A DNA stretch of 64,000 bases from Microtetraspora glauca (GTDB lineage: Bacteria; Actinomycetota; Actinomycetes; Streptosporangiales; Streptosporangiaceae): NCBI GenBank assembly GCA_001570385.1, contig BBYL01000012.1, positions 124,001 to 188,000 on the forward strand, written 5' to 3'. Both the position numbers and the translations under genes were made by a program. The notes beneath the pieces are model-generated. The model worked only from the letters and a program-made list of their open reading frames with translations. It did not search any database and was not told the DNA's origin. Below, piece by piece: positions 1 to 64,000 of the stretch; the first letter of the stretch is position 1; each line of letters begins with the position of its first letter.

Positions 1-848
1 TGTACATAAGGGACGCAACGGTCGCTGATCTGGACGCCATCGCGGCGGTGGCCGTCGCGACCGGCCAGGGCGAGGAATGGACGGGAGCCGACCCGGCCTA
101 CATCGGTCACCTGCTCGTCCACGGCCGGGTGGTGGTCGCCGAGCAGCGCGGGACGGTGACGGGATTCGGCGCGACCCGCCGGATCGGCGAGGGGCCGGAG
201 GCGGTGACGATGCTCTGCGACCTGTTCGTCGATCCGGGATCCCACGGCCTCGGCGCGGGCCACGCCATGCTCTCCGCCCTGTGGCAGGACACCCCCCGGC
301 GGATGACCTTCAGCAGTCTGCACGCGCACGCGCTGCCGCTGTACACGAGGTCCGGCCTGGACGCCTGGTGGCCGCTCCTCTACCTGGCCGGGGACGTACG
401 GGCGCTGAGCACCCCGGCCCGCTGGACGGTCTCGGAGGCGACCTCCGGCGAGGTCGCCGAGTTGGAGCGGCGGTGGACCGGGACCGACCGCGCCGCCGAC
501 CACGCGGCCTGGGCCGCCCGTCCGGGAGGGCTCGCGGTCCTCGCGGTCCGTGACGGCGTGGCGGTGGCGGCGGCCACCGTGGCCGGGGCAGGGCCGGAGT
601 ACGGCATCGTGCACCTGGCCGTGGAACCCGGATCGGTCCCCCACGTGGCCCGGGACGCGGTCGTCGCCGTGCTGGCCTCCCTGGAGCCGCCCGACGGCCG
701 GGCCCGGGTCTGCCTGCCCGCCCCGCACGCCGCCACGCGGCCCCTGCTCTCCGCCGGGTGGCGCAGCGACGCCATGGACATGTTCATGGCGACCGATCCC
801 GGCCTGCTCGACCCGCGCAGGTCCGTCCCCTCTCCCGCGCTGGCCTGA
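1..848 (+). CDS. GNAT family N-acetyltransferase, start codon cut by the window edge
   Basis: The reading frame is open from base 3 (YIRDATVADLDAI...), and bases 1-2 are 'tg', so the start codon most likely begins one base before the window and the protein lacks only its first residue. A GTG at 48 is in frame but would delete the first beta strand of a GNAT fold. The segment around residues 75-90 (LFVDPGSHGLGAGHAML) fits the acetyl-CoA pyrophosphate-binding motif A (R/Q-x-x-G-x-G/A), in a slightly degenerate form. The second half looks like a weaker second GNAT-like domain. The substrate cannot be read from sequence. It is followed by 190 bases without a gene. Confidence 0.7.
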   Translation, partial: YIRDATVADLDAIAAVAVATGQGEEWTGADPAYIGHLLVHGRVVVAEQRGTVTGFGATRRIGEGPEAVTMLCDLFVDPGSHGLGAGHAMLSALWQDTPRRMTFSSLHAHALPLYTRSGLDAWWPLLYLAGDVRALSTPARWTVSEATSGEVAELERRWTGTDRAADHAAWAARPGGLAVLAVRDGVAVAAATVAGAGPEYGIVHLAVEPGSVPHVARDAVVAVLASLEPPDGRARVCLPAPHAATRPLLSAGWRSDAMDMFMATDPGLLDPRRSVPSPALA

Positions 849-1036
849 GCGCCGTCCAGGGGCCCGCCACTCCCTCGCCGGCCCGCCTGTTCACAAACGC
901 CGGATCCCCGCGGCCCGAGACCTCGGGGCGCCGCCCGCGGTAATTCTGTTGCCGATCAAGGGGGATTCTGGCGTTATAGGGCATGTCGTTCATGGCGGGG
1001 CACCGCCGTGAGGTCCGTACGAGAGGGGAGGCGACG

Positions 1037-2224
1037 ATGACGTACCGCGAGGTGACCGGGGCTCGGGCGCCGATCAGGATGTGGGCGAACCCGGACGAGG
1101 TCGAGGAACAGGCGATGCGGCAGCTCCGCAACGTCGCCGACCTGCCCTGGACCCACGGCGTCGCGGTGATGCCGGACGTCCACTACGGCCTGGGCGCGAC
1201 GGTCGGCTCCGTGATCGCGATGCGGGACGCGGTGTCCCCGGCGGCGGTCGGAGTGGACATCGGCTGCGGGATGAGCGCGGTGAAGACGTCGCTCAAGGTC
1301 GAGGAGCTGCCCGACAACCTTCACTACCTCCGCTCGCGGCTGGAGCAGGCGGTGCCGGTCGGGTTCGGCAAGCACAAGACGCCCGTCGACCCGTCGAAGG
1401 TGTACGGCCTGCCCCAGGAGGGCTGGAAGGAGTTCTGGCAGGACTTCGAGTGGCTGGCGGAGCCCGTACGCGGCCTCAGGGCGCGGGCCGAGGTCCAGAT
1501 GGGCACGCTGGGCTCGGGGAACCACTTCCTCGAGGTCTGCGCCGACGACGACGGCGCCGTCTGGGTGGTGCTGCACTCGGGCTCGCGGAACATCGGCAAG
1601 GAGCTGGCCGAGTTCCACATCGAGCAGGCGCGCCGGCTCCCGCACAACAAGGGGCTGCCGGATCGGGATCTCGCGGTGTTCATCCACGGCTCCCCGAAGA
1701 TGGACGCGTACCGCAGCGACCTGTTCTGGGCGCAGGACTACGCGCGGCGCAACCGGGCGGTCATGCTGGCCCTGGTCTGCAACGTGCTGCGCAAGCACTT
1801 CAAGGAGATCAGGTTCGACGAGCCGATCTCCTGCCACCACAACTACGTGGCCGACGAGACGTACGACGGCGTCCGGCTGCTGGTGACCAGGAAGGGCGCG
1901 ATCCGGGCGGGCAGGGGCGACCTCGGGATCATCCCGGGGTCGATGGCCACCGGCACCTACATCGTGCGCGGCCTGGGCAACAGCAGGGCGTTCAACTCGG
2001 CGTCGCACGGCGCGGGACGGAAGATGAGCCGGACCCGGGCCAGGAAGACCTTCACCCTGGACGATCTGGCCGGCCAGACCAGCGGGGTCGAGTGCCGCAA
2101 GGACGCCGGGGTACTCGACGAGATCCCGGGGGCGTACAAGGACATCGAGTCGGTCATGGCCGCCCAGTCCGACCTCGTCGAGGTGGTCGCCCACCTGCGT
2201 CAGGTGATCTGCGTCAAGGGATGA
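1037..2224 (+). CDS. rtcB: RtcB family RNA ligase (3'-phosphate/5'-OH ligase)
   Basis: RtcB joins RNA 2',3'-cyclic or 3'-phosphate ends to 5'-OH ends through a GMP-histidine intermediate, using GTP and Mn2+, and acts in RNA repair in the cytoplasm. Visible motifs are the metal-binding GVDIGCGM (D74, C77), GSGNHFLEV, HSGSRNIG, a CHHN segment, and SHGAGRKMSR near the C-terminus, which carries the histidine that is guanylylated. The length of 395 residues suits the short bacterial forms. I chose ATG 1037 because GGGGAGG lies just upstream and the protein then begins MTYREVTG; an in-frame ATG at 983 adds 18 residues unlike the family. No archease or RtcR regulator is next to it. Confidence 0.93.
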   Translation: MTYREVTGARAPIRMWANPDEVEEQAMRQLRNVADLPWTHGVAVMPDVHYGLGATVGSVIAMRDAVSPAAVGVDIGCGMSAVKTSLKVEELPDNLHYLRSRLEQAVPVGFGKHKTPVDPSKVYGLPQEGWKEFWQDFEWLAEPVRGLRARAEVQMGTLGSGNHFLEVCADDDGAVWVVLHSGSRNIGKELAEFHIEQARRLPHNKGLPDRDLAVFIHGSPKMDAYRSDLFWAQDYARRNRAVMLALVCNVLRKHFKEIRFDEPISCHHNYVADETYDGVRLLVTRKGAIRAGRGDLGIIPGSMATGTYIVRGLGNSRAFNSASHGAGRKMSRTRARKTFTLDDLAGQTSGVECRKDAGVLDEIPGAYKDIESVMAAQSDLVEVVAHLRQVICVKG

Positions 2225-2295
2225 ACGGATCGTGATGGTTCTAGGGGAATCATCACGGTCCCTTCCGCCGTTCCCGGAGGAAAGGCGACAGGTCG

Positions 2296-2301
2296 TAGGC
2301 T
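2296..2301 (+). promoter_or_regulatory. Candidate -10 box (TAGGCT) for moaA
   Basis: TAGGCT, the same hexamer that precedes uppP, mshC and metH in this window, sits 29 nt before the moaA start. Unlike those genes, moaA has a short leader with a good GGAGG site at 2320-2324. Confidence 0.4.
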
Positions 2302-2330
2302 GGTGTCTTCTGACGCCCTGGAGGTCCCCC

Positions 2331-3320
2331 TTGCTGGTTGACTCATTCGGCCGGGTCGCGACGGACCTGCGCGTCTCGCTGACAGACCGCTGCAACCTGC
2401 GGTGCACGTACTGCATGCCGCCGGAGGGGCTCGACTGGCTGCCCAAACCCGATCTGCTCACCGCCGAGGAGATCACCCGCCTCGTCGCCATCGGCGTGGA
2501 ACGGCTGGGCGTCACGGAGGTGCGCTACACCGGCGGCGAGCCCCTGCTCCGGCGGGAGCTGGTCGAGATCGTCGCGGCGACCACCCGGCTCGACCCGCGC
2601 CCCCAGGTGTCGCTGACCACCAACGGCATCGGCCTCGCCCGGCTCGCCGCGCCGCTCGCGGAGGCCGGGCTCGACCGCGTCAACGTCTCGCTCGACACCC
2701 TGGACCGTGACGTGTTCGTCCGGCTCGCGCACCGTGACCGGCTACGGGACGTCGTGGACGGCCTGGCGGCGGCCGAGCGGGCCGGGCTCAGCCCCGTCAA
2801 GATCAACACTGTGCTGATGCGGGGGATCAACGAGCACGAGGCCGTGCCGCTGCTGCGGTTCAGCCTGGACCACGGCTACGAGCTGCGCTTCATCGAGCAG
2901 ATGCCCCTCGACGCGCAGCACGGCTGGCGCCGCGAGGACATGGTCACCGCCGACGAGATCCTCGGCCTGCTCAAGGACTCCTTCGACCTCTCCGAGGACG
3001 ACCCGAGCGGCCGGGGCAGCGCGCCCGCCGAGCTCTTCCTGGTGAACGGCGGCCCGGCGCGGGTGGGCGTGATCGGCTCGGTCACCCGGCCGTTCTGCGG
3101 GGCGTGTGACCGGGTCCGGCTCACCGCCGACGGCCAGATCCGCAACTGCCTGTTCGCGACCGAGGAGTCCGATCTCCGTACGGCGCTGCGGTCCGGCGCC
3201 TCCGACGAGGACCTCGCGTCCCGGTGGATCGCGGCCGTGCGCGGGAAGAAGGCCGGCCACGGCATCGACGACCCGTCCTTCCTCCAGCCGTCCCGCCCCA
3301 TGTCGGCCATCGGAGGCTAG
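2331..3320 (+). CDS. moaA: GTP 3',8-cyclase MoaA
   Basis: Radical SAM enzyme that converts GTP to (8S)-3',8-cyclo-7,8-dihydroGTP, the first step of molybdenum cofactor synthesis. The N-terminal [4Fe-4S] motif CNLRCTYC (C21, C25, C28) is intact, as is YTGGEPLL. The second cluster motif lies near residue 255 (FCGACDRVRLT...NC), and the chain ends in the conserved double glycine (SAIGG). The start is TTG 2331, six bases after GGAGG; this gives 329 residues, the family length, whereas the longer open frame from 2232 adds an unrelated leader. mobA follows after 6 bases, so the two probably share a transcript. Confidence 0.95.
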   Translation: MLVDSFGRVATDLRVSLTDRCNLRCTYCMPPEGLDWLPKPDLLTAEEITRLVAIGVERLGVTEVRYTGGEPLLRRELVEIVAATTRLDPRPQVSLTTNGIGLARLAAPLAEAGLDRVNVSLDTLDRDVFVRLAHRDRLRDVVDGLAAAERAGLSPVKINTVLMRGINEHEAVPLLRFSLDHGYELRFIEQMPLDAQHGWRREDMVTADEILGLLKDSFDLSEDDPSGRGSAPAELFLVNGGPARVGVIGSVTRPFCGACDRVRLTADGQIRNCLFATEESDLRTALRSGASDEDLASRWIAAVRGKKAGHGIDDPSFLQPSRPMSAIGG

Positions 3321-3326
3321 ACCGCC

Positions 3327-3938
3327 GTGCGCGACGACGCGGTGCCGTACGACGCGGTGATCCTGGCCGGAGGGCGCGCGGAGCGCCTGGGCGGCCTGGA
3401 CAAGCCGGGAGAGCCGGTCGGCGGGCGGCCCCTGATCGAGCGGGTGGCGGCGGCGGTGCCCGGCGCGCGGACCCTCGTCGTGGTCGGCCCTCCGAGGCCG
3501 GGACGCGGGCTGGAACGTGCCGTCCACGTCAGAGAGGACCCGCCCGGATCCGGGCCGATCCCGGCGCTGCGCGCGGGTCTCGCCCTCGTCACCGAGGACG
3601 AGGTCGCGTTGCTCGCCGCCGACCTGCCGTTCCTGGACGCGGGGCACGTGACGGCGCTCTTCGCCGCCGCGCGCGCCGCCGGGGCCCCCGGTGCGCTGCT
3701 CGTGGACGATGAGGGCAGGGAGCAGTGGCTGACCGGCGTGTGGCGGTCGGGGCCGCTCCGTGCGGCGCTCGAAAGCTACACCGGCCGGTCCCTGCGCGGG
3801 CTCCTCGGCCCCCTGGGGCCGGCGGCGATCCGCCTCGCGTCCCGCGCGGACGGGTGCGACCCGTGGTTCGACTGCGACACCATGGATGATCTCGACCGGG
3901 CGCGCCGGAGTCGAGTGACGAGCGAGGAGACCGCATGA
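3327..3938 (+). CDS. mobA: Molybdenum cofactor guanylyltransferase (MobA-like)
   Basis: A nucleotidyltransferase expected to attach GMP (or CMP) to molybdopterin, making the dinucleotide cofactor used by enzymes such as the nitrate reductase at 35.4 kb. The signature near the N-terminus is AVILAGGRAERLGGLDKP, with the expected LAGG and K residues; LLAADLPFLD supplies the metal-binding DxP-type motif, and WFDCDTMDDLDRA closes the fold. The length is 203 residues. The GTG start has GGAGG about 10 bases upstream, inside the end of moaA. Its TGA overlaps the ATG of the next gene (ATGA), so the two are translationally coupled. Choice between GMP and CMP is not visible. Confidence 0.88.
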   Translation: MRDDAVPYDAVILAGGRAERLGGLDKPGEPVGGRPLIERVAAAVPGARTLVVVGPPRPGRGLERAVHVREDPPGSGPIPALRAGLALVTEDEVALLAADLPFLDAGHVTALFAAARAAGAPGALLVDDEGREQWLTGVWRSGPLRAALESYTGRSLRGLLGPLGPAAIRLASRADGCDPWFDCDTMDDLDRARRSRVTSEETA

Positions 3939-4192
3939 ACGTGCTGGAGCAGTGGACCGCCCTGGTGTGCCGGGAGCTGGGCATCGACCCTGAGCGGGTG
4001 GACAGGAACGCCGTGCTGGACCTGACCCGCGATGTGGCGCACGGTGTGGCCCGGCCCGCCGCGCCGCTCACCGCCTACCTGCTCGGGCTCGCCCAGGGAG
4101 CCGGTACGGCCCCGCAGGACGCGCTGGAACGCCTGTCGATGATGGCCCGGAACTGGGAGCAGGCCACGACCGAAACCATGAAGGACGCCTAA
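3935..4192 (+). CDS. DUF6457 domain protein, MobA-associated
   Basis: Small acidic, helical protein of 85 residues whose ATG overlaps the mobA stop codon. The sequence (LEQWTALVCRELGID... VAHGVARPAAPLTAYLLGLA) matches my memory of the DUF6457 family, which in actinobacteria is regularly found beside or fused to mobA. Function is unknown; linkage suggests a helper in molybdopterin dinucleotide synthesis or delivery. It has no membrane segment or cysteine pair. It ends the moaA-mobA operon, just before an inverted repeat. Confidence 0.75.
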   Translation: MNVLEQWTALVCRELGIDPERVDRNAVLDLTRDVAHGVARPAAPLTAYLLGLAQGAGTAPQDALERLSMMARNWEQATTETMKDA

Positions 4193-4198
4193 GGAGGG

Positions 4199-4242
4199 TC
4201 TGACAAATACGGCCCGTGCGTGGCAGGGCTTGATTTGTCAGA
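4199..4242. repeat. Inverted repeat directly after the Mo-cofactor operon
   Basis: Two perfect 10-base arms, TCTGACAAAT (4199-4208) and ATTTGTCAGA (4233-4242), separated by 24 bases. It begins 7 bases after the DUF6457 stop. There is no T-tract, so it is either a weak terminator or a paired operator; each arm contains GTCnGAC, itself palindromic, as GntR-type sites often do. Confidence 0.5.
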
Positions 4243-4507
4243 CATGACCTCAGGAGGCGGCGGCGAGGCTCACCCGGTGAGGCTGTTCTCCGAACCTCGG
4301 CCGGGTTGCCTCCGGGGCGGGCCTCATGGCGCGTCGGTGGGCCGAGGCCGTGGGGTTTCGTTCGCGCGGGGGCTCTGGCGGGGGATCTGATCGGGAGGCT
4401 CGCGTCGCCGGACGGGGAAATGATCGGCGCATATATCGCGATATGCCGCGCAAACGACGTTCGGACGTCGCACGGGAATATGTTCGAATTAAATCGATAA
4501 AACAAGT
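4243..4507. other. Intergenic stretch, no gene seen; AT-rich palindromes
   Basis: No convincing coding frame. AT content rises sharply after 4425. A perfect 12-base palindrome ATATCGCGATAT lies at 4433-4444, and CGACGT-TCGG-ACGTCG at 4455-4470 forms a tight hairpin with a UUCG-like loop. The AT-rich bases next to 4508 are the termination zone of the small RNA on the minus strand. Confidence 0.4.
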
Positions 4508-4631
4508 AAAAAATAGAAGGGCGACGCCGGGTGGTTACGGGGGCAAACCACCCGGCGCCGCTTCATCGGCGTTCCGACGGGGGCCCGGAACGCCGGCACC
4601 AGCGCTCCGACGGGGGACCAGAGCGCTTGGC
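4508..4631 (-). ncRNA. Probable small RNA of three C-loop hairpins (6C-like)
   Basis: Read on the minus strand, three hairpins follow one another. The first has stem 4621-4627 with 4601-4607, the second 4586-4595 with 4567-4576, the third 4546-4561 with 4521-4536 (16 pairs including one G-U). The stems differ in sequence, but all three 9-base loops read NNCCCCCGT. The third hairpin is followed within 3 bases by CTTCTATTTTTT, a good intrinsic terminator. A TTGACG box at 4666-4661 and TACAGT at 4640-4635 (spacing 20) would start RNA near 4628-4631. The design resembles the actinobacterial 6C RNA, known for hairpins with C-rich loops. That family assignment is inference. Confidence 0.6.
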
Positions 4632-4634
4632 TAA

Positions 4635-4666
4635 ACTGTACACCTACAACCCATGGGATGCGTCAA
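4635..4666 (-). promoter_or_regulatory. Candidate promoter of the small RNA
   Basis: Minus-strand TTGACG (4666-4661) with TACAGT (4640-4635). The spacing of 20 is long; TGTACA two bases upstream gives 18. It lies immediately downstream of the DUF3099 stop codon, so the RNA could also be cut from a DUF3099 read-through transcript. Confidence 0.35.
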
Positions 4667-4673
4667 GACTTTG

Positions 4674-4994
4674 TCACGACCCGATCTCGCGTCGATGCCG
4701 TGGTATCTCGTTTTGGTTAGCTTCCGTGGTTTCCATGGGCGACGGCTGACCTTTACCTCGCTCATTGGCCCCGATCACGGCAACGTACGGCAAAACTACG
4801 GCCCCGGCGACGAGGAGCGCGCGTACCGGCCACGGCGCGGGCACGGCCACGGCGAGGACGAGGCACACGAGGCGGATCGCCATCTTGATCACGTAGCTGA
4901 TCTCGCGCCGCCGGATGTCCTCGGACAGGGCGGGCCTGGCGTCCGTAACCTGATGAACCGTCCGGTTCCGGCCCCAAAGCTTCACAAACTCCAC
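4674..4994 (-). CDS. DUF3099 domain membrane protein
   Basis: A 106-residue protein with the DUF3099 pattern: a short head ending QVTDARPALSEDIRRRE, then two hydrophobic helices (about residues 39-51 and 58-75) containing VLPYVAVIGAN, then a polar basic tail. Function is unknown. I placed the start at GTG 4994, preceded by GCGGGG; GTG 4985 three codons later is possible. It is divergent from the dodecin gene with 75 bases between them, a region that must hold both promoters. Confidence 0.75.
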   Translation of the reverse strand: MEFVKLWGRNRTVHQVTDARPALSEDIRRREISYVIKMAIRLVCLVLAVAVPAPWPVRALLVAGAVVLPYVAVIGANERGKGQPSPMETTEANQNEIPRHRREIGS

Positions 4995-5069
4995 GGTAGA
5001 CCCCGCATGGTGGGGGCGCGAATGCGCCGCAGCGATACGAGCATGAGTCCGAGCGAGAGGGAGGACGTC

Positions 5070-5282
5070 ATGTCGGATCGAACCTATCGGGTGACCGAAA
5101 TAGTCGGCACTTCGGGGGAGAGCGTCGACCAGGCCATCCGCAACGGCATCCGCCGGGCCGCGGAAACCCTTCGGCATCTCGACTGGTTCGAGGTGATCGA
5201 GGTCCGCGGCCACATCGAGGACGGCGAGGTGGCCCACATCCAGGTCGGCCTGAAGGTCGGATTCCGCCTGGAAGACGCCTGA
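5070..5282 (+). CDS. Dodecin family flavin-binding protein
   Basis: Dodecins are small proteins of about 70 residues that assemble into hollow dodecamers and bind flavins (or CoA in some lineages), buffering free cofactor in the cytoplasm. The 70-residue sequence fits throughout: YRVTEIVGTSGESVDQAI at the start, LDWFEVIEVRGHIEDG in the middle (the tryptophan stacks against flavin in known members), and HIQVGLKVGFRLE at the end. The ATG has GAGG six bases upstream. It is a single gene, divergent from DUF3099. Confidence 0.92.
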   Translation: MSDRTYRVTEIVGTSGESVDQAIRNGIRRAAETLRHLDWFEVIEVRGHIEDGEVAHIQVGLKVGFRLEDA

Positions 5283-5394
5283 GCCCGCCCCGGGGACGGG
5301 GCCGCCGCGATGGACGGCCCGCATCGCCGGGCGGGCGTGGCGCAGGCCTGAGGAACACGCCCGAGGGCCGGGCGGGTGGGAACAGGGGGAGGAG

Positions 5395-6773
5395 TCAGTT
5401 CGCCTGGCTGACCGTGGACATGTTGAAGTCGGGCACCCGGACCGTCGGCATGACCGCACGGGTGAAGTAGTCGTTCCACTCGCGCGGCAGGGTCTGCTCA
5501 CTGCGCCCGACCTCGGTGAGCCGGCCCAGCAGATCGACCGGCGACTCGTTGAACCTGAAGTTGTTGACCTCCCCGACGACCTCGCCGTTCTCCACGAGGT
5601 AGACGCCGTCCCTGGTGAGGCCCGTGAGCAACAGGGACTGCGGGTCCACCTCGCGGATGTACCACAGGCAGGTGAGCAGCAGGCCGCGCTCGGTGCCGGC
5701 GATCATCTCCTCCAGGGAGCGCCCGCCGTCAGGGCCGGTCATGATCAGGTTGTCGATCTGCGGGGTGACCGCCAGCCCGGTCACCCCGGCGGAGTGCCGG
5801 GTCTGCACCAGGTTGGCCAGCGTTCCGCCGGAGATCCAGTCGGTGGCGCCGAGGCCCAGGCCGTTGTCGAAGACCGACTGATCGCGGCTGGAGGCGTGCG
5901 CGACGACGAACGGCGCGCACTCGATGCCCGGGTGGGCCGGGTCGCTGTACAGCCGCACGGGGACGTCGGAGAGGCGCTCGCCGACGCGCGTGCCGCCCCC
6001 CGGCTTGGAGAACACCGTACGGCCGTCGGCGGCGTCCCTCGCGCCCGCCGACCAGTAGAGGTAGATCATCAGGTCGGAGACCGCGGTCGGCGGCAGGATC
6101 GTCTCGTACCGTCCGGCAGGGAGGTCGACACGGCGCTTGGCCCAGTCGAGCCGCCGCGCGAGCGTCGCGTCGAGCGCGGCCACGTCCACGTCCGTGAAGT
6201 CGCGGGTCGCCACGCCCGTCCACGCCGACCGGGACATGTCGGGCGACTTCGCGTTGAGCTCAAGCCGCCCGGTCGGCTGGTCGTGGCGGGCCCGGAGGCC
6301 GGACGACGTCCCGACGAAGGTGGAGGTCAGGATGTGCTCGGCGAAGCCGTACAACCTCCGGCCCGAGGACTCGGCCGCCGCGAACGACTCGCCCAGCGCG
6401 GGCGCGAAGTCGCGGAAGACCTCGATGGTGGTCGGATCGACGCCCCGGTCCCAGTCGCCGTACGAGCCGCCGCCGGCGAGCGGCCGGGCGTCCTCGGACG
6501 GCTGGGCGTCCCTGGCCGCGCGGTCGGCGGCCGCCACCACGTCGGCGAGTTGGTCCGGGCGCACCGCGGCGCGGGACACCACGCCCGCGCTCTGTCCCAC
6601 GATCGAGATCACGGTCAGCTGCGAGGACCGCGCCACCCCGTTGGTGGTGAGCGTGTTGCCCGCGAAACGCAGGTTGGCCGTGGACCCCTCGTCCACGATC
6701 ACGACGCAGTCGTCCGCCTGGCTGAGCGCGAGAGCCCGCTCGACCGTCTCCTGGGGAGTGCTCATGCGCTCGC

Positions 6774-6777
<4 letters not shown>
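5395..6777 (-). CDS. tldE: TldD/PmbA family metallopeptidase, TldE-type subunit
   Basis: The non-catalytic-looking half of the TldD/TldE protease pair, which degrades or matures peptides (microcin B17, CcdA in E. coli). It spans 460 residues, has the beta-rich PmbA C-terminal domain (GLLLTGLTRDGVYLVENGEVVG) and lacks the HExxxH zinc motif, as expected for TldE. I chose GTG 6777: its GTGA overlaps the tldD stop and GGAGG lies seven bases upstream. ATG 6765 is an in-frame alternative without a good ribosome site. It is co-transcribed with tldD and translationally coupled to it. Confidence 0.9.
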
Positions 6778-8267
<1,490 letters not shown>

Positions 8268-8274
8268 GTCCACG

Positions 8275-8280
8275 ATCCTA
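8275..8280 (-). promoter_or_regulatory. -10 box TAGGAT, leaderless start of tldD
   Basis: TAGGAT on the minus strand ends 7 bases before ATG 8267, so transcription should start at or next to the A of the start codon. Confidence 0.5.
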
Positions 8281-8281
8281 A

Positions 8282-9049
<768 letters not shown>

Positions 9050-9128
9050 CTTCCTGGAAGCATTCCGGAGGCATTCCGGGACGGACGAGAACGGGTGGCC
9101 GAGGGCCACCTGGAACTGGAGCTGACAC

Positions 9129-9893
9129 ATGGGTCTGCTGGACGGCAAACGACTGCTGGTCACCGGCGTCCTCACCGACTCCTCGATCGCCTACAACGTG
9201 GCGAAGCTCGCTCAGGAGGAGGGCGCGACCATCGTGCTGACCGGCTTCGGCCGCCTCAGCCTGGTGGAGCGCATCGCCAGGCGGCTGCCCGAGCCGCCGC
9301 CGGTGATCGAGCTGGACGTGCAGAACACCGAGCACCTCGACACGCTCGCCGACCGCGTGGGCGAGCACCTGGGCGGGCTGGACGGCGTGGTCCACTCCAT
9401 CGGCTTCGCGCCGCAGACGTGCCTGGGCGGCAACTTCCTCAACACCACCTGGGAGGACGTGGCGACCGCCGTCCACGTCTCCACCTACTCGTTCAAGTCG
9501 CTCGCCGTGGCGTGCCTTCCGCTGATGAAGGGCGGCGGCTCGATCGTCGGCCTCGACTTCGACGCCAGCAAGGCGTGGCCCGTCTACGACTGGATGGGCG
9601 TGGCCAAGGCCGGCCTGGAGTCCTGCTCCCGCTATCTCGCGCGGGACCTCGGCACGCACGGCATCCGGGTCAACCTGGTCGCCGCCGGTCCGCTGCGCAC
9701 CATGGCCGCCAAGAGCATCCCGGGCTTCCAGGAGTTCGAGGAGAGCTGGCCGTCCAAGGCTCCCCTCGGCTGGGACCTGACCGACACCGAGCCCGCGGCC
9801 CGGGCCTGCCTCGCCCTGCTGTCCGACTGGTTCCCCGCCACCACCGGGGAGATCGTGCACGTCGACGGCGGCGTGCACGCCATGGGAGCCTGA
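9129..9893 (+). CDS. fabI: NADH-dependent enoyl-ACP reductase (InhA/FabI)
   Basis: Last reductive step of the fatty acid elongation cycle. The 254-residue sequence is InhA-like: it begins MGLLDGKRLLVTGVLTDSSI, has the atypical SDR active site with Y-x6-K (YDWMGVAKAG), and ends with EIVHVDGGVHAMGA. HSIGFAPQ and SYSFKS-like segments match known FabI. It lies directly downstream of fabG and is probably in one operon. A strong hairpin follows the stop codon. Confidence 0.94.
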   Translation: MGLLDGKRLLVTGVLTDSSIAYNVAKLAQEEGATIVLTGFGRLSLVERIARRLPEPPPVIELDVQNTEHLDTLADRVGEHLGGLDGVVHSIGFAPQTCLGGNFLNTTWEDVATAVHVSTYSFKSLAVACLPLMKGGGSIVGLDFDASKAWPVYDWMGVAKAGLESCSRYLARDLGTHGIRVNLVAAGPLRTMAAKSIPGFQEFEESWPSKAPLGWDLTDTEPAARACLALLSDWFPATTGEIVHVDGGVHAMGA

Positions 9894-9909
9894 CCCCCGC
9901 GTCCGTCCC

Positions 9910-9940
9910 GGCGCCGTCGCACCCGTCGTGCGGCGGCGCC
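9910..9940 (+). terminator. Hairpin terminator after fabI
   Basis: Stem 9910-9922 with 9928-9940, 13 pairs including one G-U, loop of five bases (CCGTC). There is no T-tract, as is usual in this high-GC group. It separates fabI from the convergent repeat protein. Confidence 0.6.
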
Positions 9941-10002
9941 GTTCCATGCCAGCCGGTCCCATGGCGCAGGCCGCCCCGGCCCTCGTCGTCCGGTCTCTGT
10001 TC

Positions 10003-10037
10003 GCGGACCGTGTGCGGACCGTGTGCGGATCGTGGTC
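10003..10037 (+). repeat. Short tandem repeat (GCGGACCGTGTG unit)
   Basis: A 12-base unit close to GCGGACCGTGTG is repeated about 2.5 times in the convergent intergenic space between fabI and the repeat protein. No role is evident. Confidence 0.4.
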
Positions 10038-10068
10038 CGGCTGCCTCCGGGCCGTCCTCAGGCGGCCT

Positions 10069-11178
10069 TCAGGCCATGCGGTGGCGCCCGGGGGTGCCGG
10101 TGAGCCGCACACCCTCGAACGGCATCGTCTCCGGCAGGTTCGCGCGGGCCCGGCGGGCCGACACCACGCGGGTGGCGAGCACGGCGGACAGCAGCAGCGC
10201 CGCGGTCAGCGCCGTCTCCACCATGTCGTACGGCCGGCGCGACCGGATCGGCTCGCCCTTCATGTGGGTGGCGAGCCCCGGGACATACTGCCCCGGCCAC
10301 AGCAGCGGGATGCCCACGTCGTCCGGGTTCACGGAAAGATCCACCGGGCGGATGGGCTTGCCTCCGTCGATGAAGTTCGGCCGGTTGTCCGGTGGCCGGG
10401 TCGGCTCGGTCGGAAGAGTGCCGTCCGCTGTCTCGCCGTGGAGGTTCTCGCCGTGGGCGGACTCGCTCTCCTCGCCGTCGGCGGGCTTGGCCGTCCCGCC
10501 CTCGGAGGGATCGCAGTGGGCGCCCGCGACCACCGGGAGGCAGGTGCCGCCGACGGTCTGGGCCAGCCCGTCCGTGAGATCCACCGCGCCGTTCACCGCG
10601 CCGCCGACCGCATCGCCGACCGTGCTCCCGGCCGAACCCGAGGAACCGGCGGACGATCCCGCGCCGCCGACCGCGTCGCCGAGCCCCTTGACCGTTCCGC
10701 TGAGCGTGCCGGTCACGCCGCCGACCGTGTCGCCGAGGGTGCCGGTCACGCCGCCGACCGTGTCGCCCAGGGTGCCGGTCACGCCGCCGACCGTGTCGCC
10801 CAGGGTGCCGGTCACGCCGCCGACCGTGTCGGTCACGCCGCCCACGGTCTTGCCCAGCGTGCCCGTCACGCCGCTCACCGTCTTGCCGAGCGTGCCGGTC
10901 ACGCCGTTGACGGTGCCGTTGACCGTACCGGTCACCCCGCCGACCGTGTCGTCGACCACGGCGCCGAGCCCTGAGGTGGCCCCGCCGGTCACCGCGTTCA
11001 GCGTGCCGGTCGCGCCGTGGACCACCGAGCACAGGCCGTTGGTCACGTCGGACAGCAGCCCGCCGCCGGCGCAGTCGGCCGCCTGAGCGGGCTCGGCCGC
11101 CAGCAGGGGGACTCCCACGCTGAGGGCAACCGCCAGCGCCCCCGCAGAGATCGCGGACGCATGACGTCCGACCTCCAT
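10069..11178 (-). CDS. Secreted, cell-wall-type repeat protein with C-terminal membrane helix
   Basis: I do not recognise this 369-residue protein. It begins with a signal peptide (residues 1-33, ending AEPAQA). Residues about 78-165 are an 11-residue repeat of the form VGGVTGTLGDT, at least eight copies, rich in Gly, Thr and Val. A Ser/Gly linker, an acidic stretch, and a hydrophobic helix (about residues 318-336) followed by SARRARA complete it; that end looks like a membrane anchor. Three cysteines lie before the repeat and two after. Such repeats occur in actinomycete surface proteins. The ATG has GGGGAG just upstream. A structural or adhesive role at the envelope is only a guess. Confidence 0.7.
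   Translation of the reverse strand: MEVGRHASAISAGALAVALSVGVPLLAAEPAQAADCAGGGLLSDVTNGLCSVVHGATGTLNAVTGGATSGLGAVVDDTVGGVTGTVNGTVNGVTGTLGKTVSGVTGTLGKTVGGVTDTVGGVTGTLGDTVGGVTGTLGDTVGGVTGTLGDTVGGVTGTLSGTVKGLGDAVGGAGSSAGSSGSAGSTVGDAVGGAVNGAVDLTDGLAQTVGGTCLPVVAGAHCDPSEGGTAKPADGEESESAHGENLHGETADGTLPTEPTRPPDNRPNFIDGGKPIRPVDLSVNPDDVGIPLLWPGQYVPGLATHMKGEPIRSRRPYDMVETALTAALLLSAVLATRVVSARRARANLPETMPFEGVRLTGTPGRHRMA
10684..10947 (-). repeat. Tandem 33-base coding repeats
   Basis: At least eight near-identical 33-base units (GTGCCGGTCACGCCGCCGAC core on the plus strand) encode the VGGVTGTLGDT repeats. The middle units at about 10730-10830 are almost base-identical, which suggests recent expansion and possible length variation between strains. 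Confidence 0.8.
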
Positions 11179-11554
11179 ATGCTCCCCTTCCCCAATCCCG
11201 GACTCGTCGTCATCCCACCCTCAGGGCGTGTCCGGTGCCTCACGCCCGCCATGCGCGGCCTCGCTGGCGCCTCGCCACGCCGACGCCGCATTCACGGGCG
11301 CGAGCCGCGCCCGGGATCGTGATGGGCGGCATGTGCCGAACACTCCCTACGGCTCCCACTCTTTTCCCAAGCGCCCGGATTTTTCGCCGAAAGTTGCGAT
11401 TCGGTATCGACGCGTGATACGCGAGAAGAACTCTCGTTTTTTACGGTGAGCATCCGGAGGATGCCGACGGGGCACGGAACAGCGGTCCGGGGACGGGGCA
11501 GGCCGCCGATGTCAGGGGCCTCTCACAAAGCGTGTCTCAGGAGGGTGTGCCGCC
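11179..11554. other. Intergenic region upstream of the repeat protein
   Basis: No gene is visible. The half nearest 11440 is AT-richer than its surroundings. CGAGA/TCTCG (11422-11436) followed by six T residues is a small terminator-like hairpin on the plus strand. The promoter for the minus-strand repeat protein should lie here, but no box stands out. Confidence 0.4.
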
Positions 11555-12493
11555 TCAGGAGTCGGAGACGTCGTCCAGGGCTTCGCGGATCTCCCACGGA
11601 AGGGTGAGCTTCTCGGCCTGGAGAACACCGAGCAACTGCGCGTGCGTGCGCGCGCCCACGACGGCGGACGACACGCCCGGCCGGTCGCGCACCCAGGAAA
11701 GGGCCACAGCGAGCGGCGACACGCCGAGGCCGTCGGCCGCCGTCGCCACCGACTCCACGATCCTGCGGCAGCGGTCGTCGAGGTACGGCGTGACGAACTC
11801 GGCGAAGTGCGGTGTCGCGGCGCGGGAGTCCGCCGGGATGCCGGTGCGGTACTTGCCGGTCAGCACGCCCCGCCCCAGCGGCGACCACGCCAGGAAGCCC
11901 GCGCCGACGTGCCCGGCGGCCGGGAGCAGCTCCTGCTCGGGCTCGCGGGCGAGGAGGGAGTACTCCGCCTGGGAGCAGACGATCGGCGCCCGCGACTCGC
12001 CCGAGCGCTGCCACACCGCCGCCGCGGCGAGCTGCCACCCCGCGTAGTCGCACACCCCGGCGTAGGCCGTGCGACCCGAGGAGACCGCGAGATCGACGGC
12101 GGCGAGCGTCTCCTCAAGGGGAACGTCGGGGTCGAAGGCGTGCAGCTGCCACAGGTCCACATCGTCCAGCCCCAGCCGGGACAGGGAGGCGTCCAGCGCC
12201 CGGATCAGGTGCCGCCGCGACGCGTCGCGGCCGCCGTCTGCGGTCAGCACGGCCTTGGTCGAGATCACCAGGTCGTCGCGCCGCACCACGTCCCGCATGA
12301 GCCGGCCGATCAGGAGTTCGGCGTCGCCGCCCCCGTAGACGTCGGCCGTGTCGACCAGCGTGCCGCCCGCCTCGACGAACGCGGTGAGTTGCGCGGTCGC
12401 CTCCTCGGCCCCGGTGTCGCGGGCCCAGGTCATCGTGCCGAGCCCCACCCGGGACACCGAGAGACCGCTGCGCCCGACAAGTCGCTGATCCAT
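11555..12493 (-). CDS. Aldo/keto reductase
   Basis: NADPH-dependent oxidoreductase with the AKR barrel, 312 residues. The catalytic set is visible: DTADVYGGGDAE (Asp, Tyr), STKAVL (Lys) and WQLHAFDP (His); the C-terminal SAVVGARTHAQL segment binds the cofactor phosphate. It is of the YhdN/Tas-like type that acts on small aldehydes, but the substrate is unknown. It is divergent from uppP with 44 bases between the start codons. A TAATCT box on the minus strand (12508-12503) ends 9 bases before the ATG. Confidence 0.88.
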   Translation of the reverse strand: MDQRLVGRSGLSVSRVGLGTMTWARDTGAEEATAQLTAFVEAGGTLVDTADVYGGGDAELLIGRLMRDVVRRDDLVISTKAVLTADGGRDASRRHLIRALDASLSRLGLDDVDLWQLHAFDPDVPLEETLAAVDLAVSSGRTAYAGVCDYAGWQLAAAAVWQRSGESRAPIVCSQAEYSLLAREPEQELLPAAGHVGAGFLAWSPLGRGVLTGKYRTGIPADSRAATPHFAEFVTPYLDDRCRRIVESVATAADGLGVSPLAVALSWVRDRPGVSSAVVGARTHAQLLGVLQAEKLTLPWEIREALDDVSDS

Positions 12494-12502
12494 TGTTAGG
12501 CC

Positions 12503-12508
12503 AGATTA
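12503..12508 (-). promoter_or_regulatory. -10 box TAATCT for the aldo/keto reductase
   Basis: TAATCT on the minus strand, 9 bases before ATG 12493, implies a leader of at most two or three bases. Confidence 0.35.
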
Positions 12509-12523
12509 GCGCGTCGGACAGTT

Positions 12524-12529
12524 TAGGCT
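12524..12529 (+). promoter_or_regulatory. -10 box TAGGCT, leaderless start of uppP
   Basis: TAGGCT ends 8 bases before GTG 12538. The same hexamer precedes mshC and metH. Confidence 0.5.
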
Positions 12530-12537
12530 GGCCCATC

Positions 12538-13356
12538 GTGGACTCTCTCCAGGCCATCGTGCTCGGGATCGTGCAGGGGCTCACCGAATTCCTGCCGATC
12601 TCCAGCTCCGCGCACCTGCTGATCGTGCCGAAGCTCCTGGGGTGGTCCGACCCCGGCGCGGCCTTCACCGCGGTGATCCAGTTAGGCACCATGCTGGCGG
12701 TGCTGATCTACTTCTGGCGCGACATCGTACGGATCTTCTGGACCTGGCTGCGGAGCCTGTGGACCCCCGACCTGCGCGGCCACCTGGACGCCCGGATGGG
12801 CTGGTACATCGGCCTCGGGACGATCCCCATCGGCGTCGCCGGCCTGCTGTTCAAGGACGCGATCGAGGGCCCGGCGCGCAACCTGTGGCTGAACGCGAGC
12901 ATGCTCATCGTCTTCGGCCTCCTGCTGCTCACCGCCGACCAGATGGGCAGGAAGAAGAAGGAGGTCGCCGACCTCGGCCTGCGCGACGGTCTGATCATCG
13001 GCGCCTGGCAGATGCTGCCCCTGGTCCCCGGCGCCTCCCGGTCGGGTTCCACCATGACGGGCGCCATGTTCCTCGGCTACACGCGCGAGGCCGCGGCCCG
13101 CTACTCCTTCCTCCTGTCCATCCCCGCGGTGGTCCTGTCCGGACTGTTCGAGCTGCGCCACATGGGCGACGGGGGAGGGGTGGCGCCGGTGCCGACCGCG
13201 ATCGCGACCATCGTCTCGTTCGTCGTCGGGTACGCCTCCATCGCCTGGCTGTTGCGTTACGTCGCCAAGCATTCGACCATCGTGTTCGTGGTCTACCGGG
13301 TCTTCGCGGGCACCTTCCTGCTCACGCTCCTCTCGCTGGGAGTGATCTCCTCATGA
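12538..13356 (+). CDS. uppP: Undecaprenyl-diphosphatase UppP (BacA)
   Basis: Integral membrane phosphatase that recycles undecaprenyl pyrophosphate to the monophosphate carrier for peptidoglycan and other glycans; it can confer bacitracin resistance. It has 272 residues and about eight hydrophobic segments. The two family boxes are present: GLTEFLPISSSAHL near the N-terminus (with the catalytic Glu region) and PGASRSGSTM in the middle. GTG 12538 follows a TAGGCT box with no ribosome site. Its TGA overlaps the ATG of the next gene, so the pair is coupled. Confidence 0.94.
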   Translation: MDSLQAIVLGIVQGLTEFLPISSSAHLLIVPKLLGWSDPGAAFTAVIQLGTMLAVLIYFWRDIVRIFWTWLRSLWTPDLRGHLDARMGWYIGLGTIPIGVAGLLFKDAIEGPARNLWLNASMLIVFGLLLLTADQMGRKKKEVADLGLRDGLIIGAWQMLPLVPGASRSGSTMTGAMFLGYTREAAARYSFLLSIPAVVLSGLFELRHMGDGGGVAPVPTAIATIVSFVVGYASIAWLLRYVAKHSTIVFVVYRVFAGTFLLTLLSLGVISS

Positions 13357-14060
13357 CGACCCTCCTGCTCCTGCGGCACGGCCTCACCGCGATGACGGGG
13401 CCGGTGCTCGCGGGCTGGACGCCGGGCGTCCACCTCGACGAGCGCGGGCGGCGGCAGGCGGAGGCGCTCGCCGGGCGGCTCGCCCCGCTCGACCTCGACG
13501 CCGTCGTCTCCAGCCCGCTCGAACGCTGCCAGGAGACGGCGCTCGCCGTGGCGCTGCGCCAGGAGCGGTGCAATACGGTCCAGACCGACGACCGCTTCGG
13601 GGAATGCGGCTACGGCGACTGGACCGGCCGGCCGATCGAGGAGCTGGTCCGGGAGCCGCTCTGGCAGGTCGTCCAGGCGCATCCGAGCGCCGCCGTGTTC
13701 CCCGGCGGCGAGGCGCTGGCCGACGCCCAGAGCCGGGCCGTACGCGCGGTCCGCGAGTGGAACGACCGACTGGGAGAGAAGGCGACCTACGCCGTCTGCA
13801 CCCACGGCGACGTGATCAAGGCGATCGTCGCCGACGCGCTCGGGCTGCACCTCGACCAGTTCCAGCGGATCAACGCCTATCCCGCGTCGTTGACCGTGAT
13901 CCGCTACACCCCCTTGCGCCCCTTCCTGCTCAGGCTCAACGACATCGGAGGGGACGTGGCCGATCTGATTCCTCCGAGCGAGGTTCCGGGGGAACCGGAC
14001 GGGGGAGAAAACATCACCGGGAGCGATGCCGCCGTCGGCGGCGGACCCGGGACCACGTAA
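13353..14060 (+). CDS. Histidine phosphatase family protein (MSMEG_4193-type)
   Basis: Phosphoglycerate-mutase-like phosphatase of 235 residues. The catalytic LLRHGLT (phosphohistidine) is at residues 6-12, the second active-site histidine is in CTHGDVIKA, and the acidic GECGYGDWTG lies between. It belongs to the actinobacterial MSMEG_4193 group, which is regularly followed by DUF3090 and an SCO1664-type protein, as here. The substrate is unknown. The start overlaps the uppP stop (ATGA). The tail beyond about residue 195 is acidic and probably disordered. Its TAA forms part of the next gene's -10 box. Confidence 0.88.
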   Translation: MTTLLLLRHGLTAMTGPVLAGWTPGVHLDERGRRQAEALAGRLAPLDLDAVVSSPLERCQETALAVALRQERCNTVQTDDRFGECGYGDWTGRPIEELVREPLWQVVQAHPSAAVFPGGEALADAQSRAVRAVREWNDRLGEKATYAVCTHGDVIKAIVADALGLHLDQFQRINAYPASLTVIRYTPLRPFLLRLNDIGGDVADLIPPSEVPGEPDGGENITGSDAAVGGGPGTT

Positions 14061-14063
14061 GGT
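14058..14063 (+). promoter_or_regulatory. -10 box TAAGGT overlapping a stop codon
   Basis: TAAGGT begins with the TAA stop of the upstream phosphatase gene and ends 6 bases before ATG 14070, so the DUF3090 gene can be transcribed separately and without a leader. Confidence 0.45.
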
Positions 14064-14069
14064 CGGGTT

Positions 14070-14636
14070 ATGCCGGTCTTCGACTACGATCCGCCTGACA
14101 GGTTCGTGGCCGGTGCCGTCGGGCAACCGGGAGCACGGGCCTTCTTCCTGCAGGCCCGTGGCCAGGGCAGGGTCACCACCGTCGCGCTCGAGAAGTTCCA
14201 GGTCGCCGTGCTCGCCGACCGGCTCGACGAGCTGCTCGACGAGGTGCTGCGCCGTACCGGCGGCCGTGCCCCCGTCCCGGCCGCGGCCCCGGTCGAACTC
14301 GCCGACGACGCCCCGCTCGACCTGCCGATCGACGAGGACTTCCGGGTCGGCACCATGGCGCTCGCATGGGATCCCGAGACCTCCCAGGTGATCATCGAGG
14401 CGCAGGAGGCCACGGAGGCCGAGGCCGAGGACGAGGTGTTCGACACCGACGAGCCCGAGCCCGCCGTCCTGCGGGTGCGGATCAGTCCCGCGGCGGCCCG
14501 CGCCTTCAGCCGCCGGGCACTCGACCTCGTCGCCGCCGGCCGCCCGCCGTGCCCGCTGTGCGGGCAGCCCCTGGAGCCCGAGGGGCACATCTGCGTCCGT
14601 CTCAACGGTCACCACCCCGGGGGAATGTCGGCGTGA
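14070..14636 (+). CDS. DUF3090 family protein with C-terminal zinc-ribbon-like motif
   Basis: 188-residue actinobacterial protein matching DUF3090. The N-terminal domain (VFDYDPPDRFVAGAVGQPGARAFF and LEKFQVAVLADRLDELLDEV) is followed by an acidic linker and ends with CPLCGQPLEPEGHICVRLNG, where CxxC plus H-x-C could bind zinc. Function is unknown. The fixed order phosphatase, DUF3090, SCO1664 and mshC suggests a shared but undefined role. Confidence 0.85.
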   Translation: MPVFDYDPPDRFVAGAVGQPGARAFFLQARGQGRVTTVALEKFQVAVLADRLDELLDEVLRRTGGRAPVPAAAPVELADDAPLDLPIDEDFRVGTMALAWDPETSQVIIEAQEATEAEAEDEVFDTDEPEPAVLRVRISPAAARAFSRRALDLVAAGRPPCPLCGQPLEPEGHICVRLNGHHPGGMSA

Positions 14637-14682
14637 GCGAGCGAACCAGTGAACGCGGGAGCAGGTCGGGCGGGAGGGCCGG

Positions 14683-15444
14683 ATGACAGCGGAGAGCGAT
14701 CCGGCCGTCAGCACGCAGGAGGGTGCCGGGCTGGACGACGCCACGGCGCTTCGCCTGCTGCGCGACGGCGCGCTGGAGGTGGCTGGCCGCCTGGTCGAGG
14801 CCACCAACATGACGCTCTACTGTTCGGTTCGTCTGGGTGAGCTCGTCGCCGCGTGCGTGTACAAGCCGGTCCGCGGCGAGCGGCCCTTGTGGGACTTCCC
14901 CGACGGCACACTGGCCGCCCGTGAGGTCGCGGCCTACGAGGTGGCGGCGGCCACCGGGTGGCGGATCGTCCCGCCGACGGTCTATCGCGACGGCCCGTTC
15001 GGGCCGGGGATGGTCCAGCTGTGGATCGACACCGACCCGGAGGCCGACCTCATCTCCCTGGTGCGCGGCCGGACCCCCGCGCTGCGCCGCATGGCCGTCT
15101 TCGACGCCGTCGTCAACAACGCCGACCGCAAGGGCGGGCACCTGCTGCCGCTGCCCGACGGGCACATCTACGGCGTCGACCACGGGGTCTGCTTCTCGGT
15201 TGAGGACAAGCTCCGCACCGTGCTGTGGCAGTGGCGCGGCAAGCCGCTCTCCCGCGAGGCGGTCTCCGTCCTGGTCCAGCTGGAGGGCGAGATCGACCGC
15301 GGACGCCTGGGGCGGCGCCTGCGGGAGCTCCTCACCCAGTCCGAGGTTGAGGCGACATGGGAGCGGGTCCGGCGGCTGATCGACGCCGGGACGCATCCGT
15401 ACCCGTCCGAGGACTGGCCGGCGGTTCCGTGGCCACCGATCTGA
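14683..15444 (+). CDS. SCO1664 family protein (PI3/PI4-kinase-like fold)
   Basis: 253-residue protein of the actinobacterial SCO1664 group, which is distantly related to phosphatidylinositol 3/4-kinases. Kinase-like landmarks are CVYKP (putative ATP-lysine), DFPDGTLAAREVAAYEVA (helix C region), FDAVVNNADRKGGH (catalytic loop with N-x-D-R) and GVDHGVCFSVEDKLRTVLWQW (metal-binding D and what follows). The substrate is unknown. ATG 14683 has GGGAGG 6 bases upstream. It is the third gene of the conserved phosphatase/DUF3090/SCO1664 set. Confidence 0.85.
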   Translation: MTAESDPAVSTQEGAGLDDATALRLLRDGALEVAGRLVEATNMTLYCSVRLGELVAACVYKPVRGERPLWDFPDGTLAAREVAAYEVAAATGWRIVPPTVYRDGPFGPGMVQLWIDTDPEADLISLVRGRTPALRRMAVFDAVVNNADRKGGHLLPLPDGHIYGVDHGVCFSVEDKLRTVLWQWRGKPLSREAVSVLVQLEGEIDRGRLGRRLRELLTQSEVEATWERVRRLIDAGTHPYPSEDWPAVPWPPI

Positions 15445-15523
15445 AACATCCCGGATACTTGTGCAAATCGTTTGAAACCATGCACTCTGCATGAGTCTCT
15501 ACCGATTCTGGAGGGAACGGGCA

Positions 15524-16303
15524 TTGTGTACGGTGATCGTCAGCGTGGACCCCGAGGCCCGCGTGCCGGTGGTTCTCGTGGGTGTCAGGGACGAGTTCGT
15601 GGCGCGGCAGTGGATGTCCCCGGCCCGGCACTGGCCGGACCACCCCGGCCTGATCGGCGGGCGTGACCTGCGGGCGGGCGGCACCTGGCTGGCCGTCGAT
15701 CCGGCTTCCCGGCGGGTGGCCGCCCTGTTGAACGGGCAGGGGATCGCGGCGCCGGAGGATGTCCGCCGCTCCCGGGGCGACCTTCCGCTCCGCGCCGCCG
15801 CGGCGGGAGAGCTGCCGCGGCTGGATCTCACCTCCTACGATCCCTTCCATCTCGTCGTGGGCGGCATCGACGGCGTCCGGCTGTGGAGCTGGAACGGCGA
15901 GCGGGTGTCGGAGGAGAAGCTCCCCGCGGGCGTGCACATGATCGTCAACTGCGGCTGGGAGCAGTGCGAGGACAATCCGCGCGTCTCCTGGTTTCGGCCC
16001 CGGTTCGCGGCGGCCGCACGGCCGGCGCGGATGGGCTCCGGGTCCCTCACCAGGTTCTGGGGCGAATGGCTTCCCCTGGCGTCGGGAGACGGGCTGGCCC
16101 TGGACGATCCCCGGGCCCTGGTGTTCCGGGCGACGACCGAGGACGGCCAGATCTTCGGGTCGCTCTCGATCACGCTGATCGCCCTGGCCGACGAGGGCGT
16201 CCGCTACGACTTCTGCCCGGTTCCCGGAGATCCCTCGTCCTGGCATCAGGTCGAGACGGGTGACCGGCCCCACCCGATGAAGCGTGGGAGATATGTCGGA
16301 TAA
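15524..16303 (+). CDS. NRDE (TANGO2-like) family protein
   Basis: 259-residue member of the NRDE/TANGO2 family. The N-terminal MCTVIVSVDP carries Cys at position 2, a hallmark of the family and its presumed Ntn-hydrolase-like nucleophile. That decides the start: TTG 15524, eight bases after GGAGGG at 15510-15515. The in-frame ATG at 15491 would bury the cysteine. VGVRDEFVARQW corresponds to the NRDE motif (here R-D-E). Eukaryotic TANGO2 is linked to heme and lipid handling; the bacterial function is not settled. mshC follows after 46 bases. Confidence 0.8.
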   Translation: MCTVIVSVDPEARVPVVLVGVRDEFVARQWMSPARHWPDHPGLIGGRDLRAGGTWLAVDPASRRVAALLNGQGIAAPEDVRRSRGDLPLRAAAAGELPRLDLTSYDPFHLVVGGIDGVRLWSWNGERVSEEKLPAGVHMIVNCGWEQCEDNPRVSWFRPRFAAAARPARMGSGSLTRFWGEWLPLASGDGLALDDPRALVFRATTEDGQIFGSLSITLIALADEGVRYDFCPVPGDPSSWHQVETGDRPHPMKRGRYVG

Positions 16304-16337
16304 CCGCCCGGGTGATCCGAGCTCTCCCCGGCGCGGA

Positions 16338-16343
16338 TAGGCT
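16338..16343 (+). promoter_or_regulatory. -10 box TAGGCT, leaderless start of mshC
   Basis: TAGGCT ends 6 bases before ATG 16350, with no ribosome-binding site between. Confidence 0.5.
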
Positions 16344-16349
16344 CGGTTC

Positions 16350-17561
16350 ATGCGATCGTGGTCTGCTCCGAACATCCCCAAGCTGCCCGGTTCGGGCCTC
16401 CCTCTCCGCCTGTACGACACCGCCGCTCGTGAGGTCCGTGGGACCAGGCCGCAGGGCGAGGCCAGGATGTACGTCTGCGGCATCACGCCCTATGACGCGA
16501 CCCACCTGGGGCACGCCAACACCTACCTCGCCTTCGACCTGGTGAACCGGGCGTGGCGGGACGCGGGCCACGAGGTCCACTACACCCAGAACTCCACGGA
16601 CGTCGACGATCCGCTGCTGGAACGCGCCGAGGCGACGGGTGTGGACTGGCAGGAGCTCGCCGAGCGCGAGATCGAGCTCTTCCGCACCGACATGGAGGCG
16701 CTCCGCATCGTCCCGCCCCGCGAGTACGTCGGGGTGACCGAGGTCGTCGACCAGGTCGTGGAGCTGATCGCCAGGCTCGGCGACCGGGGCGCGACCTACC
16801 GCCTCGACGACGACGTGTACTTCTCGGTGGCGGCGGCGCCCAAGTTCGGCGCGGTCTCCGGCTATTCCGAGGAGCAGATGCTGGAGCTGTTCGGCGAGCG
16901 CGGCGGCGATCCCGGCCGCGAGGGCAAGCGCCACCCGCTCGACTGGCTGCTGTGGCGCGGCCACCGTCCGGGTGAGCCGTCGTGGCCCTCCCCGTTCGGC
17001 CCGGGCCGTCCCGGCTGGCACGTCGAGTGCACGGCGATCGCGCTGGCGAACCTCGGCACCGGGTTCGACGTGGCCGGCGGCGGCTCCGACCTGATCTTCC
17101 CGCACCACGAGATGGGCGCCTGCGAGGGGCATGTGGCGACCGGCGAGTGGCCGTTCGCCCGCGCGTACGTCCACGCCGGGATGGTCGCGCTGGACGGCGA
17201 GAAGATGTCCAAGTCCAAGGGCAACCTCGTCTTCGTCTCCAAGCTGCGCCAGGTCGCCGATCCCATGGTCGTACGGCTCGCGCTGCTGGACCGGCACTAC
17301 CGGTCCGACTGGGAGTGGACCCCGGACCAGCTCGCCGAGGCCGAGGCAAGGCTGGCGCGGTGGCGGTCGGCCGTCGCCCGTCCCTCGGGTCCGGACGGGC
17401 GGGCCGTGCTCGACCAGGTCAGGGAGCGGATCGCCGCCGACCTGGACGCGCCGGGAGCGCTGCAGGCGATCGACCGGTGGGCCGCCGAGGAGGGCACCGA
17501 CACGGAGGCCCCGGCTCTGGTGAGGGACGTCGCCGACGCGCTGCTCGGGATCGCCCTGTGA
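16350..17561 (+). CDS. mshC: Cysteine--GlcN-Ins ligase MshC (mycothiol biosynthesis)
   Basis: ATP-dependent ligase that joins cysteine to glucosaminyl-inositol, the penultimate step of mycothiol, the actinomycete thiol. It is a cysteinyl-tRNA synthetase relative of 403 residues. Visible motifs are [14 protein letters not shown] (HIGH-like HLGH plus zinc Cys), the zinc ligands in WHVECTAIA and [10 protein letters not shown], and KMSKSKGN. The N-terminal [14 protein letters not shown] is MshC-specific and absent from CysS. The gene is leaderless. Presence of this gene assigns the genome to Actinobacteria. Confidence 0.96.
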
Positions 17562-17710
17562 CGACCGCGCGGGCGGAACCGCCGACAGTCAGCTGATTTT
17601 CAAGATTTTCTCAGGCCCGTCTCAACCTTGGCTGCTTCCGTGAGGAGTGCTATAGCGTTGATCGGAGACCGGGGGGCTCCGGGTGTGAGCCGGCTCAAAG
17701 GGGAGACACC

Positions 17711-19033
17711 GTGCGTGTTCGATTCCGCCGATGGGCCGGCACCGCCGCCGGTGCGACGCTAATGGGGCTGATCCTCATCGCGTGCACGCTGGGAAACGGC
17801 ACGTCCAGCCGGGCGGTCTCCACGACGGAGGTCACCGCCACCGAGGCGGCGACGACCGCGTCCACGTGGCCGGTCTTCGGGTTCACGCACACGCAGTACA
17901 CCGTGGACTACGGTCGGCAGCAGGCGCTCAGGACGGTGCACAACGCGATCGCCGAGAAGCGCGTCCTGCAGAACCAGCACATCATGGGGTTCGGCGCGCT
18001 CAACCCCGAGCCCAGTCCGGGCAAGTACGACTTCGCCAGCCTGGACGACCGGATGGAGCTGATCCGTAAGACCCGCGGCATCCCCGTCATCACGCTGTGC
18101 TGCGCGCCCGACTGGATGAAGGGCGGCTCGCCGGGCGAGACCGACTGGAACCGGATCGAGGCGGCGCCGCTCCCCGGTCACTACCAGGACTTCGCCGACC
18201 TGGCGGCCAAGGTCGCCAGGAGATACCCGGACGTCACCCACTTCATCGTGTGGAACGAGCTCAAGGGTTTCTTCGACGAGGACAAGCATCGGTGGAACTA
18301 CGAGGGTTACACCGACATGTACAACCGGGTCTACAAAGCGCTGAAGGACGTCAATCCGAAGATCGAGGTCGGCGGTCCCTATCCCGCGCTCGGCGGCTTC
18401 GACGCGCCGTCGGAGTTGCACGGCGACTGGGGCAACGTGGACCAGCGGGTGCTCGACGCCCTGCGTTACTGGATCAGGCACAACAAGGGCGCGGACTTCA
18501 TCGTCGTCGACGGGACGTCCGAGAGCGACAAGGGGCTGGTCCCCGACGAGTTCGGCGCGCTGAAGAAGTTCTCCGCCGTCAACGGGTGGCTGCGCCGGCA
18601 CACCGACCTGCCGATCTGGTGGGCGGAGTGGTACGCCGAGCCGGCCGACTCGGGCTGGCCGGAGAACAAGCGGCTCGCCGTGCACGCCGCCGCGATGATG
18701 GAGTTCGCCCGCAGCCGGACGGCCGCCGCCCTCTACTGGAGCCGCCAGGAGGAGGGCGAGGAGTGCCCTGAGGGCTGTCTGTGGACGAGTCCGCGCGCGG
18801 GTGGGGGCGGAAAGCCCACCGCGCTGCTCCGCCTCCTGCAGGAATTCGCCCGATCGTTCCCGCAGGGCACCAAGACGGTGCCGGTCGACGTCGCGCCCTC
18901 GTCCGTACTGGCGCTCGCCCAGCGGGCGCGGATCGTCGTGGTGAACACACAGGACAAAGCGGTCAAAGCCACGGTCGACGGAAAAGAGGTCGATCTGTCG
19001 CCTTATGAGGTGCGCTGGATTTCCCGCGTGTGA
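17711..19033 (+). CDS. GH39-type glycosidase, lipoprotein
   Basis: 440-residue exported glycoside hydrolase-like protein. The signal peptide ends in a lipobox LIAC, so Cys25 should be lipidated and the protein tethered outside the membrane. The rest is a (beta/alpha)8 barrel of GH39/clan-A type: FIVWNELKGF gives the acid/base E183 and WWAEWYAEP the nucleophile E306, with TLCCAPDWMKGG and GGPYPALGG as further landmarks. PslG, a GH39 protein of the Psl exopolysaccharide system, is a functional analogue by position in a glycan locus. GTG 17711 has GGGGAG 6 bases upstream. A paralogue lies at 25.5 kb. The substrate is unknown. Confidence 0.8.
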   Translation: MRVRFRRWAGTAAGATLMGLILIACTLGNGTSSRAVSTTEVTATEAATTASTWPVFGFTHTQYTVDYGRQQALRTVHNAIAEKRVLQNQHIMGFGALNPEPSPGKYDFASLDDRMELIRKTRGIPVITLCCAPDWMKGGSPGETDWNRIEAAPLPGHYQDFADLAAKVARRYPDVTHFIVWNELKGFFDEDKHRWNYEGYTDMYNRVYKALKDVNPKIEVGGPYPALGGFDAPSELHGDWGNVDQRVLDALRYWIRHNKGADFIVVDGTSESDKGLVPDEFGALKKFSAVNGWLRRHTDLPIWWAEWYAEPADSGWPENKRLAVHAAAMMEFARSRTAAALYWSRQEEGEECPEGCLWTSPRAGGGGKPTALLRLLQEFARSFPQGTKTVPVDVAPSSVLALAQRARIVVVNTQDKAVKATVDGKEVDLSPYEVRWISRV

Positions 19034-19046
19034 TAACCCGCTCAGG

Positions 19047-19052
19047 TAGCAT
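19047..19052 (+). promoter_or_regulatory. -10 box TAGCAT, leaderless start of GT2 gene 1
   Basis: TAGCAT ends 8 bases before ATG 19061 and lies in the 27-base gap after the GH39 gene. Confidence 0.45.
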
Positions 19053-19060
19053 TTTTCAGC

Positions 19061-19996
19061 ATGAGCGACCACAATTGGCCTTCCGTTGCGGCCGTCATCA
19101 CCACTCGCGGTGACCGCGCCGACTTTCTCCGGGAGGCGATCGAATCGATCGTCGCCCAGGACTATCCGGGTCGAATCAATGTAATGGTGGTATTCGACCG
19201 CGCCGAGCCCGACGAGAGTCTCACCGAGCTGGGAGACGGGCCGATGCGCGAGGTGCGCGTCATGCTCAGCGACCGGCCTCCCGGCTCCTCCGCGAGCAGG
19301 AACGCCGGGATCCTCGCCACCGAGTCCGACCTGGTCGGGTTCTGCGACGACGACGACTCCTGGTTGCCCGGCAAGCTCAGGAGCCAGGTCACCGCCCTGC
19401 GGTCGCGGCCCCGCGCGTTGTTCGCCTCCTGCGGGGCGATCACGACGTACGACGGATGGTCCGCGGAGTGCATGTGGTCCAAGCCGCAGATCGCGCACGC
19501 CGACCTGCTCGTCTCCCGGGTGAAGGAGGCGAACACCGACTCCTTCCTCGCCTACCGCAGCGCGCTGCTCGGCCCGATCGGGCTGTTCTCCGAGGAGATC
19601 CCCGGCGGGTTCGCCGAGGACTACGAGATGCTGCTGCGCGCCGCGCGGCACTCGCCCATCGTCTACGCGCACGAGGTGGGGGTCCGGGTCCGCGGTCACG
19701 GCCGGACGTCGCACTTCACCGGGAACTGGGAGACCATCGCGTCGGCGAACGAGTGGCTGCTCGACGCCTACCCCGAGTTCAGGTCGGAGCGCCGCGGGTT
19801 CGCGCGCATCGCGGGCCAGATCAGCCTCGCCTGGGGCATGCTCGGCCGGCGCGGCACCGCCATGCGCTGGGCCGTGCGCGCCTTCCTCGCCAGCCCGCTG
19901 GAGATCCGGTCGTACGTCGTGACGGCGCTGGCGATGCGCGCCGTGAGCAGGTCGTGGGTCCAGCGCCGCCTCGACGCCATCGGGGCCACTTCCTAG
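19061..19996 (+). CDS. Glycosyltransferase family 2, copy 1
   Basis: 311-residue GT-A glycosyltransferase. SVAAVITTRGDRADFLREAIESI is the nucleotide-binding start, LVGFCDDDDSWLPGKL carries the metal-binding DxD, and GGFAEDYEMLLRA the catalytic-base ED motif. There is no membrane helix, so it works on the cytoplasmic side, probably on a lipid-linked glycan. It is closely paralogous to the gene at 20932-21867 and has the same length; about 180 bases near 19200-19380 are almost identical at DNA level. Donor sugar and acceptor are unknown. Confidence 0.85.
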   Translation: MSDHNWPSVAAVITTRGDRADFLREAIESIVAQDYPGRINVMVVFDRAEPDESLTELGDGPMREVRVMLSDRPPGSSASRNAGILATESDLVGFCDDDDSWLPGKLRSQVTALRSRPRALFASCGAITTYDGWSAECMWSKPQIAHADLLVSRVKEANTDSFLAYRSALLGPIGLFSEEIPGGFAEDYEMLLRAARHSPIVYAHEVGVRVRGHGRTSHFTGNWETIASANEWLLDAYPEFRSERRGFARIAGQISLAWGMLGRRGTAMRWAVRAFLASPLEIRSYVVTALAMRAVSRSWVQRRLDAIGATS

Positions 19997-20018
19997 GCGT
20001 ACGCTCCGGAGCGCGTGT

Positions 20019-20798
20019 CTAGATGTGCACGCTGTCGGCGATCCGGGCGATGCCGTCGATCAGCGGCGGTATCGCCCCGATGTGCCCCGCCGTACGGACC
20101 GGCCGGATCCGCCGGGCCATGGTGCGCAGCCACTTCTCCGCCGGGGCGGCGTGCAGCCGGAGCGAGCCGAACCCGTCGCCGATGCAGGCCCTGGTGAAGG
20201 CGTAGGGCCCCTGGTCGCGGTACGGATCCACCGTCACGCAGCCGTAGGTGTAACCGGCGGCCCGGACCGCGTCCAGGACACGGACGTCGGCGGCGCCGTA
20301 CGGATAGCAGATGCCGTCGGCGGGCTGGCCGGTGATGTCCCGCAGGATCTCGCGGCTGCGGGACAGCTCGTCCGCGAGTCCCTGGTCGTCCAGCGTGGTC
20401 AGCGAGGTGTGGGTCAGTCCGTGGGACGCGATCTCCATCCCGGCGTCGGCGGCCTCGCGGAGGTGGTCGGCGCCCATCAGCTCCTTGCGCGGGCCGGGCT
20501 GATCCCATTTGTTGAACTGGCTGAGCAGCCCCGACACGATGTACAGGCTCGCGGTGAAGTCGTACCGCCGGAGGATCGGGAGCGCCTGCTCCATGAAATC
20601 GACGTAACCGTCGTCGAACGTGAGCGCGATCATGCCGCTCGGGTCGTCGGCGGAGAGCAGCTCCCGCATCGTGACACCGCGTTTGTCCTGCTTGTAGATC
20701 CATCTGATCTGCGACTCGAAATTCTCCGGAGTGACAGTCAGGGTGTAGGGATCGTACGTGTAGTGATCGATTGAGTGGTACATCCAGATCGCAGGCAC
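20019..20798 (-). CDS. Polysaccharide deacetylase (NodB domain, CE4)
   Basis: 259-residue carbohydrate esterase 4 protein, expected to remove N-acetyl (or O-acetyl) groups from a glycan. Motif 1 TFDDGY holds the catalytic and metal Asp; motif 2 SHGLTHTSL holds the metal histidines; CYPYGAADVRVLDAVRAAGY fits motif 3. It has no signal peptide, so it either acts in the cytoplasm on a lipid-linked intermediate or is exported unconventionally. GTG 20798 lies 6 bases after TAGACT. It is convergent with GT2 copy 1 and divergent from GT2 copy 2. Confidence 0.87.
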   Translation of the reverse strand: MPAIWMYHSIDHYTYDPYTLTVTPENFESQIRWIYKQDKRGVTMRELLSADDPSGMIALTFDDGYVDFMEQALPILRRYDFTASLYIVSGLLSQFNKWDQPGPRKELMGADHLREAADAGMEIASHGLTHTSLTTLDDQGLADELSRSREILRDITGQPADGICYPYGAADVRVLDAVRAAGYTYGCVTVDPYRDQGPYAFTRACIGDGFGSLRLHAAPAEKWLRTMARRIRPVRTAGHIGAIPPLIDGIARIADSVHI

Positions 20799-20804
20799 GC
20801 AAGA

Positions 20805-20810
20805 AGTCTA
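20805..20810 (-). promoter_or_regulatory. -10 box TAGACT, leaderless start of the deacetylase
   Basis: TAGACT on the minus strand ends 6 bases before GTG 20798. Confidence 0.45.
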
Positions 20811-20918
20811 GAGAATTCATTTACTCGGCCTTCGAGTTCGTGATCGCATCGTGACCAGGATGCTTCGCGGCGAAAGCCGCACGTTCCCGCAAACCCCATG
20901 AATAACAGATCGCGCTGC

Positions 20919-20924
20919 TACGAT
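20919..20924 (+). promoter_or_regulatory. -10 box TACGAT, leaderless start of GT2 gene 2
   Basis: TACGAT ends 7 bases before ATG 20932, with no ribosome site between. Confidence 0.45.
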
Positions 20925-20931
20925 CACGGTC

Positions 20932-21867
20932 ATGAGCGAACAGCGCCTGCCTTCGGTGGCGGCTGTCATCTGCACTCGAGGGGACCGCGCCGAGCTCCTG
21001 CGGGAGGCGGTGGACTCGATCGTTCATCAGGATTACGCGGGCCCGATCACCATCATGGTGGTGTTCGACCGCGCCGTGCCCGACGAGAGTCTCACCGAGC
21101 TGGGAGACGGGCCGACGCGCGAGGTGCGCGTCATGCTCAGCGACCGGCCCGCAGGCTCCTCGGCCTGCAGGAACGCCGGGATCCTCGCCACCGAGTCCGA
21201 CCTGGTCGGGTTCTGCGACGACGACGACTCCTGGTTGCCCGGCAAGCTGACCGCGCAGGTGGCCGAGCTCGTACGGCGTCCCGAGGCGGGGTCCGTGGCC
21301 TGCGGCGCCGTCACGATCCACGACGGCTGGACCTCCGAGTGCGTCTGGGACAAGCCGGAGATCACGTTCTCCGACCTGCTGCGCTCCCGGGTGAAGGAGG
21401 CCTCGCCCTCCTCGTTCGTGGTCCGCCGTGAGCTGCTGCTCGGCTCCGTGGGGATGTTCTCCGAGGAGATCCCCGGCGGGTTCGCGGAGGACTACGAGAT
21501 CCTGCTGCGCATGGCGGGGCATTCCCCCGTGGTGTACGTGCGCCAGGTCGGGGTGCAGGTCCGGGTGCAGGGGCGCACCTCGCACTTCACCGGCAACTGG
21601 GCGGTCATCGCCGAGGCGCTGGAGTGGCTGCTCGCCGAGTATCCCGCGTTCTCCGGGGTTCGCCGCGGGTATGCCAGGCTGGCCGGGCAGATCGCCCTGT
21701 CCAAGGGGATGCTGGGCGAGCGGAGGGAGTCGCTGCGCTGGGCCTCCCGGGCGTTTCGCGCCAGCCCGCTCGAGATCCGCTCCTACGTGGTCGCGGCGAT
21801 GGCCCTGCACGCGGTCAGCCGGTCCTGGGTGCTCGCGCGGCTCGCCGCCGCCGGCGCCACCAGCTGA
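20932..21867 (+). CDS. Glycosyltransferase family 2, copy 2
   Basis: 311 residues, with the same architecture as copy 1 at 19061: SVAAVICTRGDRAELL at the start, FCDDDDSWLPGKL and GGFAEDYEILLRM. The two proteins differ mainly in residues about 115-165, between the DDDD motif and the ED motif, where the acceptor site of GT2 enzymes usually lies, so they may use different acceptors in one pathway. The near-identical DNA around 21080-21260 points to duplication followed by gene conversion. The gene is leaderless, transcribed divergently from the deacetylase. Confidence 0.85.
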   Translation: MSEQRLPSVAAVICTRGDRAELLREAVDSIVHQDYAGPITIMVVFDRAVPDESLTELGDGPTREVRVMLSDRPAGSSACRNAGILATESDLVGFCDDDDSWLPGKLTAQVAELVRRPEAGSVACGAVTIHDGWTSECVWDKPEITFSDLLRSRVKEASPSSFVVRRELLLGSVGMFSEEIPGGFAEDYEILLRMAGHSPVVYVRQVGVQVRVQGRTSHFTGNWAVIAEALEWLLAEYPAFSGVRRGYARLAGQIALSKGMLGERRESLRWASRAFRASPLEIRSYVVAAMALHAVSRSWVLARLAAAGATS

Positions 21868-21891
21868 ACCGGCGTCATCCCGTTCTCCCGC

Positions 21892-23019
21892 TCATCCCGC
21901 CGACTCCGTCGGGCCGCCCTCGCCGCGCGGCTGCGCCGCGGTCTTCCCGCGCAGGTTCCCGTAACGTCGAAGCACCCGGTCCGCGATGCCGTACAGGCGG
22001 GGCCGGTCCAGGATGTACTGCTTCGCGCCGCGCACCGGTGAGTTCCTGACCCAGTGCAACGCGGCGCCCGCCGAGCGGCGGCGGACGCACCCCTCGCCCA
22101 CCATGTGGCCGCTCGTCCGCAGGTTCTGTTTGTAGTCGTCGCCCTTGCTGACGCTCCAGTCCATCTGGGTGATCCCGTCCTGCGCCGCGGCCTTGGCCAT
22201 CAGCAGGTGCTGGACGAGCCCGGGGGAGTACTTGGAGTACTCGGCGTCGTACGCGGGGAACCAGCCGGCGAGGAGCGGGCCCGAGCGCAGGCCGATGTGC
22301 CCGGCGATCGGCGCGTCCCCGGCGTACAGCATGGTCAGCAGCCCGGCGCAGCCCGGCGCCCGGCTGGCGTGCAGCCGCTCGACCAGCTCCACCACCCACG
22401 GCTGCCCGAACCGGTCCTGACGGCCGATCCGGCGGTACTGGCTCGACTTCCACCGCATCAGCGTGCGCAGGTCGCCGATGTCGGCGCTGTGCAGTTCCAC
22501 CCGCAGTGGCCCGACGTCGCGGCCGAGCTTGCGCTCGCGGTAGAGGCCCATCTTCAGCGTGCGGGGGGCGTTGGCCTTCACCTTCGCGAGGTAGTCGTCG
22601 TAGCCGCCGCCCACGTCGATGAGCACCGACTCCGCCTCGACGGTCGCGAACGGGGCGAACCAGGGCTGCCCGCCGACCAGGAACTCGAACTCCCAGACGT
22701 TCAACCGGGAGCCGCGGAGCAGCGCCGCCGGGTCGAAGCCCGCCCCGGGCCGGTGGACGACCCCCTGCGCCAGCGAGACCCAGCCGGCGATCGGCCTGCC
22801 CACCCCGAGCGGGTGCCGTTCGAAGGGGAAGAAGCCGACGGTCTCGTTCCCCTCGGTGAGCACCGCGACGAACGCGTCGTCCCGCACCTCGCCGACGGCC
22901 ATGGTGAATTCCGGGGACAGAAACGGGCTGGCCAAATGAGGTTGGGAGTCCTGCATCGACCGCCATTCCGCCTGTTCGCCGGGGCCGAGCTCATGGGGGC
23001 GGATGACCGAGATCTGCAT
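21892..23019 (-). CDS. CelD/BcsL-type GNAT acyltransferase, copy 1
   Basis: 375-residue protein of the CelD/BcsL GNAT superfamily, associated with polysaccharide synthesis in many bacteria. It has an N-terminal degenerate GNAT half (FLSPEFTMAVGEV... GFFPFERH), a central helical part (WKSSQYRRIGRQDRFGQ) and the C-terminal GNAT fold (AGWFPAYDAEYSKYSPG, then MDWSVSKGDDYKQNLRT). Such proteins are thought to acylate sugars or aminoacylate like the related FemAB proteins. ATG 23019 has AAAGGAT upstream. It is divergent from the P450 gene, whose other side carries a second CelD-like gene. Confidence 0.8.
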   Translation of the reverse strand: MQISVIRPHELGPGEQAEWRSMQDSQPHLASPFLSPEFTMAVGEVRDDAFVAVLTEGNETVGFFPFERHPLGVGRPIAGWVSLAQGVVHRPGAGFDPAALLRGSRLNVWEFEFLVGGQPWFAPFATVEAESVLIDVGGGYDDYLAKVKANAPRTLKMGLYRERKLGRDVGPLRVELHSADIGDLRTLMRWKSSQYRRIGRQDRFGQPWVVELVERLHASRAPGCAGLLTMLYAGDAPIAGHIGLRSGPLLAGWFPAYDAEYSKYSPGLVQHLLMAKAAAQDGITQMDWSVSKGDDYKQNLRTSGHMVGEGCVRRRSAGAALHWVRNSPVRGAKQYILDRPRLYGIADRVLRRYGNLRGKTAAQPRGEGGPTESAG

Positions 23020-23072
23020 GAGATCCTTTCGCGGCGGGGGGAATGCCCATTGTAGGGCGACAGAATGCCGCG

Positions 23073-24335
23073 ATGTGGGATCCTTTGGGAGTGAAGCTCA
23101 TCGCTGATCTCGACATCGCGAAGCTGGACTTCTGGGAGCGGCCCGTCTCCGAGCGGCACGAGGCTTTCGCGTGGCTCAGGGAGCAGGAGCGTCCTTTGTT
23201 CTTCGCCCAGCCCAAGGTTCCCTTGGCGCGCGCGGGCAAGGGTTTCCACGCACTGGTACGCCACGCGGACGTGACCGAGGCGAGCAGGAACGGCGCGGTA
23301 TTCGCCAACAGTCCAGCGGTTACTAATCCAGAACCACCCAAATGGGTGAAATACATCTATGGCGACTCCTTGGAGAACAAGGACGCGCCCGAACACACCC
23401 GGTTGCGGCGCATCGTCTCCAGGGCTTTCGCCCCCCGGATGATGGCGCGGCTGGAAGAGCACATGCGGCGCCGCGCGGAGGAGGCCGTGTCGGCCCTCGC
23501 CGCCGCCGGTCCCGGCGACTTCGTCGAGCTGGTCACGCAGACGTACACCACCCATGTCGTCTGCGACCTGCTGGGCATCCCGGACGCCGACCGCCCGCAG
23601 GTCCTGCGCTGGGTACGCGACACGGTGGAGTACCAGGCGGTACGCAGCGACCCCAAGGGCATGCTGCGGCATGCGGCGAAGAACACCAGGGCCACCTTCG
23701 GCCTGCGCAACCTGGTGATCCGGTTGGGCAGGGAGCGCAGGAAGGAGCCCGGCGACGACGTCATCTCGGCCCTGGCGTGCGCCGACGTCGAGGGCGAGCG
23801 GCTGACCGGCATGGAGCTGGGCGCGTTCTTCCTGCTTCTCGTGGTGGCCGGCATCGACACCCCCGGGCACACCATGTCGCACGCCCTCGCGCTGCTCAGC
23901 GAGCATCCCGACCAGCGCGAGCTGCTGCTCTCGGACTACGACAGGTACATGCCGGGCGCCGTGGACGAGATCGTGCGGTACGCCTCGCCCATCACGCAGC
24001 TCCAGCGGACCGTCACCGCGGAGTACGAGCTGCGCGGGCAGCGGCTGGCGCCCGGAGACAAGGTGGTGCTCTTCTACAACTCGGCGAACAGGGACGAGCG
24101 GGTCTTCACCGACCCCGACGTCTTCGACATCTCGCGGGGCCCCAACCCGCACGTCGCCTTCGGCGGTCCGGGCGCCCACTACTGCCTGGGCGCCCATCTG
24201 GCCAAGCGCGAGCTGACCGTGCTCTTCCAGGAACTGTTCACCCGCCTGCCGGACGTCCGGCTCGCCGCGCCCCCCGAGCCCATGGTGTCCACGTTCAACA
24301 ACGCGATCAGGCGGCTGCCCGTCACGTTTTCGTGA
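23073..24335 (+). CDS. Cytochrome P450, CYP124-like
   Basis: About 420-residue soluble P450. The heme motif FGGPGAHYCLGAHLAK is complete, with EIVRYASP (ExxR) and an I-helix AGIDTPGHT that has Asp-Thr in place of the usual Glu/Asp-Thr-Thr. From memory the whole sequence resembles mycobacterial CYP124 (lipid omega-hydroxylase), e.g. EIVRWASP, LWYCSANRDE-like and GIKTLPVTWS-like segments. Redox partners are not encoded nearby. ATG 23073 begins MWDPLGVKL; ATG 23043 ten codons upstream is possible and neither has a clear ribosome site. Its last 14 bases overlap the 3' end of the convergent CelD-like gene. A P450 inside a glycan locus is unusual. Confidence 0.88.
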   Translation: MWDPLGVKLIADLDIAKLDFWERPVSERHEAFAWLREQERPLFFAQPKVPLARAGKGFHALVRHADVTEASRNGAVFANSPAVTNPEPPKWVKYIYGDSLENKDAPEHTRLRRIVSRAFAPRMMARLEEHMRRRAEEAVSALAAAGPGDFVELVTQTYTTHVVCDLLGIPDADRPQVLRWVRDTVEYQAVRSDPKGMLRHAAKNTRATFGLRNLVIRLGRERRKEPGDDVISALACADVEGERLTGMELGAFFLLLVVAGIDTPGHTMSHALALLSEHPDQRELLLSDYDRYMPGAVDEIVRYASPITQLQRTVTAEYELRGQRLAPGDKVVLFYNSANRDERVFTDPDVFDISRGPNPHVAFGGPGAHYCLGAHLAKRELTVLFQELFTRLPDVRLAAPPEPMVSTFNNAIRRLPVTFS

Positions 24336-25398
24336 GCCGCGCGTAGCCCTTGAGCACGCGGTCCGCCTTGTCGCGCAGGAAGGGGTTGGCCAGCACCGTG
24401 TTGCGGAGCGTCCGTACGGGCGTGCTGGCCAGCCAGTGCAGGCCCGCGGCCGGTGAGAGGCGGGCCACCCGGCCCTCGGCCACCTCCAGGTCGTGGGTCT
24501 TGAGCTTCTCCTTGTAGTCCTTCTCGCCCCGGCCCATGTCGATCAGCGTCAGCCCCGTCGCGGCGAAGTCCCTGGCGATGTCCAGGTGCATGACCATGCC
24601 GGGGGAGTACCGCGCGTACTCCACGTCGTAGGTGGGGAACCACATGCACAGCCGGCTCCCCGTGCGCACGCCGAAGTGACCGGCGATCAACCGCTCCCCG
24701 GCGTACAGCAGGGACAGGCTGCCGGCGAACCGGTCGGTGCGGATCGCGTGCAGCCGCTCCACGAGCTCGACGATCCACGGATGCGCGAACCGGTCCATGC
24801 GGCCGGTGCGGCGGTACTGGGCCGACTTCCAGGCGAGCAGTTCGCGCAGCGCCGCGACGTCGGAGGACTCGGCGACGTGCCGGACCTCGCCCACCTCCCG
24901 GCCGAGCCGTCCCCGCTGGTAGCGCGTCATCTTGTGCGTCTTGGGGGAGCGCCGCCGCAGCGTGGCGAGGTAGGCGTCGAATCCGTCGCCGATGTCGATG
25001 GCGGGCGAGGGGAAGCGGGCGGCGTGATGGGGGACGAACATCGGCTGCCCGACGTGGAGGTGGTCGAACTCCCAGGTGGCGAGGCCGCTCGCGCGCAGCA
25101 ACCGGGTGGCGTCGATTTCGAGGCCCTGGGCGTACACCATGCCCTGGAGATCGGTGAGGCCCGCGCCAACCGGCCGCCCGATGCCCAGGCGGTGTTTCTC
25201 GAACGGAAAGAATCCCGCGATTCCGGAACCGTCGCTCACGACGGCGACGCGCACGTATGGGCGAAGGCTCCCGACGGTCTGGACGAACTCGGGGGAGAGA
25301 AAGGGATTGTCCTGCTCCGGATCCGCGTCCTGGAACTTTCGCCATCGGTCGAGTTCCGGCTCACCGAGGTCGTTGGGGTGGATCACAGAAATCTGCAC
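24322..25398 (-). CDS. CelD/BcsL-type GNAT acyltransferase, copy 2
   Basis: 358-residue paralogue of the gene at 21892-23019, aligning over its whole length: QISVIHPNDLGEPELDRW against QISVIRPHELGPGEQAEW at the start, WKSAQYRRTGRMDRFA in the middle, and YDVEYARYSPGMVMHL near the end. I chose GTG 25398 because it aligns with copy 1's ATG; the frame continues upstream to 25455 but through non-homologous sequence. The two copies flank the P450 gene as a mirrored pair and probably acylate different positions or sugars of one glycan. Confidence 0.8.
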   Translation of the reverse strand: MQISVIHPNDLGEPELDRWRKFQDADPEQDNPFLSPEFVQTVGSLRPYVRVAVVSDGSGIAGFFPFEKHRLGIGRPVGAGLTDLQGMVYAQGLEIDATRLLRASGLATWEFDHLHVGQPMFVPHHAARFPSPAIDIGDGFDAYLATLRRRSPKTHKMTRYQRGRLGREVGEVRHVAESSDVAALRELLAWKSAQYRRTGRMDRFAHPWIVELVERLHAIRTDRFAGSLSLLYAGERLIAGHFGVRTGSRLCMWFPTYDVEYARYSPGMVMHLDIARDFAATGLTLIDMGRGEKDYKEKLKTHDLEVAEGRVARLSPAAGLHWLASTPVRTLRNTVLANPFLRDKADRVLKGYARLTKT

Positions 25399-25465
25399 CA
25401 CGCCATAATCTCGCTTTAAACCCGATAAGCGACCCCAAACGCCCGCAAGGGCCATCTCGCATCGA

Positions 25466-25471
25466 TATTCT
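25466..25471 (+). promoter_or_regulatory. -10 box TATTCT, leaderless start of GH39 gene 2
   Basis: TATTCT ends 7 bases before GTG 25479. This lets one choose the GTG over the longer open frame that runs back into the divergent acyltransferase gene. Confidence 0.45.
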
Positions 25472-25478
25472 TTCGCGC

Positions 25479-26864
25479 GTGGGACGGCATTCGAGTGGTA
25501 TCGCGCTGCCTCGTTGGCCGCTTGCCCTCGGCCTGATTGTGATCATGGTCGCCGCGATGGCCGCGATTCTGGGAGGAGCCGCCGCCCGGCGCTCCGGCGC
25601 CAAGCCCACGCCGCGCCCGGCCGTGGCGGTGGCGCCGCTGTCCTTCGACCAGGCCCGTACGCCGGAACGATGGCCCCGGTGGGGGATGACGCACACGCAG
25701 TACAGCGTCACCGAGGACGGGCCCGCGGCGGCGGAACGGGCGCGTGAGGCGCTCGGCGCGCGGGCCGTGGTGCAGAACCAGCACATCATGGGGTTCGGGG
25801 CGGGCAATCCGGAGCCGAAGCCGGGAGAGTACGACTTCTCCTCGCTCGACGAGCGGGTCAGGCTCATGGCGGAGACCGGCGCCGCCCCCGTCATCACCCT
25901 CTGCTGCGCACCCGACTGGATGAAGGGCGGGCGTTCCGGCGACACCGACTGGAGCCTGCTGGAGATCGCGCCGCGCCACGAGCACTTCCCCGACTTCGCC
26001 CGGCTCGCCGCCGCCGTGGCCCGGCGCTACCCGAACGTCCGCCACTTCATCGTGTGGAACGAGTTCAAGGGGTTCTGGGACGGCCCGCGCCGGGAGTGGA
26101 ACGCCGCCGCCTACACGGAGCTCTACAACCAGGTGTACGACGCGCTCAAGGCGGTGAACCCGGAGATCAAGGTGGGCGGGCCCTACGTGCCGGTGTCCAG
26201 CCAGGCCGGGGACGCGGCCGCCTCCGAGGTCGCGGGGCCCTGGGGCTCGGTGGACCGCAAGGTGCTGAAGGCCGTGGAGTACTGGCTGCGCCACAAGCGG
26301 GGCGCGGACTTCGTCGTCGTGGACGGCGGGGTGACCTCCGAGGACGGGCGGGCCCGGCCGGACGAGTTCACCGCGCTCGGCAAATTCGGCGCGATGACCA
26401 GGTGGCTGCGCGAGCACTCCGACCTGCCCGTGTGGTGGGCCGAGTTCTATCCCCTGCCCTGCGCCTCTCTGGAGCCCGGCGGCTCGTGCCTGGCCCTCAC
26501 CTGGGACGAGCGGCGCCGTACGGCGGTGACGGCGGCCGCGCTGATCGAGCTGGCGGAAGGCGGCGCGGACACCGCGCTCTACTGGGACACGCACCGGCCG
26601 AAGACCCGGGACTGCCCGCTGTGCCTGTGGTCCGGCGACGACGGCGCGCCCACGGAGTCCCTGGCGCTGCTCCAGGACTTCGCCCGCTGGTTCCCCGAAG
26701 GGACGGAGCCCGTCGCGGTGGACGTCTCCGTCCCCCAGGTGCGCGTGCTCGCGCGGGACGGCCGGATGGTCGTCGTGAACACCACGGACGGCAGGCTCGC
26801 GGCGCGCGTGGACGGCGGCGCCGTGACGCTGGAGCCGTACGAGGTGCGATGGATGGACCGCTGA
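25479..26864 (+). CDS. GH39-type glycosidase, membrane-anchored paralogue
   Basis: 461-residue paralogue of the lipoprotein at 17711. Instead of a lipobox it has an uncleaved N-terminal helix (about residues 15-34), so the catalytic domain is anchored outside the membrane. IVWNEFKGFW gives acid/base E195 and VWWAEFYPL the nucleophile E322; TLCCAPDWMKGG and QNQHIMGFGAGNPEP are shared nearly word for word with copy 1. It has an extra cysteine pair (PCASLEPGGSC) near residue 330. It is convergent with the flippase fusion, with only 3 bases between the stops. The two glycosidases probably trim or release the same polymer at different places. Confidence 0.8.
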   Translation: MGRHSSGIALPRWPLALGLIVIMVAAMAAILGGAAARRSGAKPTPRPAVAVAPLSFDQARTPERWPRWGMTHTQYSVTEDGPAAAERAREALGARAVVQNQHIMGFGAGNPEPKPGEYDFSSLDERVRLMAETGAAPVITLCCAPDWMKGGRSGDTDWSLLEIAPRHEHFPDFARLAAAVARRYPNVRHFIVWNEFKGFWDGPRREWNAAAYTELYNQVYDALKAVNPEIKVGGPYVPVSSQAGDAAASEVAGPWGSVDRKVLKAVEYWLRHKRGADFVVVDGGVTSEDGRARPDEFTALGKFGAMTRWLREHSDLPVWWAEFYPLPCASLEPGGSCLALTWDERRRTAVTAAALIELAEGGADTALYWDTHRPKTRDCPLCLWSGDDGAPTESLALLQDFARWFPEGTEPVAVDVSVPQVRVLARDGRMVVVNTTDGRLAARVDGGAVTLEPYEVRWMDR

Positions 26865-26867
26865 CGG

Positions 26868-29800
26868 TCACAGCCCGAGGCTGACGAAGCGCTCGACCAC
26901 GACGGCCACCGCGATCACCAGCAGGACGACCGAGATCTGGAGGAGCCGGCGGCGGGCCCGCGTCCGGGGCGATCCGGAGAGCCGCATCGTCTCGGCCGCG
27001 ACCAGTGTGCCGATGAACAGGACGGCGGCGGCGACGCCCACCGGTGTCCACGTCGTGACGCCCGGCGGGGTCACGGTGAGGTCGGGCGCGGGCGGCACGG
27101 AGCCCGCCGGCGGGCGGCGCAGCGCGTACACCGCGGCGTCCTCGTCGGAGTACAGCGTGACCAGGTCGGGTGAGGCGGCCATCGCGGCGCGGATCCGGAC
27201 GCCCCAGCCAGGGGCGAACCCGCTGCCGAGCGGGTCGGTGACCTCCATCATGGTCTCCTGGTTACGCGCGGCGAGGAGGAACGAGCCGGGCCCCGTCTCG
27301 CGCAGCGCCGCCACGATCGGCGCGGTGTCGGACGGATCGACCGGCGCCGAGACGCCCAGCCACTCGATCCGCTCGACGTGCTTCTCCCGCCACGGGATCA
27401 CGCTGTAGGCGAGGTCTCCGGTGACGGTGCCGGGCTTCTCCTCCATGGGGGTCAGCATCAGGACGCGCGCGCTCGGCTTGTCATGGGCGTAGATGTAGTC
27501 GAGCGCCGCGATCTCGCCGGAGGAGACCCGCTCGAACTGCTCGTTGCCGTACTTGGCGACGTAGAAGCCGCCGGCGAGGGCAAGGGCGGTCACGAAGGCG
27601 AGCACCATCGGCAGCCGTGCCCGGAGCCGCACCAGGACGGAGCGGGCGACCTGGCCCTCGCGGACCTCGCGCAGCCGCACGCTGTCCGGCGAGTTGGGGA
27701 AGAACGCGTACGCGGCGAGCAGGCAGGCTCCCGGCAGCATGAAGAAGTAGACACGCAGCCCCATCTCGCCGCCGTAGCTCTGCATGGCCATGGCCGACAC
27801 CGGCATGACCGTCAGCACCAGGGCGACCCGGTCGATCACCTTGCGGCGCAGCCGGCGCAGCAGGCCGATCCCGGCGAGCAGCGCGAGCACCCCGGCGAAG
27901 CCGAGCCGCACCTTCAGGACGACGGAGTGCAGCGGGTCTCCGGTGGAGGCGGCGATCCGGCCGGTGGTGTTCGAGCTCAGGTTGCTCACGAGTGACCCGA
28001 ACGCGCCGAACATGTCCCCCAGATGGCCCGCCCAGTACGGCGTGGCCAGGTAGCTCACCCAGGCGACGGCCAGGGCGCCGACCAGCCAGGGCAGCGTGCC
28101 GAGGGAGCAGCGCCGTACGATCACCAGACCGAGGCAGGCCGAGGCCATCATGAACGGCGTGATCTGGTGGCTGGCGGTGGCGGCGGCGCCCAGCAGGATC
28201 AGCACCAGGAACAGCACGATCCGGGTCATCGAGTCGGCGGGGCGGGACGTGAACTCGCCGGGATCCGCCTCGTCGAGGCGGCGGACCAGGCGGCCGAGCA
28301 GGCTCCTCGGCGCACTGCCGGTGTCGGCGCGTTCCTCGCGGCCGAACCAGGTGAGCAGGATCGCCAGGAACAGCAGGTACATGAGGTACGTGGTGCCCTG
28401 CGGGGAGAAGTAGTCCTGGCCGATCCACTGGAGGGTGACGAACAGGATCGCGGCCAGCCACTTCGCCCGCCGGTCGGCCCGCATCCTGCGCAGGATCAGC
28501 AGGAGAGGGATGAGGTAGAGGACGTTCGAGGCGACGGGGTACCAGTTCATGAACTGGCGGAGGTCGTCCATGCCGAGCGCGCTGCCGACGAAGGCGAACA
28601 GCGTGAAGAACCCGGGCCAGCTGAAGCGGGCGTCCAGCCCGGGAAGGGTCTCCCCGCTCCTGCCGATGAACTCCACGAACCCGGCGTGCAGCCACGCCGT
28701 CGGAAAGCGGGGCTCCGGGGAGACGAGCGCCGAGGCGCCGTGCAGGCAGAAGGCGATGGCGAAGAGCTGCAGGAGCAGCAGGACCGGACGGTAACGACGC
28801 TGCGAGAGCGTCACGAAGAACGACGCGACCAGCAGCGCCAGGCCGCCGAGCGCCGCGGGGGGGAGCACGGAGATCAGGCCGAGGCCGTTCATCCGGTCGA
28901 GATCGACGCCCGTCAGCCGGCTCGGCGGGGCGACCATCGCGAACACGAAGATCGCGAACCCCTCCACCGCCAGCACCGGCAGCACCCACCGCCTCGCCCG
29001 CTCGGGCCAGCCGGACGGCGCGCCGTCCGAAGAGGTCGCCCGCACGGGCGCGAGGAGGTTGCTGACGCGGTCGCCGATCGTGGTCACGAAGACCATCATG
29101 CGGGAGACGGGGTCCGTCGCGGCGCGCCCCGGAACGATCAGCGCGCGCAGGAGCGAGGGCGCGATGGCGGTCGCCACCGCGAGCTGGGCGACGAGGACGG
29201 CCACGCCGACGCCGTCGATCCCGAGCCGGGGCAGCAGCAGGAAGGTGCCGCTGAACGCGAGGGCGCACATCGCGCCCTGCACGACGGCGAGGGTCCTGAC
29301 GCGGCTGCGCGCCCGGAGGACGCCGATGTAGATCTCGATCACGGCCCGGGGCAGCGCGGCCAGCGCGATGAGCCGCAGCAGGCCGGTGGCGTGCTCCGCG
29401 TGCCCCGGCCCGAAGACCGCCATGATGTACGGCGCCAGCACGACGGTGGCGAGCACGGCCGGGCCGAGGACCATGAACGCGCGGGCGAGGGCGCGGCGGC
29501 CGTGCTGGGCGAGCATGGCCGTGTCGAAGACACTCTCCACGGTCAGCGAGGCGGCCATCGTGAAGGCCAGCATCTCCAGGATGCCGCCCAGCATCCCGGT
29601 GCTGTAGTAGTAGTTGTACGTCGTCGCGTCGACATGGACGCCCACGATCACGGGCAGCAGGTACGTGACCGCGAGGATGAACGTGGAGCCCAGATAGTCG
29701 CCCGCGAGGAAGCGGCCGACCGCGCGCACCGTGGGCGGTGTCCGGTCCGCGGTGTCGCGCGCGTGCCTCGGGACGAGCCTGCGGAACATCAGCAGGTTGA

Positions 29801-30449
29801 CCGGCAGCACGGAGATCGCGACCGCGACCACCCAGGACACCGTGATCCCCTGCCGGGGCAGGATCCAGGACAGCGCGACCAGCAGCACGATCTTGACCAG
29901 GCTGGACCCGATCGTGCTGAAGGGGACCCAGGTGGCCTTCCGCAAGCCGGTCAGGGCGACGTCCTGGAGGGTGAAGACCACCCAGACGAGGACCGCGCCC
30001 GCGAACAGCGCCCCCGGGCCGAACCCGGCCAGGTCGCGGTAGTTGTCCCCCCACCGGTCCAGGGTGAACAGGAACACCACGGTCGCCAGGCCGGCCGCGG
30101 CGAGGGAGACCAGGTAGACCGAGCGGATGAACCGGCCGGTAGCGCGGCCGGTGTCCGGGACGAACCGCGTCAGGGTGCCGACGAAGCCGAACGACGTGAT
30201 CGCCGCGAGGAGGCGCATCGCCCCGATCACCGCCATCGCGCGGCCGCCGTTCGCGGTGTCGTACAAGCGGGCCGCGAGCACCCAGTAGACCAGGCCGAGC
30301 GCGCCGGATCCGGCCGCGCTCACCATGAGCGCGTACGCGTTGCGCAGGAGGGGGTCGCGCAGGCCGAGGGTGAAGCGTCCGCGGGGCGTGCGCCCCGGAT
30401 CCTCCCGCGTCACGTCGTCGGGCGTCGTGCGGGGGAGGATCTCAGTCAC
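26868..30449 (-). CDS. Wzx-like flippase fused to a large polytopic GT-C/polymerase-like domain
   Basis: 1193-residue membrane protein with two parts. Residues about 35-445 look like a polysaccharide flippase of the MVF/Wzx family: LRNAYALMVSAAGSGALGLVY at the start, then about 12 helices, including AVIEIYIGVLRARSRVR, typical of lipid-linked glycan exporters. A charged linker (about 446-487) leads to residues 488-1193, which hold many more helices, long outside loops and a soluble region (about 965-1125), then two final helices. This half resembles GT-C glycosyltransferases or Wzy-like polymerases by topology only; I see no certain catalytic motif. One polypeptide may therefore both flip and extend or ligate the glycan. 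Confidence 0.7.
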   Translation of the reverse strand: MTEILPRTTPDDVTREDPGRTPRGRFTLGLRDPLLRNAYALMVSAAGSGALGLVYWVLAARLYDTANGGRAMAVIGAMRLLAAITSFGFVGTLTRFVPDTGRATGRFIRSVYLVSLAAAGLATVVFLFTLDRWGDNYRDLAGFGPGALFAGAVLVWVVFTLQDVALTGLRKATWVPFSTIGSSLVKIVLLVALSWILPRQGITVSWVVAVAISVLPVNLLMFRRLVPRHARDTADRTPPTVRAVGRFLAGDYLGSTFILAVTYLLPVIVGVHVDATTYNYYYSTGMLGGILEMLAFTMAASLTVESVFDTAMLAQHGRRALARAFMVLGPAVLATVVLAPYIMAVFGPGHAEHATGLLRLIALAALPRAVIEIYIGVLRARSRVRTLAVVQGAMCALAFSGTFLLLPRLGIDGVGVAVLVAQLAVATAIAPSLLRALIVPGRAATDPVSRMMVFVTTIGDRVSNLLAPVRATSSDGAPSGWPERARRWVLPVLAVEGFAIFVFAMVAPPSRLTGVDLDRMNGLGLISVLPPAALGGLALLVASFFVTLSQRRYRPVLLLLQLFAIAFCLHGASALVSPEPRFPTAWLHAGFVEFIGRSGETLPGLDARFSWPGFFTLFAFVGSALGMDDLRQFMNWYPVASNVLYLIPLLLILRRMRADRRAKWLAAILFVTLQWIGQDYFSPQGTTYLMYLLFLAILLTWFGREERADTGSAPRSLLGRLVRRLDEADPGEFTSRPADSMTRIVLFLVLILLGAAATASHQITPFMMASACLGLVIVRRCSLGTLPWLVGALAVAWVSYLATPYWAGHLGDMFGAFGSLVSNLSSNTTGRIAASTGDPLHSVVLKVRLGFAGVLALLAGIGLLRRLRRKVIDRVALVLTVMPVSAMAMQSYGGEMGLRVYFFMLPGACLLAAYAFFPNSPDSVRLREVREGQVARSVLVRLRARLPMVLAFVTALALAGGFYVAKYGNEQFERVSSGEIAALDYIYAHDKPSARVLMLTPMEEKPGTVTGDLAYSVIPWREKHVERIEWLGVSAPVDPSDTAPIVAALRETGPGSFLLAARNQETMMEVTDPLGSGFAPGWGVRIRAAMAASPDLVTLYSDEDAAVYALRRPPAGSVPPAPDLTVTPPGVTTWTPVGVAAAVLFIGTLVAAETMRLSGSPRTRARRRLLQISVVLLVIAVAVVVERFVSLGL

Positions 30450-30603
30450 GGGCTCGCTTCCAGCGGTACAGCGGGCACTCCCACGTCGGGCCGGTCAACG
30501 GGAACGCGTCGTGCCGAGCCGGGCGGCAGGACCCACGTGATTGTCCGGCAGGACACCGCCGCGCCGCAACCGGTACCGCGAAGCGGCGAGACCTCCGGAA
30601 CGA

Positions 30604-31347
30604 TCACGCGGCCCCCTGGTCCGCCGCGGCGGGCGGGGCCTGGGCGGACGTCCGGTCCGGTACGGGCGCCCCGCCGCCGCGCTCGCGCACGATGGTCTTG
30701 AGCACCCGCCATCCGTCCCGGATCGCGCGCAGGTTGCTCGCGCCGTGGATGCGGCTGCGCTCGTGGCTGGGGATCTCGTGCACCCGCAGCCCGGCCTTGG
30801 CGGCGCGGATGTTCATGAGCGTCTCGACCTCGAAACCGTCGCAGTCGAGGCCGAGGGCGTCGAGGTGGCGGGCCCAGAAGGCGTTGTAGCCGTAGCACAG
30901 GTCGGTGTAGCGGGTGCCGTACAGCCGGTTGACCAGGGTGCTGAGCACGAAGTTGCCGAACCGCCTGCAGAGCGTGATGTCGTCGCTCCCGCCGCCGCTG
31001 GCGAACCGCGACCCCTTGGCGTAGTCGGCGCCCGCGACCAGCGCGCCGACGAACCTGATGATCTCCCGCCCGTCGGTGGAGCCGTCCGCGTCGATCATCA
31101 CGATGATGTCGCCCGTGCAGGCGGCGAATCCGGCGGCCAGCGCGTCGCCCTTGCCCTTGCCGCTCTGCTGGACCACCCGCAGGCCGGGCCGCAGCCGCCG
31201 GGCCACCGCGACGGTGTCGTCGGTCGAGTTGCCGTCGACGAGCACGACCTCGCTCACCCAACGGGGAAGGGTCGCGAAGACGTGCGGGAGGTTCTCCGCC
31301 TCGTTGAGAGCGGGCACGACGACGCTCACGCGCGGAGAGATCGCCAT
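30604..31347 (-). CDS. Glycosyltransferase family 2 (DPM1/polyprenyl-phosphate type)
   Basis: 247-residue GT2 enzyme resembling dolichol-phosphate mannose synthases. It begins ISPRVSVVVPALNEAENLP, has VLVDGNSTDDT, then VMIDADGSTDGREI (DAD metal site) and SRIHGASNLRAIRDGWRVL. There is no membrane domain. It probably makes a polyprenyl-phosphate sugar used by the GT-C-like half of the neighbouring fusion, or starts the lipid-linked glycan. I chose ATG 31347. An in-frame ATG at 31443 with GGAGG 11 bases upstream would add 32 residues from AT-rich sequence, including a TTA codon. It lies 154 bases before the flippase gene and in the same direction. Confidence 0.83.
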   Translation of the reverse strand: MAISPRVSVVVPALNEAENLPHVFATLPRWVSEVVLVDGNSTDDTVAVARRLRPGLRVVQQSGKGKGDALAAGFAACTGDIIVMIDADGSTDGREIIRFVGALVAGADYAKGSRFASGGGSDDITLCRRFGNFVLSTLVNRLYGTRYTDLCYGYNAFWARHLDALGLDCDGFEVETLMNIRAAKAGLRVHEIPSHERSRIHGASNLRAIRDGWRVLKTIVRERGGGAPVPDRTSAQAPPAAADQGAA

Positions 31348-31917
31348 ATCGGGCGTTAGGCGGATAAAACCGTCACTGGACGACTTGTGAGTGAGTGTCG
31401 TTAAATGTGAACGGGAGAGAGATTTGGTGCTCTCGGGGTTCATGTTATGTGGATCCTCCGGGGCATTCGGGGCATGGTGCTGGCGGCGTCGTCGGCGCGG
31501 GGGCACGTTGCCCGTCGCTATCAGCGAGGACGTTGGAACGTACTGGATAGGTCTCGCGACGGCCCGGTTCGGTTGGCAGGACGACCGAAAATCCGCCGAA
31601 AAACGAGGGCTACGTTACATTCCTGATCTATGTCCCGGGTGGCCGATGACGAGGTACGCTTTTTGCCCCGATTCTGGAACGGATCTCATTCAATGCCCCC
31701 ACCCTCGCCGAACTGCGTCTTTTGCGCCGGCGCCGGGGTTCGGGCTCGGAGGAAAGGGAAAAACGCGTAACCCTAGCGGCGGCTGATCGTTAAACATATC
31801 TGACCAAGTGCGCACTTTGGTGTCAACGCTGACGTCTGGCCTTATCGCCCGGTTTACTCCGTGTCCAAATCGTGATCAAACCTGTGGTCGAACCCGTGGC
31901 CTCGGTCCTCGGGCGGG
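31348..31917. other. Long AT-richer intergenic region upstream of the GT2 gene
   Basis: 570 bases with clearly lower GC than the genes around it and no convincing coding frame. It lies upstream of the minus-strand GT2/flippase pair and downstream of the amidase. The far end carries a regulated-looking promoter (31795-31826). If that promoter is used, GT2 has an untranslated leader of more than 400 bases. Confidence 0.45.
31795..31826 (-). promoter_or_regulatory. Candidate promoter with palindromic operator
   Basis: A consensus -35 TTGACA on the minus strand (31826-31821) is followed by a perfect 12-base palindrome AAGTGCGCACTT at 31806-31817, where the spacer should be; the nearest -10-like bases (AGATAT or TATGTT) follow at a long spacing. 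This is the layout of a promoter controlled by a dimeric repressor or MerR-type activator. Confidence 0.35.
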
Positions 31918-33138
31918 TCAGCCGGTCACGTCGCGCGGGCCCAGCGCGGGCCCGTGCTCGAACGGCACGGCGGCCCCCATGAAACCGCCCCCGCCGGGTA
32001 GGGCCAGCCGCCGCGGAGGCTGGCGCTCCAGCGGGACCGGCGGCGCCGCCTGAGCCGCCCTGGCGGCCAGCGCCGCCGCCTGGGCGGGGTCCTGGAACCG
32101 GGCGATCCGCCGGACGACCCGGTTGCGCAGTTCCGGCAGATACGCGTAGAGGCTGTCGCCCGGGCACGAGGTGGCGTTGAGGTCGCGGTGCCCGACGATC
32201 GCCACGCTCGGGTCGAGGCCGTAGACGCCGCAGAGCCAGGCCGCGAGACGGGTCAGCGCCACGATCTGCCGATGGAGGGGCAACTCGGTCATGTAGGTGC
32301 CCTCGGTCTCGATGCCGATCGTGTGGCTGTTGTGGTTCGCCGTGTGCGCGCCCACCACGTGTTCCCCGCGCGCGATGGCGGCGAGCGTGCCGTTCCTTCC
32401 CTCCATGACGTAGCCGCCGCGGCTGATCGTGAACTGCTGGCCGATGTCGTCCCAGCCGTTGCGGCCCATGTGGTAGCGCTGGATCGCCTGCGACAGCCGG
32501 AAGGCGGCGTCGATCCCGGTGTCGGCGACGTTGGCCGTCGCCGTGTGGTGGACGACGATCCGGTCCGGCGCGTGGTCGACCACCAGGGCCGGGCGCCGCG
32601 GCGGGCGGGCCTGCCAGTCCTGGCGCGGATGGATGCGCGGCGGGGCGGCGATGACGGTCCCGGTGGTCGACGCCGCTCGCGCCGCCACAGTCGGTGCCGC
32701 GGTCGGGGCCGTCGTGGCCGTCGTCGCCGCGGCAGCGGGGACCGCCGCGGGTGTCGCGGCCTCCGCCGCCGTTCCCGCCGCTGTCGCTCCCGTCGCCCCG
32801 GTGGCGGCGGCTGTGGCTCCCGCCGTGCTGCCCGAAGCCGTGCCCGAAGCCGTGCCCGAAGCCGTGCCCGAAGCCGTGCCCGAAGCCGTGCCCGAGGCGG
32901 TGCCCGACGTCGCGGCGGCGGTCGCGGGCGCGGCCGGAGGCATGACGGCGGGGGGAAGCGGCCGGAGCAGCGCCACGCCCGCGACACCGCCCCCGAGCGC
33001 CAGGAACGCCCGTCGGCTGAGCGCGGCCTCACCATCCGGCGTGAGACCGCGTGTGCGCGCGACCTCGGGCACCGGCCCGAGGTCGCCGGAGTGTGCGGCC
33101 TCATCGTCCGGCGTGAGACCGCGGAAGAACACGGACAT
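31918..33138 (-). CDS. Tat-exported N-acetylmuramoyl-L-alanine amidase (PGRP/Amidase_2)
   Basis: 406-residue peptidoglycan amidase-like protein. Residues about 41-58 (LSRRAFLALGGGVAGVAL) form a twin-arginine signal; before it, RGLTPDDEAA and RGLTPDGEAA are a repeated segment. A Ser/Gly/Thr/Ala linker with six SGTA repeats follows. The catalytic domain starts at IHPRQDWQARPP: VVHHTATAN supplies a zinc His, NSHTIGIETEG the centre, and VGHRDLNATSCPGD the other zinc His and Cys. It would cut the bond between MurNAc and the stem peptide. ATG 33138 has GGGAGG 6 bases upstream. Confidence 0.88.
   Translation of the reverse strand: MSVFFRGLTPDDEAAHSGDLGPVPEVARTRGLTPDGEAALSRRAFLALGGGVAGVALLRPLPPAVMPPAAPATAAATSGTASGTASGTASGTASGTASGTASGSTAGATAAATGATGATAAGTAAEAATPAAVPAAAATTATTAPTAAPTVAARAASTTGTVIAAPPRIHPRQDWQARPPRRPALVVDHAPDRIVVHHTATANVADTGIDAAFRLSQAIQRYHMGRNGWDDIGQQFTISRGGYVMEGRNGTLAAIARGEHVVGAHTANHNSHTIGIETEGTYMTELPLHRQIVALTRLAAWLCGVYGLDPSVAIVGHRDLNATSCPGDSLYAYLPELRNRVVRRIARFQDPAQAAALAARAAQAAPPVPLERQPPRRLALPGGGGFMGAAVPFEHGPALGPRDVTG
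32830..32915 (-). repeat. 12-base tandem repeat in the amidase linker
   Basis: GAAGCCGTGCCC on the plus strand is repeated about six times, encoding the SGTA units. Such repeats readily change copy number. Confidence 0.75.
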
Positions 33139-33276
33139 GTTGACCCTCCCCGAATCGAGCGTGAATTCTCGGGGTTTCCACGTCGGCCGGGAAGGTCGAA
33201 GCCATCGTCCCCAGGCACGGAGACGGCTACTCCTCGCGGTCGGATAGTGACGGGTATGTCCGCTGCGCCGGGCGTG

Positions 33277-33753
33277 CTACGGGATCGCGGCGAGGAAGCG
33301 CTCCCGTTCCTCCTCGGGCAGGTGGTCGATGAAGAGGACACCGTCCAGGTGGTCGGCCTCGTGCTGGAGCACACGGGCGAGCATGCCGATGGCGCGGATC
33401 GTGAGCGGCTTGCCGTACATGTCCCGGCCGCGGGCGACGGCGGAGAAGGAGCGCTCCAGCGGCCACCACAGGTTCGGGGCCGACAGGCACGCCTCGTCGG
33501 CCCGGATCAGGCGGCCGGAGACCTCCAGTCGCGGGTTGACGATGTGGCCCGCCCTTCCGTCCACCTCGAAGGCGATCACCCTGAGGGGGACGCCGATCTG
33601 CGGCGCGGCCAGCCCGGCCCGTCCCGACCCGGCCCGCATGGTCGCGGTGAGCGACCGGACGAGATCGCGGATGGAACGATCGAAGGCGGTGACCGGCTCG
33701 GCTACGCTCCGTAGCGCTGGATCACTGAACATCCGGATCTGCCGGGCACCCAT
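33277..33753 (-). CDS. def: Peptide deformylase
   Basis: Removes the formyl group from nascent proteins using an active-site metal. 158 residues. Motif 1 is AGLAAPQIG, motif 2 is DEACLSAP (the usual EGCLS has Ala for Gly; the metal-binding Cys is kept), motif 3 is QHEADHLDG (HExxH). The first glycine of motif 1 is also replaced (RAG for GxG). ATG 33753 has GGGGAG six bases upstream. The variant motifs suggest a secondary, type-3-like deformylase; actinomycetes often carry several, and some protect against actinonin. Confidence 0.88.
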   Translation of the reverse strand: MGARQIRMFSDPALRSVAEPVTAFDRSIRDLVRSLTATMRAGSGRAGLAAPQIGVPLRVIAFEVDGRAGHIVNPRLEVSGRLIRADEACLSAPNLWWPLERSFSAVARGRDMYGKPLTIRAIGMLARVLQHEADHLDGVLFIDHLPEEERERFLAAIP

Positions 33754-33818
33754 GCACGCTCCCCGCGGCGACGACGACACCACAACGAAATGCCCGCCCT
33801 GGGCGCGTTCCAATCTCT

Positions 33819-33845
33819 GTTAAATCCGTATTACCGCGGTGATAC
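33819..33845 (+). promoter_or_regulatory. GlnR-like half-site array upstream of narK
   Basis: GTTAA (33819), ATTAC (33830) and GATAC (33841) are spaced exactly 11 bases apart, the layout of actinobacterial GlnR sites (GTnAC-n6-GaAAC-n6). It lies about 130 bases before narK, a typical GlnR target. The individual matches are imperfect. Confidence 0.35.
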
Positions 33846-33976
33846 CTGTAGATCGGATGTTTCACGGGTGCGTCACCTGTAACCCTCGCACGATCACCGA
33901 GAGTCATCGTGCGTAACGCGCGCCTCCTAGCGTCGGAGCCGGTCCCCAGCCGGCCCCGACGAACGCGGGAGGAACG

Positions 33977-35341
33977 ATGACGATGGCGCGAGAGGCGCGC
34001 GGCGCACCACGGAAAGGCCGCTGGATCGGCCACTGCGAGCCGGACGACCCGGCATTCTGGGAGAGCACGGGCCGCAGGGTCGCGCGACGCAACCTGATCT
34101 TCTCGATCGTCGCGGAGCACCTCGGGTTCACCCTGTGGACCGTATGGAGCATCGTGGCGGTGAAGCTCGGCGCCTACGAGTTCTCCACGGACCAGCTGTT
34201 CTGGATCGTCTCCCTGCCCAACCTGGTCGGGTCCGCGCTGCGCATCCCCTACACCTTCGCGCCCGCCCGGTTCGGCGGGCGCGACTGGACGATCGCCAGC
34301 GCGCTGTTCCTGCTGATCCCCGCCGTCCTCCTCGCGGTCGCGGTGAGCGATCCGGGCACGCCGTACTGGGCGTTCCTCGCCATCGCGGCCACCGCCGGGC
34401 TGGGCGGCGGCAACTTCGCCTCCAGCATGGCGAACATCACCTACTTCTATCCCCAGTCGCGGCAGGGCGCGGCCCTCGGGCTGAACGCCGCCGGAGGCAA
34501 CATCGGCGTCAGCTCCGTCCAGCTCCTCATGCCGCTGGTGATCGGCGCGTTCGGCCTCGCCGCCGCCGGACTGTTCTGGGTGCCGTTCATCGTGGCCGCG
34601 AGCGCCGGCGCCTACCTCTTCATGGACAACCTCACCTCGGCGAAGGCCGACCCGAGGGACCAGCTCAAGATCGTCACGAGCGGGCACACGTGGATCATGT
34701 CGATCCTCTACATCGGCTCGTTCGGCTCGTTCATCGGCTACTCCACCGCGTTCCCGCTGCTGATCAAGTCGCAGTTCCCCGAGCACACCTCGCTCGTCGG
34801 GTACGCGTTCGTCGGCGCCCTCGTCGGCTCCCTGGTCCGCCCCGCCGGCGGCTGGTTGTCCGACCGGCTCGGCGGCGCCCGGGTGACCCTCGCCGGGTTC
34901 GCGGCGATGGCCCTGGCGCTCCTCCTGGTGTGGCGGGGGCTGGCCGCGCACGACATCACCCTGTTCTTCGGCGCGTACCTGCTGCTGATCGCCACGACGG
35001 GCGTCGGCAACGGCTCGACCTACCGCATGATCCCCGCGATCTTCCGGGCGCGGGCGACCGCCGGGGTCCCGGCGTCCGACACGGAGGCGTTCGCGGAGGC
35101 GGCGGCGAACGGCCGGCGGGACGCGTCCGCCGCGATCGGCGTCATCTCCGCGATCGGCGCGTTCGGCGGATTCTTCATCAACCGGGGGTTCGGCACCTCC
35201 ATCGGGGCGACGGGGGACGCGTCCGCCGCACTCGCCGCCTTCGCCGCCTTCTACGCGGCCTGCCTCGCGCTCACCTGGTTCTGCTACCTGCGGAGGGCCG
35301 GTTCCAGAGCCGCCGCGGGCCTCGCCGCGGCGCGAGTCTGA
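33977..35341 (+). CDS. narK: Nitrate/nitrite MFS transporter NarK
   Basis: 454-residue major facilitator of the nitrate/nitrite porter family with about 12 helices. The nitrate signature in helix 5 (GLGGGNFASSMANITYFYPQ) and its counterpart in helix 11 (SAAIGVISAIGAFGGFFIN) are both visible, as are the substrate-binding Arg regions. It imports nitrate for the reductase encoded next. ATG 33977 has GGAGGA just upstream. It heads the nitrate assimilation operon; in mycobacteria narK3, a HemD fusion and a CbiX-like gene are similarly grouped. Confidence 0.92.
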   Translation: MTMAREARGAPRKGRWIGHCEPDDPAFWESTGRRVARRNLIFSIVAEHLGFTLWTVWSIVAVKLGAYEFSTDQLFWIVSLPNLVGSALRIPYTFAPARFGGRDWTIASALFLLIPAVLLAVAVSDPGTPYWAFLAIAATAGLGGGNFASSMANITYFYPQSRQGAALGLNAAGGNIGVSSVQLLMPLVIGAFGLAAAGLFWVPFIVAASAGAYLFMDNLTSAKADPRDQLKIVTSGHTWIMSILYIGSFGSFIGYSTAFPLLIKSQFPEHTSLVGYAFVGALVGSLVRPAGGWLSDRLGGARVTLAGFAAMALALLLVWRGLAAHDITLFFGAYLLLIATTGVGNGSTYRMIPAIFRARATAGVPASDTEAFAEAAANGRRDASAAIGVISAIGAFGGFFINRGFGTSIGATGDASAALAAFAAFYAACLALTWFCYLRRAGSRAAAGLAAARV

Positions 35342-35380
35342 CCGGCCCCTCACAGCGCGCCGGGCCCGCCCGTTAGCGCG

Positions 35381-35407
35381 GTTAGCCGCTTGTAGCACAG
35401 AGGTAAC
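35381..35407 (+). promoter_or_regulatory. GlnR-like half-site array upstream of the nitrate reductase
   Basis: GTTAG (35381), GTAGC (35392) and GTAAC (35403) are repeated at exact 11-base spacing, 16 bases before the GTG start. As at narK this fits GlnR's GTnAC-type boxes. The position suggests a separate regulated promoter within the cluster. Confidence 0.4.
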
Positions 35408-35422
35408 AGAAGGGACCCAGCG

Positions 35423-37696
35423 GTGAAACCCCCTGTCAGCACCATCGGACCCGTGCCGATCTCACCGTCCCCCCGAGCGCCTGTGATGTCACGGGTGCCG
35501 GAGGGACCCGCCACCCACTGCCCGTACTGCGCGCTGCAGTGCGGCATGAACGTGGCCGGGGGAGAGGTCACTCCGCGCGAGGACATCCCCGCCAACGCCG
35601 GCGGCCTGTGCCAGAAGGGATGGACCTCGGCGGAACTGCTGGCGTCCCCCGAACGCCTGACCACCCCGCTGCTGCGCGGCCGGCCCGCCACCTGGGACGA
35701 GGCGCTCGGCTTCGCCGCCGCGCGGATCAGGGCCGTCCAGGAGGAGCACGGCCACGACGCGGTGGCGGTGTTCGGCGGCGGCGGCCTCACCAACGAGGCG
35801 GCCTACCAGCTCGGCAAGTTCGCCAGGGTGGCGCTGCGCACCGCACAGATCGACTACAACGGCAGGTTCTGCATGTCGTCGGCGGCGGCCGCGTCCGGCC
35901 GGGCGTTCGGGATGGACCGCGGCCTGCCGTTCCCGATCACGGACATCGGGCGCGCGGACGCGCTGCTGCTCGCGGGCGGCAACGTCGCGGAGACCATGCC
36001 GCCCTTCGTCCGCCACCTGACCAGGATGCGCGACGGCGGCGGGCGCCTCATCGTCGTCGATCCGCGGGTCACCCCGACGGCCGCGCTCGCGGACCTCCAC
36101 CTGCAGGTGACCCCGGGCACCGACCTCGCCCTCGCGCTCGGCCTGCTGCACCTGGCCGTCGCCGAGGGGTACGCGGACCTCGGCTACCTCGCCGCGCGTA
36201 CGAGCGGGTTCGAGGCGGTCAGGGACTCGGTGGCGGCGTGGTGGCCGGAACGCGTCGAGCGGGTCACCGGGGTGCCGGTGGCCCGGATGCGCGAGGCCGT
36301 ACGCCTCCTCGGCACCGCCCCGAGGGCGATGATCCTCACGGGCAGGGGCGCCGAGCAGCACGCCAAGGGCACCGACACGGTGACCGCGTTCGTCAACCTG
36401 GCGCTCACGCTCGGCCTGCCCGGCCGCGAGGGGTCCGGCTACGGCTGCGTCACCGGCCAGGGGAATGGCCAGGGCGGCCGCGAGCACGGGCAGAAGGCCG
36501 ACCAGCTTCCCGGCTACCGCAAGATCGACGATCCGGCGGCCCGCGCTCACGTCGCGTCCGTGTGGGGCGTCGATCCGGACGACCTGCCCGGTCCCGGACA
36601 GTCGGCGTACGAGCTGCTGGACGCGCTGGGCACGCCGGGAGGGCCCAAGGCGCTCCTGCTGTTCGGGTCCAACCCGGTGGTGTCCGCGCCGCGCGCCGGG
36701 CACGTCACCGAGCGGCTGGGCGCGCTGGACCTCCTCGTGGTCGCCGACCTCGTGCTCTCGGAGACCGCCGCCATGGCCGACGTCGTGCTGCCGGTCACGC
36801 AGTGGGCCGAGGAGGCGGGCACGATGACGAACCTGGAGGGCCGCGTCCTGCTCCGCCGCCGGGCGGCCGACCCGCCGCCCGGAGTGCGGAGCGACCTGGC
36901 CGTCCTGCACGGCATCGCCGACCGGCTCGGCCGCGGCGACCTGTTCCCCACCGACCCGCGTACCGTCTTCGACGAGCTGAGGAGGGCGTCCGAGGGAGGG
37001 ATCGCCGACTATTCGGGCATCACCTACGAGCGGATCGCGGCCGAGACCGGCGTCTTCTGGCCCTGCCCACGCACCGGCGAGGACGGCGGGCCGCATCCGG
37101 GCACGCCGCGGCCCTTCCTGGACCGCTTCGCCACCGCCGACGGCCGGGCCAGGCTCGTCCCGGTCGAACACCGGCCGGTGGCCGAGGAGATCGACGAGGA
37201 GTTCCCCTACTACCTGACGTCGGGCCGGGTGCTCGCGCACTACCAGTCGGGCGCGCAGACCCGGCGGGTCCCCGCGCTGAACGCCGCGTCGCCCGAGCCG
37301 TTCGTGGAACTCCACCCCGACCTGGCGGAGAGGCTCGGCATCGAGCCTGGCGACACCGTTCTGGTGCGCGGCCGGCGCGGCTCCTCCGAGTGCGTCGCCC
37401 GGGTGAGCGCCGCGATCCGGCCGGACACGCTGTTCATGCCGTTCCACTGGGAGGGCGTCAACAGGCTGACCAATCCGGCGCTCGATCCGGTGTCGAAGAT
37501 GCCGGAGTTCAAGGTCTGCGCGGCGACGCTGGAGCGCCGGACGCCGCCCCGCGCGACGGCCGTCGCCGGGGCCGTCGCCGGGGCCGTCGCCGGGGCCGTC
37601 GCGGGGGCGGCCGTGGGAGCCGCCGTCGGAGTCGCCGTGGGAGCCGTCGCGGGAGCCGGGAACATCGTGGCGGCGGGTACGGAGCGTGCCCGATGA
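35423..37696 (+). CDS. nasA: Assimilatory nitrate reductase catalytic subunit (bis-MGD)
   Basis: 757-residue molybdopterin oxidoreductase that reduces nitrate to nitrite in the cytoplasm. The N-terminal [4Fe-4S] ligands are CPYCALQCGM and GLCQKGW; NGRFCMSSAAAA provides the cysteine that binds molybdenum; FGGGGLTNEAAYQLGKF, GRGAEQHAKGTD and GCVTGQGNGQGGREHGQK match the Nas/Nap branch. The final molybdopterin-binding domain ends near LERRTPPRA. An unusual Ala/Val/Gly tail of about 40 residues follows. The GTG start has AAGGGA upstream. Cofactor comes from the moaA/mobA pathway at 2.3 kb. It is coupled to the next gene by ATGA overlap. Confidence 0.92.
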   Translation: MKPPVSTIGPVPISPSPRAPVMSRVPEGPATHCPYCALQCGMNVAGGEVTPREDIPANAGGLCQKGWTSAELLASPERLTTPLLRGRPATWDEALGFAAARIRAVQEEHGHDAVAVFGGGGLTNEAAYQLGKFARVALRTAQIDYNGRFCMSSAAAASGRAFGMDRGLPFPITDIGRADALLLAGGNVAETMPPFVRHLTRMRDGGGRLIVVDPRVTPTAALADLHLQVTPGTDLALALGLLHLAVAEGYADLGYLAARTSGFEAVRDSVAAWWPERVERVTGVPVARMREAVRLLGTAPRAMILTGRGAEQHAKGTDTVTAFVNLALTLGLPGREGSGYGCVTGQGNGQGGREHGQKADQLPGYRKIDDPAARAHVASVWGVDPDDLPGPGQSAYELLDALGTPGGPKALLLFGSNPVVSAPRAGHVTERLGALDLLVVADLVLSETAAMADVVLPVTQWAEEAGTMTNLEGRVLLRRRAADPPPGVRSDLAVLHGIADRLGRGDLFPTDPRTVFDELRRASEGGIADYSGITYERIAAETGVFWPCPRTGEDGGPHPGTPRPFLDRFATADGRARLVPVEHRPVAEEIDEEFPYYLTSGRVLAHYQSGAQTRRVPALNAASPEPFVELHPDLAERLGIEPGDTVLVRGRRGSSECVARVSAAIRPDTLFMPFHWEGVNRLTNPALDPVSKMPEFKVCAATLERRTPPRATAVAGAVAGAVAGAVAGAAVGAAVGVAVGAVAGAGNIVAAGTERAR
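37558..37660 (+). repeat. GC-rich tandem repeat encoding the C-terminal tail of the nitrate reductase
   Basis: GCCGTCGCCGGG (12 bases) occurs in exact tandem copies followed by degenerate ones, encoding AVAGAVAGAVAG and then AVG variants. It lies after the last conserved domain, so it is probably a neutral or recent expansion. Confidence 0.75.
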
Positions 37697-39129
37697 GGCT
37701 CGTCGTGGTCGGGAACGGGATGGCGGGCGCCCGCCTGGTGAGCGAGGTGCGCGCCCGGAGCGCGGACGTGCGCATCACGGTGTTCGGCGCCGAGACGGCG
37801 CAGCCGTACAACCGGGTGCTGCTCTCGAACGTGGTGGCGGGCACCTCGACCCGGGAACAGGTCCGCCTGCTCGACCCCCGGTGGTACGCGGAGCACGGCG
37901 TGACGGCGCGTCTCGGTGTGGCGGTGAGCGCCGTCGACAGGGACGGCCGGGCGGTCGTGGGCGCCGACGGGACGCGAGAGCCGTACGACGTGCTGGTGCT
38001 GGCGACGGGCAGCGAGCCGGTGGTGCCGCCGATCCCCGGGGTGGAGCGGGCGACGCCGTTCCGGACGCTGGACGACTGCGACCGGATCAGGGAGGCCGCC
38101 GCGACGGCGCGCCGCGCGGTGGTGATCGGCGGTGGGCTCCTCGGCGTCGAGGCGGCGCGCGGTCTGGCCGGGCTCGGCCTGCCGGTGACGCTCCTCCATC
38201 TCGCCGGCCATCTGATGGAGCGCCAGCTCGACGCGGAGGCGGGGCTGGTGCTCGGCGAGACGCTCGCCGCCCTCGGCGTCGAGACGGTGACCGGGGTGAA
38301 CGCGACCAGGGTCGCCGAGGGAGGGGTGGAGCTGTCGGAGGGCGGACCGGTCGAGGCCGACCTGGTCGTGCTCGCCTGCGGTGTCCGGCCGGTCGTCGGG
38401 CTGGCCCGCGACGCGGGACTCGGCGTGGAGCGCGGCGTCCTCGTGGACGACGAGTTGCGCACCGACGACCCGGCGATCTTCGCGATCGGGGAGTGCGCGC
38501 AGCACGCGGGCACGGTCTACGGGCTGGTGGCCCCGGCGTGGGAGCAGGCGTCCGTCGTGGCGGACCTGGTCACGGGGACGGACAAGGAGGCGCGCTACCG
38601 GGGTTCCCGGCTGGTCACGCGATTGAAGGCGAATCGCGTGGAACTCGCCGCGATGGGGGAGACCCACCTGACGGAGGACGAGGCGGAGATCGTCCGCTTC
38701 AGTCACCGGCGCGACGGCACCTACCGCAAGCTCGTGATCAGGGACGACCGACTGGTCGGCGCGATCCTGCTGGGCGAGACGGCGGCCGTGGGCACGCTGA
38801 CCCAGCTGTTCGACAGGGGCGGGCCGCTGCCCGCCGACCGGGCGGGGCTGCTCTTCCCCGGTCTCGCCGGCCTCGGCGCGAGAGGCGCGGGAGGCGCGGG
38901 GGGCGGCGCAGCGGTGGCGGACAGCCCGGTGCGCATGCCGGACTCGGCCCGGGTCTGCCGGTGCAACGACGTCACGAAGGGCCGGATCAGGGCCTGCTGG
39001 GAGTCCGGCGCGCGGGACGTCGCCGCGGTGGCGGCCGCGACGCGGGCCACGACCGGATGCGGCGGGTGCCGCGACGCGGTGGAGGGGATCATCGGCTGGC
39101 TGTGCGAGCAGGAGGGCGTGCACGCGTGA
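37693..39129 (+). CDS. FAD/NAD(P) oxidoreductase with BFD-like [2Fe-2S] domain, nitrate reductase electron donor
   Basis: 478 residues. The FAD-binding start RLVVVGNGMAGARLV and NAD-binding AVVIGGGLLGVEAARGLAGLG are clear, with LVLATGSEPVVPP between them and IFAIGECAQH closing the flavin site. After a Gly/Ala linker a BFD-like iron-sulfur domain has CRCNDVTKG and TTGCGGC. It corresponds to NasB/NasC-like partners that pass electrons from NAD(P)H to the nitrate reductase. The ATG overlaps the reductase stop. It is related to the N-terminal third of NirB, encoded next. Confidence 0.87.
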   Translation: MRLVVVGNGMAGARLVSEVRARSADVRITVFGAETAQPYNRVLLSNVVAGTSTREQVRLLDPRWYAEHGVTARLGVAVSAVDRDGRAVVGADGTREPYDVLVLATGSEPVVPPIPGVERATPFRTLDDCDRIREAAATARRAVVIGGGLLGVEAARGLAGLGLPVTLLHLAGHLMERQLDAEAGLVLGETLAALGVETVTGVNATRVAEGGVELSEGGPVEADLVVLACGVRPVVGLARDAGLGVERGVLVDDELRTDDPAIFAIGECAQHAGTVYGLVAPAWEQASVVADLVTGTDKEARYRGSRLVTRLKANRVELAAMGETHLTEDEAEIVRFSHRRDGTYRKLVIRDDRLVGAILLGETAAVGTLTQLFDRGGPLPADRAGLLFPGLAGLGARGAGGAGGGAAVADSPVRMPDSARVCRCNDVTKGRIRACWESGARDVAAVAAATRATTGCGGCRDAVEGIIGWLCEQEGVHA

Positions 39130-41699
39130 ACGCGAAGCGGCGAAGGGACGCGGCGAGTACGGCGAACGAGGAGCGTGGCGTGCTCACGAGGCAGGAGCGG
39201 AGGACGACCGGGGAAGCGGTGCCGAGCACGGGCCGGCGGGTCGTCGTCGTGGGATACGGCCCGACGGCGCACCGGCTGGTCGAGGCGCTCGCCGCGGGCG
39301 GGTTCGCCGGCACTGTCACGGTGCTCGGGGAGGAGCCGCGCCCGGCCTATGACCGGGTGGCGCTGACCTCCTATCTGGCCGGCCGTACCGTCGAGGACCT
39401 CACCTACCCGGTGCCCGGCGGCGCGGCGGTCACCGTGACGGTCACCGTGGGCGCCCGGGTGGTGGACGTCGACCGCGAGAGCCGCACAGTGGTCACGGCG
39501 GCGGGCGAGGCCGTGCCGTACGACGTGCTGGTGCTGGCGACCGGGTCGGCGCCGTTCGTGCCGCCGGTGCCGGGAAACGACCTGCCCGGGTGCTTCGCCT
39601 ACCGGACGATCGACGACCTGGACGCGATCAGGGAGGCGGCGCGGGACGGCGGTCCCGGCGTCGTCGTCGGCGGGGGGCTCCTCGGCCTGGAGGCCGCCGA
39701 CGCCCTGCGCGGGCTCGGCCTGACCACCCACGTCGTGGAGATGAGTGACCGGCTGCTGCCCCGGCAGGTGGACGAGGGCGGTGGCGCGGTGCTCAGGAAC
39801 CACATCGAGGCGCTCGGCCTGACCGTGCACACGGGTGCCGGAGTGGCGGCGGTCGAGCCGGGGCCGGACGGCAGGGCGGCCCGCCTGGTGAAGCCGGACG
39901 GCGAGGCGATCGACGCCCGCGTGGTGGTGTTCTCCGCCGGCATCAGGCCGCGCGACGAGCTCGCCCGGCGGTGCGGCCTCGCGGTGGGCGAACGCGGAGG
40001 CGTCGTCGTGGACGCGGCCATGCGCACCTCGGACCCGCGCGTCTACGCCGTGGGGGAGTGCGCCCTGGCCGGGGGCATGGTCTACGGGCTGGTCGGGCCC
40101 TGCTTCACGCAGGCCGAGGTGGCCGCGGACCGGATACTCGGCGGCACGGCGACGTTCGAGGGCGCGGACCCGTCGGCGAAGCTGAAGCTGCTCGGCGTCG
40201 AGGTCGCCCAGTTCGGCGCGACGGCCGGGGCGCTCGACGTCACCTACATGGACCCGGTCGCCGGGATCTACAAGCGGCTGTTCGTCAGCGACGACGCGAG
40301 GACGCTGCTCGGCGGCATCTGCGTGGGCGACGCGGCGCCGTACGACACGTTGCGGCCCTTCGTGGGCAGGGACCTGCCGGGGACGCCGAGCGACCTGCTG
40401 TTCGCCGGTGCGGGCGGCGACCGCGTCGACCTGCCGGACGACGCTCAGGTCTGCTCCTGCAACAACGTCACCAGGGGCCGGGTCCGCGCGGCCGTCGTCG
40501 AGCACGGCCTGACCGACGTTCAGGGCGTCAAGGAGTGCACCAGGGCCGGGACGACCTGCGGCAGTTGTGTGCCGATGCTCAAGCGGATCCTGGCCGAGTC
40601 GGGCGTCGAGGTGGGCAAGGCCCTGTGCGAGCACTTCGCGTACAGCAGGGCGGAACTGTTCGACATCGTCCAGGTGCGCGGGATCACGACCTTCTCCCGC
40701 CTGATCGCGGAGCACGGCACCGGACGCGGCTGCGACATCTGCAAGCCGGTGGTCGCCTCGATCCTCGCGTCCCTGGGCAACGGCCACATCCTGGACGGCG
40801 AGCAGGCGGCGCTGCAGGACACCAACGACCATTTCCTCGCCAACATCCAGAAGAACGGCACCTACTCCGTGGTGCCGCGCGTCCCAGGCGGGGAGATCAC
40901 GCCGGAGAAGCTCATCGTGATCGGCGAGGTGGCCCGCGACTTCGGGCTGTACACCAAGATCACCGGAGGGCAGCGGATCGACCTTCTCGGCGCCCGCGTC
41001 GAGCAGCTCCCGCGGATCTGGAAGCGGCTCGTGGACGCGGGCTTCGAGTCCGGCCACGCGTACGGCAAGGCGCTGCGCACGGTGAAGTCGTGCGTCGGCT
41101 CGACCTGGTGCAGGTACGGCGTGCAGGACTCCGTCGGCCTGGCCATCGCCCTCGAACTGCGCTACCGGGGGCTGCGGGCGCCGCACAAGCTCAAGTCGGC
41201 GGTGTCCGGCTGCGCCCGCGAATGCGCCGAGGCCAGGTCGAAGGACTTCGGGATCATCGCCACCGAGCGGGGCTGGAACCTCTACGTCGGAGGCAACGGA
41301 GGCTTCACGCCCCGGCACGCCGATCTGCTCGCCGCCGACCTGCCGGCCGACGAGCTGGTCCGCCTGATCGACCGGTTCCTGATGTTCTACATCCGCACCG
41401 CCGACCGGCTGCAGCGGACCTCCGCCTGGCTGGAGAACCTCGACGGCGGGCTCGACTACCTGCGCGAGGTGATCGTCGAGGACTCGCTCGGCATCTGCGC
41501 GGACCTCGACGCCCAGATGGAGCGGCACGTCGCCGACTACGCCGACGAGTGGCGCGCCACCCTCGAGGACCCCGAGCGGTTGCGCCGGTTCGTGAGCTTC
41601 GTCAACGCGCCGGGCACCCCCGACCCGTCCATCGCCTTCGAGACCGAGCGCGAGCAGATCAAACCGACCCTGATCCCCCTGGAGGCAGTGAGCAGATGA
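39126..41699 (+). CDS. nirB: Nitrite reductase (NAD(P)H) large subunit NirB
   Basis: Cytoplasmic siroheme enzyme reducing nitrite to ammonium. Order of parts: FAD domain (VVVVGYGPTAHRL), NAD domain (GVVVGGGLLGLEAADALRGLG), BFD-like [2Fe-2S] domain (CSCNNVTRG, TTCGSC), a second CDIC pair, then the sulfite/nitrite reductase half with CVGSTWCRYG and SGCARECAEA, the four cysteines that hold the 4Fe-4S/siroheme centre. I chose GTG 39126 (857 aa), whose GTGA overlaps the previous stop. GTG 39180, six bases after GAGGAG, is a strong alternative and would remove a basic leader. Confidence 0.92.
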   Translation: MNAKRRRDAASTANEERGVLTRQERRTTGEAVPSTGRRVVVVGYGPTAHRLVEALAAGGFAGTVTVLGEEPRPAYDRVALTSYLAGRTVEDLTYPVPGGAAVTVTVTVGARVVDVDRESRTVVTAAGEAVPYDVLVLATGSAPFVPPVPGNDLPGCFAYRTIDDLDAIREAARDGGPGVVVGGGLLGLEAADALRGLGLTTHVVEMSDRLLPRQVDEGGGAVLRNHIEALGLTVHTGAGVAAVEPGPDGRAARLVKPDGEAIDARVVVFSAGIRPRDELARRCGLAVGERGGVVVDAAMRTSDPRVYAVGECALAGGMVYGLVGPCFTQAEVAADRILGGTATFEGADPSAKLKLLGVEVAQFGATAGALDVTYMDPVAGIYKRLFVSDDARTLLGGICVGDAAPYDTLRPFVGRDLPGTPSDLLFAGAGGDRVDLPDDAQVCSCNNVTRGRVRAAVVEHGLTDVQGVKECTRAGTTCGSCVPMLKRILAESGVEVGKALCEHFAYSRAELFDIVQVRGITTFSRLIAEHGTGRGCDICKPVVASILASLGNGHILDGEQAALQDTNDHFLANIQKNGTYSVVPRVPGGEITPEKLIVIGEVARDFGLYTKITGGQRIDLLGARVEQLPRIWKRLVDAGFESGHAYGKALRTVKSCVGSTWCRYGVQDSVGLAIALELRYRGLRAPHKLKSAVSGCARECAEARSKDFGIIATERGWNLYVGGNGGFTPRHADLLAADLPADELVRLIDRFLMFYIRTADRLQRTSAWLENLDGGLDYLREVIVEDSLGICADLDAQMERHVADYADEWRATLEDPERLRRFVSFVNAPGTPDPSIAFETEREQIKPTLIPLEAVSR

Positions 41700-42079
41700 G
41701 CGTTCTTCAGGAAAGTCCCGCCATGGCCGGAAGGCCGGCCGGGGAGCGTGCCTGGACCCCGGTCTGCCGGTACGCCGACCTCCTGCCCGACCGCGGCGCG
41801 GCGGCGCTGGTCGGCCACGACCAGGTCGCCGTGTTCCGCACCTTCGAAGGCGGCCTGTACGCCATCGGCAACCGCGACCCCTACAGCGGCGCCTACGTGC
41901 TGTCGCGCGGCATCGTCGGCAGCAGGGGCGCGGAGCCGACGGTCGCCTCGCCCATGCACAAGCAGGTCTTCTCGCTGCTGACCGGCGTCAGCCTGGACGA
42001 TCCGGCGACAGCCGTACCGACCTATCCGATCCGCGTCACCGACGGAACCGTGGAGGTGGGCCTTGACCGCGCCGCCTGA
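41696..42079 (+). CDS. nirD: Nitrite reductase small subunit NirD
   Basis: 127-residue partner of NirB with a Rieske-like fold. As in other NirD proteins the cluster ligands are absent: the positions around SPMHKQVFSLLTG keep one His but no CxH pairs. WTPVCRYADLLPDRGAAALV and VAVFRTFEGGLYAIGNRDPYSGA match the family start. ATG overlaps the nirB stop. The end overlaps the start of the HemD gene by 17 bases. Confidence 0.93.
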   Translation: MSVLQESPAMAGRPAGERAWTPVCRYADLLPDRGAAALVGHDQVAVFRTFEGGLYAIGNRDPYSGAYVLSRGIVGSRGAEPTVASPMHKQVFSLLTGVSLDDPATAVPTYPIRVTDGTVEVGLDRAA

Positions 42080-43379
42080 CCTGATGCCCGACCTGCTGCC
42101 GGCGCCGGTGCCCGGACTGATGCCGGGCGGCCTCCCGGTCGTGCCGCCGGGACCGCAGCCCGCGCTGTCGTCCGTACCCTCCTTCGGGCAGGTGTCCGGG
42201 CCGTACTCAGAGGCGTCGCCGGGCGGGCCCGGCTCACCGGAGCACAGTCTGGAGACCGCGCCCGACGCGCTCGCCGGGTTCACGATCGGGGTGACCGCCA
42301 CCCGGCGCCGCGAGGAGTTCTCCGCGCTGCTGGAACGCCGGGGCGCGCGCGTCGTCCAGGCGCCGGCGATCAGGCTCGTCCCGGTGGCCGAGGACACCGA
42401 ACTGCTCGCCGCCACGCGGGAGTGCCTGGCCGCCCCCGTCGACGACGTGGTGGTCACCACCGGCGTGGGCTTCCGCGGCTGGATGGCGGCGGCCGAAGGC
42501 TGGGGCCTGTCCTCCGAGATCGTCGCGCGGCTGTCGCGGGCGCGGCTGCTGCCCCGCGGGCCCAAGGCGCGCGGCGCGGTACGGGCCGCCGGACTCGCCG
42601 ACCACTGGACGCCGCCCACCGAGTCGTGCGAGGAGGTCAAGCAGTACCTCCTCGGCCAGGACCTGCGTGGCCGCCGCGTCGCGGTCCAACTGCACGGCGA
42701 GCCGTTGACGGGCTTCGTGGAGGCGCTGCGCGCGGCGGGGGCGCAGGTGATCGAGGTGCCCGTCTACCGGTGGCTGCCCTACCGTGACCCCTCGCCGCTG
42801 CGCCGCCTGGTCACCCAGGCCATCTCCGGATCGGTCGACGCCGTCGCGTTCACCAGCGCGCCCGCCGTCCTCGCCATGCTGAACGCCGCCCGCGCCGAGG
42901 GCCTGGAGGACGCTCTGATCGCGGCCTTCCGCGGCCCGGTGGTCGCGGCCTGTGTGGGCTCCGTCACCGCGGCCCCGCTGACGGAACGCGGCGTCCCGGT
43001 GATCCAGCCCGACCGGTCCCGCCTCGGCGCCCTGGCCCGCACGCTGGCCCGCCACCTGCCGGAGAACGGCGTGACGCGGCTCGTCGCGGGCGGTCACCGC
43101 CTGGAGATCCGCGGACACGCCGTCGTCGTGGACCACGACCTCAAGCCGCTGCCGCCCGCCCCGATGGCCGTGCTCAAGCGCCTCGCCGAGCGGCCGGGCC
43201 ACGTCGTGGCGCGATCGGACCTGCGGCTGGTCCTCCCCGGCGGCGCGTCGCGCGACTCGGCCGAGCACGCCGTCGAGATGGCCATCACACGGCTGCGCCG
43301 CGGTCTCGGCCCGGCAGGGATCGTCGAGACCGTGGTCAAGCGCGGCTACCGGCTGGCCTGCGACCGGGACGAGCGGTGA
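42063..43379 (+). CDS. hemD: Uroporphyrinogen-III synthase fused to an OmpR-type DNA-binding domain
   Basis: 438 residues. A Pro-rich head (1-60) precedes a HemD domain (about 68-325: GFTIGVTATRRREEFSALLERRGA, VVTTGVGFRGWM, VDAVAFTSAPAVLAML), which makes the siroheme precursor uroporphyrinogen III. The C-terminal 100 residues are a winged helix like response regulators (PMAVLKRLAERPGHVVARSDL, SAEHAVEMAITRLRRGLG, VKRGYRLA). The same fusion occurs in mycobacteria (Rv0260c) near nar/nir genes. TTG 42063 is supported by GGAGG exactly 6 bases upstream. It could be an enzyme, a regulator of this operon, or both. Confidence 0.88.
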   Translation: MTAPPDLMPDLLPAPVPGLMPGGLPVVPPGPQPALSSVPSFGQVSGPYSEASPGGPGSPEHSLETAPDALAGFTIGVTATRRREEFSALLERRGARVVQAPAIRLVPVAEDTELLAATRECLAAPVDDVVVTTGVGFRGWMAAAEGWGLSSEIVARLSRARLLPRGPKARGAVRAAGLADHWTPPTESCEEVKQYLLGQDLRGRRVAVQLHGEPLTGFVEALRAAGAQVIEVPVYRWLPYRDPSPLRRLVTQAISGSVDAVAFTSAPAVLAMLNAARAEGLEDALIAAFRGPVVAACVGSVTAAPLTERGVPVIQPDRSRLGALARTLARHLPENGVTRLVAGGHRLEIRGHAVVVDHDLKPLPPAPMAVLKRLAERPGHVVARSDLRLVLPGGASRDSAEHAVEMAITRLRRGLGPAGIVETVVKRGYRLACDRDER

Positions 43380-44089
43380 CGACCCTCGTCCTCGCCGCGC
43401 ACGGCGCCCGCGACCCCCGGTGGGCGGCGGTCATGGCCGCCGTCGCCGGACGGGTGCGCCGCGCGCGGCCCGGCACGCCGGTCGAGCTCGGCTTCCTGGA
43501 GATCAGCTCGCCGCCCCTCACCGAGGTGCTGGCCTGTGTACGCGGCCCGGTCGTGGTCGTTCCGTTGCTACTCGCCGGCGGATACCACGCGCACATCGAC
43601 CTGCCCGCGGTGGTCGCCCGTGCCCGGCCGGACGCCGTCGTGGCCGGGCGCCTCGGACCTCACCCGCTGCTCGCCTCGGTGCTCGCACGGCGGCTCGCCT
43701 CCGCCGGGCTGCGCCCCTGCGACGCGGTGATCCTCGGCGCGGCCGGGTCTTCTGACCCCGCCGCGCTCGACGACGTGCGGGCCGCCGCCCGCCTGCTCGC
43801 CGTACGGCTGTCGCGTCCGGTCACCGCGGCCTTCGCCGCCAACGGGAGCCCCACGATCGGCGAGGCGCTCGACGGGGTGCGGACGGGCCCGGCGCCGCGC
43901 GCCGTGATCGCGTCCTACCTGCTCGCCCCCGGGTTCTTCCACACCCGGCTGAGCGAGAGCGGCGCCGACCTGGTCAGCGAGCCGCTGGGCGCCGACGACG
44001 ACCTCGCCGCGCTGGTGTGGACGCGGTTCGACGAGGTGGCGGCGACGGTCGCCGGTACGGCCTGCCGCCCGGAGCCCGTCGCGCGGTAG
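43376..44089 (+). CDS. Sirohydrochlorin chelatase-like protein (CbiX/SirB)
   Basis: 237-residue chelatase-like protein, expected to insert Fe2+ into sirohydrochlorin to give siroheme for NirB. VLAAHGARDPRW holds the first metal-binding His; a tandem-repeat pattern continues with GGYHAHIDLP and then the second half (AFAANGSPTIGEAL, YLLAPGFFHTRL). GTG 43376 forms a GTGA overlap with the hemD stop. Last gene of the nitrate assimilation operon. Confidence 0.88.
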   Translation: MTTLVLAAHGARDPRWAAVMAAVAGRVRRARPGTPVELGFLEISSPPLTEVLACVRGPVVVVPLLLAGGYHAHIDLPAVVARARPDAVVAGRLGPHPLLASVLARRLASAGLRPCDAVILGAAGSSDPAALDDVRAAARLLAVRLSRPVTAAFAANGSPTIGEALDGVRTGPAPRAVIASYLLAPGFFHTRLSESGADLVSEPLGADDDLAALVWTRFDEVAATVAGTACRPEPVAR

Positions 44090-44170
44090 CGCAGCCCGGA
44101 GACCGTCTGCCGCGAGCGCCCGAGCCCGTCCTACGGTGAGCGCTGTCCGGAACCGGCGGCTCGACACGCG

Positions 44171-44848
44171 TCACTCGCGGTACATGCCGGCCGAGATCTC
44201 GTTGAGGGTGTCTCCGAGGCGGTTCAGCCAGTCCGCGATGATCTCCAGTTCGACCTCGGAATACCGGGCGTGCATGGCGGTCATGGCATCGCGGATCCCC
44301 AGCGGGTCGTCCTCCGCGGACATGGAGCCGGACGGGTCGGCCAGCCGCACCACCACCTTGCGCCGGTCCTCGGGGTGGCGGTCGCGTACGACCAGGCCGC
44401 GCGCCTCCATCCGGTCGATGAGGCCGGTGACCGAGCCGGTGGCGAGCTTCAGCCACTGCGCGATCTCTCCTGGGGTCATCGCCCCCGCGCTTCGCAGCAG
44501 CATGTAGCACTGGAAGTCCGTGGGGTTGAGGTCGAGGCCGGCCGACATGGCGTGCAGCAGCCGGATGAGGCCGGCGGCGAGCCGCTGCCCGTCGCCCTGG
44601 ATCGCGAGATAGAGGCTCTCGCGGGATCGGACCGGTTCCGGGCTCTCCGCGCCGGCCCCTGTGCCGGATCGCGTCTCAGCCTGCCTCTCAGGCCGTGTCT
44701 CAGGCCGTGTCTCAGGCCGTGAGCCAGGCCGGGCTTCAGGCGGTGTCTCAGGCCGTGGGCCAGGTCGGGTCTCAGCCTGCGTCTCGGATCGGCTCTCGGG
44801 TCGCGTGTCCGGTTGTTCCGGCCGACCGGATCCCGGGGCGCTGTCCAT
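44171..44848 (-). CDS. MarR family transcriptional regulator with repetitive N-terminal extension
   Basis: 225 residues. The MarR winged helix lies in about residues 75-215: LNPTDFQCYMLLRSAGAMTPGEIAQWL, LATGSVTGLIDRMEARGLVVR (recognition helix) and HPEDRRKVVVRL (wing). Residues 1-70 are a charged low-complexity stretch with repeated (P)ETRP units, unusual for MarR. ATG 44848 has GGAG at 4 bases. It is divergent from the MMPL exporter and probably represses it. Confidence 0.88.
   Translation of the reverse strand: MDSAPGSGRPEQPDTRPESRSETQAETRPGPRPETPPEARPGSRPETRPETRPERQAETRSGTGAGAESPEPVRSRESLYLAIQGDGQRLAAGLIRLLHAMSAGLDLNPTDFQCYMLLRSAGAMTPGEIAQWLKLATGSVTGLIDRMEARGLVVRDRHPEDRRKVVVRLADPSGSMSAEDDPLGIRDAMTAMHARYSEVELEIIADWLNRLGDTLNEISAGMYRE
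44678..44770 (-). repeat. 12-base repeats in the MarR N-terminus
   Basis: The plus-strand unit TCTCAGGCCGTG recurs about seven times with drift and encodes the ETRP repeats. Confidence 0.75.
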
Positions 44849-45034
44849 TCGTCTCCAACGGGGTCGGCGCGGCGGATCGCGGGGCGGGGTCGTCGTCTCG
44901 TTCGTGTCGTCGCACAGGAATTCTAGGGCGGGTCCACCGCCCGGCGGCGCTGCTCGGCGCGGGCCGCCCCCGCGCTCCGTTGACCCCGCCGTAGCTCCGG
45001 CCCGTCGCACTCCCACCCCTCGACGCTGATGTAT

Positions 45035-45071
45035 CTTGATTTCCAAGCATCTTGATTATCGAGTCAATCAA
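45035..45071. promoter_or_regulatory. Paired palindromes, probable MarR operator
   Basis: CTTG-ATTTC-CAAG at 45035-45047 and TTGATT-n8-AATCAA at 45052-45071 lie next to each other in the AT-rich gap between the divergent marR and MMPL genes. TTGA/TCAA palindromes of this kind are common MarR targets. Confidence 0.55.
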
Positions 45072-45120
45072 ACGCGGGAAGCGTTCGCGGCGATGGCGCC
45101 GCGGATCCACGGGGGGCGGG

Positions 45121-47400
45121 ATGACCATCCACGACGGCCTGACAAGGCGGCCAGGATCGCGGCCGAAGGAGCCCGTCGATCCTGGTCAGAGCCGGCGGAG
45201 ACGGAGAGTCTGGTACGGAGCCGCCATCCTCATCGCCCTGGTGTGGATAGCCGGGGTCGGCCCGCTCGGATCCTTCATGGGCCGGCTGGCGGAGGTGCAG
45301 AGCAACGACTCGGCCGCCTTCCTCCCGATCGGGGCGGAGTCCACAGAGGTGCAGGAGGCCCAGAAGCGGTTCGAGGACAGCGGGGCCATCCCCGCGATCG
45401 TCGTCTACTCCGTCCCCGAGCCGATGGCCGCGGCGCGACTGGCCGAGATATCGAAGGACGCCGCCAGGCTCGCCGCGCAGCCCTGGATCGAGGGCCGGAT
45501 CGTCGGCCCCATCCCCGGCACCGAGGACGACCGCGTCGCCCAACTCGTCGTCCCCGTGTCGGAGCGGGTCAAGCCGTCCACCGCGGTCAAGGAGCTGCGT
45601 ACGCTGCTCGCCGACTCGGCGGTGGGTGGCGCGGAGGTCCAGGTGGGCGGCCCCGCAGCGCTCGCGGCCGACCTCAGCGCCGCCTTCGGCGGGATCGACG
45701 GCACGCTGCTCGCCGTCGCGCTGGGCGCCGTGCTGATCATCCTCGTCGCGGTGTACCGCTCACCGCTGCTGCCGTTCGTGGTCATCGTCTCGGCGATGCT
45801 CGGCCTGGTGCTGGCGGCGGTCGCCGTCTACGTGATGGCCGACGCCGGGTGGATCAAGCTGAACGGCCAGAGCCAGGGCATCCTGTTCATCCTGGTCGTC
45901 GGCGCATGCACCGACTACGCCCTGCTGCTCGTCGCCCGCTACCGGGAGGCGTTGCACGAGCACGCGCGGCCGATCGACGCCCTGCGGACCGCGCTGCGCG
46001 GCACAGTCGAGCCGATCCTCGCCTCGGGCGGAACCGTCATCCTGGGCGTGCTGTGCCTGCTCGCCAGTGACCTGTCGTCCAACCGCGGTCTGGGGCCGGT
46101 CGCCGCGCTCGGCATCGCCGCGGCGCTGGTGGCGGCGCTGACCTTCCTCCCGGCCGTGCTGCTGCTCCTCGGCCGGGCCGCCTTCTGGCCGGTACGGCCG
46201 CGCCCCGCCGGGGAAGCCGCCATCTCGGAAGCCGCCATCTCGGAAGCCGCCGCCTCGGAAGCCGCCGCCTCAGAAGCCGTCACTCCGGCGGCGCGCGCCA
46301 CAGAACCGGCCGGAGTGCGGAACCATCCGCTGTGGAGCCGGGTCGCCGCGACCGTCGACCGCAGGCCTCGCTTCTACTGGGCGGCCACTGTCGCGCTGCT
46401 CGCCGTCGCCGCGGCGTTCGTCCCGCAGTTCCGCGCCGAGGGGACCGCACAGCTCGACGTGTTCCGCGCCGAGGTCGAGTCGGTGACCGCGCAGCGGACC
46501 CTGGAACGCGGCTTCGGCTCCAGTGGTTCGGCCACCCCGGCCGTCATCCTCGCCGACGCGTCCCACCTGGACCAGGTGATCGCCGCGGCGGGGAAGGTGG
46601 ACGGCGTGACCGCCGTCGCGGCCGTCACCGGGAGCGCGGAGGGGGCGCCTGACAACGCCGGCGGGCCGAAGCCGGAGCCCAAGGTCGTGGACGGCAGGTC
46701 GCTCGTCCACGCCACGCTCGCCGAGCCCGCGGGGTCGACCGGAGCGGTGGACATCGTGCGCGACCTGCGCGCCGCCGTGCACGCCGTCCCGGGCGCAGGC
46801 GCGCTCGTCGGCGGGAGCGCGGCGGTCACCCTCGACACGCTCGACACCTCCGCGCGCGACCTGCGGGTCGTGATCCCGCTCGTGCTGCTGGTCGTGCTGG
46901 GCGTCCTGATCGTGCTGCTCCGCTCACTGGTGGCGCCGCTGGCGCTCGTGGCCACCACCGTGCTGTCGTTCGCGTCGGCGCTCGGAGTGGGCGCGCTCGT
47001 CTTCAACGGCATCCTCGGCCTGCCCGGGGCCGACCCCGTCGTCCCGCTGTTCGCGTTCGTGTTCCTGGTGGCGCTGGGGATCGACTACAACATCTTCCTG
47101 ATGACGCGGGCCCGGGAGGAGACCGTACGGCACGGCCACCGCCAGGGCATGCTCCGCGCGCTGACCCTGACGGGCGGGGTCATCACGTCGGCGGGGGTGG
47201 TGCTGGCCGCGACGTTCGCCGCGCTGGCCGTGCTGCCCATCCTGTTCCTGCTGCAGCTCGCGTTCCTGGTGGCGTTCGGCGTGCTGCTCGACGCGCTGGT
47301 GGTCCGCTCGCTGCTGGTCCCGGCGCTGACGCTGGACGCCGGCCGGTGGATGTGGTGGCCCAGCCGGCTCGCGCGGCGCGACGGCCCCCGACAGAACTAG
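45121..47400 (+). CDS. MMPL family RND-type transporter
   Basis: 759-residue exporter of the MMPL group with two similar halves of six helices each. Landmarks are the large outside loops after helices 1 and 7, GACTDYALLLVARYRE in the first half and the matching GIDYNIFLMTRAREE in the second, whose Asp-Tyr pairs are the proton-relay sites of MmpL proteins. A Ser/Glu/Ala repeat linker (about residues 365-385) joins the halves. Actinomycete members export lipids or drugs. ATG 45121 follows a GGGGGGCGGG tract. Expression is likely controlled by the divergent MarR. Confidence 0.92.
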   Translation: MTIHDGLTRRPGSRPKEPVDPGQSRRRRRVWYGAAILIALVWIAGVGPLGSFMGRLAEVQSNDSAAFLPIGAESTEVQEAQKRFEDSGAIPAIVVYSVPEPMAAARLAEISKDAARLAAQPWIEGRIVGPIPGTEDDRVAQLVVPVSERVKPSTAVKELRTLLADSAVGGAEVQVGGPAALAADLSAAFGGIDGTLLAVALGAVLIILVAVYRSPLLPFVVIVSAMLGLVLAAVAVYVMADAGWIKLNGQSQGILFILVVGACTDYALLLVARYREALHEHARPIDALRTALRGTVEPILASGGTVILGVLCLLASDLSSNRGLGPVAALGIAAALVAALTFLPAVLLLLGRAAFWPVRPRPAGEAAISEAAISEAAASEAAASEAVTPAARATEPAGVRNHPLWSRVAATVDRRPRFYWAATVALLAVAAAFVPQFRAEGTAQLDVFRAEVESVTAQRTLERGFGSSGSATPAVILADASHLDQVIAAAGKVDGVTAVAAVTGSAEGAPDNAGGPKPEPKVVDGRSLVHATLAEPAGSTGAVDIVRDLRAAVHAVPGAGALVGGSAAVTLDTLDTSARDLRVVIPLVLLVVLGVLIVLLRSLVAPLALVATTVLSFASALGVGALVFNGILGLPGADPVVPLFAFVFLVALGIDYNIFLMTRAREETVRHGHRQGMLRALTLTGGVITSAGVVLAATFAALAVLPILFLLQLAFLVAFGVLLDALVVRSLLVPALTLDAGRWMWWPSRLARRDGPRQN

Positions 47401-47645
47401 TCGAGCTCGCGTAGTACGTGCGCTTGGAGCTGGTGGAGCAGCTCCGGCTTCGCCTTCGGCGGTATCCGCGTCTCCGCGAACGCCGTGATCACCCAGTCAG
47501 TGCTGTCGGCTCGCACCCGGCCGAGCGGGTCTCCGCCGTTCGGCCTCAGGGAAGGATCGGACCGGATTTCGGCGGCAGGCGAAGCTGCCGGTGATCTTGG
47601 CATCACCAGCGAGAGGCTCGGTCGTGCCCCCCACCTGCCGCGCAC
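47397..47645 (-). CDS. Short hypothetical ORF, possible gene remnant
   Basis: An 82-codon frame whose C-terminal half (ADSTDWVITAFAETRIPP, then KAKPELLHQLQAHVLREL) reads like a real protein end, while the N-terminal half (Pro/Ser/Arg rich) does not. Its stop codon overlaps the convergent MMPL stop. I do not recognise the family. It may be the 3' scrap of a gene lost when the neighbouring GNAT/ABC genes arrived. Confidence 0.3.
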   Translation of the reverse strand: MRGRWGARPSLSLVMPRSPAASPAAEIRSDPSLRPNGGDPLGRVRADSTDWVITAFAETRIPPKAKPELLHQLQAHVLRELD

Positions 47646-47666
47646 GCATCTCAGTGCCAGAGGCCG

Positions 47667-48371
47667 TCAGGGCGTGCGGAACCCTTGGAAGGTCACGGGC
47701 TTGCGGGTCTCGAAGCCGAGCCGCTCGTAGAGGGCGATCGCGCCGGTGTTCGCCTCGGCCACGTGCAGGAAGGGACGTTCGTGGCGAGCCACGATACGCG
47801 CGACGAGCGCACTGATCAGGTGGGCGGCGTAGCCTCGCCCGCGTGCCTCTGGGGCGGTGCAGACGGCGCTGATCTCGGTCCATCCCGGTGGCCGGAGTCG
47901 CTCGCCCGCCATCGCCACCAGCGTGCCTTTGTCGCGGACGCCGAGATAGGTGCCGAGTTCGCGGGTGCGCGGCCAGAATGGCCCGGGCTGGGCCCGCGCG
48001 ACGAGGTCGAGCATCTCGGGCACGCTGTCCACGCCGAGTTTGACCACTTCGGCGCCGGTCCCGGCAGGGAGGTGATCGGGTCGGCTGTCGCCGGCCCAGA
48101 TCATCTGGCGGCCTTCGAGGACGAAGACCGGCTCCCAGTCCGGCGGCGGTGTCGCCGCGCGGCTGAACATGTCGGCGAGCTCGCCTCGGCCGAGCAGTCG
48201 AGCGAGGTCGGCCCAGTCCTGCGGATCCGGGTCGGCGGCTACCGCGGAGAAGGTCGCGACTCCCGACTGGTAGGTAGCAGCCCGGCCGAGTCGGCGGGCA
48301 AGGTGTGCGTGGTGACCGCGCAGTGATGCGCCCACCGGGTCGTCGAGCGCGGCGGCGTCGCGGTTCACCAT
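47667..48371 (-). CDS. GNAT family N-acetyltransferase (FR47-like)
   Basis: 234 residues with the GNAT fold in the second half: [19 protein letters not shown], then [19 protein letters not shown] (motif A, RGRGYA binds acetyl-CoA) and [18 protein letters not shown] (motif B). The N-terminal half has no clear family. The substrate is unknown. It stands between two gene scraps and upstream of a UvrA-like gene transcribed in the same direction, 214 bases away. Confidence 0.85.
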
Positions 48372-48585
48372 TCGTGCTGTGCCTCTCGTGTCGAGCCGGG
48401 GTCGGCGGGTGACTGGCTGGACGGGCGATGACTCATCCGGCCGGACATCTTATGGACACCATTCTCAAAGACAGAACCGGCACGGGAGGAGCCGCTCGCC
48501 CCTGTCGAACACACCCCGTGCCGGTTCACCGGGACCTGCGAAACAGATGAGAGAACTCGTCTGCCGGTGTCCCCGAGGGCCTCGG

Positions 48586-50976
<2,391 letters not shown>

Positions 50977-51503
50977 CGTCTCTCCATCTGTTACGTGGGC
51001 CGCCTTCGCGGTCTCGGTCGGCGTCGCCTGGCTCGATCTAACCAGATTCGAACAGTAGTACGTCTGGTTCTCCCGCGCTCCGGCCCGTAAAGCCTCCGGG
51101 CCCCGGCCGGCGGCGTGCCCGCCGAGGCGTCAGTCCGGTCGGGAGCGCCTGGCGTGAACTCGAACGGGAAGTCTGGGAACGGACGGCCCGATCGCCTGGG
51201 GTGGCGGGTTCGCCGCCGGCCGTTCGTCTCAACCGGGTCCGGCCCGCAGGAGAAGGAGCGCCACCGGGACCACGTCCGGGCGCTCGCGATGGAAGGCCAG
51301 GGACGGGTCCGGGTCGTCGTGCGGGAGGAAGCCCGGGTGAATGGTGATGTCCACGGCGGTCACGCTAGCCGCGGCTCGGAGGCCCGCGCTTCTCGATTCC
51401 TGATCGGTGTGGCCACCTGTTTCGCGACGCGCGACGGATCCTCGCCGTCGCGCGCTCGATGCGCCGCGTCATCAGGGAGCACTGCGGCGGACCCGCCGCA
51501 GGG
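50977..51503. other. Gap with a VOC gene remnant and no intact gene
   Basis: 527 bases between the UvrA-like gene and the PAC2 gene. Apart from the VOC fragment at 51229-51354 I find no protein-like frame, RNA hairpin series or clear promoter. The UvrA-like gene's own promoter should lie near 50980-51060, where AT content rises. Confidence 0.4.
51229..51354 (-). pseudogene. 5' remnant of a VOC (glyoxalase-like) gene
   Basis: A GTG at 51354 starts the sequence VDITIHPGFLPHDDPDPSLA followed by FHRERPD. From memory this matches the opening of a common actinobacterial VOC protein (MDITIHTxFLPHDDPDASLAFYRD). Similarity then stops: the frame continues with PDVVPVALLLLRAGPG and ends at TGA after 41 codons, against about 130 expected. 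The rest of the domain is not visible downstream in any frame. This is a broken gene head. Confidence 0.6.
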
Positions 51504-52361
51504 TCAGCCGTCGGTGCCGCGGTCCCTGCGGCGGAGGTAGCGCTCGAACTCGGCCGCGATGGCGTCACCGCTGGCCTCCGGCAGCTCGGTGGCGTCCTTG
51601 CGCTCCTCCAGCTCCCTGACGTACTCGGCGACTTCGGTGTCCTGGGCGGCCAGCTCGTCCACGCCGTGCTCCCACGCCCTCGCCTCCTCGGCGAGGTCGC
51701 CGTACGGCATCGGGATGTCGAGCATGTCCTCGATCCTGCGGAGCAGCGCCAGGGTGGCCTTGGGGTTCGGCGGCTGGGCCACATAGTGCGGCACCGACGC
51801 CCACAGCGAAACGGTGCGCAGCCCGGCCGAGCCGAGGGAGTGCTGGAGCACGCCCACGATCCCGGTGGGGCCCTCGTACTTCGACATGTCGAGGTTGAGC
51901 GCGCGGGCCATCCCCGCGTCGCTCACCGATCCGACGATGGGCACCGGGCGGGTGTGCGGCGAGTCGTTGAGCAGCGCGCCCAGCAGCACCGCCAGGTCCA
52001 CGCCGAGGTCGTGGCACAGGCCCACGACCTCCGAGCAGAACGAGCGCCAGCGCATGTTCGGCTCGATGCCGCGAAGCAGCACGACGTCGCGCTTGGCGCC
52101 CGGCGGCCGGGCGAGGAGGAACCGGGTCGTCGGCCAGACGATGGACCGGGTCAGGCCGTCGTCGCCCATCTCCACGACCGGGCGGGTCACCTGGAAGTCG
52201 TAATAGTCCTCCGGGTCCAGCTCGACCAGCGGAGTCGCCTTCCACTCCGACTCGAGGTGCGCGAGCACTCCGCTGGACGCCTCACCCGCGTCGTTCCACC
52301 CTTCGAACGCGGCGATCAGCACCGGGTCGACGAGCTCAGGGAGCCCTTCGAGCTCGATCAC
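51504..52361 (-). CDS. PAC2 family protein
   Basis: 285 residues of the PAC2 family (proteasome assembly chaperone 2-like), common in actinobacteria. Landmarks are LVDPVLIAAFEGWNDAGEAS near the start, VLLRGIEPNMRW, LGALLNDSPHTRPVPIVGSVSD and the helical acidic C-terminus. Actinobacterial members are not proven proteasome chaperones. I chose GTG 52361, which follows AGGAGG by 6 bases. It is divergent from metH with 195 bases between. Confidence 0.88.
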   Translation of the reverse strand: MIELEGLPELVDPVLIAAFEGWNDAGEASSGVLAHLESEWKATPLVELDPEDYYDFQVTRPVVEMGDDGLTRSIVWPTTRFLLARPPGAKRDVVLLRGIEPNMRWRSFCSEVVGLCHDLGVDLAVLLGALLNDSPHTRPVPIVGSVSDAGMARALNLDMSKYEGPTGIVGVLQHSLGSAGLRTVSLWASVPHYVAQPPNPKATLALLRRIEDMLDIPMPYGDLAEEARAWEHGVDELAAQDTEVAEYVRELEERKDATELPEASGDAIAAEFERYLRRRDRGTDG

Positions 52362-52512
52362 GCGCCGCCTCCTCACTGGCCCACAGGGATATGGCCTTCC
52401 CCCCAAGACTATTCGGTGAGGGGCCTCCGGCGTCACCCACGCGCCCAATGATGATCGTTCGTCTGCGGTAGTCCGGGAACCGTGCGGGGGCCGCCGGTCG
52501 TTCCTATTGGCC

Positions 52513-52538
52513 TACGCGTTCAATAGCGCTGACGCGTA
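52513..52538. promoter_or_regulatory. Inverted repeat just upstream of the metH -10 box
   Basis: TACGCGT (52513-52519) and ACGCGTA (52532-52538), 12 bases apart, centre spacing about two helical turns, ending 6 bases before the -10 box. A candidate operator for metH; the binding factor is unknown. Confidence 0.35.
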
Positions 52539-52544
52539 TCCGGA

Positions 52545-52550
52545 TAGGCT
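52545..52550 (+). promoter_or_regulatory. -10 box TAGGCT, leaderless start of metH
   Basis: TAGGCT ends 6 bases before ATG 52557. The absence of a leader rules out a cobalamin riboswitch directly in front of this B12 enzyme gene. Confidence 0.5.
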
Positions 52551-52556
52551 TGGCGC

Positions 52557-55500
52557 ATGACGAGTGGACCGTCCTTCCGCAGAGCCCTGTCCGAGCGCGT
52601 GCTGGTGGCCGACGGGGCGATGGGCACCATGCTGCAGTCCTACGACCCCACGATCGACGATTTCCAGGGTCACGAGGGTTGCAACGACGTCCTCAACGTC
52701 AGCCGCCCCGACATCGTCAGGGCCGTGCACGACGCCTACCTCGCGGTGGGCGTCGACTGTGTCGAGACGAACACCTTCAACGCCAACCACGCCGCGCTCG
52801 GCGAGTACGACATCGCCGACCGGATCTACGAGCTCTCCGAGGCCGGCGCGCGGCTCGCCCGTGAGCAGGCCGACCAGTGGTCCACCCCCGACCACCCCCG
52901 GTTCGTACTCGGCTCGATGGGGCCGGGCACCAAGCTGCCCACGCTGGGGCACCTGCCGTACGCCACGCTGCGCGACGCCTACCGCGACAACGCGGCGGGT
53001 CTGATCGCCGGGGGCGCCGACGCGCTGATCATCGAGACCTGCCAGGACCTGCTCCAGGTCAAGGCCGCGGTCGTGGGTTCCAAGCGGGCCGTCGAGGCGG
53101 CCGGACGCGACGTGCCGATCATCGCCCAGGTGACGATCGAGACCAACGGCGCCATGCTGCTCGGCTCGGAGATCGGAGCCGCGCTGACCGCGATCGAGCC
53201 GCTCGGCGTCGACGTGATCGGCCTCAACTGCGCCACCGGGCCGACCGAGATGAGCGAGCACCTGCGCTACCTGGCCAAGCACTGCCGGGTGCCGCTGTCG
53301 TGCATGCCGAACGCGGGCCTGCCGCAGCTCACCTCCGACGGCGCCTACTACCCGCTCAGCCCGGGCGAGCTCGCCGACGCCCACGAGGCGTTCACCCGCG
53401 ACTACGGCCTCGCCCTGATCGGCGGCTGCTGCGGCACCACTCCCGAGCACCTGCGGCACGTCGTCGAGCGCGTCCGCGGCCGGGGTCGCGAGGCCAGGCG
53501 CCCCCGTCCCGAGGCCGGCGCCTCCTCGCTCTACCAGCACGTGCCGTTCCGCCAGGACACCTCCTTCCTCGCCATCGGCGAGCGGACCAACGCCAACGGC
53601 TCAAAGGCGTTCCGCGAGGCGATGCTCGCGGGCAACCACGAGGAGTGCGTCGAGATCGCCAGGGCGCAGGCCCGCGACGGCGCCCACCTGCTGGACCTGT
53701 GCGTCGACTACGTCGGCCGCGACGGCGTGAACGACATGAAGGAGCTGGCGTTCCGGTTCGCCACCGCCTCCACCCTGCCGATCGTGATCGACTCCACCGA
53801 GCCCGCCGTCATCGAGGCCGGCCTGGAGATGCTCGGCGGCCGCGCGATCGTCAACTCGGTCAACTACGAGGACGGCGACGGCCCCGACTCGCGGTTCACC
53901 CGGATCATGCGCCTGGTCAGGGAGCACGGCGCGGCGGTCGTGGCGCTGACCATCGACGAGGAGGGCCAGGCCCGCACCACCGAGGGCAAGGTCAGGATCG
54001 CCGACCGCCTCATCGAGGACCTGGTGCACAACTGGGGCATGAGGGTCGAGGACATCATCGTCGACTGCCTCACGTTCCCGATCGCCACCGGCCAGGAGGA
54101 GACCCGGCGCGACGGCATCGAGACCATGGAGGCGATCCGCGAGCTCAAGCGCCGCCACCCCACCGTGCAGACCACTCTGGGCGTCTCCAACGTGTCGTTC
54201 GGCCTGAACCCGGCCGCGCGCATGGTGCTCAACAGCGTGTTCCTGCACGAGTGCGTCAACGCCGGGCTCGACTCGGCGATCGTGCACGCCTCCAAGATCC
54301 TGCCGATGGCGCGGATCCCCGACGAGCAGCGCCAGGTCGCGCTCGACATGGTCTACGACCGGCGGCGTGAGGGCTACGACCCGCTGCAGCGGTTCATGGA
54401 GCTGTTCGAGGGCGTCGACGCCGCCGCGCTGAAGGCGGGCAAGGCCGCCGAGCTGGCCGGGCTCCCGCTGTGGGAGCGTCTCAAGCGCCGCATCGTCGAC
54501 GGTGAGCGCAAGGGCCTGGAGGCCGACCTGGACGAGGCGCTCGCCCAGCGGCCCGCCCTGGAGATCATCAACGACGTGCTGCTCGACGGCATGAAGACCG
54601 TCGGCGTCCTGTTCGGCTCCGGCGAGATGCAGCTGCCGTTCGTGCTCCAGTCGGCCGAGGTCATGAAGAACGCGGTCGCCTACCTGGAGCCCCACATGGA
54701 GCGCCTGGAGGGCGACGGCAAGGGCCGCATCGTCCTGGCCACCGTCAAGGGCGACGTGCACGACATCGGCAAGAACCTCGTGGACATCATCCTGTCCAAC
54801 AACGGCTACGAGGTGGTCAACCTCGGCATCAAGCAGCCGGTGTCGGCGATCCTGGAGGCCGCGGAGGACAAGAAGGCCGACGTGATCGGCATGTCCGGGC
54901 TTCTGGTGAAGTCGACGGTCGTCATGAAGGAGAACCTCGAGGAGATGAACGTCCGGGGGATCTCCGAGAAGTACCCCGTGCTCCTCGGCGGTGCCGCGCT
55001 GACCCGGGCGTACGTCGAGCAGGACCTGGCCGACCTGTTCCAGGGCGAGGTCAGGTACGCCAGGGACGCCTTCGAGGGCCTGCGGCTGATGGACGCGTTC
55101 ATGGCGGTCAAGCGGGGCGAACAGGGCGCCGAGCTGCCCGCGCTGCGCACCCGCAGGGTGAAGACCGGCGCGGTCCTCACCCGCACCGCGGTCGAGGACC
55201 TGCCGGCCAGGTCCGACGTCGCCGCCGACAACCCGGTGCCCACGGCGCCCTTCTTCGGCGACAGGGTCGTCAAGGGCATCCCGCTGGCCGACTACGCCTC
55301 CTTCCTCGACGAGCGCGCCACGTTCATGGGCCAGTGGGGCCTCAAGGCCGCGCGCGGCGGCGACGGACCGTCCTACGAGGAGCTCGTCGAGCTCGAGGGC
55401 CGGCCGCGGCTGCGCATGTGGCTGGAGCGGCTGCAGACCGAGGGGCTGCTTGAGGCCGCGGTCGCGTACGGCTACTTCCCGTGCGTCAGCGAGGGCGACA

Positions 55501-56021
55501 ACCTGATCATCCTCGACGACGCCGGCAACGAGCGGACCCGCTTCACGTTCCCGCGCCAGCGCCGGGACCGGCACCTGTGCCTGTCCGACTTCTTCAGGTC
55601 GCGCGACTCCGGCGAGGTCGACGTGGTCGCCTTCCAGGTGGCGACGATGGGCAACCGGATCAGCGAGGCCACCGCCGAGCTGTTCGCGAAGGACTCCTAC
55701 CGCGAGTACCTCGAACTCCACGGCCTGTCCGTCCAGCTCACCGAGGCGCTCGCCGAGTACTGGCACGCCCGCGTGCGCTCCGAGCTGGGCATCGGGGGCG
55801 ACGAGTCCCTGGCCGACATGCTCAAGGTCAACATCGCCGGGTGCCGTTACTCCTTCGGCTACCCGGCCTGCCCCAACCTGGAGGACCAGGTTCAGGTCAT
55901 GGAGCTGCTCGACCCCTCGCGCATCGGCGTCACGCTGTCGGAGGAGTTCCAGCTGCACCCCGAGCAGGCCACCTCGGCTCTGGTGGTCCACCACCCGGAG
56001 GCGAAGTACTTCAACGTCTGA
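52557..56021 (+). CDS. metH: Cobalamin-dependent methionine synthase MetH
   Basis: 1154-residue enzyme transferring a methyl group from methyltetrahydrofolate through cobalamin to homocysteine. Order: homocysteine domain (VLVADGAMGTML; zinc ligands in GLNCATGP and GGCCGTTPEH), pterin domain (FLAIGERTNANGSKAFREA), B12 cap and B12 domain with DVHDIGKN (the axial His motif DxHxxG) near residue 740, then the reactivation domain (SYEELVELEGRPRLRMWLER... NIAGCRYSFGYPACPNLEDQ). All modules are present. Single gene, leaderless, followed by a HAD phosphatase as in mycobacteria. Confidence 0.96.
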   Translation: MTSGPSFRRALSERVLVADGAMGTMLQSYDPTIDDFQGHEGCNDVLNVSRPDIVRAVHDAYLAVGVDCVETNTFNANHAALGEYDIADRIYELSEAGARLAREQADQWSTPDHPRFVLGSMGPGTKLPTLGHLPYATLRDAYRDNAAGLIAGGADALIIETCQDLLQVKAAVVGSKRAVEAAGRDVPIIAQVTIETNGAMLLGSEIGAALTAIEPLGVDVIGLNCATGPTEMSEHLRYLAKHCRVPLSCMPNAGLPQLTSDGAYYPLSPGELADAHEAFTRDYGLALIGGCCGTTPEHLRHVVERVRGRGREARRPRPEAGASSLYQHVPFRQDTSFLAIGERTNANGSKAFREAMLAGNHEECVEIARAQARDGAHLLDLCVDYVGRDGVNDMKELAFRFATASTLPIVIDSTEPAVIEAGLEMLGGRAIVNSVNYEDGDGPDSRFTRIMRLVREHGAAVVALTIDEEGQARTTEGKVRIADRLIEDLVHNWGMRVEDIIVDCLTFPIATGQEETRRDGIETMEAIRELKRRHPTVQTTLGVSNVSFGLNPAARMVLNSVFLHECVNAGLDSAIVHASKILPMARIPDEQRQVALDMVYDRRREGYDPLQRFMELFEGVDAAALKAGKAAELAGLPLWERLKRRIVDGERKGLEADLDEALAQRPALEIINDVLLDGMKTVGVLFGSGEMQLPFVLQSAEVMKNAVAYLEPHMERLEGDGKGRIVLATVKGDVHDIGKNLVDIILSNNGYEVVNLGIKQPVSAILEAAEDKKADVIGMSGLLVKSTVVMKENLEEMNVRGISEKYPVLLGGAALTRAYVEQDLADLFQGEVRYARDAFEGLRLMDAFMAVKRGEQGAELPALRTRRVKTGAVLTRTAVEDLPARSDVAADNPVPTAPFFGDRVVKGIPLADYASFLDERATFMGQWGLKAARGGDGPSYEELVELEGRPRLRMWLERLQTEGLLEAAVAYGYFPCVSEGDNLIILDDAGNERTRFTFPRQRRDRHLCLSDFFRSRDSGEVDVVAFQVATMGNRISEATAELFAKDSYREYLELHGLSVQLTEALAEYWHARVRSELGIGGDESLADMLKVNIAGCRYSFGYPACPNLEDQVQVMELLDPSRIGVTLSEEFQLHPEQATSALVVHHPEAKYFNV

Positions 56022-56027
56022 CCGTCC

Positions 56028-56100
56028 CCCCGCGTGATCTTGTGGCCTGGGCCGTATAGCATGGCTGACCTGCACACCCATTGATCGTGATCACGCGGGG
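56028..56100. repeat. 12-base inverted repeat after metH enclosing a short ORF
   Basis: CCCCGCGTGATC (56028-56039) and GATCACGCGGGG (56089-56100) are perfect complements 49 bases apart. It starts 6 bases after the metH stop and precedes the HAD gene. Inside are TATAGC (56055-56060) and a tiny ORF ATG-7 codons-TGA (56061-56084). It could be the metH terminator or an operator loop. Confidence 0.5.
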
Positions 56101-56162
56101 TCCCCCCGGCATGCGCGACGCGCCTCGATCACGCGGTACGGCGAAGCGGGCAAGGGGGAAGC

Positions 56163-56804
56163 TTGGACGCGGTTCTCTTCGACATGGACGGACTGCTCGT
56201 CGACACCGAGAAGGTGTGGTTCGAGGTGGAATCCGAGGTGGTGACCCGCCTCGGCGGCACCTGGGGGCCCGAGCACCAGGAACAGCTCGTGGGCGGGTCG
56301 TGGGAGCGCAGCGTCGCCTACATGCTCGCGATGACCGGGGCCGAGGTGGACCCGTCCCTGATCGGGGAGTGGCTGCTCGACGGCATGGAGCGGCGGCTCG
56401 CGGACGGAGTCGTCACCATGCCGGGAGCACTCGAACTGCTCCGGGCGGTCGCCGACGAGGGCGTGCCCATCGCGCTGGTCACCTCGTCGCTGCGGGTGAT
56501 CGCGGACTCGGTGCTGAAGACCATCGGCCGCGAGCACTTCGACGTCATCGTCACGGCGGACGACGTCACCTGGACCAAGCCGCATCCCGAGCCCTACCTG
56601 ACCGCGACGGGCCTGCTCTCCGTCGATCCGGCGCGCTGCGCCGTACTGGAGGACTCCCCGAACGGCGTGGCGTCCGCGTCGGCGGCGGGATGCCAGGTGG
56701 TCGCGGTGCCCAGCCTGGTGGCCATCGACCCCGCCCCCGGACGGATCGTCGTGCCCTCGCTGCGCCACGTGGACGTCGCGCTCCTACGCGGCCTCATCGC
56801 CTGA
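56163..56804 (+). CDS. HAD family phosphatase (beta-phosphoglucomutase-like)
   Basis: 213 residues of the HAD superfamily with a helical cap. VLFDMDGLLVDTE has the nucleophile and acid Asp pair; VTSSLRVI the motif 2 Ser/Thr; TKPHPEPYL the motif 3 Lys; LEDSPNGVASASAAG the motif 4 acidic pair. A small-molecule phosphatase or mutase is likely; the substrate is unknown. The start is TTG 56163 with AGGGGGA 4 bases upstream. It regularly follows metH in actinobacteria. Confidence 0.88.
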   Translation: MDAVLFDMDGLLVDTEKVWFEVESEVVTRLGGTWGPEHQEQLVGGSWERSVAYMLAMTGAEVDPSLIGEWLLDGMERRLADGVVTMPGALELLRAVADEGVPIALVTSSLRVIADSVLKTIGREHFDVIVTADDVTWTKPHPEPYLTATGLLSVDPARCAVLEDSPNGVASASAAGCQVVAVPSLVAIDPAPGRIVVPSLRHVDVALLRGLIA

Positions 56805-56960
56805 TCGCGCGCGTAGCGATGGTCGGATGGCTCCTCGCGGACGTCTCAGGGTTCCCCGCGGGAATCTCAGGGGCATCTCGGGGCTCGGTGGTGATCTCGG
56901 GGCGCTCGCAGGCGGGCGGAGCGTGCCAGGATGGAACGAACGCCGTAAGAGGAGCCTGTT

Positions 56961-57440
56961 ATGTCCTTTGACCAGATCGCGTGGATGCCGCTGTGCGCCG
57001 CACTCACCGCCGTGGGGATCGTGCTGAGCTATCTGGCGTTCCGTCGCAGGGGGCTGGCCGCGGGGCTGCGTGCCACGGCGTGGGCGCTGCTGCCGCTCGC
57101 CGCGTACTTGACCGGGGCGCTCAAGACGCTGTGGGACGTGATCTCCTCGCTCGTGTCCTTCGTGACCGGACTGGTCCTGTCGCCGATGGTCTGGACGGGG
57201 ATCGTCCTCGCGGGGCTCTCCGCCCTGCTCTTCGTCGTCTCCGGCGCCCTGCGCGGGCGCGCTCTGGCGCGGGACCGCAAGGGGACCGCCGGGGAGGAGG
57301 CCTCCGCGCCGACGCCCACCGGCACGCCCGCCGCGGCGCCCGGCGGGAAGGCCACGCCGATCGAGCGGCCCGCCAAGCCGGCTCCGGCGGATGACTTCTC
57401 CGACATCGAGGACATCCTCAAGCGACGCGGCATCAGCTGA
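56961..57440 (+). CDS. Small membrane protein, actinobacterial, unknown function
   Basis: 159 residues. Three hydrophobic segments (about 9-26, 38-53 and 65-97, the last possibly two helices) are followed by a cytoplasmic charged Pro/Ala-rich tail ending DDFSDIEDILKRRGIS. Similar proteins are widespread in actinomycetes and are sometimes mislabelled as cellulose synthase. I see no catalytic motif. The ATG at 56961 has AGGAG upstream. It is followed by a large inverted repeat. Confidence 0.72.
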   Translation: MSFDQIAWMPLCAALTAVGIVLSYLAFRRRGLAAGLRATAWALLPLAAYLTGALKTLWDVISSLVSFVTGLVLSPMVWTGIVLAGLSALLFVVSGALRGRALARDRKGTAGEEASAPTPTGTPAAAPGGKATPIERPAKPAPADDFSDIEDILKRRGIS

Positions 57441-57789
57441 GCGATGCTCGCGAAATCTCGGATGGTGGGAATGTCACGGTTCCGAGACGTAACCGGCATC
57501 GGTTTCTGACATTCCTTTCAAGATCAATACGAATGAGTTTCGCGTCAATCACAGTTGGGCCACATAGGCCCCTTGTGGGCTTGTTTACCCAGTTCAGGAC
57601 GTAGATTCTCCCTTCTGGGACCGGCGTGCCTTCCGGGACCACGGGATAACGTCTGGAACCCAGGGGGCCGACACGCATGGCCGCGCGCAGCAGGGTCATC
57701 AATACGCACCGCACTTCGGTCGTGGAGTCGACGCCGGGATTCGCCGTGAAGCGGAACACGCTTCCGGCGGACGGGAACGGGGAGCTCCG
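57441..57789. other. Intergenic region before the ABC operon
   Basis: No gene. It begins with an inverted repeat (57468-57515), then an AT-richer stretch (57515-57560). TTGTTT (57581-57586) and TAGATT (57602-57607), spacing 15, are a possible promoter for the downstream ABC operon, about 180 bases before its first gene. Confidence 0.4.
57468..57515 (+). terminator. Nested inverted repeat, probable terminator
   Basis: GGAATGTCA (57468-57476) pairs perfectly with TGACATTCC (57507-57515). Inside, CGGTT (57477-57481) pairs with AACCG (57491-57495). It lies 27 bases after the membrane protein's stop and is followed by a short T-rich run. Confidence 0.45.
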
Positions 57790-58782
57790 GTGACCGCGCC
57801 GCTCGACGTGCCGGCCACGCCGACCGATCCCGCGCCGGTGCCCACGGTCGCCGGCGTGAGCGCCACGGCCATCCAGGGGCGCTCGCTGGGGCAGATCGCC
57901 TGGATGCGGCTGAAGCGCGACAAGATCGCCATCGCGGGCGGGCTGGTCGTGATCTTCCTGATCCTGGTCGCCGTCTTCGCGCCCCTCATCGTCGGGCTGT
58001 TCGGGCACGACCCCATCCAGTTCAACTCCGATCTCATCGATTCCTCGACCATGGCGCCCAAGGACGGCACGGGCATCAGCGCCGAGCACCTCTTCGGCGT
58101 CGAGCCGGTCAACGGGCGCGACATCTTCAGCCGGATCGTGTACGGCGCGCGCATCTCGCTGCTGATCGCCTTCCTGGCCACCCTGCTGTCGGTCGTCATC
58201 GGAACGCTGCTGGGCGTCACGGCGGCCTACTTCGGGGGCCTGGTCGACTCGATCATCAGCAAGACGATGGACGTCTTCCTGGCCTTCCCGATCCTGGTCT
58301 TCGCCATGGCGCTGGCCGGCATCATCCCGGACGACGCGTTCGGCCTGACCGGCGACACCCTGCGCGTGGCGCTGCTGGTCTTCGTCATCGGCTTCTTCAA
58401 CTGGCCCTACATCGGCCGGATCATCCGCGGGCAGACGTTGTCGCTGCGCGAGCGCGAGTTCGTCGACGCGGCGCGCAGTCTCGGGGCCCGCGGGTCGTAC
58501 GTCATCTTCCGGGAGATCCTCCCGAACCTGGTGGCGCCCATCCTCATCTACGCGACGCTGCTCATCCCGACGAACGTGGTGTTCGAGGCGTCGCTGTCGT
58601 TCCTCGGCGTCGGCGTCCGCCCGCCGACACCGACGTGGGGTGGCATGTTGTCGGACGCCGTCCGCTTCTACACGATGCCCTATTTCATGCTTTTCCCGGG
58701 CATGGCGATCTTCATCACCGTTCTGGCGTTCAACCTGTTCGGTGACGGGCTGAGGGACGCCCTCGACCCGAAGGCCCGCTGA
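57790..58782 (+). CDS. Peptide ABC transporter permease (DppC/OppC type)
   Basis: 330-residue inner-membrane permease with an N-terminal helix (residues about 48-70), a loop, and five further helices of the BPD_transp_1 domain. The EAA loop that docks the ATPase is visible as EFVDAARSLGARGSYVIFREILPN. GVEPVNGRDIFSRIVYGARISL is a typical DppC signature. The GTG start has GGGGAG 5 bases upstream. First gene of a five-gene operon, with the unusual order permease C, binding protein, permease B, two ATPases. Confidence 0.92.
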   Translation: MTAPLDVPATPTDPAPVPTVAGVSATAIQGRSLGQIAWMRLKRDKIAIAGGLVVIFLILVAVFAPLIVGLFGHDPIQFNSDLIDSSTMAPKDGTGISAEHLFGVEPVNGRDIFSRIVYGARISLLIAFLATLLSVVIGTLLGVTAAYFGGLVDSIISKTMDVFLAFPILVFAMALAGIIPDDAFGLTGDTLRVALLVFVIGFFNWPYIGRIIRGQTLSLREREFVDAARSLGARGSYVIFREILPNLVAPILIYATLLIPTNVVFEASLSFLGVGVRPPTPTWGGMLSDAVRFYTMPYFMLFPGMAIFITVLAFNLFGDGLRDALDPKAR

Positions 58783-58831
58783 GCTCACCCGATTCCCTGT
58801 TGTTCCCCGCTCCGAAACCAAGGGGTTGTAG

Positions 58832-60604
58832 ATGAAGAGAAGAACCACGACAGGCGCGGCGGCCGTGGGCGCGGTGCTCGCCCTCGCGCTGTCGGCCTGC
58901 GGCGGCGGCAGCAGCACGACGCCGAAGGACTCGGCGAAGCCGGCCGCCGATGGGGCGAAGGCGGAGTTCAACGCCGCCCTCACCGGAATCGTCAACCCGT
59001 CCGACAAGAAGGGCGGTGTCCTCAAGTTCGCCAACGAGGGTGACTGGGACTCGCTCGACCCCGGCGACACGTACTACGGCTACTCCTGGAACTTCGTCCG
59101 GCTCTACGGCCGCTCGCTGCTGATGTTCAAGTCGGCGCCGGGCAAGGAGGGCAACGAGCTCACGCCCGACCTGGCCGAGGGCATGGGCACGCCGAGCGAC
59201 GACGCCAAGACCTGGACGTACAAGATCAAGTCGGGTGTCAAGTTCGAGGACGGCACGCCGATCACGTCCAAGGACGTCAAGTACGGCGTGCTGCGCTCGC
59301 TCGACAAGGAGGTGTTCCCCGACGGGTACACCTACTTCAACGACTTCCTGGACCTGCCGAAGGACTACAAGGGTCCGTACAAGTCCAAGGGCGTCAACAC
59401 GGACAAGGCGATCGAGACGCCGGACGACCAGACGATCGTCTTCCACCTCAAGCAGCCGCTGAGCAACTTCGACTACTTCGCCCAGCTTCCGGCGACCATC
59501 CCGGTCCCCGAGGCCAAGGACACCGGCGCGAAGTACCGCGAGCACATCATCGCGTCCGGGCCGTACATGTTCCAGAAGAACGAGATCGGCAAGGGCTTCA
59601 CGCTGGTCCGCAACCCCAACTGGGACCCGGCCACCGACCCGAACCGCCCGGCGCTGCCTGACGGCTTCGAGGTCTCGACGAACGTCAACGCCGACGACAT
59701 CGACAACCGGATCCTGTCCGGCGACCTCGACGTCGCGGTGATCGGCACCGGCATCAAGCAGGCCGCGCTCGGCCGGGTCCTCGGCGACCCGGCGGTCAAG
59801 GCCGCCTCCGACAACCCGACGAGCACCCGCCTCTGGTACACGTCGATCAACGGCAACGTGCCCCCGCTGGACAACATCGACTGCCGCAAGGCCGTCCAGT
59901 ACGCCGCGAACAAGGTGGACTACCAGACGGCGTTCGGCGGCGAGGTCGCGGGCGGCCAGATCGCGACCAGCCTGCTGCCGCCGGCGATCCCGGGCCACGA
60001 GGACTTCAACCTCTACCCGCCGGGCGCCGACAACAAGGGCGACCTGGCCAAGGCCAAGGAGCACCTGACGGCCTGCGGCCAGCCGGACGGTTTCGAGACC
60101 AACATCTCCTACCGCGCCGAGCGTCCGAACGAGAAGGCCGCGGCCGAGGCGCTGCAGCAGGCCCTGGGCCGGGTCGGCATCAAGCTGACCCTCAAGCCGT
60201 TCCCGCAGGCGGACTACTTCGCGCTGTACGCCGGCAAGCCGGGCTACGCCAAGGACAACAAGATCGGCCTCGCCCAGAACGGCTGGATGTCGGACTGGCC
60301 CGACGGCTTCGGCTTCCTCGGCCAGATCGTGGACAGCCGCGTCATCCGTGACACCGGCGGTTCCTCGAACATCAGCGTCCGGGACCCCGAGGTCGACAAG
60401 CTGCTCGACCAGGCGATGGCGGAGACCGACAAGACCAAGCGCGACGCCATCTGGACCGCGATCGACAAGAAGGTCATGGAGGGCGCCTACATCCTCCCGG
60501 GCATCTGGACGAAGAGCCTGCTCGTGCGCAGCAAGAACGCGACGAACATCTTCGTGAACGACGCCTACGGCATGTACGACTACCTGGGCCTCGGCGTCAA
60601 GTAG
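58832..60604 (+). CDS. Peptide ABC transporter substrate-binding lipoprotein (family 5)
   Basis: 590 residues. The signal peptide ends in lipobox LSAC, so Cys22 is lipidated and the protein sits outside the membrane. The rest is a family 5 (Dpp/Opp) binding protein: LKFANEGDWDSLDPGDTYYG near the start, then KTWTYKIKSGVKFEDGTPIT, AIETPDDQTIVFHLKQPLSNF and YFAQLPATIPVPEAKDTG. Peptides are the commonest ligands, but sugars or nickel are possible. ATG 58832 has AAGGGG six bases upstream. A strong hairpin follows, which would favour expression of this gene over the downstream permease. Confidence 0.93.
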   Translation: MKRRTTTGAAAVGAVLALALSACGGGSSTTPKDSAKPAADGAKAEFNAALTGIVNPSDKKGGVLKFANEGDWDSLDPGDTYYGYSWNFVRLYGRSLLMFKSAPGKEGNELTPDLAEGMGTPSDDAKTWTYKIKSGVKFEDGTPITSKDVKYGVLRSLDKEVFPDGYTYFNDFLDLPKDYKGPYKSKGVNTDKAIETPDDQTIVFHLKQPLSNFDYFAQLPATIPVPEAKDTGAKYREHIIASGPYMFQKNEIGKGFTLVRNPNWDPATDPNRPALPDGFEVSTNVNADDIDNRILSGDLDVAVIGTGIKQAALGRVLGDPAVKAASDNPTSTRLWYTSINGNVPPLDNIDCRKAVQYAANKVDYQTAFGGEVAGGQIATSLLPPAIPGHEDFNLYPPGADNKGDLAKAKEHLTACGQPDGFETNISYRAERPNEKAAAEALQQALGRVGIKLTLKPFPQADYFALYAGKPGYAKDNKIGLAQNGWMSDWPDGFGFLGQIVDSRVIRDTGGSSNISVRDPEVDKLLDQAMAETDKTKRDAIWTAIDKKVMEGAYILPGIWTKSLLVRSKNATNIFVNDAYGMYDYLGLGVK

Positions 60605-60641
60605 TCGCGTAACCGATCCGACAGACACGTGAACGCGGCAA

Positions 60642-60669
60642 GGGGGCCGGCTCGTCCGAGCCGGCCCCC
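60642..60669 (+). terminator. Strong hairpin between binding protein and permease genes
   Basis: GGGGGCCGGCTCG (60642-60654) pairs perfectly with CGAGCCGGCCCCC (60657-60669), 13 GC-rich pairs with a very tight turn. In ABC operons such hairpins stabilise or partly terminate the transcript so that binding protein is made in excess. Confidence 0.65.
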
Positions 60670-60684
60670 GGAGCCGGGGGGATT

Positions 60685-61704
60685 GTGGTCACATACATCA
60701 TCAGGCGGCTGATCTGGGCGGCCGCGATGCTCACCATCGTGAGCATCGTCACGTTCGCCATCTTCTTCCTGGTGCCGCGCCTGGCGGGCGCGACACCGGA
60801 GAGCCTCGCCACGCGCTACGTCGGCCGTACCGCGAACGCCGAACAGGTGAAGATCGCCGCTGAGAAACTCGGTTTCTACGATCCCCTGGTCGTGCAGTAC
60901 GGACGATTCGCCAAGGGCATCGTCGCGGGCTCGGAGTACGACTACGGCCCGGGGGTGGAGCAGTGCCCCGCTCCCTGCTTCGGCTACTCCTTCCTCACCC
61001 GGCTGCCGGTCTGGCCCGACCTGCTGGACCGCGTGCCGGTGACGATGTCACTCGCGTTAGGCGCCGCGGTCATCTGGGTGCTCGCGGGCGTGGCGACAGG
61101 AGTGGTCTCCGCTCTGCGGAGGGGAAGCTTCTTCGACCGGGCCGCGATGACCGTCGCGCTCGGAGGGGTGTCGCTGCCCATCTTCTTCACGGGAATGGCG
61201 TCGCTGGTGGTGTTCAGCTACGGCTACCCATTCGAGATCACCGCCCCCGGCGGCAGTTTCACCCCGTTCTTCGAGAATCCCGTGGACTGGGCGTACAGCC
61301 TCATCCTGCCGTGGATCACCCTCGCCTTCCTCTACGCCGCCGGATACGCGCGGCTCACCCGGGCCGGGATGCTGGAGACGATGAACGAGGACTACATCCG
61401 AACGGCCCGGGCCAAGGGGCTGGCCGAGCGCACGGTGGTGCTCAAGCACGGCCTGCGCGGCGCGCTCACCCCGATCCTGACGATCTTCGGCCTCGACGTC
61501 GGCCTCCTCCTGGGCGGCGCGGTGCTCACCGAGAGCACGTACTCGCTGCCCGGCATGGGCAAGTACGCCATCGACGCGATCAACAGCCAGGACCTGCCCA
61601 AGGTCATGGGCGTGGTGCTGTTCGCCGCGTTCTTCGTCGTCGTGGCGAATCTGATCGTCGACCTGCTGTACGCGGTGGTCGACCCGAGGGTGAGGCTCTC
61701 GTGA
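60685..61704 (+). CDS. Peptide ABC transporter permease (DppB/OppB type)
   Basis: 339-residue permease with six helices. MVTYIIRRLIWAAAMLTIVSI is the usual DppB N-terminal helix, and the EAA loop is DYIRTARAKGLAERTVVLKHGLRGALTP. A longer periplasmic loop with three closely spaced residues CPAPC (about residues 93-97) is unusual. GTG 60685 has GGGGGG 3 bases upstream, overlapping the preceding hairpin's flank. Its TGA overlaps the next start (GTGA). Confidence 0.92.
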   Translation: MVTYIIRRLIWAAAMLTIVSIVTFAIFFLVPRLAGATPESLATRYVGRTANAEQVKIAAEKLGFYDPLVVQYGRFAKGIVAGSEYDYGPGVEQCPAPCFGYSFLTRLPVWPDLLDRVPVTMSLALGAAVIWVLAGVATGVVSALRRGSFFDRAAMTVALGGVSLPIFFTGMASLVVFSYGYPFEITAPGGSFTPFFENPVDWAYSLILPWITLAFLYAAGYARLTRAGMLETMNEDYIRTARAKGLAERTVVLKHGLRGALTPILTIFGLDVGLLLGGAVLTESTYSLPGMGKYAIDAINSQDLPKVMGVVLFAAFFVVVANLIVDLLYAVVDPRVRLS

Positions 61705-62726
61705 CCTTCCTGGAACTGAAGGACCTGCGGATCCACTTCCCGACCGACGACGGCCTGGTCAAGTCCGTGGACGGGCTCTCCTACAGCCTGGAGCGGGGCA
61801 AGACCCTCGGCATCGTCGGGGAGTCCGGCTCGGGCAAGAGCGTCACCAGCCTCGGCATCCTCGGCCTGCACAAGGGCGGCCCGGCGAAGATCTCCGGTGA
61901 GATCTGGCTGGACGGCGAGGAGCTGGTCAGCGCCAGCGCCGAGCACGTACGGACCCTGCGCGGCAAGAAGATGGCGATGATCTTCCAGGATCCGCTGTCC
62001 GCGATGCACCCGTTCTACACGGTCGGCGCCCAGATCATCGAGGCGTACCGGATCCACCACAACGTGAGCAAGAAGGTCGCGCGCAAGCACGCGATCGACA
62101 TGCTCGACCGGGTCGGCATCCCGCAGCCCGACCGGCGGGTGGACAGCTACCCGCACGAGTTCTCCGGCGGTATGCGGCAGCGCGCGATGATCGCCATGGC
62201 GCTGAGCTGCGACCCCGAGCTGCTGATCGCCGACGAGCCCACCACGGCGCTGGACGTCACCGTGCAGGCGCAGATCCTCGACCTGATGCGGGATCTGCAG
62301 CGCGACTTCAACGCCGCGCTGATCATCATCACCCACGACCTGGGCGTGGTGGCCGAGCTGTCCGACGACATCCTCGTGATGTACGCCGGAAAGGCCATCG
62401 AGTACGGCACGGCCGAGGACATCTTCGAGCGGCCGGAGCACCCGTACACCTGGGGCCTGCTGGGATCGATGCCACGGCTGGACCGGGAGCGCACCGAACG
62501 CCTCGTCCCGATCAAGGGCACGCCGCCCTCGCTGATCAACGTGCCGCAGGGGTGCGCCTTCCACCCGCGCTGCGCGTACGAGGACCGCACCGGCGGCAAG
62601 TCCACCACCGAGGTGCCGGCGCTCCTGGAGAGCGAGGGCGGCCACCTGGTGCGCTGCCATCTGCCCCGGGACGTCCGGCGGGCCGTCTGGGAGAACGAGA
62701 TCAAGCCCAACCTGGAGGCATCGTGA
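61701..62726 (+). CDS. Peptide ABC transporter ATPase (DppD/OppD type)
   Basis: 341-residue cytoplasmic ATPase. Walker A is GESGSGKSV, the Q-loop is [11 protein letters not shown], the signature is [15 protein letters not shown], Walker B is [14 protein letters not shown], and the switch His is in THDLGVVAE. The C-terminal oligopeptide domain has [13 protein letters not shown] with the cysteines of the DppD iron-sulfur/zinc-like motif (C...C...C before HLPRDV). GTG 61701 overlaps the permease stop. Confidence 0.94.
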
Positions 62727-62790
62727 GCGCGCGTAGCGAGCGAGCCGGTCGACACGGCACGATCCGTCACGAGCCGACGAAGGAGGTATC

Positions 62791-63858
62791 GTGACGGACC
62801 CTCTGCTGAGTGTTCAGAACCTGCAGAAGCACTTCCCGATCACCAAGGGACTGCTCAAGCGCCAGGTCGGAGCGGTCAAGGCCGTGGACGGCGTCAGCTT
62901 CGACGTCGTCAAGGGCGAGACGATCGGCCTGGTGGGCGAGTCGGGCTGCGGCAAGACGACGACCGGGCGGCTGATCACACGGCTGATCGAGCCGACCGGC
63001 GGAAAGATCGTCTTCGAGGGCCACGACATCACCCACGCGTCGCAGGGGCGGATGCGCCCGCTCCGCCGCGACGTGCAGATGATCTTCCAGGACCCCTACA
63101 GCTCGCTGAACCCCCGGCACACGGTCGGCGCCATCGTCGGCGCGCCGTTCCGGATCCAGGGGATCAAGACCGAGCAGGGCACGAAGAAGGCCGTCCAGGA
63201 GATCCTGGAACTGGTCGGGCTCAACCCGGAGCACTACAACCGTTATCCGCACGAGTTCTCCGGCGGCCAGCGCCAGCGCATCGGCATCGCCCGCACCCTC
63301 GCGCTCAAGCCGAAGCTCATCATCGCCGACGAGCCGGTGTCCGCGCTGGACGTGTCGATCCAGGCGCAGGTGGTCAACCTCCTGGAGGACCTGCAGAACG
63401 AGCTCGACCTCACCTACGTGGTGATCGCGCACGACCTGTCGGTGGTCCGGCACATCAGCGACCGGGTCGCGGTCATGTACCTCGGCAAGATCGTCGAGCT
63501 GGCCGACCGCAAGAGCCTGTACGAGTCGCCGATGCATCCGTACACCAACGCGCTCCTGTCGGCCGTGCCGATCCCCGACCCGAAGCGGCGCAAGGAGCGC
63601 GAGCGCATCCGGCTGCAGGGCGACGTCCCGTCGCCGCTCAACCCGCCGCCCGCCTGCCGCTTCCACACCCGCTGCTGGAAGGCGCAGGAGATCTGCTCGC
63701 AGGTCGAGCCGCCGCTGCTGGCGCTCGCGACCGGCCACCAGGTGGCGTGTCACTTCCCGGAGAACGCGCCGGCGCCGGGGGCCGTCTCCACGACCGGGGA
63801 GGGCCTCGTGACCGCGGACGGCGGCCCCGCGGCCGGGGACGGCACCGCGGCGGAGTGA
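62791..63858 (+). CDS. Peptide ABC transporter ATPase (DppF/OppF type)
   Basis: 355-residue second ATPase of the transporter. Walker A is [12 protein letters not shown]-loop [15 protein letters not shown], signature [15 protein letters not shown], Walker [15 protein letters not shown], switch HDLSVVRH. The C-terminal [15 protein letters not shown] motif matches the OppF family. The GTG start has a full AGGAGG at 4 bases. The last 25 residues are Ala/Gly-rich and unconserved. It ends the operon, facing a LuxR-type gene. Confidence 0.94.
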
Positions 63859-63863
63859 CGCCC

Positions 63864-63907
63864 GATCACGCCGGTGGGCCCGTCAGGAACGGGTCCCCGG
63901 CGTGATC
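63864..63907. terminator. Bidirectional hairpin between convergent genes
   Basis: GATCACGCCGG (63864-63874) pairs with CCGGCGTGATC (63897-63907); inside, CCCGT (63879-63883) pairs with ACGGG (63889-63893). It starts 5 bases after the DppF stop and overlaps the last codons of the convergent regulator, so it can serve both. Confidence 0.6.
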
Positions 63908-64000
63908 AGCCCGGTCTCGTAGGCCAGCACCACGGCCTGCACCCGGTCGCGCAGGGACAGCTTCGTCAGCACGTTGCCGACGTGCGTCTTCACGGTGGTC
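63883..64000 (-). CDS. LuxR/NarL-type response regulator, 3' end only
   Basis: The minus strand from the window edge reads TTVKTHVGNVLTKLSLRDRV, then QAVVLAYETGLITPGTRS and a stop. This is the second half of a LuxR-type helix-turn-helix (recognition helix VKTHVGNVLTKL), as in NarL/FixJ response regulators. The receiver domain and start lie outside the window, so partner kinase and targets cannot be stated. Confidence 0.85.
   Translation of the reverse strand, partial: TTVKTHVGNVLTKLSLRDRVQAVVLAYETGLITPGTRS

Follow-up and report, generated by a model that had tools for sequence, protein, structure and literature searches.

Described systems closest to the locus

In the Psl system of Pseudomonas aeruginosa, the GH39-type hydrolase PslG is encoded together with glycosyltransferases and a flippase. 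The soil actinomycete Microtetraspora glauca has a comparable gathering of enzyme types at positions 17711-31347 of the 64,000-nucleotide stretch of contig BBYL01000012.1 that was analysed here as a whole (the window), which differs from Psl in that it contains no Wzz-type gene, but a GT-C fusion. A further system for comparison is the holdfast (hfs) system of Caulobacter, in which we know of neither a GT-C fusion nor a GH39 hydrolase. Here, the NodB-type deacetylase HfsH has been proposed to act together with the GNAT acyltransferase HfsK on an exported polysaccharide, although this is a bacterium of another phylum and HfsK is likened to our two CelD proteins by description (PMC5362036). The imp cluster of Actinoplanes missouriensis, which is responsible for the sporangium matrix polysaccharide, shares with our locus a Wzx-type flippase (ImpC), a GT2 enzyme and an adjoining matrix hydrolase, GimB, and its GT-C-like (Alg6_Alg8) protein ImpE, proposed as polymerase, can be compared by description with FusC, as we call the C-terminal half of our fusion (PMC12691653). 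However, imp has three GT4 enzymes, encodes ImpC and ImpE separately as well as ImpD with five transmembrane segments, uses GH5 where our locus has GH39, and NodB, CelD and P450 are not listed in it (PMC12691653). The wps-3 cluster of the same organism unites NodB, a BioF2-like acyltransferase, an aminotransferase and Wzx in a single locus, but its Wzy, which is of the O-antigen-ligase type, and its Wzz are separate, its glycosyltransferases are GT4 rather than GT2 enzymes, and no hydrolase is listed (PMC13390465). Finally, the Haloferax Agl pathway (AglJ, AglG, Agl15, AglB) resembles our locus in its AglJ-like first-sugar enzyme, the extension of the glycan on the lipid by glycosyltransferases, and the presence of a flippase and an Stt3-fold transferase, whereas FusC has no WWDxG motif, our locus adds a deacetylase, acyltransferases and hydrolases, and Haloferax belongs to another domain of life (PMC3871713). 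A literature search, mostly without subscription journals, retrieved no paper describing the locus itself.

Gene content

All named genes between 17711 and 31347 show a third-position GC of the coding type, and the Pfam matches comprise GH39 twice, Glycos_transf_2 three times, Polysacc_deac_1, Acetyltransf_6 twice and p450. Thus, the gene types that a sequence-only reading of this DNA had named are all present, the flippase half being identified by its predicted structure, and no foreign gene lies between them. The count of eleven genes has to be corrected to ten. As the genes lie on alternating strands, the locus is not one operon.

Flippase and GT-C halves of the fusion protein

The N-terminal half of the fusion (29100..30449, minus strand) does not reach the Pfam threshold (23.6 bits, cut-off 28.2) and had no match in the PDB by sequence. 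Its AF2 model (pLDDT 86.3), however, aligns with WzxE over 391 residues (Z 31.4, rmsd 3.5) and with MurJ at Z 30.4, whereas MATE proteins mostly reach 20-25 and at best 28.4. According to the predicted structure, this half is a MOP-superfamily flippase of the WzxE/MurJ fold for lipid-linked glycans, which settles the flippase identity that Pfam alone left sub-threshold. By structure comparison, the locus has a Wzx-like flippase, as Wzx/Wzy-dependent pathways do.

The C-terminal half, FusC (26868..29084, minus strand), had been left unnamed by the earlier reader. None of the 39 FusC family members has a Pfam match, and a search of the PDB with the FusC sequence found none either. The AF2 model (pLDDT 84.8, pTM 0.89) matches Stt3 with Z 22.2 (rmsd 5.0, 423 aligned), followed by AglB (Z 19), ArnT (Z 17) and AftA (Z 15.6; Foldseek E 5.5e-7), so that FusC is by its predicted structure a GT-C-fold membrane glycosyltransferase with an extracytoplasmic domain. 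The identity to Stt3 and AglB is only about 10-12%, and there is no WW pair anywhere in the fusion protein, hence the oligosaccharyltransferase motif WWDxG of Stt3, AglB and PglB is absent. Candidates for the catalytic acidic residue that GT-C enzymes carry in an extracytoplasmic loop are position 138, which is acidic in 39/39 aligned members, D151, conserved in 38/39, and D224 and E440, conserved in 39/39. Wzx and FusC are fused in 36 of 80 named loci and lie side by side elsewhere. The fusion is not a peculiarity of Microtetraspora, as Streptomyces usually carries the fused form.

Predicted initiation, extension and modification of the glycan

GT2c (30604..31347, minus strand) has the NCBIfam AglJ family TIGR04182 as its best family (E 2e-41), which is matched by 11/11 members of the GT2c family; the score of 142 bits lies below the equivalog cut-off of 325. 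Its relatives in the PDB are dolichyl-P-Man synthase and ArnC. GT2c appears to be an AglJ-like polyprenyl-phosphate glycosyltransferase, and it may fill the priming role that is otherwise absent. A genome search for a PF02397 priming transferase and Wzz gave matches on no contigs other than C11 and C20, and none in the locus. The claim that the locus contains neither a chain-length gene nor an obvious priming transferase is therefore right for Wzz and PF02397, but a likely initiating enzyme is present in GT2c. The other two glycosyltransferases are of the GT-A type, namely the cytosolic GT2a (19061..19996, plus strand; Pfam PF00535) and its duplicate GT2b (20932..21867, plus strand; Pfam Glycos_transf_2), which is 70% identical to it.

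The NodB-type polysaccharide deacetylase (20019..20798, minus strand; PF01522, 2e-29) has no signal peptide and is probably cytosolic. Its zinc-binding motifs TFDDG and HxxxH are invariant in 14 sequences, and PgaB is among its relatives in the PDB. CelDa (21892..23019, minus strand) and CelDb (24322..25398, minus strand; the GTG start was picked by comparison of homologues, and an alternative start of the open reading frame is at 25455) are CelD/BcsL (BioF2-like GNAT) acyltransferases with Pfam matches to PF13480 of 5e-33 and 2e-37 and with no relative in the PDB by sequence. One or both would transfer an acyl group to a sugar amine, and deacylation and re-acylation of the glycan, as predicted from the sequences, are plausible. 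The cytochrome P450 (23043..24335, plus strand; PF00067) has chains of CYP125, CYP124 and CYP268 as its nearest solved relatives and perhaps hydroxylates a branched chain, as CYP124 enzymes do at the omega position of methyl-branched lipids. It is not an obligate part of the system, being present in 10 of the 67 named loci with full flanks. The P450 gene accompanies GH39a, sometimes with CelDa, also at loci away from FusC (L160, L161).

GH39 hydrolases and their co-occurrence with FusC

GH39a (17711..19033, plus strand) is an exported glycoside hydrolase and probably a lipoprotein, as its sequence contains the lipobox LIAC with Cys25, a cysteine that is kept in loci L033 and L034. GH39b (25479..26864, plus strand; GTG start inferred, the open reading frame opens already at 25257) is likewise exported and carries an N-terminal membrane anchor. 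PF01229 (cut-off 26) recognises GH39a with 32.9 bits and GH39b with 26.1 bits in one Pfam scan and 25.0 in another. The catalytic glutamates of the NE and WWxE motifs are invariant across 16 GH39 sequences (alignment A4). By sequence, both enzymes are nearer to GH39 beta-xylosidases (2e-10) than to PslG (E 1e-4), which makes the Psl comparison drawn by the sequence-only reading a weak analogue.

FusC and the GH39 family occur in an identical set of 44 out of 151 genomes of the order sample; in 39 of them they lie within 15 kb, and in the remaining five GH39 is more than 15 kb off or on another contig. In the class-wide sample the two sets are identical again (16 of 297 genomes, nine of the 16 from a different family). 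This clustering is far beyond chance, with the reservation that both samples include related genomes, so that the Fisher value overstates independence. Eleven further genomes contain a divergent, GT2-fused FusC without this GH39, and all of these eleven, but no others, have a GH26-like hydrolase close by; genera g7 and g17 contain both FusC types. As the type of FusC tracks the type of hydrolase, hydrolase and membrane transferase are exchanged as a pair.

GT2c, Wzx and FusC occur together in 67/67 named loci with full flanks, and all six families of the conserved core (GT2c, Wzx, FusC, NodB, CelD and GH39) in 47 of them. Besides the P450, GT2a/b are variable (6/67), and CelDa is not constant either. 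Even among the remote FusC loci with 27-35% identity, 7/8 also contain GT2c and/or Wzx. With a reshuffled parts list, the system occurs in many Streptosporangiaceae and Streptomyces, and Actinomadura and others have it too. Hence, the genes travel together in relatives as far as the core is concerned, but not the P450 and GT2a/b, and the co-occurrence expected within Streptosporangiales was found there as well as outside the order, in Streptomyces and Actinomadura.

A model of the system and its alternatives

The gene content, the conservation of the genes as a group, the folds predicted for the flippase and GT-C halves, the AglJ-like sequence, the invariant catalytic residues and the co-occurrence were obtained directly. 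They are best read as a variant of lipid-linked glycan assembly that is neither Psl-like nor classical Wzx/Wzy, and the locus probably encodes one such system. Just as the haloarchaeal AglJ starts a glycan by attaching its first sugar to dolichol monophosphate, GT2c would start one on polyprenyl monophosphate, and GT2a/GT2b would extend the chain at the cytosolic face. NodB could then take off an N-acetyl group, and the freed amine could be re-acylated by one or both CelD proteins, perhaps with a branched chain that is hydroxylated by the CYP124-like P450. The Wzx half would flip the product, the GT-C half would use the flipped lipid-linked glycan as donor for a polymer or an outside acceptor, and the membrane-anchored GH39 enzymes would cleave the product at a linkage made by the GT-C enzyme. 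For this system, we infer substrates, acceptor, expression and polymer. The proposal of an undescribed glycan assembly locus therefore holds in that it appears as one system with no earlier description found, but its parts list is not constant.

It is rather unlikely that the locus serves a GtrA/ArnT-type extracellular modification, in which GT2c makes a polyprenyl-phosphate monosaccharide, the flippase turns it over, FusC adds the single sugar to a wall polymer and GH39 remodels it. Gram-positive bacteria are known to hold such three-part systems (PMC13390465), and the likeness of GT2c to ArnC and dolichyl-P-Man synthase as well as the fold matches of FusC to ArnT and AftA fit them, but the flippase is of the MOP type and not a small GtrA/ArnEF, the additional GT2s, NodB and CelD suggest an oligosaccharide, and the co-occurrence of GH39 and FusC is absolute in both samples. 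Protein glycosylation by an archaeal Agl-like pathway, with FusC moving the lipid-linked glycan onto secreted proteins, is improbable: the AglJ-like GT2c, the Wzx-like flippase and the lead of Stt3 and AglB among the structural matches would agree with it, and haloarchaeal glycans of this sort are built on dolichol monophosphate (PMC3871713). However, FusC shares little identity with Stt3/AglB, the fusion is without a WW pair and thus WWDxG, no linked target protein was seen, and a dedicated GH39 or GH26-like hydrolase better suits a polysaccharide. A classical Wzx/Wzy exopolysaccharide locus, with Wzy, Wzz and the priming enzyme elsewhere and FusC as an accessory, is very improbable. The sole PF02397 gene of the genome indeed lies beside a Wzz on contig C20, but this looks like a separate locus, FusC is as constant in the loci as Wzx, and Wzy_C (PF04932) is absent from the locus and the whole genome, which is weak evidence as Wzy proteins are very diverse; for this reason, the lack of a structural match to Wzy carries no weight either. 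That there is no single system, just a GH39 utilisation gene pair next to unrelated genes, is hardly credible despite the alternating strands and the large size of the P450 and GT2 families, given the identical FusC/GH39 genome sets in two samples and the clustering conserved over many genera.

Implications for actinomycete envelope glycans

Returning to assembly of a lipid-linked glycan, it is possible, though less likely than not, that FusC stands in for Wzy and forms a GT-C family of its own: a polymerase coupled to the flippase, often covalently, which acts on polyprenyl-monophosphate glycans and always goes with a linkage-matched hydrolase. Polymerisation by FusC is a guess, because the GT-C fold is shared by enzymes that transfer just one sugar and by others that glycosylate proteins. 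If true, bacteria would assemble surface polysaccharides not just by the Wzx/Wzy, ABC-transporter and synthase routes but also by a separate FusC route. Widespread in antibiotic-producing actinomycetes, the system is a probable and apparently uncharacterised envelope glycan machinery, and a membrane glycosyltransferase family without Pfam entry has gained a predicted fold as well as partners. Because flippase and transferase are covalently joined, the passage of lipid-linked sugars between them could be studied here. Moreover, given the strict pairing of transferase type and hydrolase type, GH39 and GH26-like enzymes could be purified and used to detect and identify the two glycans, whose chemistry is thus directly testable.

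Gene content and layout of the locus

Between mshC, which ends at 17561, and an amidase gene (31918-33138) lie ten genes, namely GH39a, GT2a, NodB, GT2b, CelDa, P450, CelDb, GH39b, a fusion of 1193 residues that joins the flippase Wzx to the GT-C transferase FusC, and GT2c. The observation made in the sequence-only reading is confirmed; it had named all gene types of this glycan assembly locus correctly, but had counted eleven genes. GT2a and GT2b are 70% identical. The ten genes alternate in strand and hence are not a single operon. They form four closely spaced convergent pairs, with 22 and 24 bases between the partners in two of them, an overlap of 14 in the third and 3 bases between the partners in the fourth. 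Approximately 4 kb upstream of the locus, the window contains a BacA/UppP undecaprenyl-diphosphatase gene (12493-13356). Furthermore, at 35423-41699 a molybdopterin oxidoreductase overlaps a nitrite-reductase-like ORF. The first ~510 residues of the ORF at 37686-41699 have no family match and a longer frame (35539-39129) overlaps it, and therefore a frameshift or a wrongly placed start is possible there.

FusC and GH39 occur together

Of 151 genomes sampled from the order, 44 hold full relatives of FusC and 44 hold strong relatives of GH39b, and the two sets are identical, with both genes at most 15 kb apart in 39 of the 44 (Fisher's test 4e-39, which is overstated, since genomes that share ancestry do not count as independent). 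Across the class, a second sample (297 genomes, seven of them common to both samples) gave 16 genomes for FusC and the same 16 for GH39b; nine of these belong to another family, which is taken to be that of Streptomyces. The proposal that these genes travel together as one glycan system is thus well supported. Wzx, FusC (the search query) and GT2c are present in all 67 of the named loci that have full flanks; NodB is present in 63 of them, GH39 in 60, CelD in 56, P450 in ten and GT2a/b in six. The GT2c/Wzx/FusC triad is wider in range than its link with GH39, since GT2c and/or Wzx stand alongside remote FusC relatives in other families (27-35% identity) in seven of eight loci examined.

A second locus type (L058, 9248-14073; also L059-L064 and L071) combines a divergent FusC, which carries a GT2 domain at its N-terminus, with an adjoining GH26-like hydrolase (12988-14073 in L058). 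This FusC was found in 11 genomes of the order sample with 30-37% identity over some 400-500 residues, and none of these 11 has a strong GH39 match. The GH26-like protein has strong relatives in exactly those 11 genomes (best E ≤4e-120, next genome 2e-75). Both locus types have GT2c, NodB, CelD and Wzx. Descent alone does not account for this pattern of hydrolase and FusC type, because two genera (g7 and g17) hold both types; the simplest explanation is that the hydrolase has to suit whichever linkage the membrane transferase forms.

A proposed core and module

In our reading, the locus is composite: a core made up of GT2c, the fusion, CelDb and GH39b is joined by a module of GH39a, GT2a, P450 and CelDa. 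This is supported by P450 and GH39a genes that are grouped apart from FusC in two sampled genomes (G094, with CelDa nearby, L160 4592-9880; G145, L161 6644-9174), which suggests that this grouping is a separate module. GH39a and GH39b are members of two old clades: GH39a clusters with genome G061, Planotetraspora and Herbidospora, and the sister of GH39b is a clade of Nonomuraea, Sphaerisporangium and Streptosporangium. The nearest named loci are those of Microtetraspora fusca and M. malaysiensis, and named hosts include Nonomuraea, Sphaerisporangium, Planobispora, Herbidospora, Actinomadura and Streptomyces. Nonomuraea-type loci (L035, L038, L044 and similar) are flanked by sigma-70-like, SBP/VWA protein, GntR/aminotransferase and DegT-like genes.

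Predicted functions

The best NCBIfam model for GT2c is AglJ (E 2e-41, below the equivalog cut-off), and its nearest solved structures are dolichyl-P-Man synthase and ArnC. AglJ of Haloferax transfers the first sugar onto dolichol phosphate (PMC3871713), and AepG, an archaeal dolichyl-P-Man-synthase-like enzyme, forms the dolichol-P-glucuronic acid used for an exopolysaccharide (PMC9943897). As AglJ and AepG load dolichol phosphate, the AglJ-like GT2c probably fills the initiating role that the sequence-only reading found missing.

The N-terminal half of the fusion has a predicted fold like WzxE (Z 31) and MurJ (Z 30), with Z scores of mostly 20-25 and at best 28 against MATE proteins. None of 39 FusC members matches Pfam and a sequence search found no PDB relative, and the FusC model (pLDDT 84.8, pTM 0.89) shows a GT-C fold nearest to Stt3 (Z 22), followed by AglB, ArnT and AftA. 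The WWDxG motif of oligosaccharyltransferases is absent from FusC. Both halves share one frame in 36 of 80 named loci, most Streptomyces among them, and are adjacent genes in other loci, which shows that the fusion also exists outside this organism.

NodB lacks a signal peptide and has retained its metal motifs, and CelDa and CelDb match PF13480; a deacetylase (HfsH) and a GNAT protein (HfsK) of Caulobacter are proposed to be part of the same pathway (PMC5362036). For the P450, the nearest relatives are CYP125/124/268, and since CYP124 hydroxylates methyl-branched lipids (PMC7589583), its substrate may, as a guess, be a branched acyl chain or the polyprenyl carrier. A lipobox is present in GH39a and an N-terminal anchor in GH39b. 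The catalytic Glu pair is retained in both, and their sequences resemble GH39 beta-xylosidases more than PslG.

Comparison with known systems

Nearest in design among studied systems is the imp cluster of Actinoplanes missouriensis, with a Wzx-type ImpC, a GT-C-like ImpE and an adjoining matrix hydrolase (PMC12691653), whereas it uses GT4 enzymes and a GH5 hydrolase. Some distant loci (L163, L164, L168) contain a pair of FusC-like proteins, or else FusC has a small neighbouring ORF of 135-181 aa, which recalls ImpD beside ImpE. The classical EPS genes of the M. glauca genome (PF02397, Wzz) are separate, on its contig C20 (L162, C20:58000-77999), with a GH26-like protein at C20:77102; A. missouriensis wps-1 likewise combines GH26 with Wzx/Wzy/Wzz.

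The locus is better described by its parts, an AglJ-like initiator, a flippase, a GT-C transferase and a matched hydrolase, together with deacylation/acylation and optional oxidation. For the favoured mechanism we infer the enzyme substrates, the acceptor and polymerisation alike, and the locus would represent a new form of lipid-linked glycan assembly.
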